NCBI RefSeq assembly: GCF_017873415.1
Contig: NZ_JAGGKD010000015.1
Span: forward strand, 1-49,331
Direction: 5' to 3'
Length of the DNA stretch: 49,331 nucleotides
DNA from: Methanolobus bombayensis
Lineage (GTDB): Archaea > Halobacteriota > Methanosarcinia > Methanosarcinales > Methanosarcinaceae
Shown: in pieces, positions 1-49,331 of the stretch
Layout of the letters: every line of letters begins with the position of its first letter
How positions within the stretch are numbered: position 1 is the stretch's first letter
Made by a program: the position numbers and the translations under genes
Notes under the pieces: model-generated
The model's input: the letters and a program-made list of their open reading frames with translations, nothing else
Told to the model about the DNA's origin: nothing
Database searches by the model: none

Positions 1-100
1 GAATCATTCCCAACAGAATGATTACGAAATGAGACTTACACTCGTAGGAAGCTCCTTCCTCGACAGCCGAAGGCTGGCAGGGAGGAGGAGTTCACTAGAC
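1..100 (+). mobile_element. Right-end hairpin of an IS200/IS605 (TnpB-type) element, truncated by the window edge
   Basis: Positions about 49-95 hold a compound hairpin. An outer stem CTCCTTCCT pairs with AGGGAGGAG (one G-T wobble), an inner stem AGCC-gaa-GGCT sits within it, and the block ends GAGTTCAC. This layout matches the right ends of IS605/IS1341-type elements, which also form the 3' end of the TnpB guide RNA. A frame with a stop at 19-21 could be the very end of a tnpB gene, but too little is visible to prove it. The element would lie to the left of the window and abuts the next gene. Confidence 0.5.
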
Positions 101-117
101 AATCCAATCAGGTATAT

Positions 118-1800
118 GTGGGAGTGGTACGTGTGAAAGGTACAAGGCACAATAGTGTGCAGAAATATGATGATATTCGTTCCGATTGTGAAATTGATGT
201 TTCTTGTGCTTCCTCTCCCACAAACTATGATTCTGTTCCTTCGACCGATTCATCTGAAAATACAGAAACAGACCCTGATTCTCATGTAGATGTTCCCCTG
301 AGCACTACAGATCACTTTTTCATGGGAAAGAGTGACGTATATCGTTCACTTTTCAAATATAACAAGGCAATAACTCTACTTATAAATCCTGAGAACTTTG
401 AAATTATTGATGCAAACAATGCTGCATGTAACTACTACGGCTGGCCGCTTGAAGTTATCACACGAATGAAAATACATGATATAAATATCCTGCCTCCTGA
501 TAAAGTACTGGAGGAGATGCAAAACGCAGTTGCTGAAAAGAGGAATTATTTTCTTTTCAGGCACAAACTTTCAGATGGCCAGATCCGTGATGTGGAAGTA
601 TACAGTAGTCCTGTCATTGTAGATTCACAACAGCTTCTCTACTCTATTATTCATGACATAACTGAGCGCAAAAAAGCTGAAGCTGAACTGAATAAAAGAA
701 ACATGCAGCTGAGGACTGCTCAAAAGCTTGGTCAGATAGGAAGCTGGGAGTTTAATCTGGATACAGGCTTAGTGGATTCTTCTGAGGAAGCAAAAAGAAT
801 CTATGGTTATGATCCTGATAAAAACATTTTGAAGATTAAAGAGGTGCAGGCAGTAGTATTGTCTGAATATCGTCCTATGATGGACGAGGCAATGAAGGAT
901 CTGATTCAACATGATGCTCCTTATAATGTACAGTTCAGGATTAGCCGTCAGAATGATGGTGCTATACGTTATGTTCATTCTGTTGCTGAGTATGATGCAG
1001 AAAAAAATACAATAATCGGTACAATTCAGGATCTCACTGAAAGGAAAAAAGCTGAAGATGCATTGCTGCATGCAAAGATTGTTGCAGAGGCTGCAAATCG
1101 CAGTAAGGATGAATTTATGGCTACAATGAGCCATGAACTGAGAACTCCGCTTACATCTATTATTGGTTTTTCTGATATTTTAAATGATAAGATGTTTGGT
1201 GAGCTGAATGAAAAGCAGGCTAGATATGTAACTCATGTTCTGGATGCCGGTAAACACTTGCTGAAGATTATCAATGATGTGCTGGACCTTTCAAAGGTGG
1301 AAGCAGGAAAAATGGAGCTTCAATATGAGTATTTTCAATTATCAACTGCAGTGGATGAAGTAAAAACACTACTCTCGCCGCTGGCCATGGATAAAAAAAT
1401 AAAGCTTGTCGTTGACACTGATAAGGACATTGGTGCTATTCATGCCGACAGGATGAAGCTGAAACAGGTGATGTATAATCTTGCCAGCAATGCGATAAAG
1501 TTCACTCCTGAAAAAGGTACGGTTTCTATCATTTCAAGATTATCGGAAAATATGCTCCATGTATGCGTAAAGGATACGGGATCCGGAATTTCCGAGGCTG
1601 ATCAGGCTACTCTTTTCCAGCCATTCAGGCAACTTAACTCATATACAACCAATGAGTTTGCAGGAACAGGCCTCGGACTTGCCCTTGTGAAGAAATTTGT
1701 GGAAATGCATAATGGCAAGGTGTGGGTGGACAGTACTGTTGATGAAGGTAGTGAGTTTTGTTTTTCTATTCCCGTTACTAACAACAGTAGATGTGAGTAA
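118..1800 (+). CDS. PAS-PAS sensor histidine kinase
   Basis: This is a 560-aa sensor kinase without membrane segments, so probably cytoplasmic. Residues 1-70 are Ser/Asp-rich and low in complexity. PAS domains lie at about 75-185 and 205-310, each ending in an ERKKAE linker helix. The HisKA H-box is SHELRTP with phospho-acceptor His339. The HATPase has its N box around Asn454-Asn458, G1 DTGSGI at 486-491 and G2 GTGLGL at 516-521. It should autophosphorylate and pass phosphate to a response regulator, but no receiver gene is adjacent. The start is a GTG at 118 only about 25 bp after an insertion-sequence end, with no clear ribosome-binding site. The native N-terminus may therefore have been replaced by the insertion. 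The ligand is unknown. Confidence 0.9.
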   Translation: MGVVRVKGTRHNSVQKYDDIRSDCEIDVSCASSPTNYDSVPSTDSSENTETDPDSHVDVPLSTTDHFFMGKSDVYRSLFKYNKAITLLINPENFEIIDANNAACNYYGWPLEVITRMKIHDINILPPDKVLEEMQNAVAEKRNYFLFRHKLSDGQIRDVEVYSSPVIVDSQQLLYSIIHDITERKKAEAELNKRNMQLRTAQKLGQIGSWEFNLDTGLVDSSEEAKRIYGYDPDKNILKIKEVQAVVLSEYRPMMDEAMKDLIQHDAPYNVQFRISRQNDGAIRYVHSVAEYDAEKNTIIGTIQDLTERKKAEDALLHAKIVAEAANRSKDEFMATMSHELRTPLTSIIGFSDILNDKMFGELNEKQARYVTHVLDAGKHLLKIINDVLDLSKVEAGKMELQYEYFQLSTAVDEVKTLLSPLAMDKKIKLVVDTDKDIGAIHADRMKLKQVMYNLASNAIKFTPEKGTVSIISRLSENMLHVCVKDTGSGISEADQATLFQPFRQLNSYTTNEFAGTGLGLALVKKFVEMHNGKVWVDSTVDEGSEFCFSIPVTNNSRCE

Positions 1801-2206
1801 GTACATTTTTTTAAAAAATAGGTTTAGAAATATTCGAACATCCAATGTCTGCTATACGAAAGCAACATCATAACCAGCCAGACTACGGACCCTGATAAAT
1901 GTGGAATCATTTATGAATTCGTGTCTGTAAGGCTGTCGTTGCCCGCGTTATGGGTTATTCTTCTTTCTTTTTTTTTAAGAATATTAACCTTATGGTTAAT
2001 GTTTTTATTTCACTTTTATCATTTATTTGAGTTTACGAGTACTGTTAACTTCTAATTCACCAATATATCGAGTATTTATACTGAGCCAATTTTTTATAAG
2101 ATGAAATGATACAATTAATAATTACATATTTATTGCCATTACTAAGCGTTTATATGTCTATATATGAACTTTTTGATTTTCTAGTGAAGTTCAGGGGTGG
2201 GAAAAG
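1801..2206. other. Intergenic region with a probable terminator hairpin
   Basis: No gene was recognised in these 406 bases. A perfect hairpin ATTAACC-ttat-GGTTAAT at 1983-2000 is followed by GTTTTTATTT, and a T-rich tract precedes it at 1960-1978. Together they could terminate the kinase transcript. The rest is AT-rich and should carry the promoter of the ParA-like gene. Confidence 0.45.
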
Positions 2207-2968
2207 GTGACTAAAGTAATTTCTGTGATGGGAAAAGATGGAGTGGGTAAGTCTACTACGACGATTAATCTTGGGGTCGCATTTGGGCGAAAAGGAAAAA
2301 AAGTTATAGTTGTTGATGCCAGTCCACTTGGGGACACAGCAACTTGTTTGCTGCCATTGAGTATTAAGTTAGAAGGCAAAATAAAAGATATGGTCTTATA
2401 TGAATCGACTGAACAGAACGTAAAAATCATTGATTCAATAGATTTTGAAAGGTTAATTAGACCTTTTGATTCTTTAGATCTTTACTTTGGTTTAATAGGT
2501 CTATTGGAATATTTCAATTTTGAAAATTATGACTATATTATAATTGATACTCCTTCTGAAGGATATGCAAAATCAAGTGTTTTTCTTGCTGCTGACACAT
2601 TGATTGTTCCTGTAGAATCTTCTTCTAGTTTAAGAACACTTCCAGGCGTATTTTCTAAGATTGAGAAACGCAAAAATGTAAAAGAGGATGCTGGCACTTA
2701 TCACATGAAACGAATAGGGGGAGTTGACAACACTTTTATTTTACTCACATCTTTTGATTCGACAACACAAACAGGAAAACACATTCAAAAAATTACAGAC
2801 CGTTATGGAAAAACTGTCCTTGATACTAAGATTCCAATAGATACTTCTTTTAAAGAGAGTGCTACTTTTGATGAAACAATTTTCTCTTATAATCCAAACT
2901 GTAAGGGAGCAGAAGCATATATGGCACTTGCAGAAGAACTTATAAGTAAGTTGGAAATTGAAAATTAG
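2207..2968 (+). CDS. ParA/Soj-family P-loop ATPase
   Basis: This 253-aa protein has the deviant Walker A of the ParA/MinD superfamily, GKDGVGKST at residues 9-17, with signature Lys10 and catalytic Lys15. It also has the A' motif VVDASPLGDT (family usual DxDPQGN) and a Walker B region YIIIDTPSE followed by VPVESSSS. Family members dimerise on ATP, bind DNA non-specifically and move cargo or replicons together with a small DNA-binding partner. The start is GTG at 2207 behind a GGGGTGGG stretch. No ParB follows. Instead, a ribbon-helix-helix gene pair lies convergently 114 bp downstream, which resembles the ParA/ParG (type Ib) pairing. It could serve a plasmid-derived island or be a solitary ParA. 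The family call is secure and the partition role is inference. Confidence 0.85.
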   Translation: MTKVISVMGKDGVGKSTTTINLGVAFGRKGKKVIVVDASPLGDTATCLLPLSIKLEGKIKDMVLYESTEQNVKIIDSIDFERLIRPFDSLDLYFGLIGLLEYFNFENYDYIIIDTPSEGYAKSSVFLAADTLIVPVESSSSLRTLPGVFSKIEKRKNVKEDAGTYHMKRIGGVDNTFILLTSFDSTTQTGKHIQKITDRYGKTVLDTKIPIDTSFKESATFDETIFSYNPNCKGAEAYMALAEELISKLEIEN

Positions 2969-3082
2969 AATAATCAAGAGTTCCTCAAATATTGCTCAAA
3001 TTAGGAATAGAGCCTAATAAGTGTTCTATAAGAATAGTAGCTAAAAAATATGATGTCGATTCCTCTAATAATTCTAATGATA

Positions 3083-3220
3083 TCAAAAACCTTCTTTTTT
3101 TAGGAAATCATCAACTGCTTTTACTATAATGGGATTTCTTGGTATATTATAAGGGAAAGACTCTATATACATCTCAAGTCGATCTAAAAGTTCGTCCGGA
3201 AGGTCAGTATATATTCGCAT
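3083..3220 (-). CDS. Small ribbon-helix-helix-like DNA-binding protein (45 aa)
   Basis: This is a 45-codon gene read from ATG at 3220 to TGA at 3083. Its start MRIYTDLPDELLDRLE gives a short beta strand followed by an amphipathic helix, and a second helix IIVKAVDDFLKKEGF follows after a PRNP turn. That order is the strand-helix-helix plan of MetJ/Arc/ParG/CopG repressors, which work as dimers. A ribosome-binding site GGTGAT overlaps the last codons of the upstream gene, and the start lies 4 bases after that gene's stop, so the two are co-translated. Two identical palindromes in the shared promoter are the obvious target. It could be an antitoxin, a repressor or a centromere-binding protein. 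The fold is inferred from pattern only. Confidence 0.6.
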   Translation of the reverse strand: MRIYTDLPDELLDRLEMYIESFPYNIPRNPIIVKAVDDFLKKEGF

Positions 3221-3224
3221 ATAA

Positions 3225-3455
3225 TCACCACATTTCCACAAATATTTTTTTCTCCATTTTTGGATCTTCCGATAATGTTATACTTCCATTACTTGTGTAG
3301 TATCTCATGTGACCAAATTTTTTTTCTATATGTAATATTTCGGATAGTCTGATGATTACATCTTCGCTTTGTATTACTAATTCATTATTTGAGATAGAAA
3401 CATATTTCATAAAGTTTGCAGGTGTTTTATTGTATGCTTCGATAATTTTCACCAT
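3225..3455 (-). CDS. Hypothetical 76-aa protein, first gene of the RHH operon
   Basis: I do not recognise this family. The protein is soluble, with no signal peptide or membrane segment, and has alternating beta-strand-like stretches (KYVSISNNELVIQ, VIIRLSEILHIE, RYYTSNGSITL), so a small beta-rich domain is likely. The start ATG at 3455 has a good ribosome-binding site, GGTGAT, directly upstream. The stop sits 4 bases before the start of the ribbon-helix-helix gene. A small two-gene operon of this shape is often a toxin-antitoxin or autoregulated partner pair, but nothing in the sequence shows toxicity. Confidence 0.55.
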   Translation of the reverse strand: MVKIIEAYNKTPANFMKYVSISNNELVIQSEDVIIRLSEILHIEKKFGHMRYYTSNGSITLSEDPKMEKKIFVEMW

Positions 3456-3495
3456 TCAATCACCATATTTGTTCCTTGTATGTGTATCGTGCTAT

Positions 3496-3535
3496 ATAGT
3501 ACTATTTATTACTGCATAGTACTATTATATAAAGA
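3496..3535 (-). promoter_or_regulatory. Tandem palindromic operator over the promoter of the RHH operon
   Basis: The perfect palindrome ATAGTACTAT occurs at 3496-3505 and again at 3516-3525, exactly 20 bp centre to centre (about two helical turns), on the same DNA face. A leftward TATA-like element TTTATATAA (about 3525-3534) abuts the second copy, so the predicted transcription start falls near the first. This is the geometry expected of ribbon-helix-helix autorepression. That the 45-aa protein binds here is inference. Confidence 0.6.
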
Positions 3536-3620
3536 TGCATACTGCTGTTACTATTGAGTTATCAAATAACAGTAGAAATAAATGATTGTGCCATGGGGGA
3601 TAATATAACTTTATTAATTC

Positions 3621-4034
3621 TTATGAATCAAGAAAATCAGTCAGCTTATTATAAATAGAAGTCAGATCTTTTTTCTTTATTTCACATTCCCAGACAATAA
3701 GGATATTCCAGCCATCTGCACGCAGCTGTTCATAACTCTTTGTGTCCCTCAGGACATTCTTACTGATTTTCTGATACCAGAAATCAGAATTGGATTTTGG
3801 CCATTTGAAGTACTCGCAGTCATGTTTATGCCAGAAACAGCCATTTACAAAAATAACTTTCTTTTTTCCCGGAAACACAATATCCGGTTTGCCAGGTAAA
3901 TCTTTTCTGTGAAGTCGGTATCTATATCCATTATTCCAGAGCCATTTACGAACGGTAATCTCAGGTTTGGTGTCTTTCCCTTTTATTTGGGACATATTGT
4001 AACTGCGCTGCTTGCGGGAATGAACATCGGTCAT
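3621..4034 (-). CDS. vsr: Very short patch repair endonuclease Vsr
   Basis: This 137-aa protein is a full-length Vsr. It has the opening MSQIKGKDTKPEITVRKWL, the catalytic PDIVFPGKKKVIFVNGCFW segment with the metal-binding Asp, and the HKHDC zinc/active-site motif, then the WNILIVWECE strand. Vsr nicks 5' of T in T:G mismatches that arise when 5-methylcytosine deaminates, and it normally travels with a C5 cytosine methyltransferase. Such a methyltransferase is two genes upstream in the same direction. The start ATG lies 55 bases after the stop of the GHKL-nuclease gene, so it is probably the last gene of the defence operon. Its role here could be repair of methylation hot-spots or, less likely, participation in restriction. 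Confidence 0.93.
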   Translation of the reverse strand: MTDVHSRKQRSYNMSQIKGKDTKPEITVRKWLWNNGYRYRLHRKDLPGKPDIVFPGKKKVIFVNGCFWHKHDCEYFKWPKSNSDFWYQKISKNVLRDTKSYEQLRADGWNILIVWECEIKKKDLTSIYNKLTDFLDS

Positions 4035-4089
4035 TGGATAATTTCCTTCAAACTGTCATATTACATCCAAAAGTCCAGTAAACATAAAG

Positions 4090-5943
4090 TCATATTCTGT
4101 TATACTGATTATATGCATCAATAAACTCTTTATGGTATTCTTTAGACTGTTCCAACAATTCTGTATACGTTTTGACAAAAACTTCTCCCGACATCCGATA
4201 GGTATTTTCCCTTTTTCTAAAGACTCCGTTTCTTGATTTTTCCCCACCTACAACAAAACAAACAACCTTTGAAAAACCAGTTTCAGATGCATATCTTTCA
4301 GTAAGAAATGCACCATACTCATATGCTTGGTCTAAAGCTTTCAAATCTATAGCATAATTGCTACGCTTAATTTCAATGACATATAGAATGTCACCTAAAG
4401 CATTACTACAGAGGAAATCAATTCTTTTGTTTGGCTCTTCAAGTTCAGCTTCAGGAAATGATTCTTTTAAGAGCTCAGAATAGCGTACTTCATCTTTAAA
4501 TTCCAAAATTCTTGGATCAAGTAACCATGAAAATTTTTTAAAGAAATTGTGAAGGGTGGGTACTTCGTTTGCATCTTCATTTAAATAAGCTTCAAACTGT
4601 TTTATCACTTCAACTCGCGCGTTAGCCAGTCCCCTAATCTCTTTTGATTCAATCGTTTTCCAGTCATCCATCAATTTTAAAAACTTGGGTATATCCTCTG
4701 GTTCAGAAATATCTGCTATCTGGGATGCATATTCTTTAAATGTTTGATTATCAAATTTATCAATTACATTTTCTATAATCTCACTTGATTCAGCAACATC
4801 AATATTTGAATTCAATAATATCGGATTTATAATTCTGATACTTAACTCTCTTTCATAGGAAGGTAATTGTTCTTGCCATTCATCAATATTAATATTTTTT
4901 TCCTCCACTATGCTATCCTTTTTTATCTGTGCCCTCTTATTTTTCCATTCTGTACCAACTCTCCGGATTATTTTTTGGAGGTACTCCTGTAATTTTTTTG
5001 TTGATTCATGTTCCCAGTTCAATGATTGTCTATCAGTTGAAATAACATCTTCATCAAAATCATCTATGAAATCAACCTCTAAGTACCCTGTTACATAACT
5101 ATGGAATTGATCATTATCTCTTGCACCATAGAAATCTGCTGTATTGACAATTTTACCTCTGGAAGTTAAGTAAATACCACGCATTTCAGTATCTTTTACT
5201 GGAGTTTCAAGTGTAAATATGGTGCCCCTTATTCGATCATAATATTCATAGTCACTATCATATTTTGAATCCGGAAATTTCCATTCAAACTGAATATTCA
5301 GACCTTCAAATTTTAAGTCATTTGTAACGCTTATTGTATTTACTCCATTAAAATAAAGGTCAGTAGACATTTCATCAAATATCAAAAATTTTTTAGATAA
5401 ACTGAGAGCTATATTTTCTAGGTTGTAAGGTGATTTCCGCCTTATTTCCTTTAAATGCAACGTTGTTCCTGACATTTCATCTGTAGGAGAATTATGAACA
5501 ATTATTTCAGGATTATAAGAATGAGTTTTGCTTTGTCGAATTTCAGAAAGATCCATTTTAAAATGATTTTTAATTCCCTCTTTCACAGAAATAACTTCAA
5601 TTATATTACAAATTCCAAAAACGGACAATTTCCCCAACCCTTTTTTCCCTATTACTTTTCGACCTTTAGCAGATGTATCACAGGTTGAGTTTCTTCTTCT
5701 GTTTCTACCAATTACCAAATATTTATCCTGAAGTTCCTCATAGGACATCCCTTCTCCATCATCATTAAATATTATTTCCTTTGAGCCATCTTTATCAATA
5801 AAATCAATACTTACATATTCTGAATCTGCATCCCATGAATTGGATACTAGTTCTGACAAAACATTTGGAAGCTTTGAATACAAAGATATTCCTAAATGTT
5901 CAATAGTATTTGGATCAAATTTCAGGATCAAGGTATCTGGCAT
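4090..5943 (-). CDS. MORC/MutL-like GHKL ATPase fused to a DUF4263 (Shedu)-like nuclease domain
   Basis: The N-terminal third of this 617-aa protein is a Bergerat ATP-binding fold: N box with Glu31, Asn35 and Asp38 (ELVSNSWDAD), G1 DDGEGM at 61-66, and G2 GKKGLGK at 99-105. A presumed S5-like domain follows to about 330. The C-terminus holds FFKKFSWLLDPRILEF and then Asp509 ... Glu524-x-Lys526 ... Gln539. This is the D-ExK-Q pattern of PD-(D/E)XK nucleases of the DUF4263/SduA type. Known prokaryotic MORC/paraMORC ATPases occur in restriction systems with helicases and nucleases and are thought to reshape DNA loops in an ATP-driven way. The gene overlaps the methyltransferase stop by one base (TAATG), so it is translationally coupled to it. 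The ATPase call is strong and the nuclease call is good by motif. Confidence 0.82.
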   Translation of the reverse strand: MPDTLILKFDPNTIEHLGISLYSKLPNVLSELVSNSWDADSEYVSIDFIDKDGSKEIIFNDDGEGMSYEELQDKYLVIGRNRRRNSTCDTSAKGRKVIGKKGLGKLSVFGICNIIEVISVKEGIKNHFKMDLSEIRQSKTHSYNPEIIVHNSPTDEMSGTTLHLKEIRRKSPYNLENIALSLSKKFLIFDEMSTDLYFNGVNTISVTNDLKFEGLNIQFEWKFPDSKYDSDYEYYDRIRGTIFTLETPVKDTEMRGIYLTSRGKIVNTADFYGARDNDQFHSYVTGYLEVDFIDDFDEDVISTDRQSLNWEHESTKKLQEYLQKIIRRVGTEWKNKRAQIKKDSIVEEKNINIDEWQEQLPSYERELSIRIINPILLNSNIDVAESSEIIENVIDKFDNQTFKEYASQIADISEPEDIPKFLKLMDDWKTIESKEIRGLANARVEVIKQFEAYLNEDANEVPTLHNFFKKFSWLLDPRILEFKDEVRYSELLKESFPEAELEEPNKRIDFLCSNALGDILYVIEIKRSNYAIDLKALDQAYEYGAFLTERYASETGFSKVVCFVVGGEKSRNGVFRKRENTYRMSGEVFVKTYTELLEQSKEYHKEFIDAYNQYNRI

Positions 5944-7199
5944 TAGTAATTCTCCTTCAGTTTTTCCGCGATTTTCTGAGCCAGCAATACAGGAACTGCA
6001 TTGCCTATTTGCCGGTAAGCTGCTGTACGGCTCGGTTTTTCGGAAATACCTTCAAAAAAGTAATCATCCGGAAATGTTTGTAATCTTGCAGCTTCACGGG
6101 GTGTTAACGATCTGTTTTGCTTAATATCAGGGTGGATGTAATAGTGTCCATCTTTTGCAATATGTGCAACAACTGTATGTGAAGATGACTCCTTACCGGC
6201 TACAACCTTGAATCTGTCAAGGAAAGAAGAACGATTCCTATGTGTCTTCAGATGTGCTGGTAAGTCATTATAATTAAGTCTCTTATTGTCATTCCATTTC
6301 TGGACTGCAATTCGATATATTTCCAGATCACGATCTTTATTCGTTCTGGATTGATGTAAAGTGACTGGAACACCGTCTCTACGGATTCCTGCTTCATAAA
6401 GATAATTGCTATTATGATCTTTTATTTTACAGGGAGTTAGAGTTCCTTCACCTGCTTTCAATGCAGGCAAATCATTAAAAACAGCGTTTACTTTCACATC
6501 AGGGGTCCATTTTTCAGGATAGGGATAGAATCCAGACTCATCGCCTTTTTTTCCCACCAGGATTATTCTTTTTCTTCTTTGAAGCACCCCATAGTCATTG
6601 GCATTCAGAACATCCCATTCAACAGTATAACCTTTTTCGCGGAACAGCTGTTTCATCTTCTCAAAATATGAATCTCCTTCCACTGATTTAGCAGAGAGCA
6701 ATCCTTGGACATTTTCGAATACAAAATATTTAGGTGAATACTTTTCCAGAAACTTAGCGTAATATTCGTAAAGATAATTTCTGCTGTCCCCTTGCATTTT
6801 GTTTTCAGCTCTGGATCTGCCTACAATAGAATAAGCCTGACATGGAGGACCACCAACTATCAAATCCAAGGGTTCACCATCAAGTATTGAATCAACCTGA
6901 TCAAATATCGATGGTAATGTATCATCAGATATCTCTTCATTAATTACAGAATCAAGCAGTGATTCAGGAACTAACGCATAGAGCTCAGATCTCGAAATAT
7001 TACCCTTCAAGTAATCATAATAAACATCCATTTTTCCATTATTATTGAGCCAATGGTATGCCATCCTCGTTTTTAGCGAATAACATGCTGCAGTATCGAC
7101 TTCAACATGTGCCACAGGAACAAAACCAGATTTAATGAAGCCTTCGGACAAACCACCTGCTCCTGCGAAAAGATCGAGAAATCTGTATTTTTTTTCCAT
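5943..7199 (-). CDS. DNA (cytosine-5) methyltransferase, DrmMII-type
   Basis: This 418-aa enzyme has all key C5-methyltransferase motifs: I DLFAGAGGLS (9-18) for AdoMet, IV GGPPCQAYS with catalytic Cys120, VI ENV (162-164), VIII QRRKRIILVG, IX LTPREAARLQTFP, and X IGNAVPVLLAQ. It transfers methyl to cytosine C5 at an unknown site. In class 2 DISARM this is DrmMII, the self-marking enzyme. Context agrees: it lies directly after the drm core genes, is coupled by TAATG to the GHKL-nuclease gene, and vsr is close by. A separate leftward TATA-like box 53 bp upstream may let it be made independently of the restriction genes. Target specificity cannot be read from the sequence. Confidence 0.93.
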   Translation of the reverse strand: MEKKYRFLDLFAGAGGLSEGFIKSGFVPVAHVEVDTAACYSLKTRMAYHWLNNNGKMDVYYDYLKGNISRSELYALVPESLLDSVINEEISDDTLPSIFDQVDSILDGEPLDLIVGGPPCQAYSIVGRSRAENKMQGDSRNYLYEYYAKFLEKYSPKYFVFENVQGLLSAKSVEGDSYFEKMKQLFREKGYTVEWDVLNANDYGVLQRRKRIILVGKKGDESGFYPYPEKWTPDVKVNAVFNDLPALKAGEGTLTPCKIKDHNSNYLYEAGIRRDGVPVTLHQSRTNKDRDLEIYRIAVQKWNDNKRLNYNDLPAHLKTHRNRSSFLDRFKVVAGKESSSHTVVAHIAKDGHYYIHPDIKQNRSLTPREAARLQTFPDDYFFEGISEKPSRTAAYRQIGNAVPVLLAQKIAEKLKENY

Positions 7200-7327
7200 T
7201 TACATCCCTGGATATATAATATTGTGGGTATAATTGGTATATGGAGAAAGGAAATATAAAGGCATCCCATACGCATGATTTTGATAGTTTATCATTTTAT
7301 GTAGAAAGCATCACTTAATTCAATTGT
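7200..7327 (-). promoter_or_regulatory. Probable internal promoter before the methyltransferase gene
   Basis: This is the only gap over 60 bp in an otherwise overlapping operon. On the minus strand, CTTTATATTT (TATA-like, plus-strand 7252-7261) lies about 53 bases before the ATG, and AGGGATG precedes the start as a possible ribosome-binding site. Separate expression of the protective methyltransferase is a common need in restriction systems. The promoter call rests on the motif and the spacing only. Confidence 0.4.
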
Positions 7328-10300
7328 TTATTTACTAATATAATCAGTATATTCATCAAATATTTTTAGCCCTTCTACATCACAGGATACTTTTATCATA
7401 TGAGCATTACTAACTCTGAATAGTTCCGCATTTCTCACAATCTGCATGAGTTCCCTCTCAAGTCTGGAATAAATACTATAGTACTTTACATCAACATTTT
7501 TATCTTTTCTTTTTAATGCGTTTCTGCGAAGGTTTTGAAGTGTAATAGCAGCAGCATAGGATCGATCTGCAATTTGCAAATCATTTACAAGTTTCGGACA
7601 TAGACTTTTTACAACCGAAAAAATAATTCTCATATCATTTGGAGTAAAAGGATGTTCTATTTTGTACAAATTATATGTTTCACAATCAAGAGTTAGCTCT
7701 TCATAGTTAGTCCACCAACCTATAATATAATCAGGATTTACAGCTGTAATTTCTGATTCTGCAAGTTTTTTTGCAACATGATTCCGTGATTGATGTAAAG
7801 TAACATGATTAATTTTGGCATATTCATTAACTGCTCTTTCAAGAAGTGTATTCCAGTAAATTGAATCATTATATAGGTTCTTGAAACCATACCATTCAAA
7901 AGGTCCCCTCTGAAAATGTAATTTGTCACCAAGTTTAATCATAAAACGGAAAAAAATAGATTTGAAAGATATATAAAGTCCAGACTTGCCCAGTACTATT
8001 TCATTATCAATGAGAGTTTTTTTCAGTTTGTTTATTGAAAAAGTATCATCTACTATGAATTCCTGTAATGTCTCATTAGTTCTTATCAATATATTACTAT
8101 TCAATGGAAGAAATAATCCTCTGTTTTGTGCATCTGTACAGAGTATTGCAGCCTCCCCAGTATTAATCTTTAAATGAGTTGTGAAATCATCTGAAGTTCC
8201 TGCTATTCTTTCAGAAGATACTGTTTCAGAATATGGCATTATAAATTTTGCATCTTCTATCAAACTTTCAGTAACCCTTGTAAATTGTTCTTTGTCAGGA
8301 ATGTCCACTAGATTGAACAATTCATGCAATAAATCAGGACAGTAGACATCTGCATCTGGTTTAATAAGAGGGTAGGCATTAATTTCAAGGAGCCTTTTTT
8401 CTATAATGTACTTTATATTACCAATCGTTTTTTCGTTTCCAATAAAGACTAACCTGTCAGCATTGGATAAATTCAGACGGTAGTTCAAACTAGGATAGCA
8501 AGTTGAAATGATACAATGCTTATATCCATCTGGTACATTATTTTCATGTGCTTTTAAATTGTTCCAATCACAAAAAGATATGTATGTAAATAATGAATCT
8601 TCTGTAGACTCTGCTTTCTTGAAAAGGAGCTCTGTTCCTTTTACTTCATAGGAAAGAACGACTACTGTAAAATACCAATCTTCTGCAGATTCAAGAATGG
8701 TTTTAGTAAATGATAATATTTTGTCTCTAAGAGGATTTGTTTGTTCAAGAGAATTTAGTTGAAAAATCTCATTTAAAGTTGAGTTAATTGACTGAAATGC
8801 GTTTTGATCAACCAGCATATAAAGCCTGCTCATGACATTTTCATAGGTAAGATAGTTGTCACCTTTCCTTTTTACCATTAAAATTTCTGAATCACTATAG
8901 TCGCCTTGTAAATTCAAAGGTGTAGAGAATAATCTGTTAAAATAAAAAATCAAATCATTTCGATGATCAATGCTCAAATTTAATAGATATTTATCTATAT
9001 TTTCTGTTGCTGAGTTATAGGAATCCAAAATCAGATATTCAGGATTTATCCTTTCCATATTTTCGCAAATTATCTGGTTAGTACCTGATGATACTGGATT
9101 AGGATATTTAGACTCATTTCCTGCAGGCAAGTTATTAAGAATATGTTGAGAATCCCATGTATGGACAATTACATCAATATCTTGGAAAATTGTTTCATCA
9201 TCATGTATTTTGTAAAATTGGCGCATATCAGGATCAGTTGAAAACATAATAATTGTTTTAACTGAATGATTATGCAGGAAATTAAGTAGCACTTTACTTC
9301 TTTCTCCTCCAAATCGGGAGTCAGAAATAATTTCATCCATGTTTTCAATTATAAGAATATCCGGAGATAATTCCTCTACTAAATCTAATGTTTTATCAAG
9401 ATAAGGTTCAGATGGCAAAAAATTAAGTCTGATATTTCTATGTGAGGAACTATTGTAATTATCGTCAGCAATTTCTCTATAGAAATGGGATCGAACTAAT
9501 GATTTACAGGCAAATAAATTCGTTGAGTTAAAAAGAACTTCCCATAACCATAACTTGTTATATTGAAGAGAACCAGTCCATCGTTCCTGTTCATAAAGAG
9601 AAACATCCCATGCACCTTTTTCGTTAATTGTTTCCACAACAGGATCACGTCCTAGTTTGTGTTCAGAGATATTTCTTAAAAGGCTGTCTCCAAACTCACT
9701 ATCTTCATTCAGAATTTTGTTTTTACATTTTCGCAATGTATGGTAGCACAGTCGAGAAGGAATTAGGTCATTTGAACCTATGTTTCGGTATTTGATTTCA
9801 ACCACTTTTTCTTTCTCAAAAACAAGTTTATCGCTGAATTTCCTAATTTCTCTTCTAACATCACGATCTATTTCTTCAATATCCTTCAAAAAAGAGAGAT
9901 TGTTGAACACTAAAGGAGATGAAGGAAACAATTCTACTTCCGTATTATCATCACATGTGTAGTTTCCTATTACAACTGCTTTTTTATCAGGATTTGTTAG
10001 TAAATATTCAAAAACCATTAACGGAAGAAAGCGTACATCACGCCATGGCCATGTTATAAAGTAAAAACCTTTTTTTTCAGTCGAGAAAAAATCAATATAT
10101 TCCTGTTCGATAATATTTGGTTCTATTTTCCATAGTAAAGGAAGATTGGAAAGATAATTTGCCGCATTTTCTCCTTCCTTACTTATAACATGGTTAATTG
10201 TTTTAGGAAACAGGTCAGATGATTGGACATCAATATATTTATGGAATTTTGCACCACATGAAATGCACCTAAAGGTTTTTTCATTAATAGTTTCAATTGC

Positions 10301-10366
10301 CTGCCCACTTACATGAGGCTCATGACAGTCGGGACAGGTAATCCCATGATAGTAATATGACCTCAT
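7328..10366 (-). CDS. 1012-aa Zn-ribbon protein in the drmE position of a DISARM locus
   Basis: The protein begins with a zinc ribbon (Cys11, Cys14, Cys34, Cys37). A region follows that looks like a decayed helicase/NTPase: a strand-helix-strand around WRDVRFLPLMVFEYLL and KKAVVIGNY, then a Walker B-like DILIIENMDEI and a sensor-like TIIMFSTDP. I see no P-loop. The long C-terminus has no motif I can name. Class 2 DISARM carries drmE, a protein of unknown function, beside drmA/B/C. This gene fills that slot, but it is longer than the roughly 800 aa I recall for DrmE, and I cannot confirm homology by eye. The start ATG overlaps the drmC stop as ATGA, so the two are coupled. It may be a structural or DNA-binding subunit of the complex. 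Confidence 0.6.
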   Translation of the reverse strand: MRSYYYHGITCPDCHEPHVSGQAIETINEKTFRCISCGAKFHKYIDVQSSDLFPKTINHVISKEGENAANYLSNLPLLWKIEPNIIEQEYIDFFSTEKKGFYFITWPWRDVRFLPLMVFEYLLTNPDKKAVVIGNYTCDDNTEVELFPSSPLVFNNLSFLKDIEEIDRDVRREIRKFSDKLVFEKEKVVEIKYRNIGSNDLIPSRLCYHTLRKCKNKILNEDSEFGDSLLRNISEHKLGRDPVVETINEKGAWDVSLYEQERWTGSLQYNKLWLWEVLFNSTNLFACKSLVRSHFYREIADDNYNSSSHRNIRLNFLPSEPYLDKTLDLVEELSPDILIIENMDEIISDSRFGGERSKVLLNFLHNHSVKTIIMFSTDPDMRQFYKIHDDETIFQDIDVIVHTWDSQHILNNLPAGNESKYPNPVSSGTNQIICENMERINPEYLILDSYNSATENIDKYLLNLSIDHRNDLIFYFNRLFSTPLNLQGDYSDSEILMVKRKGDNYLTYENVMSRLYMLVDQNAFQSINSTLNEIFQLNSLEQTNPLRDKILSFTKTILESAEDWYFTVVVLSYEVKGTELLFKKAESTEDSLFTYISFCDWNNLKAHENNVPDGYKHCIISTCYPSLNYRLNLSNADRLVFIGNEKTIGNIKYIIEKRLLEINAYPLIKPDADVYCPDLLHELFNLVDIPDKEQFTRVTESLIEDAKFIMPYSETVSSERIAGTSDDFTTHLKINTGEAAILCTDAQNRGLFLPLNSNILIRTNETLQEFIVDDTFSINKLKKTLIDNEIVLGKSGLYISFKSIFFRFMIKLGDKLHFQRGPFEWYGFKNLYNDSIYWNTLLERAVNEYAKINHVTLHQSRNHVAKKLAESEITAVNPDYIIGWWTNYEELTLDCETYNLYKIEHPFTPNDMRIIFSVVKSLCPKLVNDLQIADRSYAAAITLQNLRRNALKRKDKNVDVKYYSIYSRLERELMQIVRNAELFRVSNAHMIKVSCDVEGLKIFDEYTDYISK

Positions 10367-10830
10367 TTTGATTTTAACCTCTTTATAAGTGTTAGAATTT
10401 TCATTGCAATATCAGGGTCACTAACAAGAAAACCAAGTTCATAATTTTTGGTCATTCCGCTAAGTGTAAAATTTGCTGAACCGGAAATAACTTTTACTCC
10501 GTCAGCAACCAGAACCTTTGCATGAAGCATATCGTTTTGTATCTTATATATGTGTAGATACTCATACTCATCCTGTAAACGAATTATTGTCTGGACTTTG
10601 TCGTTCTCCTTTTCTATTCCTTCTGCATACAAATAAATCTCAACACTGATGCCTCTTTCGAGTGCTTTCTGAAGATCGTTGACAATGTCAGAACTTGTTA
10701 AAACATAAACAGTCATAACCAGTTCATTTGATGCTGTAGAAATTAGCTCACGAATAACTGACTTAAATGATCTGACACCTGAGCCAACCCATTTTTCTCC
10801 TGTAGCCACTGGAACAATTTCTGCTTTCAT
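10363..10830 (-). CDS. drmC: DISARM protein DrmC (phospholipase D-fold)
   Basis: This protein of about 155 aa has a single HKD motif: HAKVLVAD (H-x-K-x4-D), followed by GSANFT. That is the signature of PLD-fold nucleases and phosphodiesterases, which need two copies and therefore usually dimerise. It is the small PLD member of DISARM; a nuclease role is assumed, not shown. I place the start at ATG 10830, two bases after the drmB stop. An upstream in-frame TTG at 10842 would overlap drmB but has no ribosome-binding site. The 3' end overlaps the next gene as ATGA. The family call is clear from motif plus neighbours. Confidence 0.85.
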   Translation of the reverse strand: MKAEIVPVATGEKWVGSGVRSFKSVIRELISTASNELVMTVYVLTSSDIVNDLQKALERGISVEIYLYAEGIEKENDKVQTIIRLQDEYEYLHIYKIQNDMLHAKVLVADGVKVISGSANFTLSGMTKNYELGFLVSDPDIAMKILTLIKRLKSK

Positions 10831-10831
10831 A

Positions 10832-12619
10832 TCAGTTACCAATTACAATATGACGATCAAGCCAGAGATTTCTGTGTTCACAAGATGTCTCTGAAATAAG
10901 AAGACAACTGTAACAAGCTGAACCATTAATACTTTCTGAAGATTTATCTACATCAATGCATAGAGGATCATTTGAACATATCAAAAGATTATCAATAGCA
11001 CCGTTGATTATGTCTGAAAAGGAATCTACGGTTCCTGCAAGACCTCCCATTCCACTATCATCTCCGGGAGATGTATTGTATATTAGAATACCACCATTTG
11101 ATCCATCACGGGATATGTAAACGCGCTCCCTCAATGAAGCTGCGGAATAACCCGTGTAAGCAGACAATGACAGAATAATTGCATGAGACAGAGTATGAAG
11201 CCATACAAATCCAGGTTCAAATGTCACATCAGACCAATTGCTTTTTTGCTCATAGCCGGAATTCTTATACATTTTCCATTTGGAAAATGCAGACTTAGAA
11301 CTGATATCAGGCAGTTTTCCATTTTTAAATGTAATGAAAATGCCTTCTCCAAAACCTTCATAACCCGGATGCCAGATCTCATTAGGTGGTAAAAATTCAC
11401 CTGAATATACTATTCCAGGATCTTGGTTTTCATTAAGATTGACCAACCTAGTATAGCCTAATTGTACTGTGACAGTTCTGATTTTGTTCACTGCAGAAAC
11501 CTGCAATTCAGGTACGTGGGGTAAAGTTGGTATGATTGTTTTTGAGTGAGACATCGAAAAGTTTTCGGTTACTGTCCCACCAGCTGAAAGAAGTGATTCA
11601 AACTCTTCATACATTAAATCCATGAAAGTCTGATCTTCTGCGTTAAGACGACGATAAAGAGTTAAGAACTCCGAAACTCCACATCTTTTTATTTCATTTG
11701 TCAGAATCATAATAACTTCATCACTTATTCGACGTTGTAGCAATTTAGAGAGCGTATCAATAAAATCTGAAATACCCAATTGTTCCAAATCTGCAGATAT
11801 CAGAATCATATCAAGTGCCATTGATACTTCATTTTTCTGAAGAATTCGAGAGATAGTATTGTCAAATTCCGGAATCGTAAGAAGCGTCATCGTTTCAGAA
11901 ACACGCAATGATGTTGATTGTCTCTGTATTATTTTCATCTTGTGTTCGCAGTTCTTTGGTCTGTTTGGACTGGTATAATACGGAGAGTGTTTTGAAGCTG
12001 GTCTTTCTTTTTCTGGATTTCTGCCTGTACAGAAAAATTGCAGAGAATAGATTTCCTTCATCGTTTTCTTGGAATTACATTGTGGACATTCTACAATAAT
12101 ATCTGAAAGAGAACTACCATTAGCTTTCCAATAATAATAGGGTGGATTACACTTGTTTTTCCCATGCACCGCATATTGCCAGTTAACTTCATCCAAGTGT
12201 CCTTCTGAGCATGCCGAAACAAATCTTGTTGCTGATGATTCTTCATCTGTTTTACACAGAGGACATTTAGGACCATTGTATAACAAAGGCCTATGGTTTG
12301 CCTTTCTTCCATAACAAACTTTCCAGGCAGGGAACACATATGTAGAATATATTCTTGAATTGCTTGGTATCTTAAGACCTGCATTTGTAGGTAGTGCCAC
12401 AATTCTATGACATTTATCGGATGACTGTTGGATAATTCTGGACAGTCGTGTTTCAGCAATTTCAAAGCTTTCAAAAACATCTTTGCTGAAATATTTGGCA
12501 TCAAGACCATATTGCATTATTGGAATTATTCGTGGTCCATTTTTTGTCTCAATTATTGCCCCCGGGCCATAAGTCAGCACGAATTGAGACCTGCTGATAT
12601 GCTGGAAATCTTTTCTCAT
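10832..12619 (-). CDS. drmB: DISARM protein DrmB (DUF1998)
   Basis: This 595-aa protein carries zinc-finger cysteines (CPLC, CSEGHLDEV, CPQC, CTGRNP) and the C-terminal DUF1998 block VYISRDGSNGGILIYN, DDSGMGGLAG and ACYSCLL...SCEHRNLWLDR. DUF1998 proteins pair with the DrmA helicase; in studied DISARM systems DrmA and DrmB form a complex that engages DNA with free 5' ends. The start is best placed at ATG 12619. The motif GAGGTG (12630-12625) lies five bases before it, over the drmA stop, whereas the GTG at 12625 sits inside that motif. Overlap with drmA implies coupled translation. I am confident of the family. Confidence 0.9.
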   Translation of the reverse strand: MRKDFQHISRSQFVLTYGPGAIIETKNGPRIIPIMQYGLDAKYFSKDVFESFEIAETRLSRIIQQSSDKCHRIVALPTNAGLKIPSNSRIYSTYVFPAWKVCYGRKANHRPLLYNGPKCPLCKTDEESSATRFVSACSEGHLDEVNWQYAVHGKNKCNPPYYYWKANGSSLSDIIVECPQCNSKKTMKEIYSLQFFCTGRNPEKERPASKHSPYYTSPNRPKNCEHKMKIIQRQSTSLRVSETMTLLTIPEFDNTISRILQKNEVSMALDMILISADLEQLGISDFIDTLSKLLQRRISDEVIMILTNEIKRCGVSEFLTLYRRLNAEDQTFMDLMYEEFESLLSAGGTVTENFSMSHSKTIIPTLPHVPELQVSAVNKIRTVTVQLGYTRLVNLNENQDPGIVYSGEFLPPNEIWHPGYEGFGEGIFITFKNGKLPDISSKSAFSKWKMYKNSGYEQKSNWSDVTFEPGFVWLHTLSHAIILSLSAYTGYSAASLRERVYISRDGSNGGILIYNTSPGDDSGMGGLAGTVDSFSDIINGAIDNLLICSNDPLCIDVDKSSESINGSACYSCLLISETSCEHRNLWLDRHIVIGN

Positions 12620-12621
12620 AT

Positions 12622-15600
12622 TCACACCTCAAACGATGTTGTTTCCTCAATCTCCCTCAATGATTGTGGTGCATTCTTGTACACTTTCTTAAGATGTTCT
12701 ATTCTTTCATGAGCAGGATCACTCAAAACAACATTTTTCTCTGGTTTCTGATAGGGTCTATACTCATTATACACCAAATCTTGTCCTTCACTACCAAGCT
12801 TTTTGGATATATTTTCCCATTTTTCAAACTCGGATTTAAAATATTCAATAATCTTATCTCTTTCTTCTGGTTGCAGACGGTCATCCAGACAGCACATGAT
12901 AAATTCTTCGAAATCTTTAACAGCATTTGAATTTCTTATAGCATCGCCTGATTCTAAAGACCATTCCACAATAGATTCAGACATATTTCTTAAGAAAGAG
13001 ACTATTGCAGGCCCTGCAGCTTTCGCCATACATCCATCTGCAAACGGCGAAACTGAAGCCGGTTCTACTTCCAGATTTACCCTGTGATGGTATCCTCCAA
13101 AGATTTCATAATGACTTAAATCTCTTGGACGACCTGCTTTGTAGAATGTAACAGCAAGTGCTCCATGTTCTCTTCCCACTCTTCCTGTAGCCTGAATATA
13201 CTGTGATGTTGTTTTTGGCTGTCCATTAACAACCATTAATGAAAGATGTGGAATATCCACACCTGTTCCGAACATTGATGTTGTGAAAATTGCATCCGGA
13301 TTTTCATTCACATTCTGGTTTTGTCCTCCGTTTTCAAGTTCTTCCAGTATCTGCGGGATATCAGTTGAATCAATCCTACTTGACAACTCAACAGCCTTAT
13401 CATCATCAGTACTTCGTAGAGGTACATTTTCAGATATATGAGCAAGCCGTTCTATTATGTCTTCTCTGTAAAGTGCCCGGTTTCCTCCAAGCTCTCTCAG
13501 AGAGTTAAAATACCCTACAAGTGTCCAGTAGTTTATTATCTCTCTTTTTGAAAGATTATCATGTCCGGTTTTAAGTAATCTTGACCATATTCTTACAAGG
13601 GGGGTTAAAGGTCCCATACCGGGTGCGTATATTCCCATGTAAACTCTTCCGGGTCGGTTTTCATCCCATCCATAAGAGAACTCCGGCAGAGTTACAAAAA
13701 AACTGTCTTTAAAAGAAAGACCATATGCAGGGAATTGAAACAATGGTCTATTAAATAAAGACATAACTTGTTTTTCTGCCTGATTAACTGTTGCAGAAGA
13801 AGCTATATATTTTGGTTTACCGCCTGCTTTGCGAATAAGACCGTCAACAACTGATTCATATAAACCAAACATACTTCCCAGCGGTCCATCCATTAGATGC
13901 AATTCATCCTGCACAATCAATTCAGGAGGTCCAAACGATTTTATTTCGACGCAATATTTGTTATTTGTAGCAGACTTGAGAATATCTTTTGGGAAAATAT
14001 CCTTACGATTATAACCATAAAAAAGATTGTAATTTGTTATATTTCCAAACAGTGATGCAGCTCTGGGTTCAAAGGCAAGCCGTGCAATTTTGTCTGCAGT
14101 ACTGACAACAACTGTCGGACATCGGGAATATATCTGTTCATCAACTGTGTATGCAGGAATAGGAATACGTGATTCTGGTAAAAAAGGAGTTTTCCTCTTT
14201 TTCAAAAAGAGACCATCAGGTAACTGCTCATCTTCTGTAGTTAATAATGTAAATGGTACCCCTTCTTTATGATTTACTCCATTATTTAAATCACATTCAG
14301 GATTAGTACAGAATATTTCAAAATCAATTGGTTGTTCTTTTTTTCTTCCAGGCTCAGAATCTATAGGGAAATATCCAGGTCTTGATGCTCGGAATGATTT
14401 AACCTCTATATCAAGACTTTTTTCCATTTCACACACAAGTTCATCAATCTCATTTTCATCAATTTTACGTGTACTATCAACAGTTAGTGAAAGTGTATAG
14501 TATCCTGGCAGAAGCCCTCCCTGCGAAAAATTTACAGTTATAATAGGGTCTTTTAATTTAATTGTAGCATTCTGCAGGTCACTAATAGTTCTTTTGGATT
14601 TTACAATTAAATGAAGTTTATTTGTCCCTACAGGCAAACCAGACCGTGGAATTGCAAGCCATTCACCACATACAGGACACTTGACAACTTGTGCAGGTTC
14701 CCCATCAACATCACCCTTTGTTAAGGCAGTTACTGCACCATAATCTCCCCGTAGATGATTAGGTGATACACTACCTCCAACCCACATTCCAACTGAAAAT
14801 ATTGTAGAACCATACAACCAGTTCTCTGAAAATGAACATTTTTCCGGCCTCCAACCAATAGCTCCATTATTATTGAAGATACGTAAATACTCTGCCGCTG
14901 TCACCATTAGTAGTGTACGACGGAATTGCTGTACTGTTAATAAACGAAGAGTATAACGTGTAATTACAGCAGTTCCTGCACCTGTAATATCATTTATATT
15001 TTTATCATTATCTTTTGCATTTATACGTCTCAGAGCAATTACAAATGCCATCATTGCAAGATAAGATTCTGTTTTACCTCCTCCGGTAGGAACCCATAGT
15101 AGATCAAGATGATTTCTATATTCTGAGTTCTGTGAATAGAGAGATTCAATATTAATCAGGAAAAATGCAAGCTGAAAAGGTCTCCATCTAAAGTCAACAT
15201 CGTCATCACTGTATTTTCTTCTCTTTTTCCAGAGATTTTGAAGCCAAATTGTTTTGTTTGCAAAGCAGAATGATAAAAGAGCATTTTTATTGTTCTTAAG
15301 ACACTTAATCCCGGACTTCAGACGAATTAATGATAATTTTTGTTTGTCAACTAATTTTTGAACAAATACAGCACTTTTTTCATCATACTTGCCAATAGAA
15401 CTTTCATTCTTTTGAATCCATAAGCTGTAAGCTTCTACAAGAGGAGATAGATATGCATCAATATCTTTACTTTCCCACATTTCAGACAACTTGAGAGCAG
15501 ATAATTCAGGACTAACATCAAAAGTTGATTCATCCCATGTAAAGTTAGGTGCAGAGTTTGGATATAACGGTATAAATTCACTTCTTACAGCACAATTGTG

Positions 15601-16431
15601 GAATACAGCACAATCATCGAAAAAGTATCCATCAGGCCATAATTTCTCAATCTCAAACTGTTCTTGGTAATCAATTGCTTTCCATATTGCAGAACACATA
15701 TGGCCTCGGGAAAGTATGGGATTCTCTCGATATATAAAAGCCAAAATATCATCTTCATTCGAATTCTCCATTGATTTCAGACTACATCCTTCTCCGAGAT
15801 TTACACGTAAAGACGGCTGGTAAATTGAAGCTTGAACAATTGCATCCCCTGTGCATTCTTTAATTTTTAAATCATTAATAAGACTTAAAACTACATGCAA
15901 GGTTCCATTTGACTGAATTTTCTTGATATTTAGATGTATTTGTCCGTCTTCTTCATCATAAACAGTTTCGTTACCTTCAGCAGCACTCGACAAATTAATA
16001 TTCAGTATCTTCATGAAAGGTTTTCGTTTCCATTTATCAGCTTTGTGTATACTACTATCATTGGATGCGCTATCTTCAGAAATACTTACATCTTTGTATC
16101 TCCCCCAAGTTACGCAAACATCAATTACAGGATTTTGCCCCTTAATCAAAAAAGATATTCCAAAAGATTTGGGTTTCATTCGGGGGTCAAGTTCAGTTGG
16201 AAGTATAGATATTGGATCATCTGATGAATTGTCATCTTCTGATTCTGAGCATGCTTCCTCGGAAGAAATCATTTCCGATTCCGGAGATGTCTCTACTTTT
16301 TTGCAGTTTTTTGGAATAATGACTCCTGTTAAGTATTCGTTATATGGACTTGCACCAATAAGTACTTCTTCAGGACCATACCTTGGACCCAGAACCTCTT
16401 TCATTAATTCTTCTATGAAAATATCCCTCAC
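12622..16431 (-). CDS. drmA: DISARM helicase DrmA (SF2)
   Basis: This is a 1269-aa SF2 helicase. Walker A TGGGKT is at 449-454, motif II QDELH at 841-845 (the DEAH-box variant typical of DrmA), motif III SSAT at 878-881, and motifs V/VI GTGVDI and QATGRVGR at 1055-1087. A zinc ribbon (CPVC, about 585; CTNPEC, about 708) is inserted between the motifs. Residues 44-73 form a dense Ser/Asp/Glu stretch that looks disordered. The start is GTG 16431 with a strong ribosome-binding site GAGGTGA four bases upstream. It is the first gene of the leftward operon and overlaps drmB by GTGTGA. It should unwind or translocate on invading DNA together with DrmB. Confidence 0.93.
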   Translation of the reverse strand: MRDIFIEELMKEVLGPRYGPEEVLIGASPYNEYLTGVIIPKNCKKVETSPESEMISSEEACSESEDDNSSDDPISILPTELDPRMKPKSFGISFLIKGQNPVIDVCVTWGRYKDVSISEDSASNDSSIHKADKWKRKPFMKILNINLSSAAEGNETVYDEEDGQIHLNIKKIQSNGTLHVVLSLINDLKIKECTGDAIVQASIYQPSLRVNLGEGCSLKSMENSNEDDILAFIYRENPILSRGHMCSAIWKAIDYQEQFEIEKLWPDGYFFDDCAVFHNCAVRSEFIPLYPNSAPNFTWDESTFDVSPELSALKLSEMWESKDIDAYLSPLVEAYSLWIQKNESSIGKYDEKSAVFVQKLVDKQKLSLIRLKSGIKCLKNNKNALLSFCFANKTIWLQNLWKKRRKYSDDDVDFRWRPFQLAFFLINIESLYSQNSEYRNHLDLLWVPTGGGKTESYLAMMAFVIALRRINAKDNDKNINDITGAGTAVITRYTLRLLTVQQFRRTLLMVTAAEYLRIFNNNGAIGWRPEKCSFSENWLYGSTIFSVGMWVGGSVSPNHLRGDYGAVTALTKGDVDGEPAQVVKCPVCGEWLAIPRSGLPVGTNKLHLIVKSKRTISDLQNATIKLKDPIITVNFSQGGLLPGYYTLSLTVDSTRKIDENEIDELVCEMEKSLDIEVKSFRASRPGYFPIDSEPGRKKEQPIDFEIFCTNPECDLNNGVNHKEGVPFTLLTTEDEQLPDGLFLKKRKTPFLPESRIPIPAYTVDEQIYSRCPTVVVSTADKIARLAFEPRAASLFGNITNYNLFYGYNRKDIFPKDILKSATNNKYCVEIKSFGPPELIVQDELHLMDGPLGSMFGLYESVVDGLIRKAGGKPKYIASSATVNQAEKQVMSLFNRPLFQFPAYGLSFKDSFFVTLPEFSYGWDENRPGRVYMGIYAPGMGPLTPLVRIWSRLLKTGHDNLSKREIINYWTLVGYFNSLRELGGNRALYREDIIERLAHISENVPLRSTDDDKAVELSSRIDSTDIPQILEELENGGQNQNVNENPDAIFTTSMFGTGVDIPHLSLMVVNGQPKTTSQYIQATGRVGREHGALAVTFYKAGRPRDLSHYEIFGGYHHRVNLEVEPASVSPFADGCMAKAAGPAIVSFLRNMSESIVEWSLESGDAIRNSNAVKDFEEFIMCCLDDRLQPEERDKIIEYFKSEFEKWENISKKLGSEGQDLVYNEYRPYQKPEKNVVLSDPAHERIEHLKKVYKNAPQSLREIEETTSFEV

Positions 16432-16500
16432 TTACTCACCTCTAAATTACCAATAATAATATGAAATTAAAAATGAAGTTAATACATATAAAATATTTAT
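16432..16500 (-). promoter_or_regulatory. Promoter and ribosome-binding site of the DISARM operon
   Basis: On the minus strand TTTTATATG (plus-strand 16485-16493) is a TATA-like box about 54 bases before the GTG start. GAGGTGA at 16443-16437 is a near-perfect ribosome-binding site. I did not find a clear operator here. Confidence 0.4.
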
Positions 16501-16824
16501 TATTTAATCATGCTTAAAACATTATAATTGATATATAAGAAATTTTTGAGTAGTAGGAGAGTTACATGATATAATAATCAAATATATTTGGAAAATAAAT
16601 CACAGTACTTTAGATGAAAATTAGATATGCAGAATCCTCAATACTTGATTCATTATTTAAATATATAATTATTTAAAGTAATAATATAATAGATGATAAT
16701 TACCAATACCATTCAAAAGATGTTGATTTTAATAGGTATTCTACAAAGTTCATATTAGTCTATTAATAAGTGATAATATCAATCTGGCAAAATTATTTAA
16801 CAAGAATTACTTATAATAAGAACC
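16501..16824 (+). promoter_or_regulatory. AT-rich divergent promoter region of the deaminase fusion gene
   Basis: This stretch between divergent genes is extremely AT-rich and holds no gene I can support. AATTATTTAA at 16791-16800 lies 25-34 bases before the ATG at 16825, and no ribosome-binding site precedes that ATG. A leaderless transcript is therefore likely. Confidence 0.4.
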
Positions 16825-18318
16825 ATGGTCTCTGAGAAAAAAACAAAGTTCGATCCACGTAAAATGATGGAGTTAGCGGTTAGTGTCATGGAAAATACAA
16901 TTCATGAACCTCGAATTGATGGGAAAAAGAGTCCATTAGTTGGTGCAGTTTTAGTAAAACCAAATGGAGAAAAAAATACAGCTTGCCGGGGAGAATTGCG
17001 AGAAGGTGACCATGCCGAATATACTCTTATTGAGCGAAAGAATAGGAGCGAGAAGTTAGATGGATCAGTTCTGTTTGCAACTCTTGAACCATGTGCTCCA
17101 GGGGCAAGAAACCATCCAAAATTAAGTTGTGCTGAAAGGATAGTCAATGCTCGAATAAAAGAAGTGTGGATAGGAATCGAAGATCCGGATCCAACAGTAA
17201 ATCATAAAGGAATGAAGTATCTACAGAATCATGGTGTTACGGTTAAAATGTTTGATCGTGATCTCCAAGAGAAAATTCTTGAAATAAATAATGATTTCAT
17301 TTTACAAGCAGAAGAGAGAGCTAAAGAGAAACAAGTAAACGAGGATATTGATTCATCTATTTCGAAGTTGGATTTGCCTTTATCTGTACCTTTGTCTAAA
17401 TTGTCAAAAAGTGCATTGGAAATATATAAAAAAGCAATTGGATTTAAAAGTGACGTGGAGTCTCCTGCATTTTACAAGGAACTTGTTGAAATGGGTATTT
17501 TGGAAGAGAAAGAGGATGGTGCGTTTAATCCTACTGGGTTTGGATTACTTTTATTTGGAGAGGATCCTCGAAAGACATATTCACAGGCAGGGTTATTAGG
17601 AACAATCCATTATCCAAGTGGAAAAGAGGGAACTGAAGATTTTAATGACCCATTAGTTTTGATTCCTGGTAAAGTTGAAGAATGGATGAAAAACAAGTTA
17701 CCCAATGTTATTGATCGGAGTAGTATGGAAAGACAACAGCAGAATTTTCCATTTGAACTTATCAGAGAAGCTGTAGTAAATGCACTAGTTCATCGAGACT
17801 ATGATATTGATGGAGCTAAATGTCATTTAATTATCACTCCAAATACAATAGTAATTAAAAGTCCAGGGGGACCAGTAGCACCAATTACTCTTGATCAACT
17901 TAAAGAATTCAAAGCTCCAATGTTAAGTCGTAATCCTAAGTTACATTATGTGTTCTCTCAAATGGCTTTGGCTGAAGAAAGAGGATTGGGAATGAAATCA
18001 TTTGAGACAATGCCTGCAGAATATAACTTACCAAGTCCTCAGTATTCATATGATGACTTATATCTTACATTAACGATCTATTTGAATAGTGAAGAGATTA
18101 TTAGAGGATACGCTCCTGAATTAGTAAATGAATTGTCTGCTGAAGAGTTGAAGAGATGGGACTTTATTGCTAAGAAAAGAATAGTCACATCAAATGATTG
18201 TACAAAAGCATTCAATATAACTTCAAGAGCAACACAAAGACAATTGAATAGATTCATTGAAATTGGATTATTAGAAAAGATTGGCAAGGGACCAGCAACA
18301 AGGTACAAGGTAAAATAA
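16825..18318 (+). CDS. RibD-like zinc deaminase fused to a HATPase_c_4 domain and winged helix
   Basis: The protein is 497 aa. Residues 10-150 are a cytidine-deaminase-fold domain: His63-Ala-Glu65 and EPC90 with Cys102, followed by IKEVWIGIEDPDPTVNHKGMKYL, all very like the deaminase half of RibD. Residues about 225-420 match the RecG-like/HATPase_c_4 family (COG2865): FELIREAVVNALVHRDYDIDG (Glu315, Asn319, His323-Arg-Asp-Tyr), KSPGGP, RNPKL, and the EERGLGM glycine loop. The C-terminus, about 435-497, is a predicted winged helix (RATQRQLNRFIEIGLLEKIG). No reductase domain is present, so it is not a riboflavin enzyme. The deaminated substrate is unknown. It is transcribed away from the DISARM operon and looks leaderless. 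The domain calls are good; a defence or nucleotide-sensing role is inference. Confidence 0.8.
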   Translation: MVSEKKTKFDPRKMMELAVSVMENTIHEPRIDGKKSPLVGAVLVKPNGEKNTACRGELREGDHAEYTLIERKNRSEKLDGSVLFATLEPCAPGARNHPKLSCAERIVNARIKEVWIGIEDPDPTVNHKGMKYLQNHGVTVKMFDRDLQEKILEINNDFILQAEERAKEKQVNEDIDSSISKLDLPLSVPLSKLSKSALEIYKKAIGFKSDVESPAFYKELVEMGILEEKEDGAFNPTGFGLLLFGEDPRKTYSQAGLLGTIHYPSGKEGTEDFNDPLVLIPGKVEEWMKNKLPNVIDRSSMERQQQNFPFELIREAVVNALVHRDYDIDGAKCHLIITPNTIVIKSPGGPVAPITLDQLKEFKAPMLSRNPKLHYVFSQMALAEERGLGMKSFETMPAEYNLPSPQYSYDDLYLTLTIYLNSEEIIRGYAPELVNELSAEELKRWDFIAKKRIVTSNDCTKAFNITSRATQRQLNRFIEIGLLEKIGKGPATRYKVK

Positions 18319-18340
18319 ATATATTGATAACTATTAGAGT

Positions 18341-18570
18341 TCACGCCGGCATTCCTAATTAAATTTTAATAACAGTACTATATCCCGGCGTAAATACCGA
18401 CACCAAACCAGTATTTCTCATTAAATTTTAATGATAGTACTATATCCCGGCGTAAATACCGGCACCACGCCGGTATTTCTCATTAAATTTTAATAACAGT
18501 ACTATATCCCGGCGTAAATACCGACACCACGCCGGTATTTCTCATTAAATTTTAGTGACAGTACAATATA
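18341..18570. repeat. Tandem array of 62-bp repeats with internal hairpins
   Basis: Unit starts (ATTAAATTTT) are at 18358, 18420, 18482 and 18544, exactly 62 bp apart. There are three full units, a partial fourth and a partial leading unit. Each has an AT-rich half, an AGTACTATAT box, and a GC-rich dyad. In unit 2 the dyad is AAATACCGG (18454-18462), loop CACCACG, CCGGTATTT (18470-18478); an alternative pairing CCGGCGT with ACGCCGG is also possible. Unit 2 contains ATAGTACTAT (18434-18443), identical to the operator palindromes at 3496 and 3516. No gene is visible in 18319-18791. Confidence 0.85.
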
Positions 18571-18791
18571 GGCATGAGTATAGAATAACAAGTGGAGAAA
18601 AGTAACTGCCATTGACATTTATCAAAAGACTGTATATATTCCGCTATTTTCCTTTATTCATGTAGAAAATATGTTGAATAGAATAATTGATTTAACACTA
18701 TTTCGAGTAGAACTAAGTACATTAAAATCACAAGTATTGATTTTAGATTCCTATTCGATACAAAATACGATATCTTGTATTATGTTGATGT
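18571..18791. other. Intergenic, nothing recognised
   Basis: This is AT-rich sequence between the repeat array and the 3' end of the Pth2-like gene. Reading frames here are short and overlap that gene on the opposite strand. I see no RNA gene or insertion sequence. Confidence 0.5.
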
Positions 18792-19154
18792 TCATGAGAA
18801 TAAACTTAGTTTTTTTGTTAATTTATCAATATCTTCACTTTTCATGGGGAAAAAACCCAATGCTGTTATTGTACCAGGTTCTACTTCTGTCCTCCCGGCG
18901 TCTCGTATTACTTCACAAATATATCCTTCATCAGTTGCTTTGTCTCTGAAATTCAATAATTTGCTTCGGTTCTTGATCTTCAGAACAACTTTCTTTTGTT
19001 GTTTTCCATCATCGAACCATTCTTTAATCTCATCAAGACGGTCCAGATTTTTGAGGATTGGAGTTATAGATGCATGTGCAATCTGAACTCCAAGTTTCCC
19101 GGGAGACATCTCAACATCTTCAGGTATTACTATTACTTGTTTATACTCCCACAT
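18792..19154 (-). CDS. Peptidyl-tRNA hydrolase, Pth2 family
   Basis: The protein is about 120 aa, the usual Pth2 size. Family features are KQVIVIPEDVEMSPGKLGVQIAHASI (helix 1 with the conserved GK, Q and AHAS), KKVVLKIKNRSKLLNFRDKA, and VIRDAGRTEVEPGTITALGF. Pth2 enzymes cut peptidyl-tRNA esters to recycle tRNA. The start ATG 19154 follows AGGAAGTGA at good spacing; a GTG at 19163 is possible but lies inside that site. The gene stands alone in the accessory region between a repeat array and a recombinase. It is somewhat diverged (FFPMKSEDIDK replaces the usual GP.K..EID), so it may be an acquired extra copy. Confidence 0.8.
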   Translation of the reverse strand: MWEYKQVIVIPEDVEMSPGKLGVQIAHASITPILKNLDRLDEIKEWFDDGKQQKKVVLKIKNRSKLLNFRDKATDEGYICEVIRDAGRTEVEPGTITALGFFPMKSEDIDKLTKKLSLFS

Positions 19155-19254
19155 GTTTTTCACTTCCTATTTGAATACTCATAATTATTTACAAATTCTG
19201 CTTAGTCAGGCGATTTGGTATATCATAAAATATTATCTTTGTTGCTATGATATA

Positions 19255-19280
19255 TGTGACACACAGGAAATTTTGTCACA
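19255..19280. repeat. Inverted repeat TGTGACA/TGTCACA
   Basis: TGTGACA (19255-19261) and TGTCACA (19274-19280) are perfect inverted copies 12 bp apart, between the Pth2-like gene and the end of the first recombinase gene. It could be an operator, a terminator stem or a recombinase site; nothing decides between these. Confidence 0.35.
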
Positions 19281-19343
19281 CTTGAGTAATAAAGAGAATA
19301 ACATTCAATTCTCTTTTATTCACAGAGATTCAACTGTTTTCAA

Positions 19344-20579
19344 TTAACTAATACAAGTTACTTCATTCATTAAGTCTATTGCTTGCTGGAACTTTACAAG
19401 TTCATTTCTCATGTTTTCTAAATCACATCTTTCAGACTTGTAGTATTCTTTTGCGGCTTTCTCTGTTTCATATTTATCCACAAGGTCCTGGAATTCTGGA
19501 CTGCTCTTTACATCAATATCTTTAGAGATGGTAACAGCATAGACGTATTTGGAATATATTTCCCTTAGTTTTACAGGATTACCTTCAAAATAATGAGATT
19601 TAGAACCTTCAAGCTTGTGCCCCATCATATATTCTATCAAATCTCCGTCCATGCCTTCATTCTTTAATTGTGTATTGAAAAATTTCCTCATATTGTGAGA
19701 TCTCAAAATATTAAACACACCCTTCTCTGTTGAAATGCCCAAATCTTTGTTTATTCTAGCATAAGCTTGGATAATATTAGCCTTTGTTAATCTGCGCAGT
19801 TTTTCATCTCGTGTAAGAAGGTATTTTTTGTTTATCTTGCCCTTAAGAAAAAGATAGCTATCTGGCGTGATACTTCGTTTTTCATGTTCCAAAATATCAC
19901 ATTTTTCATTTCCTGATGGTGGTCTTTCTCTCCACTCAAGATAATCTAAAACTGCCCTACTTGTTTCAGGAGATAAGAAAGTTACAAAATCAGTTCCAAC
20001 TTTCTGTCGTCTCATATCGAGAGTTGTTATTCCAGTCTTGGGATCATATCCATCCTGAAATTGTTCCACGGTCAGACTTGCAATTTCATTGGCTGCCATT
20101 CCTGAACTAAGTCCAGTTAGCATCATTGCTTTGTCACGAGGACTTGCAAAGCTCAAAGCTTTTTGAATAAGTTCCTTGTCAGGTCGTTTCAGATTTTTCT
20201 TTTGTGCTTTGTTTGTCCTATTTGAATTACATGGTTGCTTTGGTGTCTCTATATAGAAATAACCGTAAAAGGTCCTAATTTTGCCAACATAGAGAGATAT
20301 AGCACTTGGAGTTAATGGCTTAGCTGTATGTTTATTCTTGCACGTTTTTAGATATTCTCTAAAGCCAGGAATTTGTGTGAAGATTTCACGCTTTATCATT
20401 AACTTACCACATTTGATGTCATTATTGGCTTCTTCAATCAACTGGCTTGGAGTTAAACCGGTGTATTCCACATAATGCCTAAGTGCGGTCAAATATCCTC
20501 CCTTGGTACTATCTGACAGATTAGCTAAAGCAAAGAGATCTTTGACTCTAGGATCATGTTCAAGTTTTGTCACACTCAT
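19344..20579 (-). CDS. Tyrosine recombinase/integrase (copy 1), lacking Arg I
   Basis: The protein is 411 aa. An N-terminal SAM-like DNA-binding domain covers about 10-120, then a tyrosine-recombinase catalytic domain with Lys193 (MRRQKVG), His295-x-x-Arg298 (SHNMR), His321 (MMGH) and nucleophile Tyr330 (SHYF) at the usual nine-residue spacing from His321. The first catalytic arginine, normally in a GLR motif, is replaced: SSGMAANE puts Ala162 there. A C-terminal coiled coil follows (about 370-400, rich in Glu/Lys). It is about 70% identical by eye to the copy at 25972-27192, which shares the same substitution. It may be a specialised recombinase or a DNA-binding relative. It acts on unknown sites, and no att repeats are evident. 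Confidence 0.87.
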   Translation of the reverse strand: MSVTKLEHDPRVKDLFALANLSDSTKGGYLTALRHYVEYTGLTPSQLIEEANNDIKCGKLMIKREIFTQIPGFREYLKTCKNKHTAKPLTPSAISLYVGKIRTFYGYFYIETPKQPCNSNRTNKAQKKNLKRPDKELIQKALSFASPRDKAMMLTGLSSGMAANEIASLTVEQFQDGYDPKTGITTLDMRRQKVGTDFVTFLSPETSRAVLDYLEWRERPPSGNEKCDILEHEKRSITPDSYLFLKGKINKKYLLTRDEKLRRLTKANIIQAYARINKDLGISTEKGVFNILRSHNMRKFFNTQLKNEGMDGDLIEYMMGHKLEGSKSHYFEGNPVKLREIYSKYVYAVTISKDIDVKSSPEFQDLVDKYETEKAAKEYYKSERCDLENMRNELVKFQQAIDLMNEVTCIS

Positions 20580-21269
20580 CCTATCACTACCAATGCTAAG
20601 GTTTTGAAGAAGATTATTTGGTTTAATTTTGTATTCATTTATCCATCCTTAAGAAAGGTAACAAAACACCAAAAACAGAATTAATGATAACTTATTATCG
20701 TTATATTAATATATAGCATATGCACAATTACTCATTAGCATGTTATGCTTGTGACATGTAAGAGAAATACATACTTTCAGGTGGGTATTTCTATTTTTCG
20801 TGTTGCGTCAGGTAGTATCAATACCTGATGTGACCGTTTCTTAATCTTTTTATTCTTTTATCGTTTTAACCCGATTAATTGCGATTATATACGTTTCAAT
20901 TTCAGTAACTGCACTTTTGTACAGTTACCTCTACACTAAATGCTATGTTTAAAGTTGGATTGATATTATATTTAGTGTGTATTTCATCAAAAGCTGTAAT
21001 TATTTATAAATATTACTATTCAAAGGTATTTAAGAGCTTTTTTTGTTTTTTAATGAGAATAAATACATTGAAAATGGAAAATAAGCATTAATATGTATTT
21101 TTAATGAGAATATTCTCTGTGAAAACTAGGAATATATGAATAAATGGCTATGAAGTATTTTCAGAGAGAATATTCTCTAAGAAAAAATGAAAAAGTGATA
21201 TTGAAAAAAAGATGTTAGATACCAGTGTTATTTATTCATCTTTTTTCTATGTATTGGATAAATTCCATT
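20580..21269. other. 690-bp AT-rich intergenic region with dyads
   Basis: There is no gene I can support. TCAGGTA (20808-20814) and TACCTGA (20822-20828) form a hairpin with a 7-base loop. Nearer the end of the STAND gene lie two GAGAATATTCTC palindromes (listed separately) and repeated TTTTTAATGAGAAT stretches. The region holds the promoter of recombinase copy 1 and the 3' flank of the STAND gene, and may carry recombination sites. Confidence 0.5.
21106..21178. repeat. Pair of GAGAATATTCTC palindromes 60 bp apart
   Basis: The 12-bp palindrome lies at 21106-21117 and again at 21166-21177, where it extends to a 14-bp perfect dyad (21165-21178). The flanks are also similar (TATTTT before, GAAAA after), so these look like diverged copies of one unit. 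A third partial copy begins near 21050 (TTTTTAATGAGAATAAATAC). Confidence 0.6.
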
Positions 21270-24200
21270 TCATCGTTCCACCAGTGTTCTACGCGCAGCC
21301 TCGCGCACGCTGCTACTCTTGTCGTTATTGGCAACTTCCTTTATGAATTGGAAAATTTCCGAATCATCATTCCAGTATTTCACGAGTGTTCTAATAGCAG
21401 TCTCGCGTATATTTTCATTTATATCATTCCTAGCATTTTCCTTTATGAATTGAAAAACTTCTGAATTATCATTCCAGTATCCTGCCAGTGTTCGAATTGC
21501 AGTCCCGCGCACGCTATTAATCTTGTCGCTCTTAGCAGCTTCCATTATAAATTGGAAAACTTCTGAATCGTCATTCCAGTATTTTGCCAGTGTTTCAATC
21601 ACAGTGCTGCGAACATCATTATTCTTATCGCTCCTAGCAGCTTCCATTATGAATCGGAAAATCTCCGAATCATTATTCCAGTATTTTGCCAGTGTTTCAA
21701 TCACAGTGCTACGCACACTACTACTCTTATCGCTTCCAGCATCTTCCTTTATGAATCGGAAAACTTCTGAATCATCATTCCAATATTTTGCCAGTGTTTC
21801 AATTGCAATCCTGCGTATATGAAAAAAAAGTTTATCGTTTCTGGCATCTTCCTTTATTAATTGGAAAACCCCCGAATCATTATTCCAATATTTTGCCAGT
21901 GTTTCAATTGAAAACCCGCGCACACGCCAATTTCTATCGCTCCTAGCAGCTTCCTTTATGAGTTCTAAAACTATCGAATCATCATTCCAGTATTCTGCCA
22001 GTGTTCTAATCGCAGTCTTACGCACACTACTACTCTTATCATTCTTGGCATCTTCCTTTATGAATTGGAAAACTCCCGAATTATCATTCCAGTATTTTGC
22101 CAGTGTTCGAATTGCAGCCCCACGCACACTACTACTCTTATCGGTATTGGCATCTCCCTTTATGAATAGAAAAACTCCCGAATCATCATTCCAATATTTT
22201 GCCAGTGTTCGAATTGCAGTCCCACGCACACTGTTACTCTTATCGTACCTAGCTTCTTCCTTTATGAATTGGAAAACTTCCAAATCATCATTCCAGTATT
22301 CTGCTATATTTTCAATTGCAGTCGTGCGTATCTGATTATAATTTTCATTGTTCCTAGCAGCTTCCATTATGAATTGGAAAACTTCCGAATTATCATTCCA
22401 GTATTCTGCTATTTTCTCAATTGCAGTCTTGCGCACACGCCAACTCTTATCATTCCTAGCAGCTTCCTTTATTAATTGAAAAACATCCGAATCATCATTC
22501 CAATATTCTGTCATTTTCTCAATTGCAGTCCTGCGCACACGCCAACTCTTATCGTCCCTAGCAGCATCCTTTATAAATTGAAAAACTTCCAAATCATCAT
22601 TCCAGTATTCAGCCATAATTTCAATCGAAATCTGGCGTATGTAAACAAAATTTTCATTGTTCCTGGCAGCTTCCATTATGAATAAAAAAACTTCCGAATT
22701 ATCAGTCCAGTATTCTGCCAGTGTTCTAATCGCATCCCTTCGCAAGCTACTACTCTTATCGTTCCTAGCAGCTTCCATTATGAGTGGGAAAACTTCCAAA
22801 TCATCATTCCAGTGCTCTGCCAGCGTTCTAATTGAAGCCCTACGCACATTACTACTCATATCGTTCCTAACAGCATTTATTATGAGTTCAAAAACTTCTA
22901 AATCATCATTCCAGTGCTTTGCCAAAAAGTCAACTGCAGACTTACGTACTATTGCATGCTTATCATTCAATAAAATACATTTAATATTGGCACATATCGT
23001 TTTGTTTTTTAAAGTGTGTTTATGCAGTGTTAGAATGGCCAAATATTTCGATTTCCGCTGATCACGCAATTTGTTTTGTATTGATTCGCATACTTCTTTA
23101 GAATCATGACCAATATAGATTACAAACTCTGCCCACGTATTACTAAGAGAATAATCATTATAATTATCAAAAGACCTAGTTTTGTAAATCCAATCTACTA
23201 GCAAGTTACGGTTTGGCCAATTGGTACCTACAGTTTTTGTTGAAGGGACTATTTCTTCTCTCAGAAATATTTCAATATTTGAATCATGGCGAGCTATTTC
23301 AAACAATCCAAAAATTCTATAGAGCAAGTCTTCAGAGGATTTATCCACTGTTTCTAAAGCCCTTACTTCACTTAAACACTTGATAGCAAGAACTATATTC
23401 CAAGGTGAACGACTCCCATTATGTCTTGGATTATATACATTTATTAAATGTTCAATAAGCTCTCCTGCTATATTATCTTTTATTCCACATATGAGTCTTA
23501 AAACCTCATGCCATGTTTCTTTTTCCCAATTCTCAGAATAAAATTGTTTAAGACTATCAACGTTAAGTTTGTGATTATTGAATTTGTCAACAATCGCATC
23601 TGCACAAAAATATTCAAGAAACGTTCGATGAATAAAGCCAAAATAATCTGCGCCATAAAGACATAGTATAAAGTTTCTTTTTCTGAACTGTTCAATTATC
23701 GATTTAGCAACAATTTTTGCATCAGAATTACTTAGCTTAAGTCTATCACATATAAGATATTCTTCAATAATGTCAGTAAGTTGTTCTCTATGAATCAGGT
23801 TTCCTGCAAGTCCCTCCAGACTGGATTGCATTGAAAACGCAATCCTCCTAAGTAATTCAATTTTATCTTTTTTATCGATGCAAACTAAATTTATATTTTC
23901 GTTTTTTAAGTGCCTATTCACATCCCAATGCTCAATAAGTATTCCAGCTGCGTGGCTAAATAGTTCACTGCGCTCCCTTGGTAATTCCTGATGTTTCCCG
24001 ATAATAGCAAGAATTGTCAATAACAAAGGATTTCCTGCTAACTGATGTATGGAATTTGATTCTTCAAGTGCCCTAAGAACTCGATTTTTCTTGATTTCGC
24101 TTGTTTCTCTATTCTCAAAAAAGGCAACTGAACACCACTTATCAAGAAACGCACTTATCTGTACATCATCAAAATCCTGAATTGTGAAGTGCTTAAAACC

Positions 24201-25439
24201 GGCATTTGATAATCGATTTTTATTATATCCTACTATTCTTGAGGTCACTATTACTCGAGTTTTTGGATAATCAAGAGTAAATCCTACAATCATATTGTTT
24301 ACCCTTTCCCATTTATTAGGATCAAATATTTCATCAAGCCCATCAAAAATTACAATAGACCTATCTTCCTTGGATAAAATGGAATGAAGTCCTTTTTCGT
24401 TTAAAGAATAGCCCTGTGTTTTTCCAAGATGTTTAAAGTACTCAAGAAAAGTATCACATTTTTGTTCAGAATATAACCCGATAAAATCACGAAGTTCAAT
24501 CAGTAAGGGAATATAGCCTTCAAATATATCTTTGAGTTTAGGATCTTCTTTGTGACCCAAAATCGATAGCAACATATATTTGGAAAGACTTGACTTTCCT
24601 GAACCAGGATCTCCTAGAATTACTATGTGTTTGTTCTTCTTATCTGTAACAACATCAAGAACCGGTAATGAAGGTTTAGAATAATATTCCCTGTTTGCTT
24701 TACCAAAATCGAAATCTTTCAACGCACATGAAAAGCATTCTTCATCAAAATCCCATTCCTCTTGAATTCTCCCTGCTATTTCCTTGGGCAGTTCAGTTGG
24801 TGGTAAATTTTCCCGGACTTTTTGTTCGATAAAAATGCTTTGAAGTTGTATTTTTACGTAATCATCCTTTGTAGATGGTGTAAGTGTGTCCATATCAAGA
24901 ACGTTATATTTGCTATGCACAGCCGTAGCATATCTATTAATATCTAAATTTGAATAATCACGAAACTCCAGATCATCCCTTTTCCAGTTGTGGACGGCAG
25001 TAGCAACTTTACTTTCAAGACTCTCTATGGAACTGAAAGTATCACGCTGATGTTTTTCACTAAGCTCTTGTTTTAATGATGCAAGCTTTTTCATACTTTC
25101 TGGTTTATCTAAATCCATATTTTCGGGGGACCACGGTGTTTTTTTATCCACCAAAAAAATGAGACACTCTATTCCAGCATCTTGAGCTTTTCGATATTCG
25201 AGTTCTGTAATAGACCTATTTTCTCCAGGAGGGATGTATCCATACCTCCAAGCAAAAATACCTATATATAAATCACATGAAGCCACTGCTTCTAAACACT
25301 TATCAAGTGGTCTTTTGTCCTCTGCAGTGAAATGCTCCATTACAACATCTTCGTGTTTCATCCTCCTCAAAGTTTTGTTGACGCCTTTACGATAGTCTTC
25401 CAAGTCCTGATATGTTGAGGATACAAAAATTTTCGCCAT
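21270..25439 (-). CDS. DUF4062-NACHT-HEAT STAND ATPase
   Basis: The protein is about 1389 aa. Residues 1-95 are DUF4062 (AKIFVSSTYQDLEDYR, SCDLYIGIFAWRYGYIP, SITELEYRKAQ). A NACHT NTPase follows with Walker A GDPGSGKS at about 276-283 and Walker B IVIFDGLDEIFD at about 362-372. An alpha-helical region follows, then 16 tandem 34-35-residue HEAT-like repeats to the C-terminus. STAND proteins of this build oligomerise on ligand recognition by the repeats and switch on the N-terminal domain; many protect against phages. The start is put at ATG 25439 because the DUF4062 motif begins there; an earlier ATG at 25490 adds 17 unlikely residues. Two paralogous recombinases flank it. The domain calls are firm and the ligand is unknown. 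Confidence 0.9.
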   Translation of the reverse strand: MAKIFVSSTYQDLEDYRKGVNKTLRRMKHEDVVMEHFTAEDKRPLDKCLEAVASCDLYIGIFAWRYGYIPPGENRSITELEYRKAQDAGIECLIFLVDKKTPWSPENMDLDKPESMKKLASLKQELSEKHQRDTFSSIESLESKVATAVHNWKRDDLEFRDYSNLDINRYATAVHSKYNVLDMDTLTPSTKDDYVKIQLQSIFIEQKVRENLPPTELPKEIAGRIQEEWDFDEECFSCALKDFDFGKANREYYSKPSLPVLDVVTDKKNKHIVILGDPGSGKSSLSKYMLLSILGHKEDPKLKDIFEGYIPLLIELRDFIGLYSEQKCDTFLEYFKHLGKTQGYSLNEKGLHSILSKEDRSIVIFDGLDEIFDPNKWERVNNMIVGFTLDYPKTRVIVTSRIVGYNKNRLSNAGFKHFTIQDFDDVQISAFLDKWCSVAFFENRETSEIKKNRVLRALEESNSIHQLAGNPLLLTILAIIGKHQELPRERSELFSHAAGILIEHWDVNRHLKNENINLVCIDKKDKIELLRRIAFSMQSSLEGLAGNLIHREQLTDIIEEYLICDRLKLSNSDAKIVAKSIIEQFRKRNFILCLYGADYFGFIHRTFLEYFCADAIVDKFNNHKLNVDSLKQFYSENWEKETWHEVLRLICGIKDNIAGELIEHLINVYNPRHNGSRSPWNIVLAIKCLSEVRALETVDKSSEDLLYRIFGLFEIARHDSNIEIFLREEIVPSTKTVGTNWPNRNLLVDWIYKTRSFDNYNDYSLSNTWAEFVIYIGHDSKEVCESIQNKLRDQRKSKYLAILTLHKHTLKNKTICANIKCILLNDKHAIVRKSAVDFLAKHWNDDLEVFELIINAVRNDMSSNVRRASIRTLAEHWNDDLEVFPLIMEAARNDKSSSLRRDAIRTLAEYWTDNSEVFLFIMEAARNNENFVYIRQISIEIMAEYWNDDLEVFQFIKDAARDDKSWRVRRTAIEKMTEYWNDDSDVFQLIKEAARNDKSWRVRKTAIEKIAEYWNDNSEVFQFIMEAARNNENYNQIRTTAIENIAEYWNDDLEVFQFIKEEARYDKSNSVRGTAIRTLAKYWNDDSGVFLFIKGDANTDKSSSVRGAAIRTLAKYWNDNSGVFQFIKEDAKNDKSSSVRKTAIRTLAEYWNDDSIVLELIKEAARSDRNWRVRGFSIETLAKYWNNDSGVFQLIKEDARNDKLFFHIRRIAIETLAKYWNDDSEVFRFIKEDAGSDKSSSVRSTVIETLAKYWNNDSEIFRFIMEAARSDKNNDVRSTVIETLAKYWNDDSEVFQFIMEAAKSDKINSVRGTAIRTLAGYWNDNSEVFQFIKENARNDINENIRETAIRTLVKYWNDDSEIFQFIKEVANNDKSSSVREAARRTLVER
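21273..22916 (-). repeat. 16 in-frame HEAT-like repeats (about 102 bp each)
   Basis: Each unit follows YWNDDSEVFQFIKEAARND then a variable five-residue loop, then VRxTAIRTLAE. Thirteen units are 34 aa and three (3, 6 and 11) are 35 aa with a loop insertion. At DNA level neighbouring units are very alike, which points to recent duplication or gene conversion. The most variable residues are in the loop after ND(K) and at the first helix surface. Confidence 0.88.
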
Positions 25440-25971
25440 TAACCCACACCACAATGTATGATTTAGTAGATTTTTTTGATAGTAATGCAAGAGCTTTAAT
25501 CACTTATTTATTTTATCGATGATCATTTTCTTAATTTGGCAATCTTTATTTCAAGTGGATATCTTCATACCCTCGAAAATGGTGCACAAAAAAAAGTTTC
25601 TTTTTATCAGGTTTTAGATTACTTTTTGCGCTCTCGAAACGACCAAATTACTCTAGAAGAAGACTTGGCCAAATACTTTTTTGAAACCTATGCTAAGGGT
25701 GGTAGAATATTAATGAAAGTATCTTTTGCTTTTCCTATATGCGCTTGTTTTTGAAGAATAGTTTAGTGCAGTTCTCATGGGCTGTGCCAAGGATCACTTT
25801 TGATTTCCAGTGCATGATATAACTCCAAAGAAAAAATTCAGTTAGTACTGTTTGTTCTTGAATGCATCGGAAGCTTACACAGCCTTCTAGAACTTTGGTG
25901 GTTAGCTACCACGTGTTTGGGTTTTCTACCTCTACATCTCAGTATTTTAGTTATTGACTATTGTTCTTGCC
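25440..25971. other. Intergenic with one doubtful small frame (25536-25754, +)
   Basis: A TTG-started frame of 72 codons (SGYLHTLENGAQKKVSFYQ..., LRSRNDQITLEEDLAKYFFE) looks protein-like for its first 55 residues and then loses character. I see no ribosome-binding site and do not recognise it, so it may be the 5' scrap of a broken gene. From 25755 to 25971 I see nothing beyond AT-rich sequence. Confidence 0.3.
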
Positions 25972-27192
25972 TTACAGTCTCATTGACTCAATTGCTTTTT
26001 GGAATTTCTCCAGTTCACCCTTCATGGATTCTAATTCGTATTTTTCTGTTTTGAAATGCTCCTTTGCTGCCCTTTCGGTTTCGTATTTTCCCCTCAGTTC
26101 CTGGAACTCTGGGCTGCTTGCCACATCAACTTCCTTAGAAATTGTCAAGAAGGGAACATATCTGGCGTATATCTTTTTTAGCTTTTCCGGATCTCCTTCA
26201 TAGTAATGAGATTTTGAACCTGAAAGCTTGTGTCCCATCATGTATTCTATCAAATCTCCATCCATTCCTTCATTCTTCAACTGTGTATTGAAAAATTTTC
26301 TCATATTGTGAGACCTTAATAAATTGTACATGCCAGCTTCTGTTGTAGTTCCCAAATCTTCATTTAGCCTCTTATATGCTTGGATAATATTGGCCTTCGT
26401 TAACCTGCGTTGATTTTCATCTCGTGTAAGAAGATATTCTTTATTGACCTTAGTCCTGAGAAACAAGTAGCTATCATTTGTAACTTTTCGCTTCTCGTAT
26501 TCCATCTGGTTGCATTCTTCACTTCCTGCAGGTGGTCTGTTTCTCCATTCCAAATAACTTAGAATAGCATTGCTCGCCTCTGGCGAAATGAAAGTTATGA
26601 AGTCAGTTCCAACTTTCTGCCTTCTCATATCAAAGGTCGTTATTCCTGTTTCAGAATCATAGCCTTCTTTGAATTGTTCAACAGTCAAACTTGCAATTTC
26701 ATTTGCTGCCATTCCAGAACTGATACCCGTTAGCAGTACCGCTTTGTCGCGAATACTTGCTATATTCAACGCTTTTTGGATAAGTTCCTTGTCTGGACGT
26801 TTCAGGTTTTCTTTCTGTGCCTTGTTTGTCCTGTTTGAATTACGTGGTTGTTTTGGTGTTTCAATGTAGAAGTAACTATAAAATGTCAAGATTTTACCAA
26901 CATATAGAGAAACAGAACTTTGTGTCAATGGCTTACCTGTGCACGAACGTACTTGTTTTTGCAGATACTTCCTAAAACCCGGAATCTGTATAAATATTGC
27001 ACGGTCTGTCATCAACTTACCACTTTTAATGTCAGTGTTAGCTTGTTCTATCATCTGACTTGGACTCATTCCCGTATAATTGCAGTAGTGTAGCAGAGCA
27101 GTCAAATATCCTTGCCATGTACTTGGTGAAGGATTTACCGAAGCGAATAATTTTTCAACTATTATGTCTTGTTTAAGTTCAGACAAATTCAT
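25972..27192 (-). CDS. Tyrosine recombinase/integrase (copy 2), lacking Arg I
   Basis: This 406-aa paralogue of the gene at 19344-20579 has the same architecture: DNA-binding N-domain, catalytic domain and C-terminal coiled coil. His295-x-x-Arg298, His321 and Tyr330 (SHYY) are present, and SSGMAANE again has Ala162 in place of the first catalytic arginine. Long identical blocks (PKQP.NSNRTNKAQK, NMRKFFNTQLKNEGMDGDLIEYMMGHKL) show recent common origin, while the N-terminus and C-terminal tail differ. The ATG start is preceded by GGAATAAAA. It marks the right border of the accessory island next to core genes. No tRNA gene or direct repeat that would serve as an attachment site is visible nearby. 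Confidence 0.87.
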   Translation of the reverse strand: MNLSELKQDIIVEKLFASVNPSPSTWQGYLTALLHYCNYTGMSPSQMIEQANTDIKSGKLMTDRAIFIQIPGFRKYLQKQVRSCTGKPLTQSSVSLYVGKILTFYSYFYIETPKQPRNSNRTNKAQKENLKRPDKELIQKALNIASIRDKAVLLTGISSGMAANEIASLTVEQFKEGYDSETGITTFDMRRQKVGTDFITFISPEASNAILSYLEWRNRPPAGSEECNQMEYEKRKVTNDSYLFLRTKVNKEYLLTRDENQRRLTKANIIQAYKRLNEDLGTTTEAGMYNLLRSHNMRKFFNTQLKNEGMDGDLIEYMMGHKLSGSKSHYYEGDPEKLKKIYARYVPFLTISKEVDVASSPEFQELRGKYETERAAKEHFKTEKYELESMKGELEKFQKAIESMRL

Positions 27193-27234
27193 TTTTATTC
27201 CTTACCTGCAGATTTACAAAAATCTACAATAAGG

Positions 27235-27426
27235 TTAATGTTCTTTTAAAAAGGCATAAGTTATCAAAGCCACTATGATCGCACCTGCAAAAATGGTTAT
27301 TAGAGCTGTGTTATTTGGAAGATATGTATAGGCAATAATTGCCAGAAGTGTTCCCAGGGCCACAGCAACAGGTATAAGCAAAGAATTTTGCTTTAGTGTC
27401 TTTTCTTCTATTTCTAATTTATCCAT
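27235..27426 (-). CDS. Small two-helix membrane protein (63 aa)
   Basis: I do not recognise the family. A short charged N-terminus (MDKLEIEEKTLKQN) is followed by two hydrophobic segments, SLLIPVAVALGTLLAIIAYTY and ALITIFAGAIIVALITYAFL, separated by LPNNT, and the protein ends KEH. This is a hairpin membrane protein with probably cytoplasmic ends. It lies just upstream of recombinase copy 2 on the same strand, 42 bases apart, but is more likely the first core gene right of the island. Confidence 0.5.
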   Translation of the reverse strand: MDKLEIEEKTLKQNSLLIPVAVALGTLLAIIAYTYLPNNTALITIFAGAIIVALITYAFLKEH

Positions 27427-27588
27427 TTTAATGTCTCTGGATGTTTTGCTATCTTTGGTAATATATATTTATTTATTTATATGTTCAGGCAGAGTATATA
27501 TACCTTATCCATCTTTATTCTTTTGTTTGAAGAATTCATCTTTATTTATGGCTTAAAACACCTGAATAGTACAAATTTAAAACTATTT

Positions 27589-28056
27589 TTACTGGAAAAA
27601 CATAAGTGTGCCTGCCGTAAGATATGCAAGAGCTGTATATCTCGCTGCCTTGCCTGTGAACACAAAAAAAGAAAAAATCCTGAAATCAAGCTTCAAAATT
27701 CCTCCGGTTGCAGTAATTGCATCACCAATTACCGGAACCCAGGTAAAAAGTAGCATAAATGAACCATATCTGGCAAACAATCTGTCTGTTTTTTTCAATT
27801 GTTCATCAGAAATAGAAAAAAACCTTTCAATAATATCCTTTCTCCCTTTAAGTCCTACATAATATGTAGTGCATGCTCCCATGTAATTTCCAATTGAAGC
27901 AACCATGATAACCGGAAGTACATTAAATCCTTCACTGATAAGCAACACCACATAAGCTTCAGATCCAAGTGGAAGGATTGTGGATGCAAGAAAACTTGCA
28001 ATGAACAGTCCTGTAAGGGCATGTTCTTCTATTAATGTGGTTAAAAAATCGATTAT
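27589..28056 (-). CDS. YqaA/DedA-family membrane protein with a non-canonical start
   Basis: The full protein is about 155 aa: IIDFLTTLIEEHALTGLFIASFLASTILPLGSEAYVV, GNYMGACTTYYVGLKGRKD, then FARYGSFMLLFTWVPVIGDAITATGGIL and a last membrane helix. This is the SNARE-associated/DedA YqaA subgroup. The frame is open up to a TAG at 28066-28068, but no ATG, GTG or TTG occurs before the GTG at 27951, which would cut off the first membrane helix. A good AGGAG (plus-strand 28063-28067) points to ATA at 28056 (six-base spacing) or ATC at 28053 as the start. Either a rare AUA/AUC start is used or the start codon has mutated. The function of the family in methanogens is unknown. Confidence 0.7.
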   Translation of the reverse strand: MIDFLTTLIEEHALTGLFIASFLASTILPLGSEAYVVLLISEGFNVLPVIMVASIGNYMGACTTYYVGLKGRKDIIERFFSISDEQLKKTDRLFARYGSFMLLFTWVPVIGDAITATGGILKLDFRIFSFFVFTGKAARYTALAYLTAGTLMFFQ

Positions 28057-28254
28057 TTCCAGCTCCTATTGTCTAACTTTATAATGGCTTCCTGCAAAAA
28101 AACTCACACGATATTTATATATTACTAGATGTATACTGATTAATGCAACATTTGCTCACTAACTGTAAAAATTAATGACATATAATCATAACTGTATTTC
28201 GCAGAATTGAAATTAGTCAATTGATCACAGTTTGTCTGCTCAGGGTTATTAAAA

Positions 28255-30552
28255 ATGGACGAAAAAATCGGATATAATATACTGGTTGTTGATGACGATC
28301 CACTAAATGTCAGGCTTTTAGAAACATTTCTGTCCAAACAATATACTGTATATGGGGCGTATAGTGGAGAAGAAGCCCTTGATATTTTAGGATCCAGGGC
28401 CATTGACCTTGTGATGCTTGACATAATGATGCCCGGGATGGATGGATATGAGGTATGTAGGAGGATAAAAGCTGATGAATCCACAAATTTCATTCCTGTG
28501 ATCATTATTACTGCTCTTTCTTCAAAAGATGACAGAATACGAGGCATTGATGCAGGTGCAGATGAATTCCTTGTAAAACCAATTGACAGGGTAGAGGTTC
28601 TGACACGTGTGCGTACTCTCCTGAAAAATAAACATCTCTATGATGAACTTAAATGTGAAAAAGACAGGGTCCAGACATATCTTGACATTGCAGGATGCAT
28701 AATCGTTGCTTTGGAAAATGATGGTACGGTAAAAATTGCAAACAAAAAATGCTGTCAATTACTGGACTATAATGAACATGAACTAATAGGTAGAAACTGG
28801 ATGGATCTTGTTATTCCTGATGATGAAAAGGATGATGTATTTCAGGTATTTGAAAGTATATGCAATGGTAACCTGGAAGACTCAAGAATAAACGAGAATT
28901 GTATCCTGACAAAGAATAAAGAAAAGAGAATAATACGCTGGAACAATTCCTATATCAGGGATTCTGAGGGTAATATAAAAACTATAATCAGTTCAGGTTC
29001 TGATGTTACTGAGGAACGTCTGGCGACCATGAAACTCCAGGCTTCTGAAAGTAAATTCAGGATCCTTTTTGAAAATGCCGCCGATGCTATCTTGATCTTT
29101 GATTTTGATTGTAATGTCATTGATGCTAATTCAGTAGCTTCAGATCTATTGGATTACTCTATGGATGAGCTTCTGGGATTGTCCAGAGATGATCTCGTAG
29201 CTCCGGAGTTTCATGGTGTGTGCAATGAAAGAGTTGCAGATATAATGGAAAACAAATCCAACAGGTTTGAGATCACTTATATGAAAAAGGATGGCAGTTA
29301 TGTTCCTGTAGAGATGGGCGTAAGGGTCATAGAATATGATGGAAAACCTGCTCTTCTGAGTAATGTGAGGGACATAAGTGAAAGAAAACTTGCCGAGAAG
29401 GAACTCAGAGAAAGTGAGCATAAATTCCGTCTTCTGGCTGAAAATGCAAATGATGTTATATGGACCATGACTAAAGATGGTAAATTCACATACAACAGTC
29501 CTTCAGTTTTCAAACTCCGTGGTTATACTCCCGAAGAGGCCTCAAATCAAACTTTTGAAGAGATATTTCCTCCTGAACATATAGAAACCCTGAAAAATGC
29601 AATGAAGAGTTTCCATAATAAACTTGAGGAAGGAGAAGGAAACTACTCTGAAACTTTTGAGATCGAGCAGTATCACAAAGATGGTTCGAGAATATGGACC
29701 GAATCCATTGCAAATCCTGTTTTTGATGAGGATGGTAACTTCCAGTTCTTCCTTGGTGTTACACGTGATATTTCCGAACGCAAAAAAGCAGAGGAAGAGA
29801 TCAAAAGGTATACAGAGGAACTGGCAATGATGAATGAGGAACTTGAATCCCTTGACAGGATGAAAGATGAATTCATATCCAACCTGAGCCATGAGCTTAA
29901 AACACCTCTGATATCCATAAAAGGTTATAGCGAACTGGTTTATGATGAGGTTCTGGGGCCGCTTAATTCTAAACAGAAAGGGGCAATGAAAACTGTTCTT
30001 GATAAATATGATCACTTGAGTTTCCTCATGGATTCGCTTATCTACATGAGTATAGTCAAGTCAGGAAAAGTAAAATACCGACTAGATCCCATCAGAATAG
30101 AGGATACTCTAACAAAAGTAGTGGATTATTTCTCTTTCAAATCTGAGGAGAAGGATCTTATCATTGTATTTGATTTCCAGGAGCAACTTCCTTTGATGAA
30201 AGGAGATGTTGAATATCTTCCATATCTTTTCAGGTCAATTATAGATAATGCTGTAAAGTTCAGTTCAAATGGTTCGGAAATACTGATACGTGCATTTGAA
30301 AACAAAGGAAATATACACGTAACGGTGACTGACTATGGAATTGGAATACCAGAACATGAAATTGATAATATATTCCAGCGTTTTTACCAGATAGACAGTT
30401 CCAAGTCCAGAAAATATGGTGGTAGCGGAATGGGTCTGTATGTGTGCAAAACCATAGCTGATATACACAATGGTGAGATATGGGTGGAAAGCAATGAGGG
30501 TTCAGGTACTACTGTTCATGTGACTTTTCCTGCTTTTTGCAGATCAAAGTAG
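28255..30552 (+). CDS. Hybrid histidine kinase: REC-PAS-PAS-PAS-HisKA-HATPase
   Basis: The protein is 765 aa. The N-terminal receiver has acidic pocket Asp13-Asp15, phospho-acceptor Asp56 (MLDIMMPG), Thr86 and Lys108 (VKP). Three PAS domains follow at about 137-255, 264-378 and 388-510, the last two ending DISERK. The H-box SHELKTP has His546; the N box has Asn665, G1 is DYGIGI (693-698) and G2 is GGSGMGL (722-728). There are no membrane segments. The receiver-first layout is common in methanogens and suggests that another kinase controls it. The ATG start is clear. No output regulator is adjacent. The signal is unknown. Confidence 0.93.
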   Translation: MDEKIGYNILVVDDDPLNVRLLETFLSKQYTVYGAYSGEEALDILGSRAIDLVMLDIMMPGMDGYEVCRRIKADESTNFIPVIIITALSSKDDRIRGIDAGADEFLVKPIDRVEVLTRVRTLLKNKHLYDELKCEKDRVQTYLDIAGCIIVALENDGTVKIANKKCCQLLDYNEHELIGRNWMDLVIPDDEKDDVFQVFESICNGNLEDSRINENCILTKNKEKRIIRWNNSYIRDSEGNIKTIISSGSDVTEERLATMKLQASESKFRILFENAADAILIFDFDCNVIDANSVASDLLDYSMDELLGLSRDDLVAPEFHGVCNERVADIMENKSNRFEITYMKKDGSYVPVEMGVRVIEYDGKPALLSNVRDISERKLAEKELRESEHKFRLLAENANDVIWTMTKDGKFTYNSPSVFKLRGYTPEEASNQTFEEIFPPEHIETLKNAMKSFHNKLEEGEGNYSETFEIEQYHKDGSRIWTESIANPVFDEDGNFQFFLGVTRDISERKKAEEEIKRYTEELAMMNEELESLDRMKDEFISNLSHELKTPLISIKGYSELVYDEVLGPLNSKQKGAMKTVLDKYDHLSFLMDSLIYMSIVKSGKVKYRLDPIRIEDTLTKVVDYFSFKSEEKDLIIVFDFQEQLPLMKGDVEYLPYLFRSIIDNAVKFSSNGSEILIRAFENKGNIHVTVTDYGIGIPEHEIDNIFQRFYQIDSSKSRKYGGSGMGLYVCKTIADIHNGEIWVESNEGSGTTVHVTFPAFCRSK

Positions 30553-30634
30553 TCTTAAGTCTTAATCTCCGGTAATTTAATCTCAATGACCGGGTTACAA
30601 AGCATTTTATATCCTGAGGTTTCTCTTTGTTCTG

Positions 30635-31246
30635 ATGTATGCTGAAGATGTAGTTGCACGCCTGTGGGAATTGTATCCAGGCGGATATTTTCACATTAAT
30701 AAAGATCCTTTCTATCTTTTGATATCTACCGTGCTGTCCCAGCGAACCAGGGATGAGGTGACAATCCCGACAACTCAGAAACTTTTCAGTGTATTTGGCA
30801 CGGTTGAGGAAATGGCAGAAGCGGATGTGGAGAAGATTCAGGAACTTATCAGGAATGTGGGTTTCTACAGGGTAAAAGCCCAGCGTATCATTGATATTTC
30901 TCGCATTATTTTGCAGGATTATGATGGAGTTGTTCCTGACAGCATGGATGACCTTCTCAAACTTCCGGGAGTTGGAAGGAAGACTGCAAACTGCGTGCTT
31001 GGTTATGGATTTGAGCAGGATGTTATAGCAGTTGACACTCACGTACACAGGATATCCAATCGTATGGGTCTTGTAGAAACATCAGACCCGGATGAAACCG
31101 AAAAAGAGCTTGAAAAAGTTCTCTCAAAAGAGGACTGGAAGAATATAAACGGACTTATGGTACTGTTCGGTCAGAACGTATGCAGGCCGGTTGGTCCGAA
31201 GTGTGATGAGTGTATCATGGATGATATTTGCCCGAAGCTTATTTGA
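30635..31246 (+). CDS. nth: Endonuclease III
   Basis: The protein is 203 aa, the normal length. It contains the helix-hairpin-helix LPGVGRKTANCVL with the catalytic Lys, VDTHVHRISNRM with the catalytic Asp, and a C-terminal [4Fe-4S] loop C-x6-C-x2-C-x5-C (CRPVGPKCDECIMDDIC). It removes oxidised pyrimidines from DNA as a bifunctional glycosylase/AP lyase. It is transcribed alone, 82 bases after the hybrid kinase, with TATA-like sequence (CATTTTATATCC) just upstream. Confidence 0.95.
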   Translation: MYAEDVVARLWELYPGGYFHINKDPFYLLISTVLSQRTRDEVTIPTTQKLFSVFGTVEEMAEADVEKIQELIRNVGFYRVKAQRIIDISRIILQDYDGVVPDSMDDLLKLPGVGRKTANCVLGYGFEQDVIAVDTHVHRISNRMGLVETSDPDETEKELEKVLSKEDWKNINGLMVLFGQNVCRPVGPKCDECIMDDICPKLI

Positions 31247-31342
31247 GTAATTTTTGACATTTTTGGTAAAACCCGAGTTTCAACAAACTATTTATTGATA
31301 TATTCTATATAAAGCAGAAATCTCGCGTATCTGGCCATAACT

Positions 31343-31371
31343 CTAATATATAAAGTGCTGGTTTTGCACGA
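31343..31371 (+). promoter_or_regulatory. Promoter of fae-hps with a small dyad
   Basis: The TATA-like AATATATAAA (31345-31354) is followed by a GTGC-tggtttt-GCAC inverted repeat (31355-31369). Transcription would start near 31378, leaving a leader of about 110 bases before the coding start. The leader may carry control elements, which I could not identify. Confidence 0.4.
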
Positions 31372-31490
31372 GAACTGATAAATTTCATAGTTGCAAATAG
31401 TATAATAACTAATGAACTGGTTATAACGCAACTACAACTACAGATGCGCTATTTATCCAGTATAAGTCTAATACAAATCGAGTGAGAATC

Positions 31491-32669
31491 ATGTTATTAA
31501 TCGGAGAAGCATTAATCGGCGAGGAACCAGAACTCGCACACGTTGACCTTATGATCGGAAACAAAGACGGTCCTGTGGGTCAGGCATTCGCAAATGGTTT
31601 AACACAGCTTTCAGCAGGCCATACACCTCTGCTTTCAGTTGTCCGTCCAAACCTTCCAACAAAACCTGCAACACTTATTGTACCTAAAGTAACTGTAAAG
31701 AACATGGGTCAGGCAGCTCAGATCTTTGGTCCTGCACAGGCAGCTGTTGCAAAGGCTGTTGCAGATGCTCTTGAAGAGGGAGCATTCGGTGACCTTGATG
31801 TTGAAGATCTTGTAGTTGTTGCAAGTGTTTTCATCCATCCTGAAGCAAAGGACTACAACAGGATCTACAGATACAACTACGGAGCTACAAAATTGGCAGT
31901 TAAGCGCGCAGTAGATGGCTTCCCTGACATTGACACAGTACTCAAGGAGAAGGACAGAATGGGACACGCGATCATGGGATTCAAGGTTGCAAGGCTCTGG
32001 AACCCACCATACCTTCAGGTTGCACTTGACAATCCAAACCTTCCTGTCATCCAGAACATTGTCAGCCAGATTCCAAAGAGCGATCACGTTATCCTTGAAG
32101 CTGGTACACCTCTCATCAAGCGCTATGGTGTTGACGTTATCACCAAGCTCAGAGAGATCCGTCCTGACGCATTCATAGTTGCTGACCTTAAGACCCTTGA
32201 CACAGGAAACCTCGAGGCTCGTATGGTAGCAGATGCAACAGCAGATGCAATTGTTGTCTCAGCTCTTGCACCAGTAGCAACTCTTAACAAGGCAATTGAG
32301 GAAGCTCATAAGACCGGTATCTATGCTATCATGGACACACTCAACTGTGATGACCCAGTAGCAGTACTCAAGCAGCTCGACGTACTTCCGGATGTTGTTG
32401 AACTCCACCGTGGAATCGACATAGAGGAAACAGAGCACGCATGGGGTAACATCGACGAGATCAAGGCACTCTCACCAAAGATCCTGGTGGCAGTAGCTGG
32501 TGGTGTACGTATCAACACAATGCCACAGGCACTTAAGGCAGGCGCAGATGTCCTTGTAGTTGGAAGAGCAATCACCAACGCAAAGGATGTAAGGCAGGTC
32601 GCAGAGAAATTCATTGAAGGTCTTAACAACCCTGAGATCGATCAGTTCAGAGTTATGACTGACTTCTAA
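31491..32669 (+). CDS. fae-hps: Bifunctional formaldehyde-activating enzyme / 3-hexulose-6-phosphate synthase
   Basis: The protein is 392 aa. Residues 1-165 are Fae ([23 protein letters not shown], with the active-site His17), which condenses formaldehyde with tetrahydromethanopterin. Residues about 170-392 are Hps/orotidine-decarboxylase fold ([35 protein letters not shown]), which makes or cleaves hexulose-6-phosphate. In methanogens lacking the oxidative pentose pathway this supplies ribulose-5-phosphate and handles the released formaldehyde. I chose ATG 31491 because the family begins exactly there; a GTG nine bases upstream is less likely. Codon use is visibly richer in C-ending codons than the island genes, as expected of a highly expressed gene. 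Confidence 0.96.
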
Positions 32670-32780
32670 GCGTGTGGAATTTCCACACCTTTTTCTTCTT
32701 TTTTCCTATCTGTTTTTTTGATTTGCAGATATTCTAATATATGCAGAGAACATATTCTCAGTTATAATGCAGGTGTAATA

Positions 32781-33032
32781 ATGCTTATTGAATACATTCA
32801 CGCAGCTCTTGAGAATGCCAGGTATGAGATTATAGAGGATGATGAACCATATTATGGTGAAGTACCTGAACTCGAAGGTGTCTGGGCCACAGGCAGTACT
32901 CTTGAAGTATGCAGAAAAAATCTCGAAGAGGTCATTGATGAATGGATTGTCTTCAGACTAAGAAAAGGATTAGCTCTTCCACCAATAGGTAGTCACACCA
33001 TAGAAGACTCAGGGGAAGTTGCAGTTGCCTAA
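32781..33032 (+). CDS. hicB: HicB-family antitoxin
   Basis: This 83-aa protein has the HicB pattern: YEIIEDDEPYYGEVPELEGVWATGSTLEVCRKNLEEVIDEWI, a partial RNase H-like fold. The start ATG 32781 has AGGTG five bases upstream; an earlier in-frame ATG (32718) lacks such a site. It precedes and overlaps hicA by a few codons, so the pair is coupled. HicB binds and blocks HicA and often represses the operon, but no DNA-binding tail is obvious here. Confidence 0.85.
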   Translation: MLIEYIHAALENARYEIIEDDEPYYGEVPELEGVWATGSTLEVCRKNLEEVIDEWIVFRLRKGLALPPIGSHTIEDSGEVAVA

Positions 33033-33243
33033 GCTCGTTCCCGTTACACGAAGAACACTTGTAAAGCGATTAAAAGAATTCGGCTTTGAAGGTCCATTCT
33101 CCGGTGGGAAGCATTCATTCATGAGCAAGGGTGAACTTGTCCTGACAATCCCAAACCCTCATAAGGGTAGAATAAGTGTTGCATTGCTGCAAAGAATCCT
33201 CAAACAGGCTAAGATATCCAGAGAAGAATGGCTTGGTGAATGA
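33025..33243 (+). CDS. hicA: HicA-family mRNA interferase toxin
   Basis: This protein of about 72 aa has a dsRBD-like fold, PKLVPVTRRTLVKRLKEFGFE, with the catalytic histidine in GGKHSFM and the ending TIPNPHKGRISVALLQRILKQAKIS. HicA cleaves mRNA. I place the start at TTG 33025 because the family begins MPKL; a TTG at 33019 is also open. AGGGG at 33011 serves as ribosome-binding site. Order is antitoxin then toxin. It sits between fae-hps and tpiA. Confidence 0.87.
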   Translation: MPKLVPVTRRTLVKRLKEFGFEGPFSGGKHSFMSKGELVLTIPNPHKGRISVALLQRILKQAKISREEWLGE

Positions 33244-33414
33244 TTTAAGAACCAACGCAACGTTCCGTTGCATGTGGCACTGAACAAGAATCATGATATC
33301 AGGGTTCTGAATTATTTTTCAATGCTGTTGAATACCTGACCTTCCTTTTTTCACAGTTACCTTTATACTCTTTCTCACCTTAATACTGGTAAATTCGTAT
33401 TGGAGAGATTTAAT

Positions 33415-34083
33415 TTGAGTTCTACACTAATTGTCCTGAACCTCAAAACATACCTTGAGGGTACAGGTGAAGGCGCCGTAAAGGTTGCACAGGCATGTAA
33501 AGAAGTTGCAGATGAATGCGGAATTGAAATTGGTGTTGCACCACAGTTCTGTGACATTTACCGTGTTGCATCACAGGTTGACCTGCCGGTCTATGCACAG
33601 AGTCTTGACCCGGTTGGAGCAGGCAGCTTTACAGGACACGCATTCGTCCAGTCGATCAAGGACGCAGGCGCAGTTGGAACCCTTATCAACCACTCCGAAT
33701 GCCGTCTCACACTCGCAAACATCGATGCGTCTATCACAACTGCAAAGGATGCAGGTCTTAAGACAATAGTCTGTACAAACAACGTTGCAACATCAGCCGC
33801 TGCAGCAGCACTCGGACCTGACTACGTTGCAGTCGAGCCACCTGAGCTAATCGGTTCCGGCATCCCTGTATCAAAAGCAGACCCCGAGGTCGTCACAGGT
33901 TCAGTTGAAGCAGTAAAGAGGATCAACCCTGCAGTACAGGTACTCTGCGGCGCAGGTATCTCAAAAGGCGAAGATCTTGCAGCAGCTCTGGAACTTGGTT
34001 CAGTTGGCGTTCTGCTGGCATCGGGAATTGTGAAGGCTGCTGATCCTAAGGCAGCACTTGAAGACCTTGTTAGCAAGGTCTAA
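33415..34083 (+). CDS. tpiA: Triosephosphate isomerase (archaeal type)
   Basis: The protein is 222 aa, the shorter archaeal length. It shows NLKTY (catalytic Lys), NHSECR (catalytic His), VEPPELIGSG (catalytic Glu and flexible loop 6), and GAGIS/GVLLASGIV phosphate-binding loops. It interconverts dihydroxyacetone phosphate and glyceraldehyde-3-phosphate in the cytoplasm. The start is TTG 33415 behind GGAGAG at seven-base spacing; a TTG at 33400 would add five residues and place that site inside the gene. A TATA-like CTTTATAC lies at 33361-33368. Confidence 0.95.
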   Translation: MSSTLIVLNLKTYLEGTGEGAVKVAQACKEVADECGIEIGVAPQFCDIYRVASQVDLPVYAQSLDPVGAGSFTGHAFVQSIKDAGAVGTLINHSECRLTLANIDASITTAKDAGLKTIVCTNNVATSAAAAALGPDYVAVEPPELIGSGIPVSKADPEVVTGSVEAVKRINPAVQVLCGAGISKGEDLAAALELGSVGVLLASGIVKAADPKAALEDLVSKV

Positions 34084-34344
34084 TTATTCTTTAGTTCCAG
34101 TATCATTGCTTCTACATATCTACTTTTCATTCTATTTTTTGGATAACTATGTATGGCTTTTTGTTTTGAACATAGTGCCATAGTAAATAGAAAGTAATTA
34201 TTCCTCAGGGTCCAAATTACTATGCTTAATTATGATGCATACTACTAATAGTTTGAAGATTGGGCCATAATACTTATTAATTTTATATTCGTTGCACTAT
34301 TCCCACACTGTAACTATGTGTGTGAGGAGTTCAAAGGAATAGTT

Positions 34345-35481
34345 ATGATGATTGACTTTGAAAAGCTATCAGTAGTTTTTGTCTTGGCAATTTTGTGTAC
34401 ATTATCATTAGGTTGTGATGAAAAAGTTAACACTGATGATATTTTATCGAAAGTACATATGAGGGCAGATTCCCTTGAAGATTATTCCTATACAGTGCAT
34501 GTTAATTCATATTTGAATGGCAGCAATACGGAAAAATATGAATATAGTATCATTTGGAAAAAACCTATGTTTATGAAAGGCACTTTTCAAACATCAAACA
34601 TTGACTCAGGGATTGAAATGATCTCCAATCGAAGCATGCAGTTAATTTATAATCCCGAGTCTAACATTGTTTTTAAAAAATCGCTATACAATACTTCATA
34701 TGATGATAAATTATTTGAGCCAAATCTTTATTCTGTGTTTTTAAATGAAACACTTAATGGAATGTCAGCTTCTCTTGCTGGTTCTGATATTATAGATGGA
34801 AGTGATGCTTATGTACTGCTGCTAAATCCACCGATCAATGGTACTGAAACTATAGGGGAGAAATCAAAGATATGGGTTGATAAAAACAACTGGATGGTTA
34901 TAAGGTATGAAATTTTTGATAAAAATGAAGATCTCTTATTTGTAGTTCGTATTAAAAACATAAAAATAAATTCTACTATCCCTGAAAATCACTTTGATTT
35001 TGAGATGCCAAAAGAATCAACTGTAGTTGTGGTGGGTGAAGGGCAGTTAAGTACTGAATTGGAAAAGATGCAATTGGAAGACTCAAGAAAAAGGGTTACT
35101 TTTGAAATACTTACTCCCGATTATGTGCCAAAAGGATACAAACTCAACTATACAACTGTTTCCTCCAGTATGGATACTCAATACTTATCATTTATATATG
35201 GTAGTTTTTCAAGTCCTTATGAAAGAGTAACTCTTGTTTATACTAATGGGAATAATGGAATGCATGTCAGGGAAACTCTATCTGAAAGAAAAACATCTAA
35301 TATTGATTGTTTTGAAAAAGATGTAAGTTGTATTGATGTTAACGGAATTGAAGGTAAGATGTATCCTGTTTATGGAGGAAATATGAAAAACCTTGAATGG
35401 CAATCAGGAAATATTACAATTAGCATTATCTCTTCCCTTAATGAATCAGAGAGTAAATCAATTGCAGAATCTTTTTCATAA
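34345..35481 (+). CDS. LolA-like/DUF4367 lipoprotein
   Basis: The protein is about 378 aa. A hydrophobic signal (LSVVFVLAILCTLSLGC) ends in a lipobox-like LSLGC, so it is probably exported and lipid-anchored. Residues about 30-230 resemble the LolA/outer-membrane lipoprotein-sorting fold seen in archaeal surface proteins (DILSKVHMRADSLEDYSYTVHV, MQLIYNPES, KIWVDKNNWMVIRYE). The end resembles DUF4367 (ILTPDYVPKGYKLNY, VTLVYTNG). Several N-glycosylation sequons are present. The start ATG 34345 follows GGAATAGTT. It is transcribed alone. Its role is unknown, probably in the cell envelope. Confidence 0.7.
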   Translation: MMIDFEKLSVVFVLAILCTLSLGCDEKVNTDDILSKVHMRADSLEDYSYTVHVNSYLNGSNTEKYEYSIIWKKPMFMKGTFQTSNIDSGIEMISNRSMQLIYNPESNIVFKKSLYNTSYDDKLFEPNLYSVFLNETLNGMSASLAGSDIIDGSDAYVLLLNPPINGTETIGEKSKIWVDKNNWMVIRYEIFDKNEDLLFVVRIKNIKINSTIPENHFDFEMPKESTVVVVGEGQLSTELEKMQLEDSRKRVTFEILTPDYVPKGYKLNYTTVSSSMDTQYLSFIYGSFSSPYERVTLVYTNGNNGMHVRETLSERKTSNIDCFEKDVSCIDVNGIEGKMYPVYGGNMKNLEWQSGNITISIISSLNESESKSIAESFS

Positions 35482-35497
35482 TTGGTGAGTATAAAAT

Positions 35498-35528
35498 AGG
35501 CTCTATGGGATTTAAATCAATAGAGCCT
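35498..35528. terminator. Bidirectional terminator hairpin
   Basis: AGGCTCTAT (35498-35506) pairs perfectly with ATAGAGCCT (35520-35528), followed by TTTAT. On the other strand the dyad is followed by ATTTTAT. It lies between the convergent lipoprotein and tyrA genes. Confidence 0.7.
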
Positions 35529-35562
35529 TTTATCGTACTCTTGTTGGAATATATGTTTTATT

Positions 35563-36882
35563 TCATCGAACACTACACCCAATTCCCTTCAGTTGCCTCT
35601 CCACTTCCTGATGCACCTTCTCAGCCTCAACATCACCCATTATCATAACACGGAAAGTAACACTCAGCCGCTTTGTTCCCTCAACACCCTCATACCTGTC
35701 AATTATCTCAATTGAAACGATGTCATCATTGCAGGAAACAAGTTCCATGATTACATCAGCATCGGAATTCTCAGGAATCAGCACCGATATATCTCTTAAC
35801 TGATGTTCAAGGTTTTCGAGTTTCCACTCATGCAGTTCCTCTTCATCTAACAGACGGATGTTCTCTATTTTGAGAGGCACCATTCTGCTGCCACATTGAA
35901 GAACAACAGTCCTTGGTGTCACCTTTTCAATGATTCCTGTGTGAACTATCCCTGAATAGATGTGCCTGACACCGATCTCCTGTCCGATTGAGTCCAGCAG
36001 CCTGTCGAATTCAGCGATCTTTGAGTTTATGAGTTTGTCAGATCTGCGAAGTGCAGATGCAGTGTCACCGAAATGCACTGCTGCATTCTTCATTTTATTA
36101 GTGAAAGCTTCTACGTCATTTTTTCTGACAATGGATGACATCTCGCTGCATTGCTGCATGAATGCATCATGCACCTTGAGAACTTCCGGGTTCTCCATCT
36201 GGATGTATGCGTATAGGTAGGGATTCTGTCCGATTATCCTGCCAACGAAATCAAGCATGATGTCGTAGACAGGGCTCATGAATCTCCTTGATTCATTCAC
36301 GCTGAAATCGAGGGCATCAAAGGTTGTGCCTATGGTGATGTATGCGAAGTGTGTCAGTCCCTGCACAACGGAAACGAACCTGTCATGCTCTGCGGGAGTG
36401 ATTATCTCAATGTGTGCTCCGTTGTCCTCAAAAAGTGAGCGCATAATTGGGAACCATTTCTCACATCGTCCGTTGATTGGTGTTAAAATGAAGATCTGGC
36501 CATGCAGACTTGGAATGGATGGTCCGAACATAGGGTGAGTACCGAGTATCTCCACATCTTGGGGGGCGTACTTCTTCATGGCTTCAGTTGGTCCGACCTT
36601 CAGGGATGTGAAATCCATAAGCAGGCTTCCACTCTTCATCTTGGGTGCAGTTTCACTGATAACCTTCTCGGTTATATTGATGGGTACTGTTACGATAACA
36701 ATGTCGCTGGTGCTTATTGCAGCATCAAGGTCACTGGCAAACTCAACTTCCATTCGCTCAGCAACTTCAACTTTCCCACTGCTGCCCCAGACAACAACTT
36801 CATAACCGTGGTTCTTAAAAAAAGGGGTGAACCACTGTCCCATTTCACCGGTACCGCCTATGATAAGGACTTTCAAACTCAA
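35563..36882 (-). CDS. tyrA: Prephenate dehydrogenase with an FDX-ACB-like C-terminal domain
   Basis: The protein is 439 aa, much longer than a bare TyrA. It has a Rossmann NAD site GGTGEMGQW at residues 9-17, then VPINITEKVI, DFTSLKVGPTEAM and GTHPMFGPS, the prephenate-binding region. It oxidises prephenate to 4-hydroxyphenylpyruvate for tyrosine. Residues 363-439 read RDISVLIPENSDADVIMELV ... SIEIIDRYEGVEGTKRLSVTFRV and end in a helix plus GCSVR. This closely resembles the ferredoxin-fold anticodon-binding domain of phenylalanyl-tRNA synthetase rather than a usual ACT domain. The start is TTG, overlapping the aroE stop as TTGA with GGAGGG upstream, so it is the coupled last gene of the aromatic operon. 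Confidence 0.9.
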   Translation of the reverse strand: MSLKVLIIGGTGEMGQWFTPFFKNHGYEVVVWGSSGKVEVAERMEVEFASDLDAAISTSDIVIVTVPINITEKVISETAPKMKSGSLLMDFTSLKVGPTEAMKKYAPQDVEILGTHPMFGPSIPSLHGQIFILTPINGRCEKWFPIMRSLFEDNGAHIEIITPAEHDRFVSVVQGLTHFAYITIGTTFDALDFSVNESRRFMSPVYDIMLDFVGRIIGQNPYLYAYIQMENPEVLKVHDAFMQQCSEMSSIVRKNDVEAFTNKMKNAAVHFGDTASALRRSDKLINSKIAEFDRLLDSIGQEIGVRHIYSGIVHTGIIEKVTPRTVVLQCGSRMVPLKIENIRLLDEEELHEWKLENLEHQLRDISVLIPENSDADVIMELVSCNDDIVSIEIIDRYEGVEGTKRLSVTFRVMIMGDVEAEKVHQEVERQLKGIGCSVR

Positions 36883-37694
36883 AAGCCCTCCAATACCGCT
36901 TTCTTCATAACTTCAATTGGTGGCTCAACGCCAGTCCAGATCTTAAATGCCTCTGCACCCTGGTAGACAAGCATCATCTCACCTGTAATGGCTTTAGCTC
37001 CAGCTTCTTTTGCTTCCTTCAGCAATTTTGTTTCCAGGGGGTTGTAAACAATATCAAAAACAGTAAGGTCTTTGTGCATATCTCTGGAAGTGGCTATTGT
37101 GCCTTCTGTATTTGGTTTCATGCCCAGTGTCGTACAATTCACAAGGATGTCACAATCGTCTATCAGGTCTTTAATATTGTCAATTCCGCATCCTGTGGCA
37201 AGGCCGACACATGAAACCTCCATTGAGAGATCACGAGCCTTTTGTTCTGTTCTGTTTGCAATGGTTATGTTTGCTCCATCTCTTGCAAACTGAAATGCGA
37301 TAGCTCTTGCAGCGCCTCCAGCTCCCACTATCAGAACACTAGAACCTTTAATCTTTACATCATGTTCTTCAATAGCTCTTTTGGCACCGATACCATCGGT
37401 ATTGTGGCCGGTCATTCCATTTTTGAAATCAACAGTATTAATTGCACCAATGCTCTCTGCCAGCGGGTCAGCATCAACTATCTTCAATGCTTCCTGTTTC
37501 AGTGGAACTGTAAGATTCACTCCGCCAAAACCCATGGCTTTAGCTCCAAGAAGTGCATCCTTCAGATTCCCAGGGCTGACCCTGAAAGCATGGTATGTGC
37601 ATTCCATTCCAAGTTCCCTGAAAGCTGCATTATGCATATCGGGTGATTTTGAATGTGCTATTGGGTCACCGAATACGCCAAAAACTGTGTTCAA
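36879..37694 (-). CDS. aroE: Shikimate dehydrogenase
   Basis: The protein is 271 aa. Substrate-binding start VFGVFGDPIAHSKSPDMHNAAF, catalytic Lys in NLTVPLKQEAL, NTDGIGAKRA, nucleotide site VLIVGAGGAARAIAFQ, and ANRTEQKA for NADP. It reduces 3-dehydroshikimate to shikimate. The TTG start overlaps the aroD stop (TTGA) behind GGAGAT. It is flanked by aroD and tyrA in the same operon. Confidence 0.96.
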   Translation of the reverse strand: MNTVFGVFGDPIAHSKSPDMHNAAFRELGMECTYHAFRVSPGNLKDALLGAKAMGFGGVNLTVPLKQEALKIVDADPLAESIGAINTVDFKNGMTGHNTDGIGAKRAIEEHDVKIKGSSVLIVGAGGAARAIAFQFARDGANITIANRTEQKARDLSMEVSCVGLATGCGIDNIKDLIDDCDILVNCTTLGMKPNTEGTIATSRDMHKDLTVFDIVYNPLETKLLKEAKEAGAKAITGEMMLVYQGAEAFKIWTGVEPPIEVMKKAVLEGF

Positions 37695-38395
37695 AAGAGA
37701 ATCTCCAGAGCTGATTTAAGTTCGTGTATCTTGATCTGTCCCGGTGCAACAGCTTGTGCTATTGCTCCGTATGTGAGTTTTGAACCGTAGCAGGGAGCAA
37801 CAATACGGCTGTGTTTTCCCACATCTCCCATTGCAATGGTGCATACAGGCTTCTCCATATCGGCAGTTGCCTGAAGTACGTCCAGTACATCCTGCTTTGA
37901 TTTTGCCATGACCGCAAGTTTTGCAATATCACCGCCTGCTTCATGTGCACTATTGAGCATCTTCTTCATTATTTCCACAGAAGGTGTCCCATCAAAATCA
38001 TGGGTGGAAACAATTACTGTTAATCCTGCTGCTTTTGCCGCTGCGATGACTTTGTTGCGCTGGTCTTCATCGGCGCTAAGCTCGATATCAATTGCTTCCA
38101 CAAAGGGTATAATGTCAACTAATAATTTGATTCTGTCATCTTCCGAACCTTCCCATTTGCCACCGTCAGATTGTAATCTGTTGGTTGCAATACATGGGAG
38201 ATTTGTGTTCACTTTTATCCTGTCAATTGTCTTCTTAGCTTCCTCAAGGTCTGAAAAATTGAGAAGATCAAGCCTCAGCTCAAGGACATTTGCACCCAGC
38301 CAGTTTGCAGCTTTTGCATTCTCTGCCGGGTCGTCATCTATAACCGAAACAATAGCGGGCTTTTCGTCCAGGTCAAAATTTCCTATCTTTACCAC
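37691..38395 (-). CDS. aroD: 3-Dehydroquinate dehydratase, type I
   Basis: The protein is 234 aa. It has the type I features VLELRLDLL, VIVSTHDFDGTPS with the active-site His, IAKLAVMAKSKQD with the Schiff-base Lys, and a late MGDVGKHSRI. It makes 3-dehydroshikimate from 3-dehydroquinate. The GTG start 38395 has AGGAG seven bases upstream. It lies 24 bases after the DHQ synthase gene and overlaps aroE. Confidence 0.95.
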   Translation of the reverse strand: MVKIGNFDLDEKPAIVSVIDDDPAENAKAANWLGANVLELRLDLLNFSDLEEAKKTIDRIKVNTNLPCIATNRLQSDGGKWEGSEDDRIKLLVDIIPFVEAIDIELSADEDQRNKVIAAAKAAGLTVIVSTHDFDGTPSVEIMKKMLNSAHEAGGDIAKLAVMAKSKQDVLDVLQATADMEKPVCTIAMGDVGKHSRIVAPCYGSKLTYGAIAQAVAPGQIKIHELKSALEILF

Positions 38396-38419
38396 TGAAT
38401 CGCTCCTGACTCATTGTGC

Positions 38420-39562
38420 TTATTTCTCAATAATTGTCTCTTCGATCTTCATTCCGAAGTGGCGACCGATGTCTTCAGAGTGGACAAGTATCTCGTCCCC
38501 AACCTTAAGGTCAGTTACTGCGATTGGTTCTTTGTCTTTTGTTACCAGTTTGATGGTTTCTGCATTCTGCAGGATATTCTTGATGATCTTGCCATTTAGA
38601 TCTGCTTCAACAAGCATGAGCGGTCTTCTCTCTATCTTGACCCGACCTACAACACCTGTTCTCTGCTTTCCGTCACCGTCTACTATAGTAACTTCATCAC
38701 CTGCTTTAAGCTCTGAAAGATAGCGTGTTTTCTCTCCAACCTTGATGTAAGCGTGAACAGCACCTGCATTAACCCTGAACGGTCTTGATGCCACATATGG
38801 ACTTTCTTCTGATTCCGAATGTACAAGGAACATTCCATTTGCCTGCGAACCCACAAGCATTCCTTCACCTCTGACCATGAGGTTGCATGTGTCAACACAA
38901 ACCCTGTCGCCCATACCTATGGACTCTACTCTTGTGACAACGGCAGTCTGGATCGGGAGATTCTTGATTCCAGCAGTTTCAGCGATTTCTGCAGTCTTTT
39001 TGATCTGACTAAGATCTTTAGTGTCAAGCATTACACCATCTGTTCCATGTTCCATGGTTTCAAATGCAAGTTTTGCCTGTTCTGAAGTTTGGACACCTGA
39101 GAGAAGCATTACGTTCTTTTTTTGCAGTCCTGCGATGAGATTTTCCAGTGGAATAACCTGCCAGTCAGTGCCTATGGTTATAAGATAATCGCAGATGCTT
39201 CCCATTTCTGCTGCAAAGTTCTCATAATCCTTATTGCGAATGATAACGTATCCTGCAACTTTGAGTCCCTCTTCTTTCAGGCGAAGGGCTGTTGTAATAT
39301 CGAGTGAACCACTGTAGTCTGGTGGTAATGGCTTTGTTCCGTCTCCTTCTCCACCTTTTCCTACTACAACTATCTCTGCACCTTCAACAGGTCCGGATGC
39401 AAAGGCTGCCACTTTCACATTTCCAAGCTCTTTCACTTTCTCAACATCAGCAGCATCTACCATTATGGCATCCACGCCGGATTCCATTCCTGTGGTAATT
39501 ACAGCCTTGCGTTCATCCCAGTTGCCTTCATCGGCTTTGATCCAGATTATCTTTTTATTCAT
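38420..39562 (-). CDS. aroB': 3-Dehydroquinate synthase II (archaeal)
   Basis: The protein is about 380 aa. Hallmarks of the MJ1249 family are KIIWIKADEGNWDERK, VVGKGGEGDGTKPLPPD, VDTCNLMVRGEGMLVGSQANGMFLVHSE and RPFRVNAGAVHAYIKVG. It oxidatively deaminates ADTH and cyclises it to 3-dehydroquinate with NAD. I place the start at ATG 39562 because the family begins MKKK.WIKAD; a GTG at 39583 adds seven residues of no family likeness. It follows the ADTH synthase gene, its pathway partner, by 37 bases. Confidence 0.95.
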   Translation of the reverse strand: MNKKIIWIKADEGNWDERKAVITTGMESGVDAIMVDAADVEKVKELGNVKVAAFASGPVEGAEIVVVGKGGEGDGTKPLPPDYSGSLDITTALRLKEEGLKVAGYVIIRNKDYENFAAEMGSICDYLITIGTDWQVIPLENLIAGLQKKNVMLLSGVQTSEQAKLAFETMEHGTDGVMLDTKDLSQIKKTAEIAETAGIKNLPIQTAVVTRVESIGMGDRVCVDTCNLMVRGEGMLVGSQANGMFLVHSESEESPYVASRPFRVNAGAVHAYIKVGEKTRYLSELKAGDEVTIVDGDGKQRTGVVGRVKIERRPLMLVEADLNGKIIKNILQNAETIKLVTKDKEPIAVTDLKVGDEILVHSEDIGRHFGMKIEETIIEK

Positions 39563-39599
39563 AATGAGCACGTCCGCAAGCACAAAAAATGATTCAACG

Positions 39600-40397
39600 T
39601 TATTTCAGCATTTCCAGTGCTTCTTCGACTGACTTTTTGTAATGCACTATCTCTGTGATTGCTTTTGTAATTTTTGTAGGGTTCTCGTGCTGGAAGACGT
39701 TTCTTCCGATAGCCACGCCCCTTGAACCACCTTCCATGGCACCTTCTATCATCTGAAGGAATTCTTCATCTGTATTTGTTTTTGGTCCGCCTGCAATTAC
39801 TATTGGAATCGGGCATCCTTCCACCACATCTTTGAATGTATCCGGGTTTCCGGTGTAGAGTGTTTTAACAACATCTGCTCCAAGTTCAGCACCGACCCTG
39901 GCAACATGAGCTATATGCTCAGGATCATGTGGGTTGCTAATGTTCTTTCCACGTGGGTACATCATTGCAAGAAGTGGCATTCCCCAGTAGTTGCATTCCT
40001 CTGCCACACTTCCAAGTTTCTGGAGCTGATCTGCTTCTGTTTCAGAACCAACATTCACATGGATAGAAACTGCATCTGCCCCCATTTTCATTACTTCTTC
40101 AACAGAGCATACCTGAACCTTATTATTGGGGTCAGGTCCAAGGGCGGTGGACGCGCTCATGTGGACAATAAGTCCCACATCATGCCCATATCCTCTGTGT
40201 CCGTGGTTAACAATTCCTTTCTGCATGAGGACTGCATCTGCCCCACCTTCTGCAACTTTGTTTATAGTGTCTGCCACGTCAATAAGACCTTTTATAGGTC
40301 CATCTGATATTCCGTGGTCCATTGGTATGATCACTATGTTTCTGCTGTCTCTATGCATTATTCTTTCAATACGGATTTTTTTACCAATTTCTGTCAT
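39600..40397 (-). CDS. aroA': 2-Amino-3,7-dideoxy-D-threo-hept-6-ulosonate (ADTH) synthase
   Basis: The protein is 265 aa, with the class I aldolase DeoC/LacD fold of the MJ0400 family: [38 protein letters not shown] with the Schiff-base Lys, and [13 protein letters not shown] plus [12 protein letters not shown] for phosphate. It joins a deoxyketohexose phosphate to L-aspartate semialdehyde, starting the archaeal route to aromatics. It is the first gene of the aro operon, behind a promoter rich in dyad symmetry. Confidence 0.95.
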
Positions 40398-40428
40398 CTG
40401 CTTTCGCCTTCTGTAAGTTCAACTGGAT

Positions 40429-40514
40429 ATACATTAATGTATTATATCGTACATTAATGTATTGTGTATTTTGTGCTAGTATGTGACATAGTAGCACGGT
40501 TTGGTATATAAAAG
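40429..40514 (-). promoter_or_regulatory. Promoter and multiple palindromes controlling the aro operon
   Basis: ATACATTAATGTAT (40429-40442) and TACATTAATGTA (40450-40461) are palindromes 20 bp centre to centre. At 40473-40497 a 25-bp dyad (GTGCTA ... TAGCAC, arms also TATGT/ACATA) matches its reverse complement except at three single bases. A leftward TATA box TTTTATATACC lies at about 40503-40513, and another AT box (GATATAAT) lies between the first two palindromes. The dyads therefore cover the likely start of transcription. The regulator is unknown; the sites do not show the TGTACA box of TrpY. Confidence 0.6.
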
Positions 40515-40549
40515 TTTTTGTACTACTGCCTGGCATGAATTAAAAAATT

Positions 40550-41917
40550 TCATATATCTTTCAGGAATTCGCCAATGCTTATTCCTTCAGAAGTTATATC
40601 GTAGCTTATAAGATGCTTCTCATGGTCACTACCATGCATTTTCAGAATTGACATTGTTTTTCTGATCTCTTTTCCAATGTCAATATGTCTGAGAAGGATC
40701 AATACATCAACAAGCGATGACACGGGTATCTCTGACTGTAGTATGTTGCTTCCTGCCGCCATATTACCGCTTATGAACATTGATGTGACGTTCATATTCT
40801 TGAAAAGTCTTATCAGATTGGCAATATGCTCTCTTTTAGCAATCTGGTTGTCAAGTACATAATCAAAGCCTGCTATGTCATCCAGAAGGACTCTTTTTGC
40901 TCCCATTTCCTTAATGAGGTTCCGAAGTTCTATTGTGTGCTTACAGGAATTTATCTCAGAAGGTGGTGTATAGATCATTTTTACTAATTGTTTCTTTTCC
41001 AGTTCTTCAAGTTCCAGCCCTAAACTTGCTGCATAGCGTCTAAGTTCAGACGGGCTATCCTCAAAAGTGCTGATTATCCCTGGCTCCCCGTTTCGTGCAC
41101 CTTCAACAATAAAACTGAGTCCGAACAGTGTTTTACCGGTACCTGTATTCCCGGCAATCAATGTTGCTGACAGTTCAAAAAGGCCGCCTCTGCTTAACTC
41201 CTCAAATTTAGGTATACCTGCATCTATCCTGTTAATTTCCTTAGTTTCGTCAATAACAGGTGCAGTTATTCTCGGATAAATGGCGATTCCGTCTCCAGAT
41301 ATGGTAAATGTATGCTCTCCATCAAGATAATTCGGTCTGTTCATCTTTATTATCTTGATCACACGTTTGCTTCCTCTTCTCTGTATCTCCTGTGATACAT
41401 AAACAATACCGTCTGCAACATCACTGATAACTGATCTGCAGACCTCTGTTTCTGACATTGTTCCTGTGAGGTAAACAATAGCATTCCATTCAACAATGGC
41501 TGAGTTAAGTGAGTAAATGAATCTTCTTCTTTCAGCTTCCGGAAAACCAAATCCAATAGGTGTGATCGGATCAATGAGTATTCTGTCAGGGTTCACAGAG
41601 GATACAATATTTCCAAGTTCCACAAGCATTGTAAGCGGATCTCTTTCCACAGAGCTTACACTGAATGTGTGTATATTGAGTTCTTCGTTGTAAAAAGAAT
41701 ATTCTGAGAGTGATTCTCTTATGGAATTCTCTGATTGGGTGGTGATACAGATATAAAGTACTCTCTCACCTTTAGTTGCTGCTTCACATAAACTTTGCAC
41801 TCCGAGTATGGTCCTTCCGCTGCCCGGATTGCCTGCTATAAGTATTGTTGAAGGAGCAGCGATTCCTCCTCCCAGTATTTCATCGAAACCTTCGATTCCT
41901 GTGAATTTTGTTTCCAA
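40550..41917 (-). CDS. Double-domain KaiC-like RecA-superfamily ATPase
   Basis: The protein is 455 aa with two KaiC-type domains. Domain 1: GFDEILGGGI and Walker A GNPGSGRT (29-36), with Arg in place of the usual Lys, and Walker B RILIDPITP. Domain 2: FEELSRGGL, an intact Walker A GNTGTGKT (256-263), and Walker B RVLLDDIAGFDYV. Archaeal KaiC-like proteins act in signalling, often beside histidine kinases, and are not proven clock proteins. The TTG start has GAGGT six bases upstream. The gene is divergent from guaAA and upstream of the aro operon on the same strand, separated by the aro promoter. Confidence 0.88.
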   Translation of the reverse strand: METKFTGIEGFDEILGGGIAAPSTILIAGNPGSGRTILGVQSLCEAATKGERVLYICITTQSENSIRESLSEYSFYNEELNIHTFSVSSVERDPLTMLVELGNIVSSVNPDRILIDPITPIGFGFPEAERRRFIYSLNSAIVEWNAIVYLTGTMSETEVCRSVISDVADGIVYVSQEIQRRGSKRVIKIIKMNRPNYLDGEHTFTISGDGIAIYPRITAPVIDETKEINRIDAGIPKFEELSRGGLFELSATLIAGNTGTGKTLFGLSFIVEGARNGEPGIISTFEDSPSELRRYAASLGLELEELEKKQLVKMIYTPPSEINSCKHTIELRNLIKEMGAKRVLLDDIAGFDYVLDNQIAKREHIANLIRLFKNMNVTSMFISGNMAAGSNILQSEIPVSSLVDVLILLRHIDIGKEIRKTMSILKMHGSDHEKHLISYDITSEGISIGEFLKDI

Positions 41918-42129
41918 TTTTGTACCTCATAAGGCATTGCTATGGCAATAAATGAGATTTTTATGCAAAGGATTTATATTAAATTTCCTCTCCCTTACTT
42001 AATTTACTTTTAATTTTACTTAACATTATTCATAGGCATAAATATCAAAAAACAATCAATGTTTGTTGTGTTTATATTTTATTCAATCGGTTTGTGCTGT
42101 GAAACTATCTTATATGGTTAATTACTATA

Positions 42130-42195
42130 ATGGCAATATTAATACTGGCATTAGCAGTAATTCTATGCATATTATCAATTATACAACACAAATAA
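42130..42195 (+). other. Possible 21-residue hydrophobic micro-ORF upstream of guaAA
   Basis: An ATG at 42130 opens 21 codons ([21 protein letters not shown]) ending 16 bases before guaAA. It would form one membrane helix with a basic tail. There is no ribosome-binding site, so it may be chance in AT-rich DNA or a leader peptide. Confidence 0.15.
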
Positions 42196-42211
42196 TTCAG
42201 GGAAATCAATC

Positions 42212-42781
42212 ATGAGAGAGTTAAAGATCCTTGTTATCAACAATTACGGGCAATTCTGTCACTTGATCCACCGTTCAGTCAGGGATCTGGACATGGATAC
42301 GAAGATAGTTCCCAACACAACTCCGGTTGAGGAAATACTTGAAGAGGAACCTGACGGCCTGATACTCAGTGGTGGTCCCGCTATGGAGCGTGCCGGAATG
42401 TGCTCTGAATATGTGGAAAGTATTGACCTGCCTATCCTGGGTATCTGTCTGGGGCACCAGGTGATCGCAAAGACATTCGGCGGTGAGGTTGGTTCCGGAA
42501 ACTCAGGTGGTTATGCAGATATAGTAGTTGAGGTCGTGGAGGAAGATGATCTCCTGAAAGGACTTGGTCCCAAAACCTCAGTGTGGGCTTCACATGCAGA
42601 TGAAGTTGTCAGAATGCCGGAAGAATTCATCCAGCTTGCAAGATCGGATATCTGTGAGTGTGAGGCAATGAGGCACAAAGAAAGACCTCTCTTCGGAGTC
42701 CAGTGGCACCCTGAAGTTGCTCACACAGAAAAAGGAGAACGGTTATTAATGAATTTCTTTGGGGTATGTGAGACTTACTAA
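42212..42781 (+). CDS. guaAA: GMP synthase glutaminase subunit A
   Basis: This 189-aa class I glutamine amidotransferase has the oxyanion/start motif [16 protein letters not shown], nucleophile Cys in GICLGHQ, and the His-Glu pair in [11 protein letters not shown]. In archaea this chain is separate from the ATP-pyrophosphatase subunit GuaAB and hands it ammonia to aminate XMP. GuaAB is not in the window. The ATG follows AGGGAAATCA. It is transcribed alone, convergent with the SRP54 gene. Confidence 0.95.
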
Positions 42782-42796
42782 GTCTCGCATTTTTTA
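42770..42796 (+). terminator. guaAA terminator
   Basis: GAGACTT (42770-42776) pairs with AAGTCTC (42780-42786), a 3-base loop between, then GCATTTTTTAT. The stem overlaps the stop codon. A second dyad, ATGTGAGA/TCTCACAT (42796-42819), follows beside the SRP54 stop. Confidence 0.65.
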
Positions 42797-42813
42797 TGTG
42801 AGAACTATTGCTC

Positions 42814-44133
42814 TCACATTCCCATTTTCTTCATCATTTTTTGCATATTGAATTTTCCGCCACGGAATCCTTTCATGGCGGTCTGCATCATTTTGTGATA
42901 CTTCAAGAGCTCTCTGACATCTTCCGGAGCGGAACCTGATCCTCTGGCAATTCTCTTGATGCGGGCACTACCGATGATCCTTGGGTTCAGCATTTCTTCT
43001 TCTGTCATTGAATCCATAAGAACTCTGTAACGTCCGAGTTTGTCACCTGTTACCTGATATGCATCTTCAGGGATCTTGGCACCCATTCCTCCAAGTGGCA
43101 GCATCTGCATAATCTGCTTCATTGGTCCCATTTTATTAAGACTTTCAAGTTGCTTGTACATATCTTTTAGAGTAAACTTTCCACGGAGCATTGATTCCAT
43201 GTCAAAGTCTTCTTCACCGAGTGCTTCTTCAGCCTTCTCAATAAGACTCTTGATGTCACCCATTCCGAGAAGTCTTGAGATAAACCTGTCAGGCTCAAAC
43301 CTTTCAAGGTCTTCCGGTGTCTCACCAACACCAATGAATGCGATAGATGAATTTGTCTCAGAAACTGCGGAAAGTGCTCCACCACCTTTTGCGGTACCAT
43401 CAAGTTTTGAGATCACTACACCTGATATTCCTACGGAATCATTGAATGCACGTGCCTGTTCACTTGCCTGCTGGCCGATCGCACCGTCAAGCACAAGCAG
43501 CTTGTAATCAGGTTTTGCCACGGCATGTATTTCTTCCATCTCTGTGATAAGGTCACTTTCAAGTGAGTGACGTCCGGCAGTATCTACAATGAGTACGTCG
43601 TTCTTTTCGAGTTCCTTAAGTCCTCTCTCAACAATGCCTACTGCATCAGGGTTCCCTTCTTCTCCGTAGAATGCAACATTAAGTTTGGTACAGAGGGTCT
43701 TAAGCTGCTGGTATGCACCGGGTCTGAATGTGTCAGCACAGACCACGGCAGGTTTCAGTCCTTTCCTCTGGAAATAACGTGCGAGTTTTGATGTGGTGGT
43801 AGTTTTACCGCTACCCTGCAGACCTATCATCATAATTTTTTGAGGTTTGAGGGGGATGTCGGTACTTTTGCCGATTATGTTGATAAGTTCCTGATAAACA
43901 ATTCTAATTACATGTTCTCTGGGACTCATTCCTGAGGGTACTTCTTCTTTCAGTGCACGCTCTTTGATGTGTTTTGACATCTGCATTACAAGCTTTACAT
44001 TCACGTCCGACTGAAGCAAAGCCCTCTGGATATCCTTGACGACCTCGTTTACTGTACGCTCGTCGATACGTCCAGATTTTACTATTTTCTTAAGGGCATC
44101 CTGCAGTGAATTCCCGAGTTTATCCATTACCAT
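42814..44133 (-). CDS. ffh: Signal recognition particle GTPase SRP54
   Basis: The protein is 439 aa. N domain ([13 protein letters not shown] ... [10 protein letters not shown]), G domain with [42 protein letters not shown] and TKLDG-type [11 protein letters not shown], then a Met-rich M domain ([47 protein letters not shown]). It binds 7S RNA and signal sequences and delivers ribosomes to the membrane. ATG 44133 has GGAAGAT upstream; ATG 44127 is a fair alternative. Confidence 0.97.
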
Positions 44134-44243
44134 TTAAGGATCTTCCTTTTCAGTTCTCTCTTTTTGCTCTAATAAATGGGGAGTTAATATTTAATTCTGT
44201 TGTGAAAATCATCTCAGTTTGTAGACGGGTACATCGCATAGAA

Positions 44244-45077
44244 TTACGTAATCAAAACCACAGCAATCAATACAGCAACCACTCCTGCCCATTGCCTGTT
44301 CTTGAGTCTTTCTTTCAGGAGTACCCATGCAAGAAGTACTGTTACAGCCGGGTAGAGGGAGGTGAGGATTGCTGCAATATCCAGCCTTCCTGCCTTTGCT
44401 GCAAGCACATAGAATATATTTCCTCCTGTGTCAAGAAAACCTGCGAGCACAATAAGTGGAAGAAATTTGATCCCGGATATTTTCAGTTTTCTGCTGTAAT
44501 ATGCTACTATTATAAAAGTAGGGATAGTTGCCATTCTGGCTCCTACAAGCGGCCAGAATATCCCTGAACTCTGCACCTGGTCTATGAGTATCATAAAAAG
44601 ACCAAATCCTGTACCTGAAATAAGTGGTAATTTTATCCTGTTCAGTTCGATCTTCTCACTATTCTCATCCCTTGAAATGAGCCATACTCCAATGAAAGCA
44701 AAAGCAAATCCTGTAAGCTGGCTTATACTTGGAAGTCCTTCTGTTATCATTCCAAAACTCATTGGTACAACTGCACTCCATACGGCTGTAACAGGTGCCA
44801 CAATTCCCATTTTCTCCACTGAAAGTGAATGGTAGAGTGCCAGCAGCCCCGCACCTCCGCAAAGTCCTGCCACTGCCCCCCACAACAGATCAATATTGGA
44901 TGGAATGTTCTCCCGGAATATTATTGCAGATGCTGTAAGGAGTATTATTCCTATTATCTGGGAAATGATTGCAACTATCATTACTCCGTTGCGTTTGGTT
45001 GCAACTCCGCCACTGAAATCTCCTGCTCCCCAACACAAGGCAGCCACAAGTCCGAAAATAACAATAGATAGTTCCAT
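44244..45077 (-). CDS. EamA/DMT-family transporter
   Basis: The protein is 277 aa with about ten membrane helices in two EamA repeats. The first starts IVIFGLVAALCWGAGDFSGGVATKR and ends around FAFIGVWLISRDE. The second runs from LPLISGTGFGLFMILIDQV to TVLLAWVLLKERLKNRQWAGVVAVLIAVVLIT, with the family's ER..Q..G near the end. Such proteins move small metabolites, often amino acids or drugs, across the membrane. The substrate cannot be told. It is transcribed leftward, upstream of ffh, with a gap of 110 bases. Confidence 0.88.
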   Translation of the reverse strand: MELSIVIFGLVAALCWGAGDFSGGVATKRNGVMIVAIISQIIGIILLTASAIIFRENIPSNIDLLWGAVAGLCGGAGLLALYHSLSVEKMGIVAPVTAVWSAVVPMSFGMITEGLPSISQLTGFAFAFIGVWLISRDENSEKIELNRIKLPLISGTGFGLFMILIDQVQSSGIFWPLVGARMATIPTFIIVAYYSRKLKISGIKFLPLIVLAGFLDTGGNIFYVLAAKAGRLDIAAILTSLYPAVTVLLAWVLLKERLKNRQWAGVVAVLIAVVLIT

Positions 45078-45167
45078 TCTTTGTATCCTGAATTTACTGG
45101 AACGAGTAAATGCTATAAAAGAGTTACAACTCAGCTTTCTGAAAGATAGTTAATTGTGTTAGAAAAG

Positions 45168-45242
45168 TAGCGGGGGATAGATTCGAACTATCGATCTACG
45201 GGTTATGAGCCCGTCGGGATCTCCTGGCTACCCCACCCCGCT
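45168..45242 (-). tRNA. Initiator tRNA-Met (CAT), copy 1
   Basis: This 75-base cloverleaf has acceptor AGCGGGG/CCCCGCT, D stem GGG/CCC, anticodon stem-loop ACGGG-CTCATAA-CCCGT, and T arm GATAG-TTCGAAT-CTATC. The A1-U72 pair and three G-C pairs next to the anticodon loop mark an initiator. CCA is not encoded. A T-rich stretch (TTTTCTAACA) follows on the minus strand. Confidence 0.95.
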
Positions 45243-45364
45243 TCGGGGATTGAAGTTTAATTTTGAAAGGTAATCTTTCTATGTCTGCATACTATATATG
45301 TATATTTCCAGAACACGGCTCTAACACACTAATTGGTTGTTATATCATAATTGTGTTAGAAAAG

Positions 45365-45439
45365 TAGCGGGGGATAGATTCGAACTATCGATCTACGGGT
45401 TATGAGCCCGTCGGGATCTCCTGGCTACCCCACCCCGCT
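45365..45439 (-). tRNA. Initiator tRNA-Met (CAT), copy 2
   Basis: This copy is identical over all 75 bases to the tRNA 197 bp to the left, with the same 3' flank (TTTTCTAACACAATT on the minus strand). The 5' flank diverges a few bases upstream (after CGAAG). It is a tandem duplication of the initiator gene. Confidence 0.95.
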
Positions 45440-45569
45440 TCGAAGATTGTTGCTTATTCTGGAAGGGTACTCCCCCATCAACTATTTCATTGTTGATAAA
45501 TGTTGCGTATGATTCCCTTTTTGCAATAGTATGCACGATACATAAATAGGTAAATTATATCTCTTATAT

Positions 45570-45603
45570 GTTTAAATATAGTGATTCAACTAGTGATTCA
45601 ACT
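45570..45603 (+). promoter_or_regulatory. TATA box and perfect 12-bp tandem repeat before the PRTase gene
   Basis: TTTAAATATA (45571-45580) is a likely TATA box. AGTGATTCAACT occurs at 45580-45591 and again, without a gap, at 45592-45603. The repeats lie between the TATA box and the predicted transcription start and could be an operator. Confidence 0.45.
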
Positions 45604-45629
45604 TTAGTTTTACTAATTGGAGAGATAAT

Positions 45630-46331
45630 ATGGCCTTACCTGACAAATTCAAATGTGTTGTTACAAACTGGGATTACATTTACGATCTTTGCAGAGAAGT
45701 TGCAAACGAAGTGAAAGCTTCAGGATATGAACCTGACATGATAGTTGCCCTTGCAAGAGGTGGATGGTTTGCAGGTCGTGTGTTATGTGATTTCCTTGGT
45801 CTTGATGACCTTACAAGTCTTAAGATAGAGCACTATCTTGGAACTGCACTTGCAGGTGATGGGCCACAGATCAAATATCCTCTTGCCGACAATGCTGTTG
45901 CAGGAAAGAAAATCCTTATTGTAGATGATATTGCAGACACAGGTAAGAGCCTGATGCATTCCCTTGAATATGTTAATGAACAGGAGCCTAAGGAAGTAAA
46001 GACCGCAGCTCTTCAGTTCCTTGACTCCTCAGAATTCGAACCGGATTTTATAGGAGAACATCTTGAAGAATGGGCATGGGTTGTCTTCCCGTGGAATTTC
46101 ATTGAGGACATGACCGATCTCATTTCAACTCTCATGACAAAAGAGGACAAGGAACTCTGGGACATCGCTTCAATAAGGCATGGTCTCTATATGTATCACT
46201 CTCTTGGATCATTCGCATTTGAGATCGCACAGCCAGGCAGGCTTCCTGAAATCATGGAAGAGATGCATCGCAGGGAAATCGTATGCTCTGTAAATGAGGA
46301 TGGAAAACAGTACTGGAAACTTTCTGAGTAA
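45630..46331 (+). CDS. Purine-type phosphoribosyltransferase
   Basis: The protein is 233 aa. The PRPP-binding motif is ILIVDDIADTGKSL, preceded by IVALARGGWFAGRVLCDFLGL, as in archaeal hypoxanthine/xanthine/guanine PRTases (COG2236). The last 70 residues form an extra helical part. It should join a purine base to PRPP. The ATG follows GGAGAG. It is 13 bases before the MTA phosphorylase gene, which releases a free purine base, so the pair forms a purine-salvage operon. Exact base preference is unclear. Confidence 0.87.
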   Translation: MALPDKFKCVVTNWDYIYDLCREVANEVKASGYEPDMIVALARGGWFAGRVLCDFLGLDDLTSLKIEHYLGTALAGDGPQIKYPLADNAVAGKKILIVDDIADTGKSLMHSLEYVNEQEPKEVKTAALQFLDSSEFEPDFIGEHLEEWAWVVFPWNFIEDMTDLISTLMTKEDKELWDIASIRHGLYMYHSLGSFAFEIAQPGRLPEIMEEMHRREIVCSVNEDGKQYWKLSE

Positions 46332-46344
46332 TACGAGTGATACG

Positions 46345-47214
46345 ATGCAGGAAAAAACTAAAGCTGATATCGCAATTATAGGTGGAAGCGGCATTTATGA
46401 TGCCAATCTGCTTGAAAATGTACGTGAAGTTGATATTGACACTCCTTTTGGAAAACCTTCTGATTCAATAACAGTTGGTAAGCATGGAGATGTTGGTGTA
46501 TGTTTCCTTCCAAGACATGGTGTAGGTCACAGGATATCTCCATCAGAACTGAACTCGAGGGCTAATATATTCGCTCTTAAGAAACTTGGTGTTAAGCGCA
46601 TAATAGCTGCATCTGCAGTGGGTAGTCTGAAAGAAGAACTCAAACCACTGGATATTGTCATTCCAAACCAGCTATATGACCGTACAAAATCCAGACCTTC
46701 AACTTTCTTTGAGGATGGTATTGTTGTCCACATGGGATTTGCAGACCCGTTCTGTCCTGAGACTTCCAAGACCATAGTTGATGTTGCCAATTCAAAGGGT
46801 TACAGCGTCAAAGAGGGTGGAACTTATGTATGTATGGAAGGCCCGCAGTTCTCAACCCGTGCTGAGTCCCTTGTATATCAGTCACTTGGATTTGATATTA
46901 TTGGTATGACTGCAATTCCTGAAGCAAAACTTGCACGTGAGGCTGAGATATGCTACTCAATGATCGCTACTGTGACGGACTATGATGTGTGGTATGATGA
47001 AGATGTAACAATCGAGACTGTCATTGAGAACGCAATGAAGAATGAAGCTGCTGTGAAAGATATAATCGTATCAACCCTGGATAAGCTAAGCCTTGAGCAG
47101 CATTGTATGTGTAAGGATGCTCTTATGGGTGCTATTACAACTGTTCCATCCATGATTCCTTATGAAACAAAAAGAAAGCTTGATCCTCTTATCGGAAAAT
47201 ATCTGAAAGAGTGA
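46345..47214 (+). CDS. mtnP: 5'-Methylthioadenosine phosphorylase family
   Basis: The protein is about 289 aa. ADIAIIGGSGIYD (phosphate loop), PRHGVGHRISPSELNSRANI, EGPQFSTRAES, GMTAIPEAKLAREAEICYS and TDYDVW are the MTAP signatures. The two Asp of TDYD suit an adenine base. It splits methylthioadenosine from polyamine or SAM metabolism into base and sugar phosphate. The ATG 46345 follows GAGTGAT; an in-frame ATG at 46294 lies inside the upstream gene and is unlikely. Confidence 0.92.
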   Translation: MQEKTKADIAIIGGSGIYDANLLENVREVDIDTPFGKPSDSITVGKHGDVGVCFLPRHGVGHRISPSELNSRANIFALKKLGVKRIIAASAVGSLKEELKPLDIVIPNQLYDRTKSRPSTFFEDGIVVHMGFADPFCPETSKTIVDVANSKGYSVKEGGTYVCMEGPQFSTRAESLVYQSLGFDIIGMTAIPEAKLAREAEICYSMIATVTDYDVWYDEDVTIETVIENAMKNEAAVKDIIVSTLDKLSLEQHCMCKDALMGAITTVPSMIPYETKRKLDPLIGKYLKE

Positions 47215-47287
47215 GGCAGTGCTGTCTGTAAGCAGCTTATCGCAAGTGTTTTAATATATCATGATGCTTATTTAATTCGGTGGACCA

Positions 47288-47746
47288 ATGCCTCATAAGT
47301 GTACAAGATGTGAATCTATCTTTGTAGACGGTGCTTCAGTAATACTTAGCGGATGCCCTAATTGTGGCTGGAATAAGTTCCTTTATGTCAAGGACGAAGA
47401 GGTTGAAAAGAAGTCTCATGAAGACTCAGAGACAACAAAAACCGGAGAGGAGCATGTTATTGACGAGACTTCTTATGAGCATAAGGAAGAGATGTCTTCA
47501 GGTGAAATTATCCGGGAAATTGATGATATACTTGGTGTTGAGGAGAAAGATTCCAGTGTCACTGAAGAGGAAGGTGAAAGAGTTGAATCCGTGCGTATTC
47601 TTGGTCCCGGTTCTTACGAACTGAACCTCGATTCTCTGCTTGACCGCAAGGAGCTGGTAATGGCCATCAAGGAAGATGGTGCATATGCCCTCCACCTTGG
47701 TTCTGTTTTTAAGGAAAATAAAGATAAGAAAAAGAAGAAAAAGTGA
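47288..47746 (+). CDS. Archaeal Zn-ribbon protein (COG3364-like)
   Basis: The protein is 152 aa. It has an N-terminal zinc ribbon Cys5-x2-Cys8 ... Cys23-x2-Cys26, an acidic middle (about 35-105), a conserved-looking YELNLDSLLDRKELVMAIKEDGAYALHL segment, and a Lys-rich tail. It has GGTGG before the ATG and TTTTAATATATC as a TATA box. The function is unknown; related genes are widespread in Euryarchaeota. Confidence 0.75.
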   Translation: MPHKCTRCESIFVDGASVILSGCPNCGWNKFLYVKDEEVEKKSHEDSETTKTGEEHVIDETSYEHKEEMSSGEIIREIDDILGVEEKDSSVTEEEGERVESVRILGPGSYELNLDSLLDRKELVMAIKEDGAYALHLGSVFKENKDKKKKKK

Positions 47747-47765
47747 TCTTTTTTTGAGGTAAGCA

Positions 47766-48503
47766 ATGGGTATAACTCCGGAAGAACGATTCTTTGAAGT
47801 TGATGCTCTGCGGGGAATCGCAATCTTTCTGATGGTTATCTATCATTTCTTTTTTGATCTTGATTTTTTCAGCATCTCTGAATTTGATATGCATTCAGGT
47901 CTCCTGCTTGTTATTGGAAGAAGCGCTGCTATCCTGTTCATTTTTCTTGTGGGTGTTTCCTTAACTTTAAGTTACTCAAGAGCATCCCGTTCCAAATCTG
48001 AAAAAGATATCTTCATTCACAATCTGAAAAGGGGTGCCGGAATCTTTGGTTGGGGTCTTGTGATAACCTTTGTAACAGTAATATTCCTGGAAAGAGGCAC
48101 TATTTACTTTGGAATACTTCACCTGATAGGCGTATCGATAATTATTTCCTATCCATTCCTGAAATACAGATGGCTAAACCTGATTGCAGGTCTTATTCTG
48201 CTCTTTGCAGGAATCCCAATGGATTCAGCTTACGTTGACTATTCATGGCTTCTCTGGATAGGTCTCAAACCACTCGGTTTCTACACCCTTGATTACTTCC
48301 CGATGATTCCCTGGTTTGGACTTGTTCTTCTGGGAATCTATGCAGGAAACAGCCTGTATCCTGATTACAAACGTAGTTTCAGGATGTGTGATTGTGAAGA
48401 GAATGTTGTTGTGAGATTATTTGAGTATCTGGGGAAAAAGTCACTGTTGATCTATCTGGTGCATCAGCCTGTAATAGTTGGACTTCTATTGCTGTTTACA
48501 TGA
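47766..48503 (+). CDS. DUF1624 (heparan-alpha-glucosaminide N-acetyltransferase-like) membrane protein
   Basis: The protein is 245 aa with about seven membrane helices. It begins ERFFEVDALRGIAIFLMVIYHFFFDL, the DUF1624/acyltransferase start with the conserved R-G and His in the first helix, and ends SLLIYLVHQPVIVGLLLLF with a second conserved His. It may transfer acyl groups to envelope molecules. It starts 20 bases after the Zn-ribbon gene, so the two are probably co-transcribed. Confidence 0.85.
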   Translation: MGITPEERFFEVDALRGIAIFLMVIYHFFFDLDFFSISEFDMHSGLLLVIGRSAAILFIFLVGVSLTLSYSRASRSKSEKDIFIHNLKRGAGIFGWGLVITFVTVIFLERGTIYFGILHLIGVSIIISYPFLKYRWLNLIAGLILLFAGIPMDSAYVDYSWLLWIGLKPLGFYTLDYFPMIPWFGLVLLGIYAGNSLYPDYKRSFRMCDCEENVVVRLFEYLGKKSLLIYLVHQPVIVGLLLLFT

Positions 48504-48536
48504 TTATAAAGCAATTTGCTGTGTTAGAAACATCAA

Positions 48537-48809
48537 TTACTCTTTTGCCAGTGCATAACTTGCCATAACTTTGAGATATTCATGGTCAACTTCCATGAGG
48601 ACTGTCTGGAACATGGCTGCATGGACTTTTTCTTCTTTGGCAATATCGAGCAATATGGTCTTAAGGTCTTCATTATCGGTAAGATTAGCCATCTGTTCAT
48701 ACATATTAATGGCATCGAACTCAGCCATGATAGCAATCCTCATAAACTCTTTGTCAATGTCTTTTTCACTGATATTTTTAAGCTCAATGGGAATTTCTGA
48801 AAACACCAT
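48537..48809 (-). CDS. Short ferritin-like protein (EncFtn-like), copy A
   Basis: The protein is 90 aa, half of a four-helix ferritin. IAIMAEFDAINMYEQMANLTDNEDLKTILLDIAKEEKVHAAMF gives Glu ... Glu ... E-x2-H in two helices, like encapsulated ferritins, which build the di-iron site between two chains. It lies 11 bases after copy B on the same strand with GGTGAT upstream. No encapsulin shell gene is visible, and the C-terminus (SYALAKE) lacks a known targeting tail. Confidence 0.8.
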   Translation of the reverse strand: MVFSEIPIELKNISEKDIDKEFMRIAIMAEFDAINMYEQMANLTDNEDLKTILLDIAKEEKVHAAMFQTVLMEVDHEYLKVMASYALAKE

Positions 48810-48820
48810 CTTATCACCTT

Positions 48821-49105
48821 TTATTTGCCCAGTTCTTCTTCAACTTCTTCCCGTCCGGCTTCCATTTCTTCTACCTGTTCCTGGTCAATTTCCAGAAGGA
48901 GTGTCTGGAATTCTCCAATATGTGTTTTTTCTTCCTTTGCAACATCAAGAAGTACACTGCTGACTTCTTTATTATCAGTCATGCCTGCCATCTGTTCATA
49001 AAGGTTGATGGCATCCAGCTCGGCCATGAGTGCAGCCCTTAATATTTCTTTATCGATCTCTTCTTTCTTGAGTTTACTAACATTAATTGGTACTTTTGAA
49101 AACAT
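48821..49105 (-). CDS. Short ferritin-like protein (EncFtn-like), copy B
   Basis: This 94-aa paralogue of the downstream gene has ALMAELDAINLYEQMAGMTDNKEVSSVLLDVAKEEKTHIGEF, the same Glu/Glu/E-x2-H pattern, plus an acidic tail (EEMEAGREEVEEELGK). The two probably form an operon and may pair as a heteromer that completes a di-iron centre for iron or peroxide handling. Confidence 0.8.
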   Translation of the reverse strand: MFSKVPINVSKLKKEEIDKEILRAALMAELDAINLYEQMAGMTDNKEVSSVLLDVAKEEKTHIGEFQTLLLEIDQEQVEEMEAGREEVEEELGK

Positions 49106-49244
49106 ATCTCCACTCTCCCTAGGAAGTATTAATTTATTTATGTGGTTATTGTTACCTTCAAGATCAAGATAGTAATAACTCCCATGTATTACATGAACAG
49201 TCAGCCTATTTAGTACTAACGAGATATGTCTTTAAATTTAACTC
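49106..49244 (-). promoter_or_regulatory. Upstream region of the ferritin-like pair
   Basis: CATGTA-T-TACATG (49183-49195) is a perfect dyad about 80 bases before the first start. AT-rich ATAAATTAATAC lies nearer the gene as a possible TATA box. An iron- or redox-responsive operator is conceivable but not shown. Confidence 0.35.
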
Positions 49245-49247
49245 AAA

Positions 49248-49301
49248 AGCGAGAAGTCCCCTTCCTCGGAACGTAGCGACAGGTAAGGGATGAAAGCGTC
49301 A
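49248..49301 (+). mobile_element. IS200/IS605-type terminal hairpin (solo end or edge of an element)
   Basis: GCGAGAAGTCCCCTTCCTCG, then CGACAGGTAAGGGATGAAAGCGTC, form an imperfect bulged stem (TCCC/GGGA, TT/AA, CCT/AGG, TCG/CGA). It resembles the hairpin at the left window edge and the right ends of TnpB-type elements. No tnpB precedes it, so it is a remnant or belongs to an element beyond the window. Confidence 0.35.
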
Positions 49302-49331
49302 TAAACCAATCAAAAAACAGTATCAAACACT

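What the first reader, a model, noticed from the sequence alone, without database searches (positions are those of the whole stretch)
3621..16431. DISARM-like operon extended by a MORC/Shedu-type fusion and Vsr
Seven co-directional, mostly overlapping genes combine the DISARM core (drmA, drmB, drmC, a C5 methyltransferase, a large unknown in the drmE slot) with a GHKL-nuclease fusion and vsr. Established knowledge: class 2 DISARM is drmMII-drmE-drmA-drmB-drmC, and prokaryotic MORC ATPases occur in restriction systems. Inference: the last two genes are working parts, because the GHKL gene is coupled to the methyltransferase by TAATG. This may be a distinct archaeal subtype with a dedicated effector.
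Basis: partly seen in the sequence, partly recalled or inferred. Interest (0 to 1): 0.75.

Follow-up and report, generated by a model that had tools for sequence, protein, structure and literature searches.

The report
Archaeal DISARM variant with swappable effector
A methane-producing archaeon carries a DISARM-type virus-defence operon in which the enzyme that marks the cell's own DNA, together with a gene that repairs the mutations this mark causes, forms a hub shared with a second, interchangeable DNA-cutting system, so that different defences appear to read one self-mark.

Summary
The seven genes are real, intact and at the stated coordinates in a Methanolobus-type genome. drmA, drmB and drmC are DISARM genes; the fifth is a C5-methyltransferase and the last is Vsr. 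Three labels need correction. (1) The 1012-aa gene is not a recognisable DrmE. It is an unassigned fourth core gene ("X"), present in all ten loci of this DrmA type that could be read through; it looks like a degenerate SF2 helicase with a zinc ribbon. (2) The GHKL-nuclease is a full-length homologue of BbrUII/HgiDII-type restriction enzymes (paraMORC3-like), not Shedu. (3) It is optional, not DISARM-dedicated: present in 1 of 10 such loci, absent in a sister locus that keeps MTase+Vsr, and replaced gene-for-gene in Methanolobus vulcani by a GHKL-kinase/receiver pair. The same alternatives occur on MZA systems and without any core. Vsr is a working partner of the methyltransferase: all ten loci carry a T:G-mismatch repair gene, Vsr in three and a Mig.MthI-like glycosylase in seven. 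At one fixed Methanosarcinaceae locus the MTase+glycosylase pair is followed by DISARM in some species and MZA in others. Best reading: a shared self-marking and mutation-guard hub serving exchangeable defence cores and GHKL effectors.

The parts
12622..16431 (-). drmA, SF2 (YprA-like) helicase, 1269 aa, GTG start; Walker A PTGGGKT and QDELH motif present
   Evidence: PDB DrmA 7s9v E 6e-111
10832..12625 (-). drmB, DUF1998/MZB protein, 597 aa
10363..10842 (-). drmC, single PLD domain (HAKVLVAD motif), 159 aa
7328..10366 (-). X, 1012 aa, fourth core gene; N-terminal zinc ribbon (C11, C14, C34, C37) and SF2-like motif II/III (LIIENMDEI...FSTD) but no Walker A; not DrmE
   Evidence: present in all 10 loci, 31-95% identity; no family match; no Walker A; weak Foldseek matches to FANCM/Hef/RIG-I
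7200..7327 (-). 128-bp AT-rich gap upstream of the MTase, possible separate promoter
   Evidence: in G399 the MTase-vsr pair is divergent from drmA
5943..7199 (-). C5-cytosine DNA methyltransferase, 418 aa (DrmMII-type by PADLOC)
   Evidence: tree
4090..5943 (-). GHKL ATPase fused to a PD-(D/E)xK-type nuclease (N-box E31/N35, D61-G63-G65, G99-K101-G102-G104; D509...E524-I-K526), BbrUII/HgiDII-type (paraMORC3-like) restriction enzyme homologue, 617 aa; the exchangeable module
   Evidence: swapped or absent in sister loci
3621..4034 (-). vsr, T:G mismatch (very short patch repair) endonuclease, 137 aa
   Evidence: PDB 1cw0 E 4e-31

Best explanation
The locus is a DISARM-type restriction system joined to a type II-like GHKL restriction module, both using one C5-methyltransferase. 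The MTase methylates a host motif. DrmA-DrmB, with DrmC and X, loads on incoming DNA that lacks the mark and blocks or degrades it. The GHKL-nuclease uses ATP to clamp or translocate on DNA and cuts when the same motif is unmethylated. Vsr nicks T:G mismatches made when the methylated cytosines deaminate, so it protects the host from the cost of the mark. MTase plus T:G repair gene is the stable hub; the defence core (DISARM or MZA) and the GHKL plug-in (nuclease or kinase/receiver pair) are exchanged around it. Shown here: gene identities, the swaps, co-inheritance of MTase with its repair gene, and conserved catalytic motifs. Inferred: the enzymatic activities, the shared motif and any cooperation between the parts.
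For: Between the window and M. vulcani, DNA identity of 96.6% stops at the last MTase codon (W5948) and resumes at vsr codon 3 (W4028); in between, the GHKL-nuclease is replaced by a 706-aa GHKL-kinase gene plus a 478-aa receiver-like gene. G399 keeps drmABC-X plus MTase (70%) and vsr (66%) with no GHKL gene. The ~225-aa neighbour of the MTase in the other seven loci is HhH-GPD, best PDB hit Mig.MthI T:G glycosylase 1KEA, E 4e-45. MTase-Mig also precedes mzaBCDE, alone (G445, G232, G320), with GHKL-nuclease (G429, 44%) or with kinase/receiver (G491). Beside one M1-peptidase gene, MTase-Mig is followed by drmABC-X in G370/G490/G499/G148 and by mzaBCDE in G491/G320/G232, DNA homology ending at Mig. 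On the MTase tree the repair gene tracks the MTase (2 changes, shuffled mean 5.9, fraction 0.0005); the plug-in does not (9 vs 9.07, 0.64); the core only weakly (9 vs 11.0, 0.10). Monophyly of DISARM-X MTases is rejected, p-AU 2e-5. Stand-alone MTase-GHKL in Acinetobacter with the same TAATG junction.
Against: No activity, methylation motif or expression was measured. That the GHKL-nuclease and this MTase share a motif is inferred from pairing. The MTase tree has 33 hand-collected rows, and contexts were called by BLAST over about 20 kb. A GHKL gene next to DISARM could be a neutral hitch-hiker of the MTase. DrmC is dispensable in tested DISARM (PMC9142583), and X has no known activity.
Confidence: 0.62

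Rival explanations
1. One reading: the GHKL-nuclease is a dedicated effector of a distinct seven-gene archaeal DISARM subtype, working in one complex with DrmABC.
For: Co-directional operon; TAATG coupling; a paraMORC-type ATPase commonly sits with SF2 helicases and Vsr (PMC2292703); a Deinococcus plasmid also has DISARM next to vsr, MTase and a GHKL-nuclease.
Against: 1 of 10 sister loci; the same TAATG pair exists without drm genes; a close homologue (44%) sits on MZA; it is replaced precisely in M. vulcani.
Confidence: 0.12
2. Two unrelated defence systems are merely adjacent in a defence island: DISARM with its own MTase, and a GHKL-Vsr remnant without an active partner.
For: Defence islands accumulate systems; two integrases and a NACHT-HEAT gene lie nearby; the gene flanks differ between window and M. 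vulcani outside this block.
Against: There is a single C5-MTase gene of the PF00145 family in the genome, so an R-M nuclease without it would be lethal or inert; the GHKL catalytic motifs are intact; the same MTase-GHKL pairing recurs in other phyla.
Confidence: 0.16
3. The GHKL modules (nuclease or kinase/receiver pair) regulate or license the MTase/DISARM rather than cut DNA.
For: The replacement pair in M. vulcani has kinase-like and receiver-like architecture; such pairs with C5-MTase and vsr are described as two-component-like elements (PMC8011034).
Against: The window's version has an intact D-ExK motif and full-length similarity to named restriction enzymes.
Confidence: 0.1

Closest known systems
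DISARM class 2 (drmMII-drmE-drmA-drmB-drmC)
   Same: DrmA, DrmB, DrmC and a C5-MTase, similar gene sizes and order of A-B-C
   Different: No DrmE; a different fourth core gene X lies after drmC; the MTase is downstream and comes with vsr and a GHKL-nuclease; relatives have a Mig-like glycosylase upstream
BbrUII/HgiDII-type restriction-modification (GHKL restriction enzyme plus C5-MTase; NCBIfam NF050001)
   Same: GHKL ATPase plus C-terminal nuclease over the full length, paired with a C5-MTase, 1-bp TAATG overlap as in the Acinetobacter pair
   Different: Scores 308 bits, below the curated cut-off of 550, so specificity cannot be transferred; sits inside a DISARM operon
paraMORC3 of R-M systems (Iyer et al. 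2008, PMC2292703)
   Same: GHKL-S5 with C-terminal RE-fold nuclease, near SF2 helicases, C5-methylases and Vsr; gene displacement by other GHKL families was already noted
   Different: That paper does not describe DISARM (unknown then) nor, in the parts read, T:G glycosylase/Vsr alternation
HK-like/RR-like elements with C5-MTase and Vsr (Bellieny-Rabelo et al. 2021, PMC8011034)
   Same: Architecture of the module replacing the GHKL gene in M. vulcani (HATPase_c_3 plus HATPase_c, then receiver-like gene, then vsr)
   Different: No match to HEF_HK or Response_reg_2 at E 0.1; described in bacteria and not with DISARM (the term DISARM does not occur in that paper)
MZA (mzaBCDE)
   Same: Uses the same MTase-Mig pair and the same two GHKL plug-ins in related archaea
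   Different: No MZA Z1 gene in the window's genome

Membership tests
DISARM (core) | DrmA helicase, DrmB DUF1998 protein, with a DNA methyltransferase | tested here: met
   DrmA and DrmB above curated cut-offs; DrmMII-type MTase
DISARM (core) | DrmC PLD protein | tested here: met
   PADLOC DrmC E 5e-60; NF038319 97 bits is below its cut-off of 133
DISARM class 2 | drmE | tested here: not met
   no match to NF038316 DrmE_fam at E<=10 in seven genomes; X vs L. plantarum drmE-slot protein, hhalign probability 0.1%
DISARM class 1 | drmD SNF2-like helicase and adenine MTase (DrmMI) | tested here: not met
   no such gene in the operon
DISARM | restriction of unmethylated incoming DNA | not testable with these tools
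   needs an assay
BbrUII/HgiDII restriction enzymes | curated equivalog score of 550 bits | tested here: not met
   308 bits over residues 7-615: full-length homologue, not an equivalog
BbrUII/HgiDII restriction enzymes | GHKL ATPase motifs plus D-ExK nuclease, next to a C5-MTase | tested here: met
   motifs; MTase overlaps by 1 bp
paraMORC3 | GHKL plus S5 plus C-terminal E-D-ExK endonuclease | tested here: inconclusive
   GHKL and D-ExK seen; S5 fold and the first E not tested
MORC proper | GhXhhpXXRhl motif of the S5 domain | not tested
   -
Shedu | DUF4263 (SduA) nuclease domain | tested here: not met
   no Pfam DUF4263 match at E 0.1; only HSDR_N_2 at 0.022
Vsr | Vsr family above cut-off | tested here: met
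   TIGR00632 154 bits vs 98; PF03852 113 vs 27
Mig-type T:G glycosylase (sister loci) | HhH-GPD/EndoIII fold closest to Mig.MthI | tested here: met
   activity not testable

The most novel reading that the evidence does not exclude
C5-methyltransferase plus a T:G-mismatch repair enzyme is a general 'self-mark hub' in archaea: one mark is read at once by interchangeable helicase cores (DISARM-X, MZA) and by interchangeable GHKL effectors, so that whole immune systems can be swapped at a locus without re-methylating the genome. X is the defining subunit of a new DISARM class.
Probability: 0.4. Interest if true: 0.78.

Novelty: new variant of a known kind. Interest (0 to 1): 0.6.

Why it matters
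It explains why vsr and GHKL genes turn up beside DISARM and MZA. It suggests that what is conserved is the methyl mark and its mutation guard, not the killing machinery. If right, a defence system can be replaced at a locus at no self-damage cost because the mark stays. That gives a directly testable rule for how restriction systems combine, and it names a conserved DISARM subunit (X) that the profile libraries searched here do not recognise.

Tried and rejected
X as DrmE: rejected by NF038316 at E<=10, PADLOC, NCBIfam and Pfam and hhalign (weak test, only one reference sequence from the drmE slot). X by structure: two AlphaFold models were poor (mean pLDDT 62 and 59, pTM 0.34 and 0.35). Foldseek gives only weak SF2-helicase matches (FANCM E 8e-4, Hef 5e-3, RIG-I), used as a hint only. 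X in plasmids and viral contigs: none. X against PDB sequences: none. Shedu: no match. PADLOC's DrmMII label as evidence for DISARM: rejected, since the same model scores 520 bits on the stand-alone Acinetobacter MTase. Bacterial whole genomes could not be searched with the whole-genome tool, which needs a genome handle as centre, so bacterial sampling rests mainly on plasmids.
Full report
Observation. The seven genes are present, intact and co-directional at 16431-3621. Family matches: DrmA (NF038326, 1728 bits, cut-off 999), DrmB (NF038324, 467 vs 240), DrmC (PADLOC E 5e-60), a C5-MTase (PF00145; PADLOC DrmMII 589 bits), a GHKL protein (NF050001 BbrUII/HgiDII family, 308 bits over residues 7-615, cut-off 550), and Vsr (TIGR00632, 154 vs 98). 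The 1012-aa gene matched nothing. Four of six junctions overlap; gaps of 128 and 55 bp precede the MTase and vsr. The genome is Methanolobus-type: the only match in the named genome collection is Methanolobus vulcani B1d at 95% for X.

The 1012-aa gene (X). A search of 393 genomes of the phylum with DrmA and of two narrower sets with X gave ten loci with X: the window, M. vulcani (G153), G399, G370, G490, G499, G148 (split over two contigs), G279, G155 and G229. Each has a full-length DrmA of the window's type (53-98% identity), with X always at the end of drmA-drmB-(drmC)-X. An eleventh, more distant DrmA (G322, 41%) runs into a contig end after drmC and could not be judged. X is therefore a core gene of this DISARM type. 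It is not DrmE by any profile tried. Conserved features are a zinc ribbon (C11, C14, C34, C37), an SF2-like motif II/III region and no Walker A. Structure models are poor; their weak best matches are SF2 helicases (FANCM, Hef, RIG-I). I read X, with reservation, as a degenerate SF2-helicase subunit.

The GHKL gene is optional. In M. vulcani the block is 96.6% identical over 13.3 kb up to the last MTase codon and again from vsr codon 3, but between them the GHKL-nuclease is replaced by a 706-aa GHKL-kinase-like and a 478-aa receiver-like gene. G399 has drmABC-X with a divergent MTase (70%) and vsr (66%) and no GHKL gene. The other seven have none. Outside DISARM, an Acinetobacter plasmid carries MTase (60%) and GHKL-nuclease (54%) as a bare pair with the same TAATG junction. 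G429 has a 44% homologue at the end of an MTase-Mig-mzaBCDE operon, and G491 has the kinase/receiver pair in that position. G457 has MTase (71%)-kinase-receiver-vsr with no drm genes. Among the seven genomes of the 393 with long GHKL-nuclease matches, only the window has it beside drm genes. A Deinococcus plasmid has class 1 DISARM next to vsr, MTase and a GHKL-nuclease, so the association does recur, but not as one dedicated operon.

Vsr is not a passenger. In the seven other DISARM-X loci the gene after the MTase is an HhH-GPD protein whose best solved relative is Mig.MthI, the T:G mismatch glycosylase (1KEA, E 4e-45). By established knowledge, Vsr and Mig both repair T:G mismatches from deaminated 5-methylcytosine. 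So all ten loci pair the MTase with a T:G repair gene: three Vsr, seven Mig. On an MTase tree of 33 rows, restricted to the 24 close ones, repair-gene type changes only twice (shuffled mean 5.9, fraction 0.0005). Plug-in type changes as often as under shuffling (9 vs 9.07), and core type slightly less than shuffled (9 vs 11.0, fraction 0.10). Trees holding the DISARM-X MTases or the MZA MTases as one clade are rejected (p-AU 2e-5 and 3e-5). The rows were gathered by hand, so these numbers are indicative.

Same locus, different core. In related Methanosarcinaceae the MTase-Mig pair sits beside an M1-peptidase gene. It is followed by drmABC-X in G370, G490, G499 and G148, and by mzaBCDE in G491, G320 and G232; DNA homology between the two kinds ends at the end of Mig. 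This is the strongest evidence that MTase plus repair gene is the resident unit and the core is the exchanged part.

Mechanism. The MTase marks the host. DrmA-DrmB, solved in Serratia and stimulated by unmethylated DNA (PMC9142583), would act on unmarked DNA with DrmC and X. The GHKL-nuclease has intact ATPase and D509...E524-I-K526 motifs and would cut unmarked sites of the same MTase, as in BbrUII-type systems. Vsr limits mutation at the mark. Activities, the shared motif and cooperation are inferred.

Prior art. Iyer et al. 2008 (PMC2292703) described MORC/paraMORC ATPases, including paraMORC3 with a C-terminal nuclease, near SF2 helicases, C5-methylases and Vsr, and noted displacement among GHKL families. 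Bellieny-Rabelo et al. 2021 (PMC8011034) described kinase/receiver-like pairs with C5-MTase and Vsr. Bell et al. 2025 (PMC12458937) report many uncharacterised DISARM-like classes. A text search of that paper for GHKL and MORC found none, and I found no paper describing X or the MTase-plus-T:G-repair alternation around DISARM and MZA; the library is partial.

Verdict.

Noticed in passing
window 21270-25490 (-): DUF4062-NACHT-HEAT protein (1406 aa), a STAND-type defence candidate; its HEAT part is encoded by long ~102/309-bp tandem DNA repeats (21304-22924), suggesting rapid repeat-number change.
   Followed up: partly
window 19344-20579 (-) and 25972-27192 (-): Two tyrosine recombinases (archaeal phage-integrase type) flank the NACHT gene. 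M. vulcani has a different recombinase at the same border, so the DISARM block may lie in an integrated element.
   Followed up: partly
window 16825-18318 (+): Divergent neighbour of drmA: a fusion of a RibD-like deaminase domain and a RecG-C-type HATPase_c_4 region, close to 100% identical in protein to M. vulcani while drmA is 98%, hinting at strong conservation or recent transfer.
   Followed up: no
window 18342-18569: 3.7 copies of a 62-bp tandem repeat between that gene and a peptidyl-tRNA-hydrolase-like gene; also repeated in M. vulcani L003 1797-2024.
   Followed up: no
L104 (G429) 9020-18999: MTase-Mig-mzaB-C-D-E-GHKL-nuclease operon, the MZA counterpart of the window's arrangement (mzaB appears split into two frames there).
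   Followed up: partly
L041 (G101) 906-11807: Haloarchaeal DISARM-like locus with MTase, vsr and a MzaB-like GHKL gene next to distant drmA/drmB, again mixing DISARM and MZA parts.
   Followed up: no
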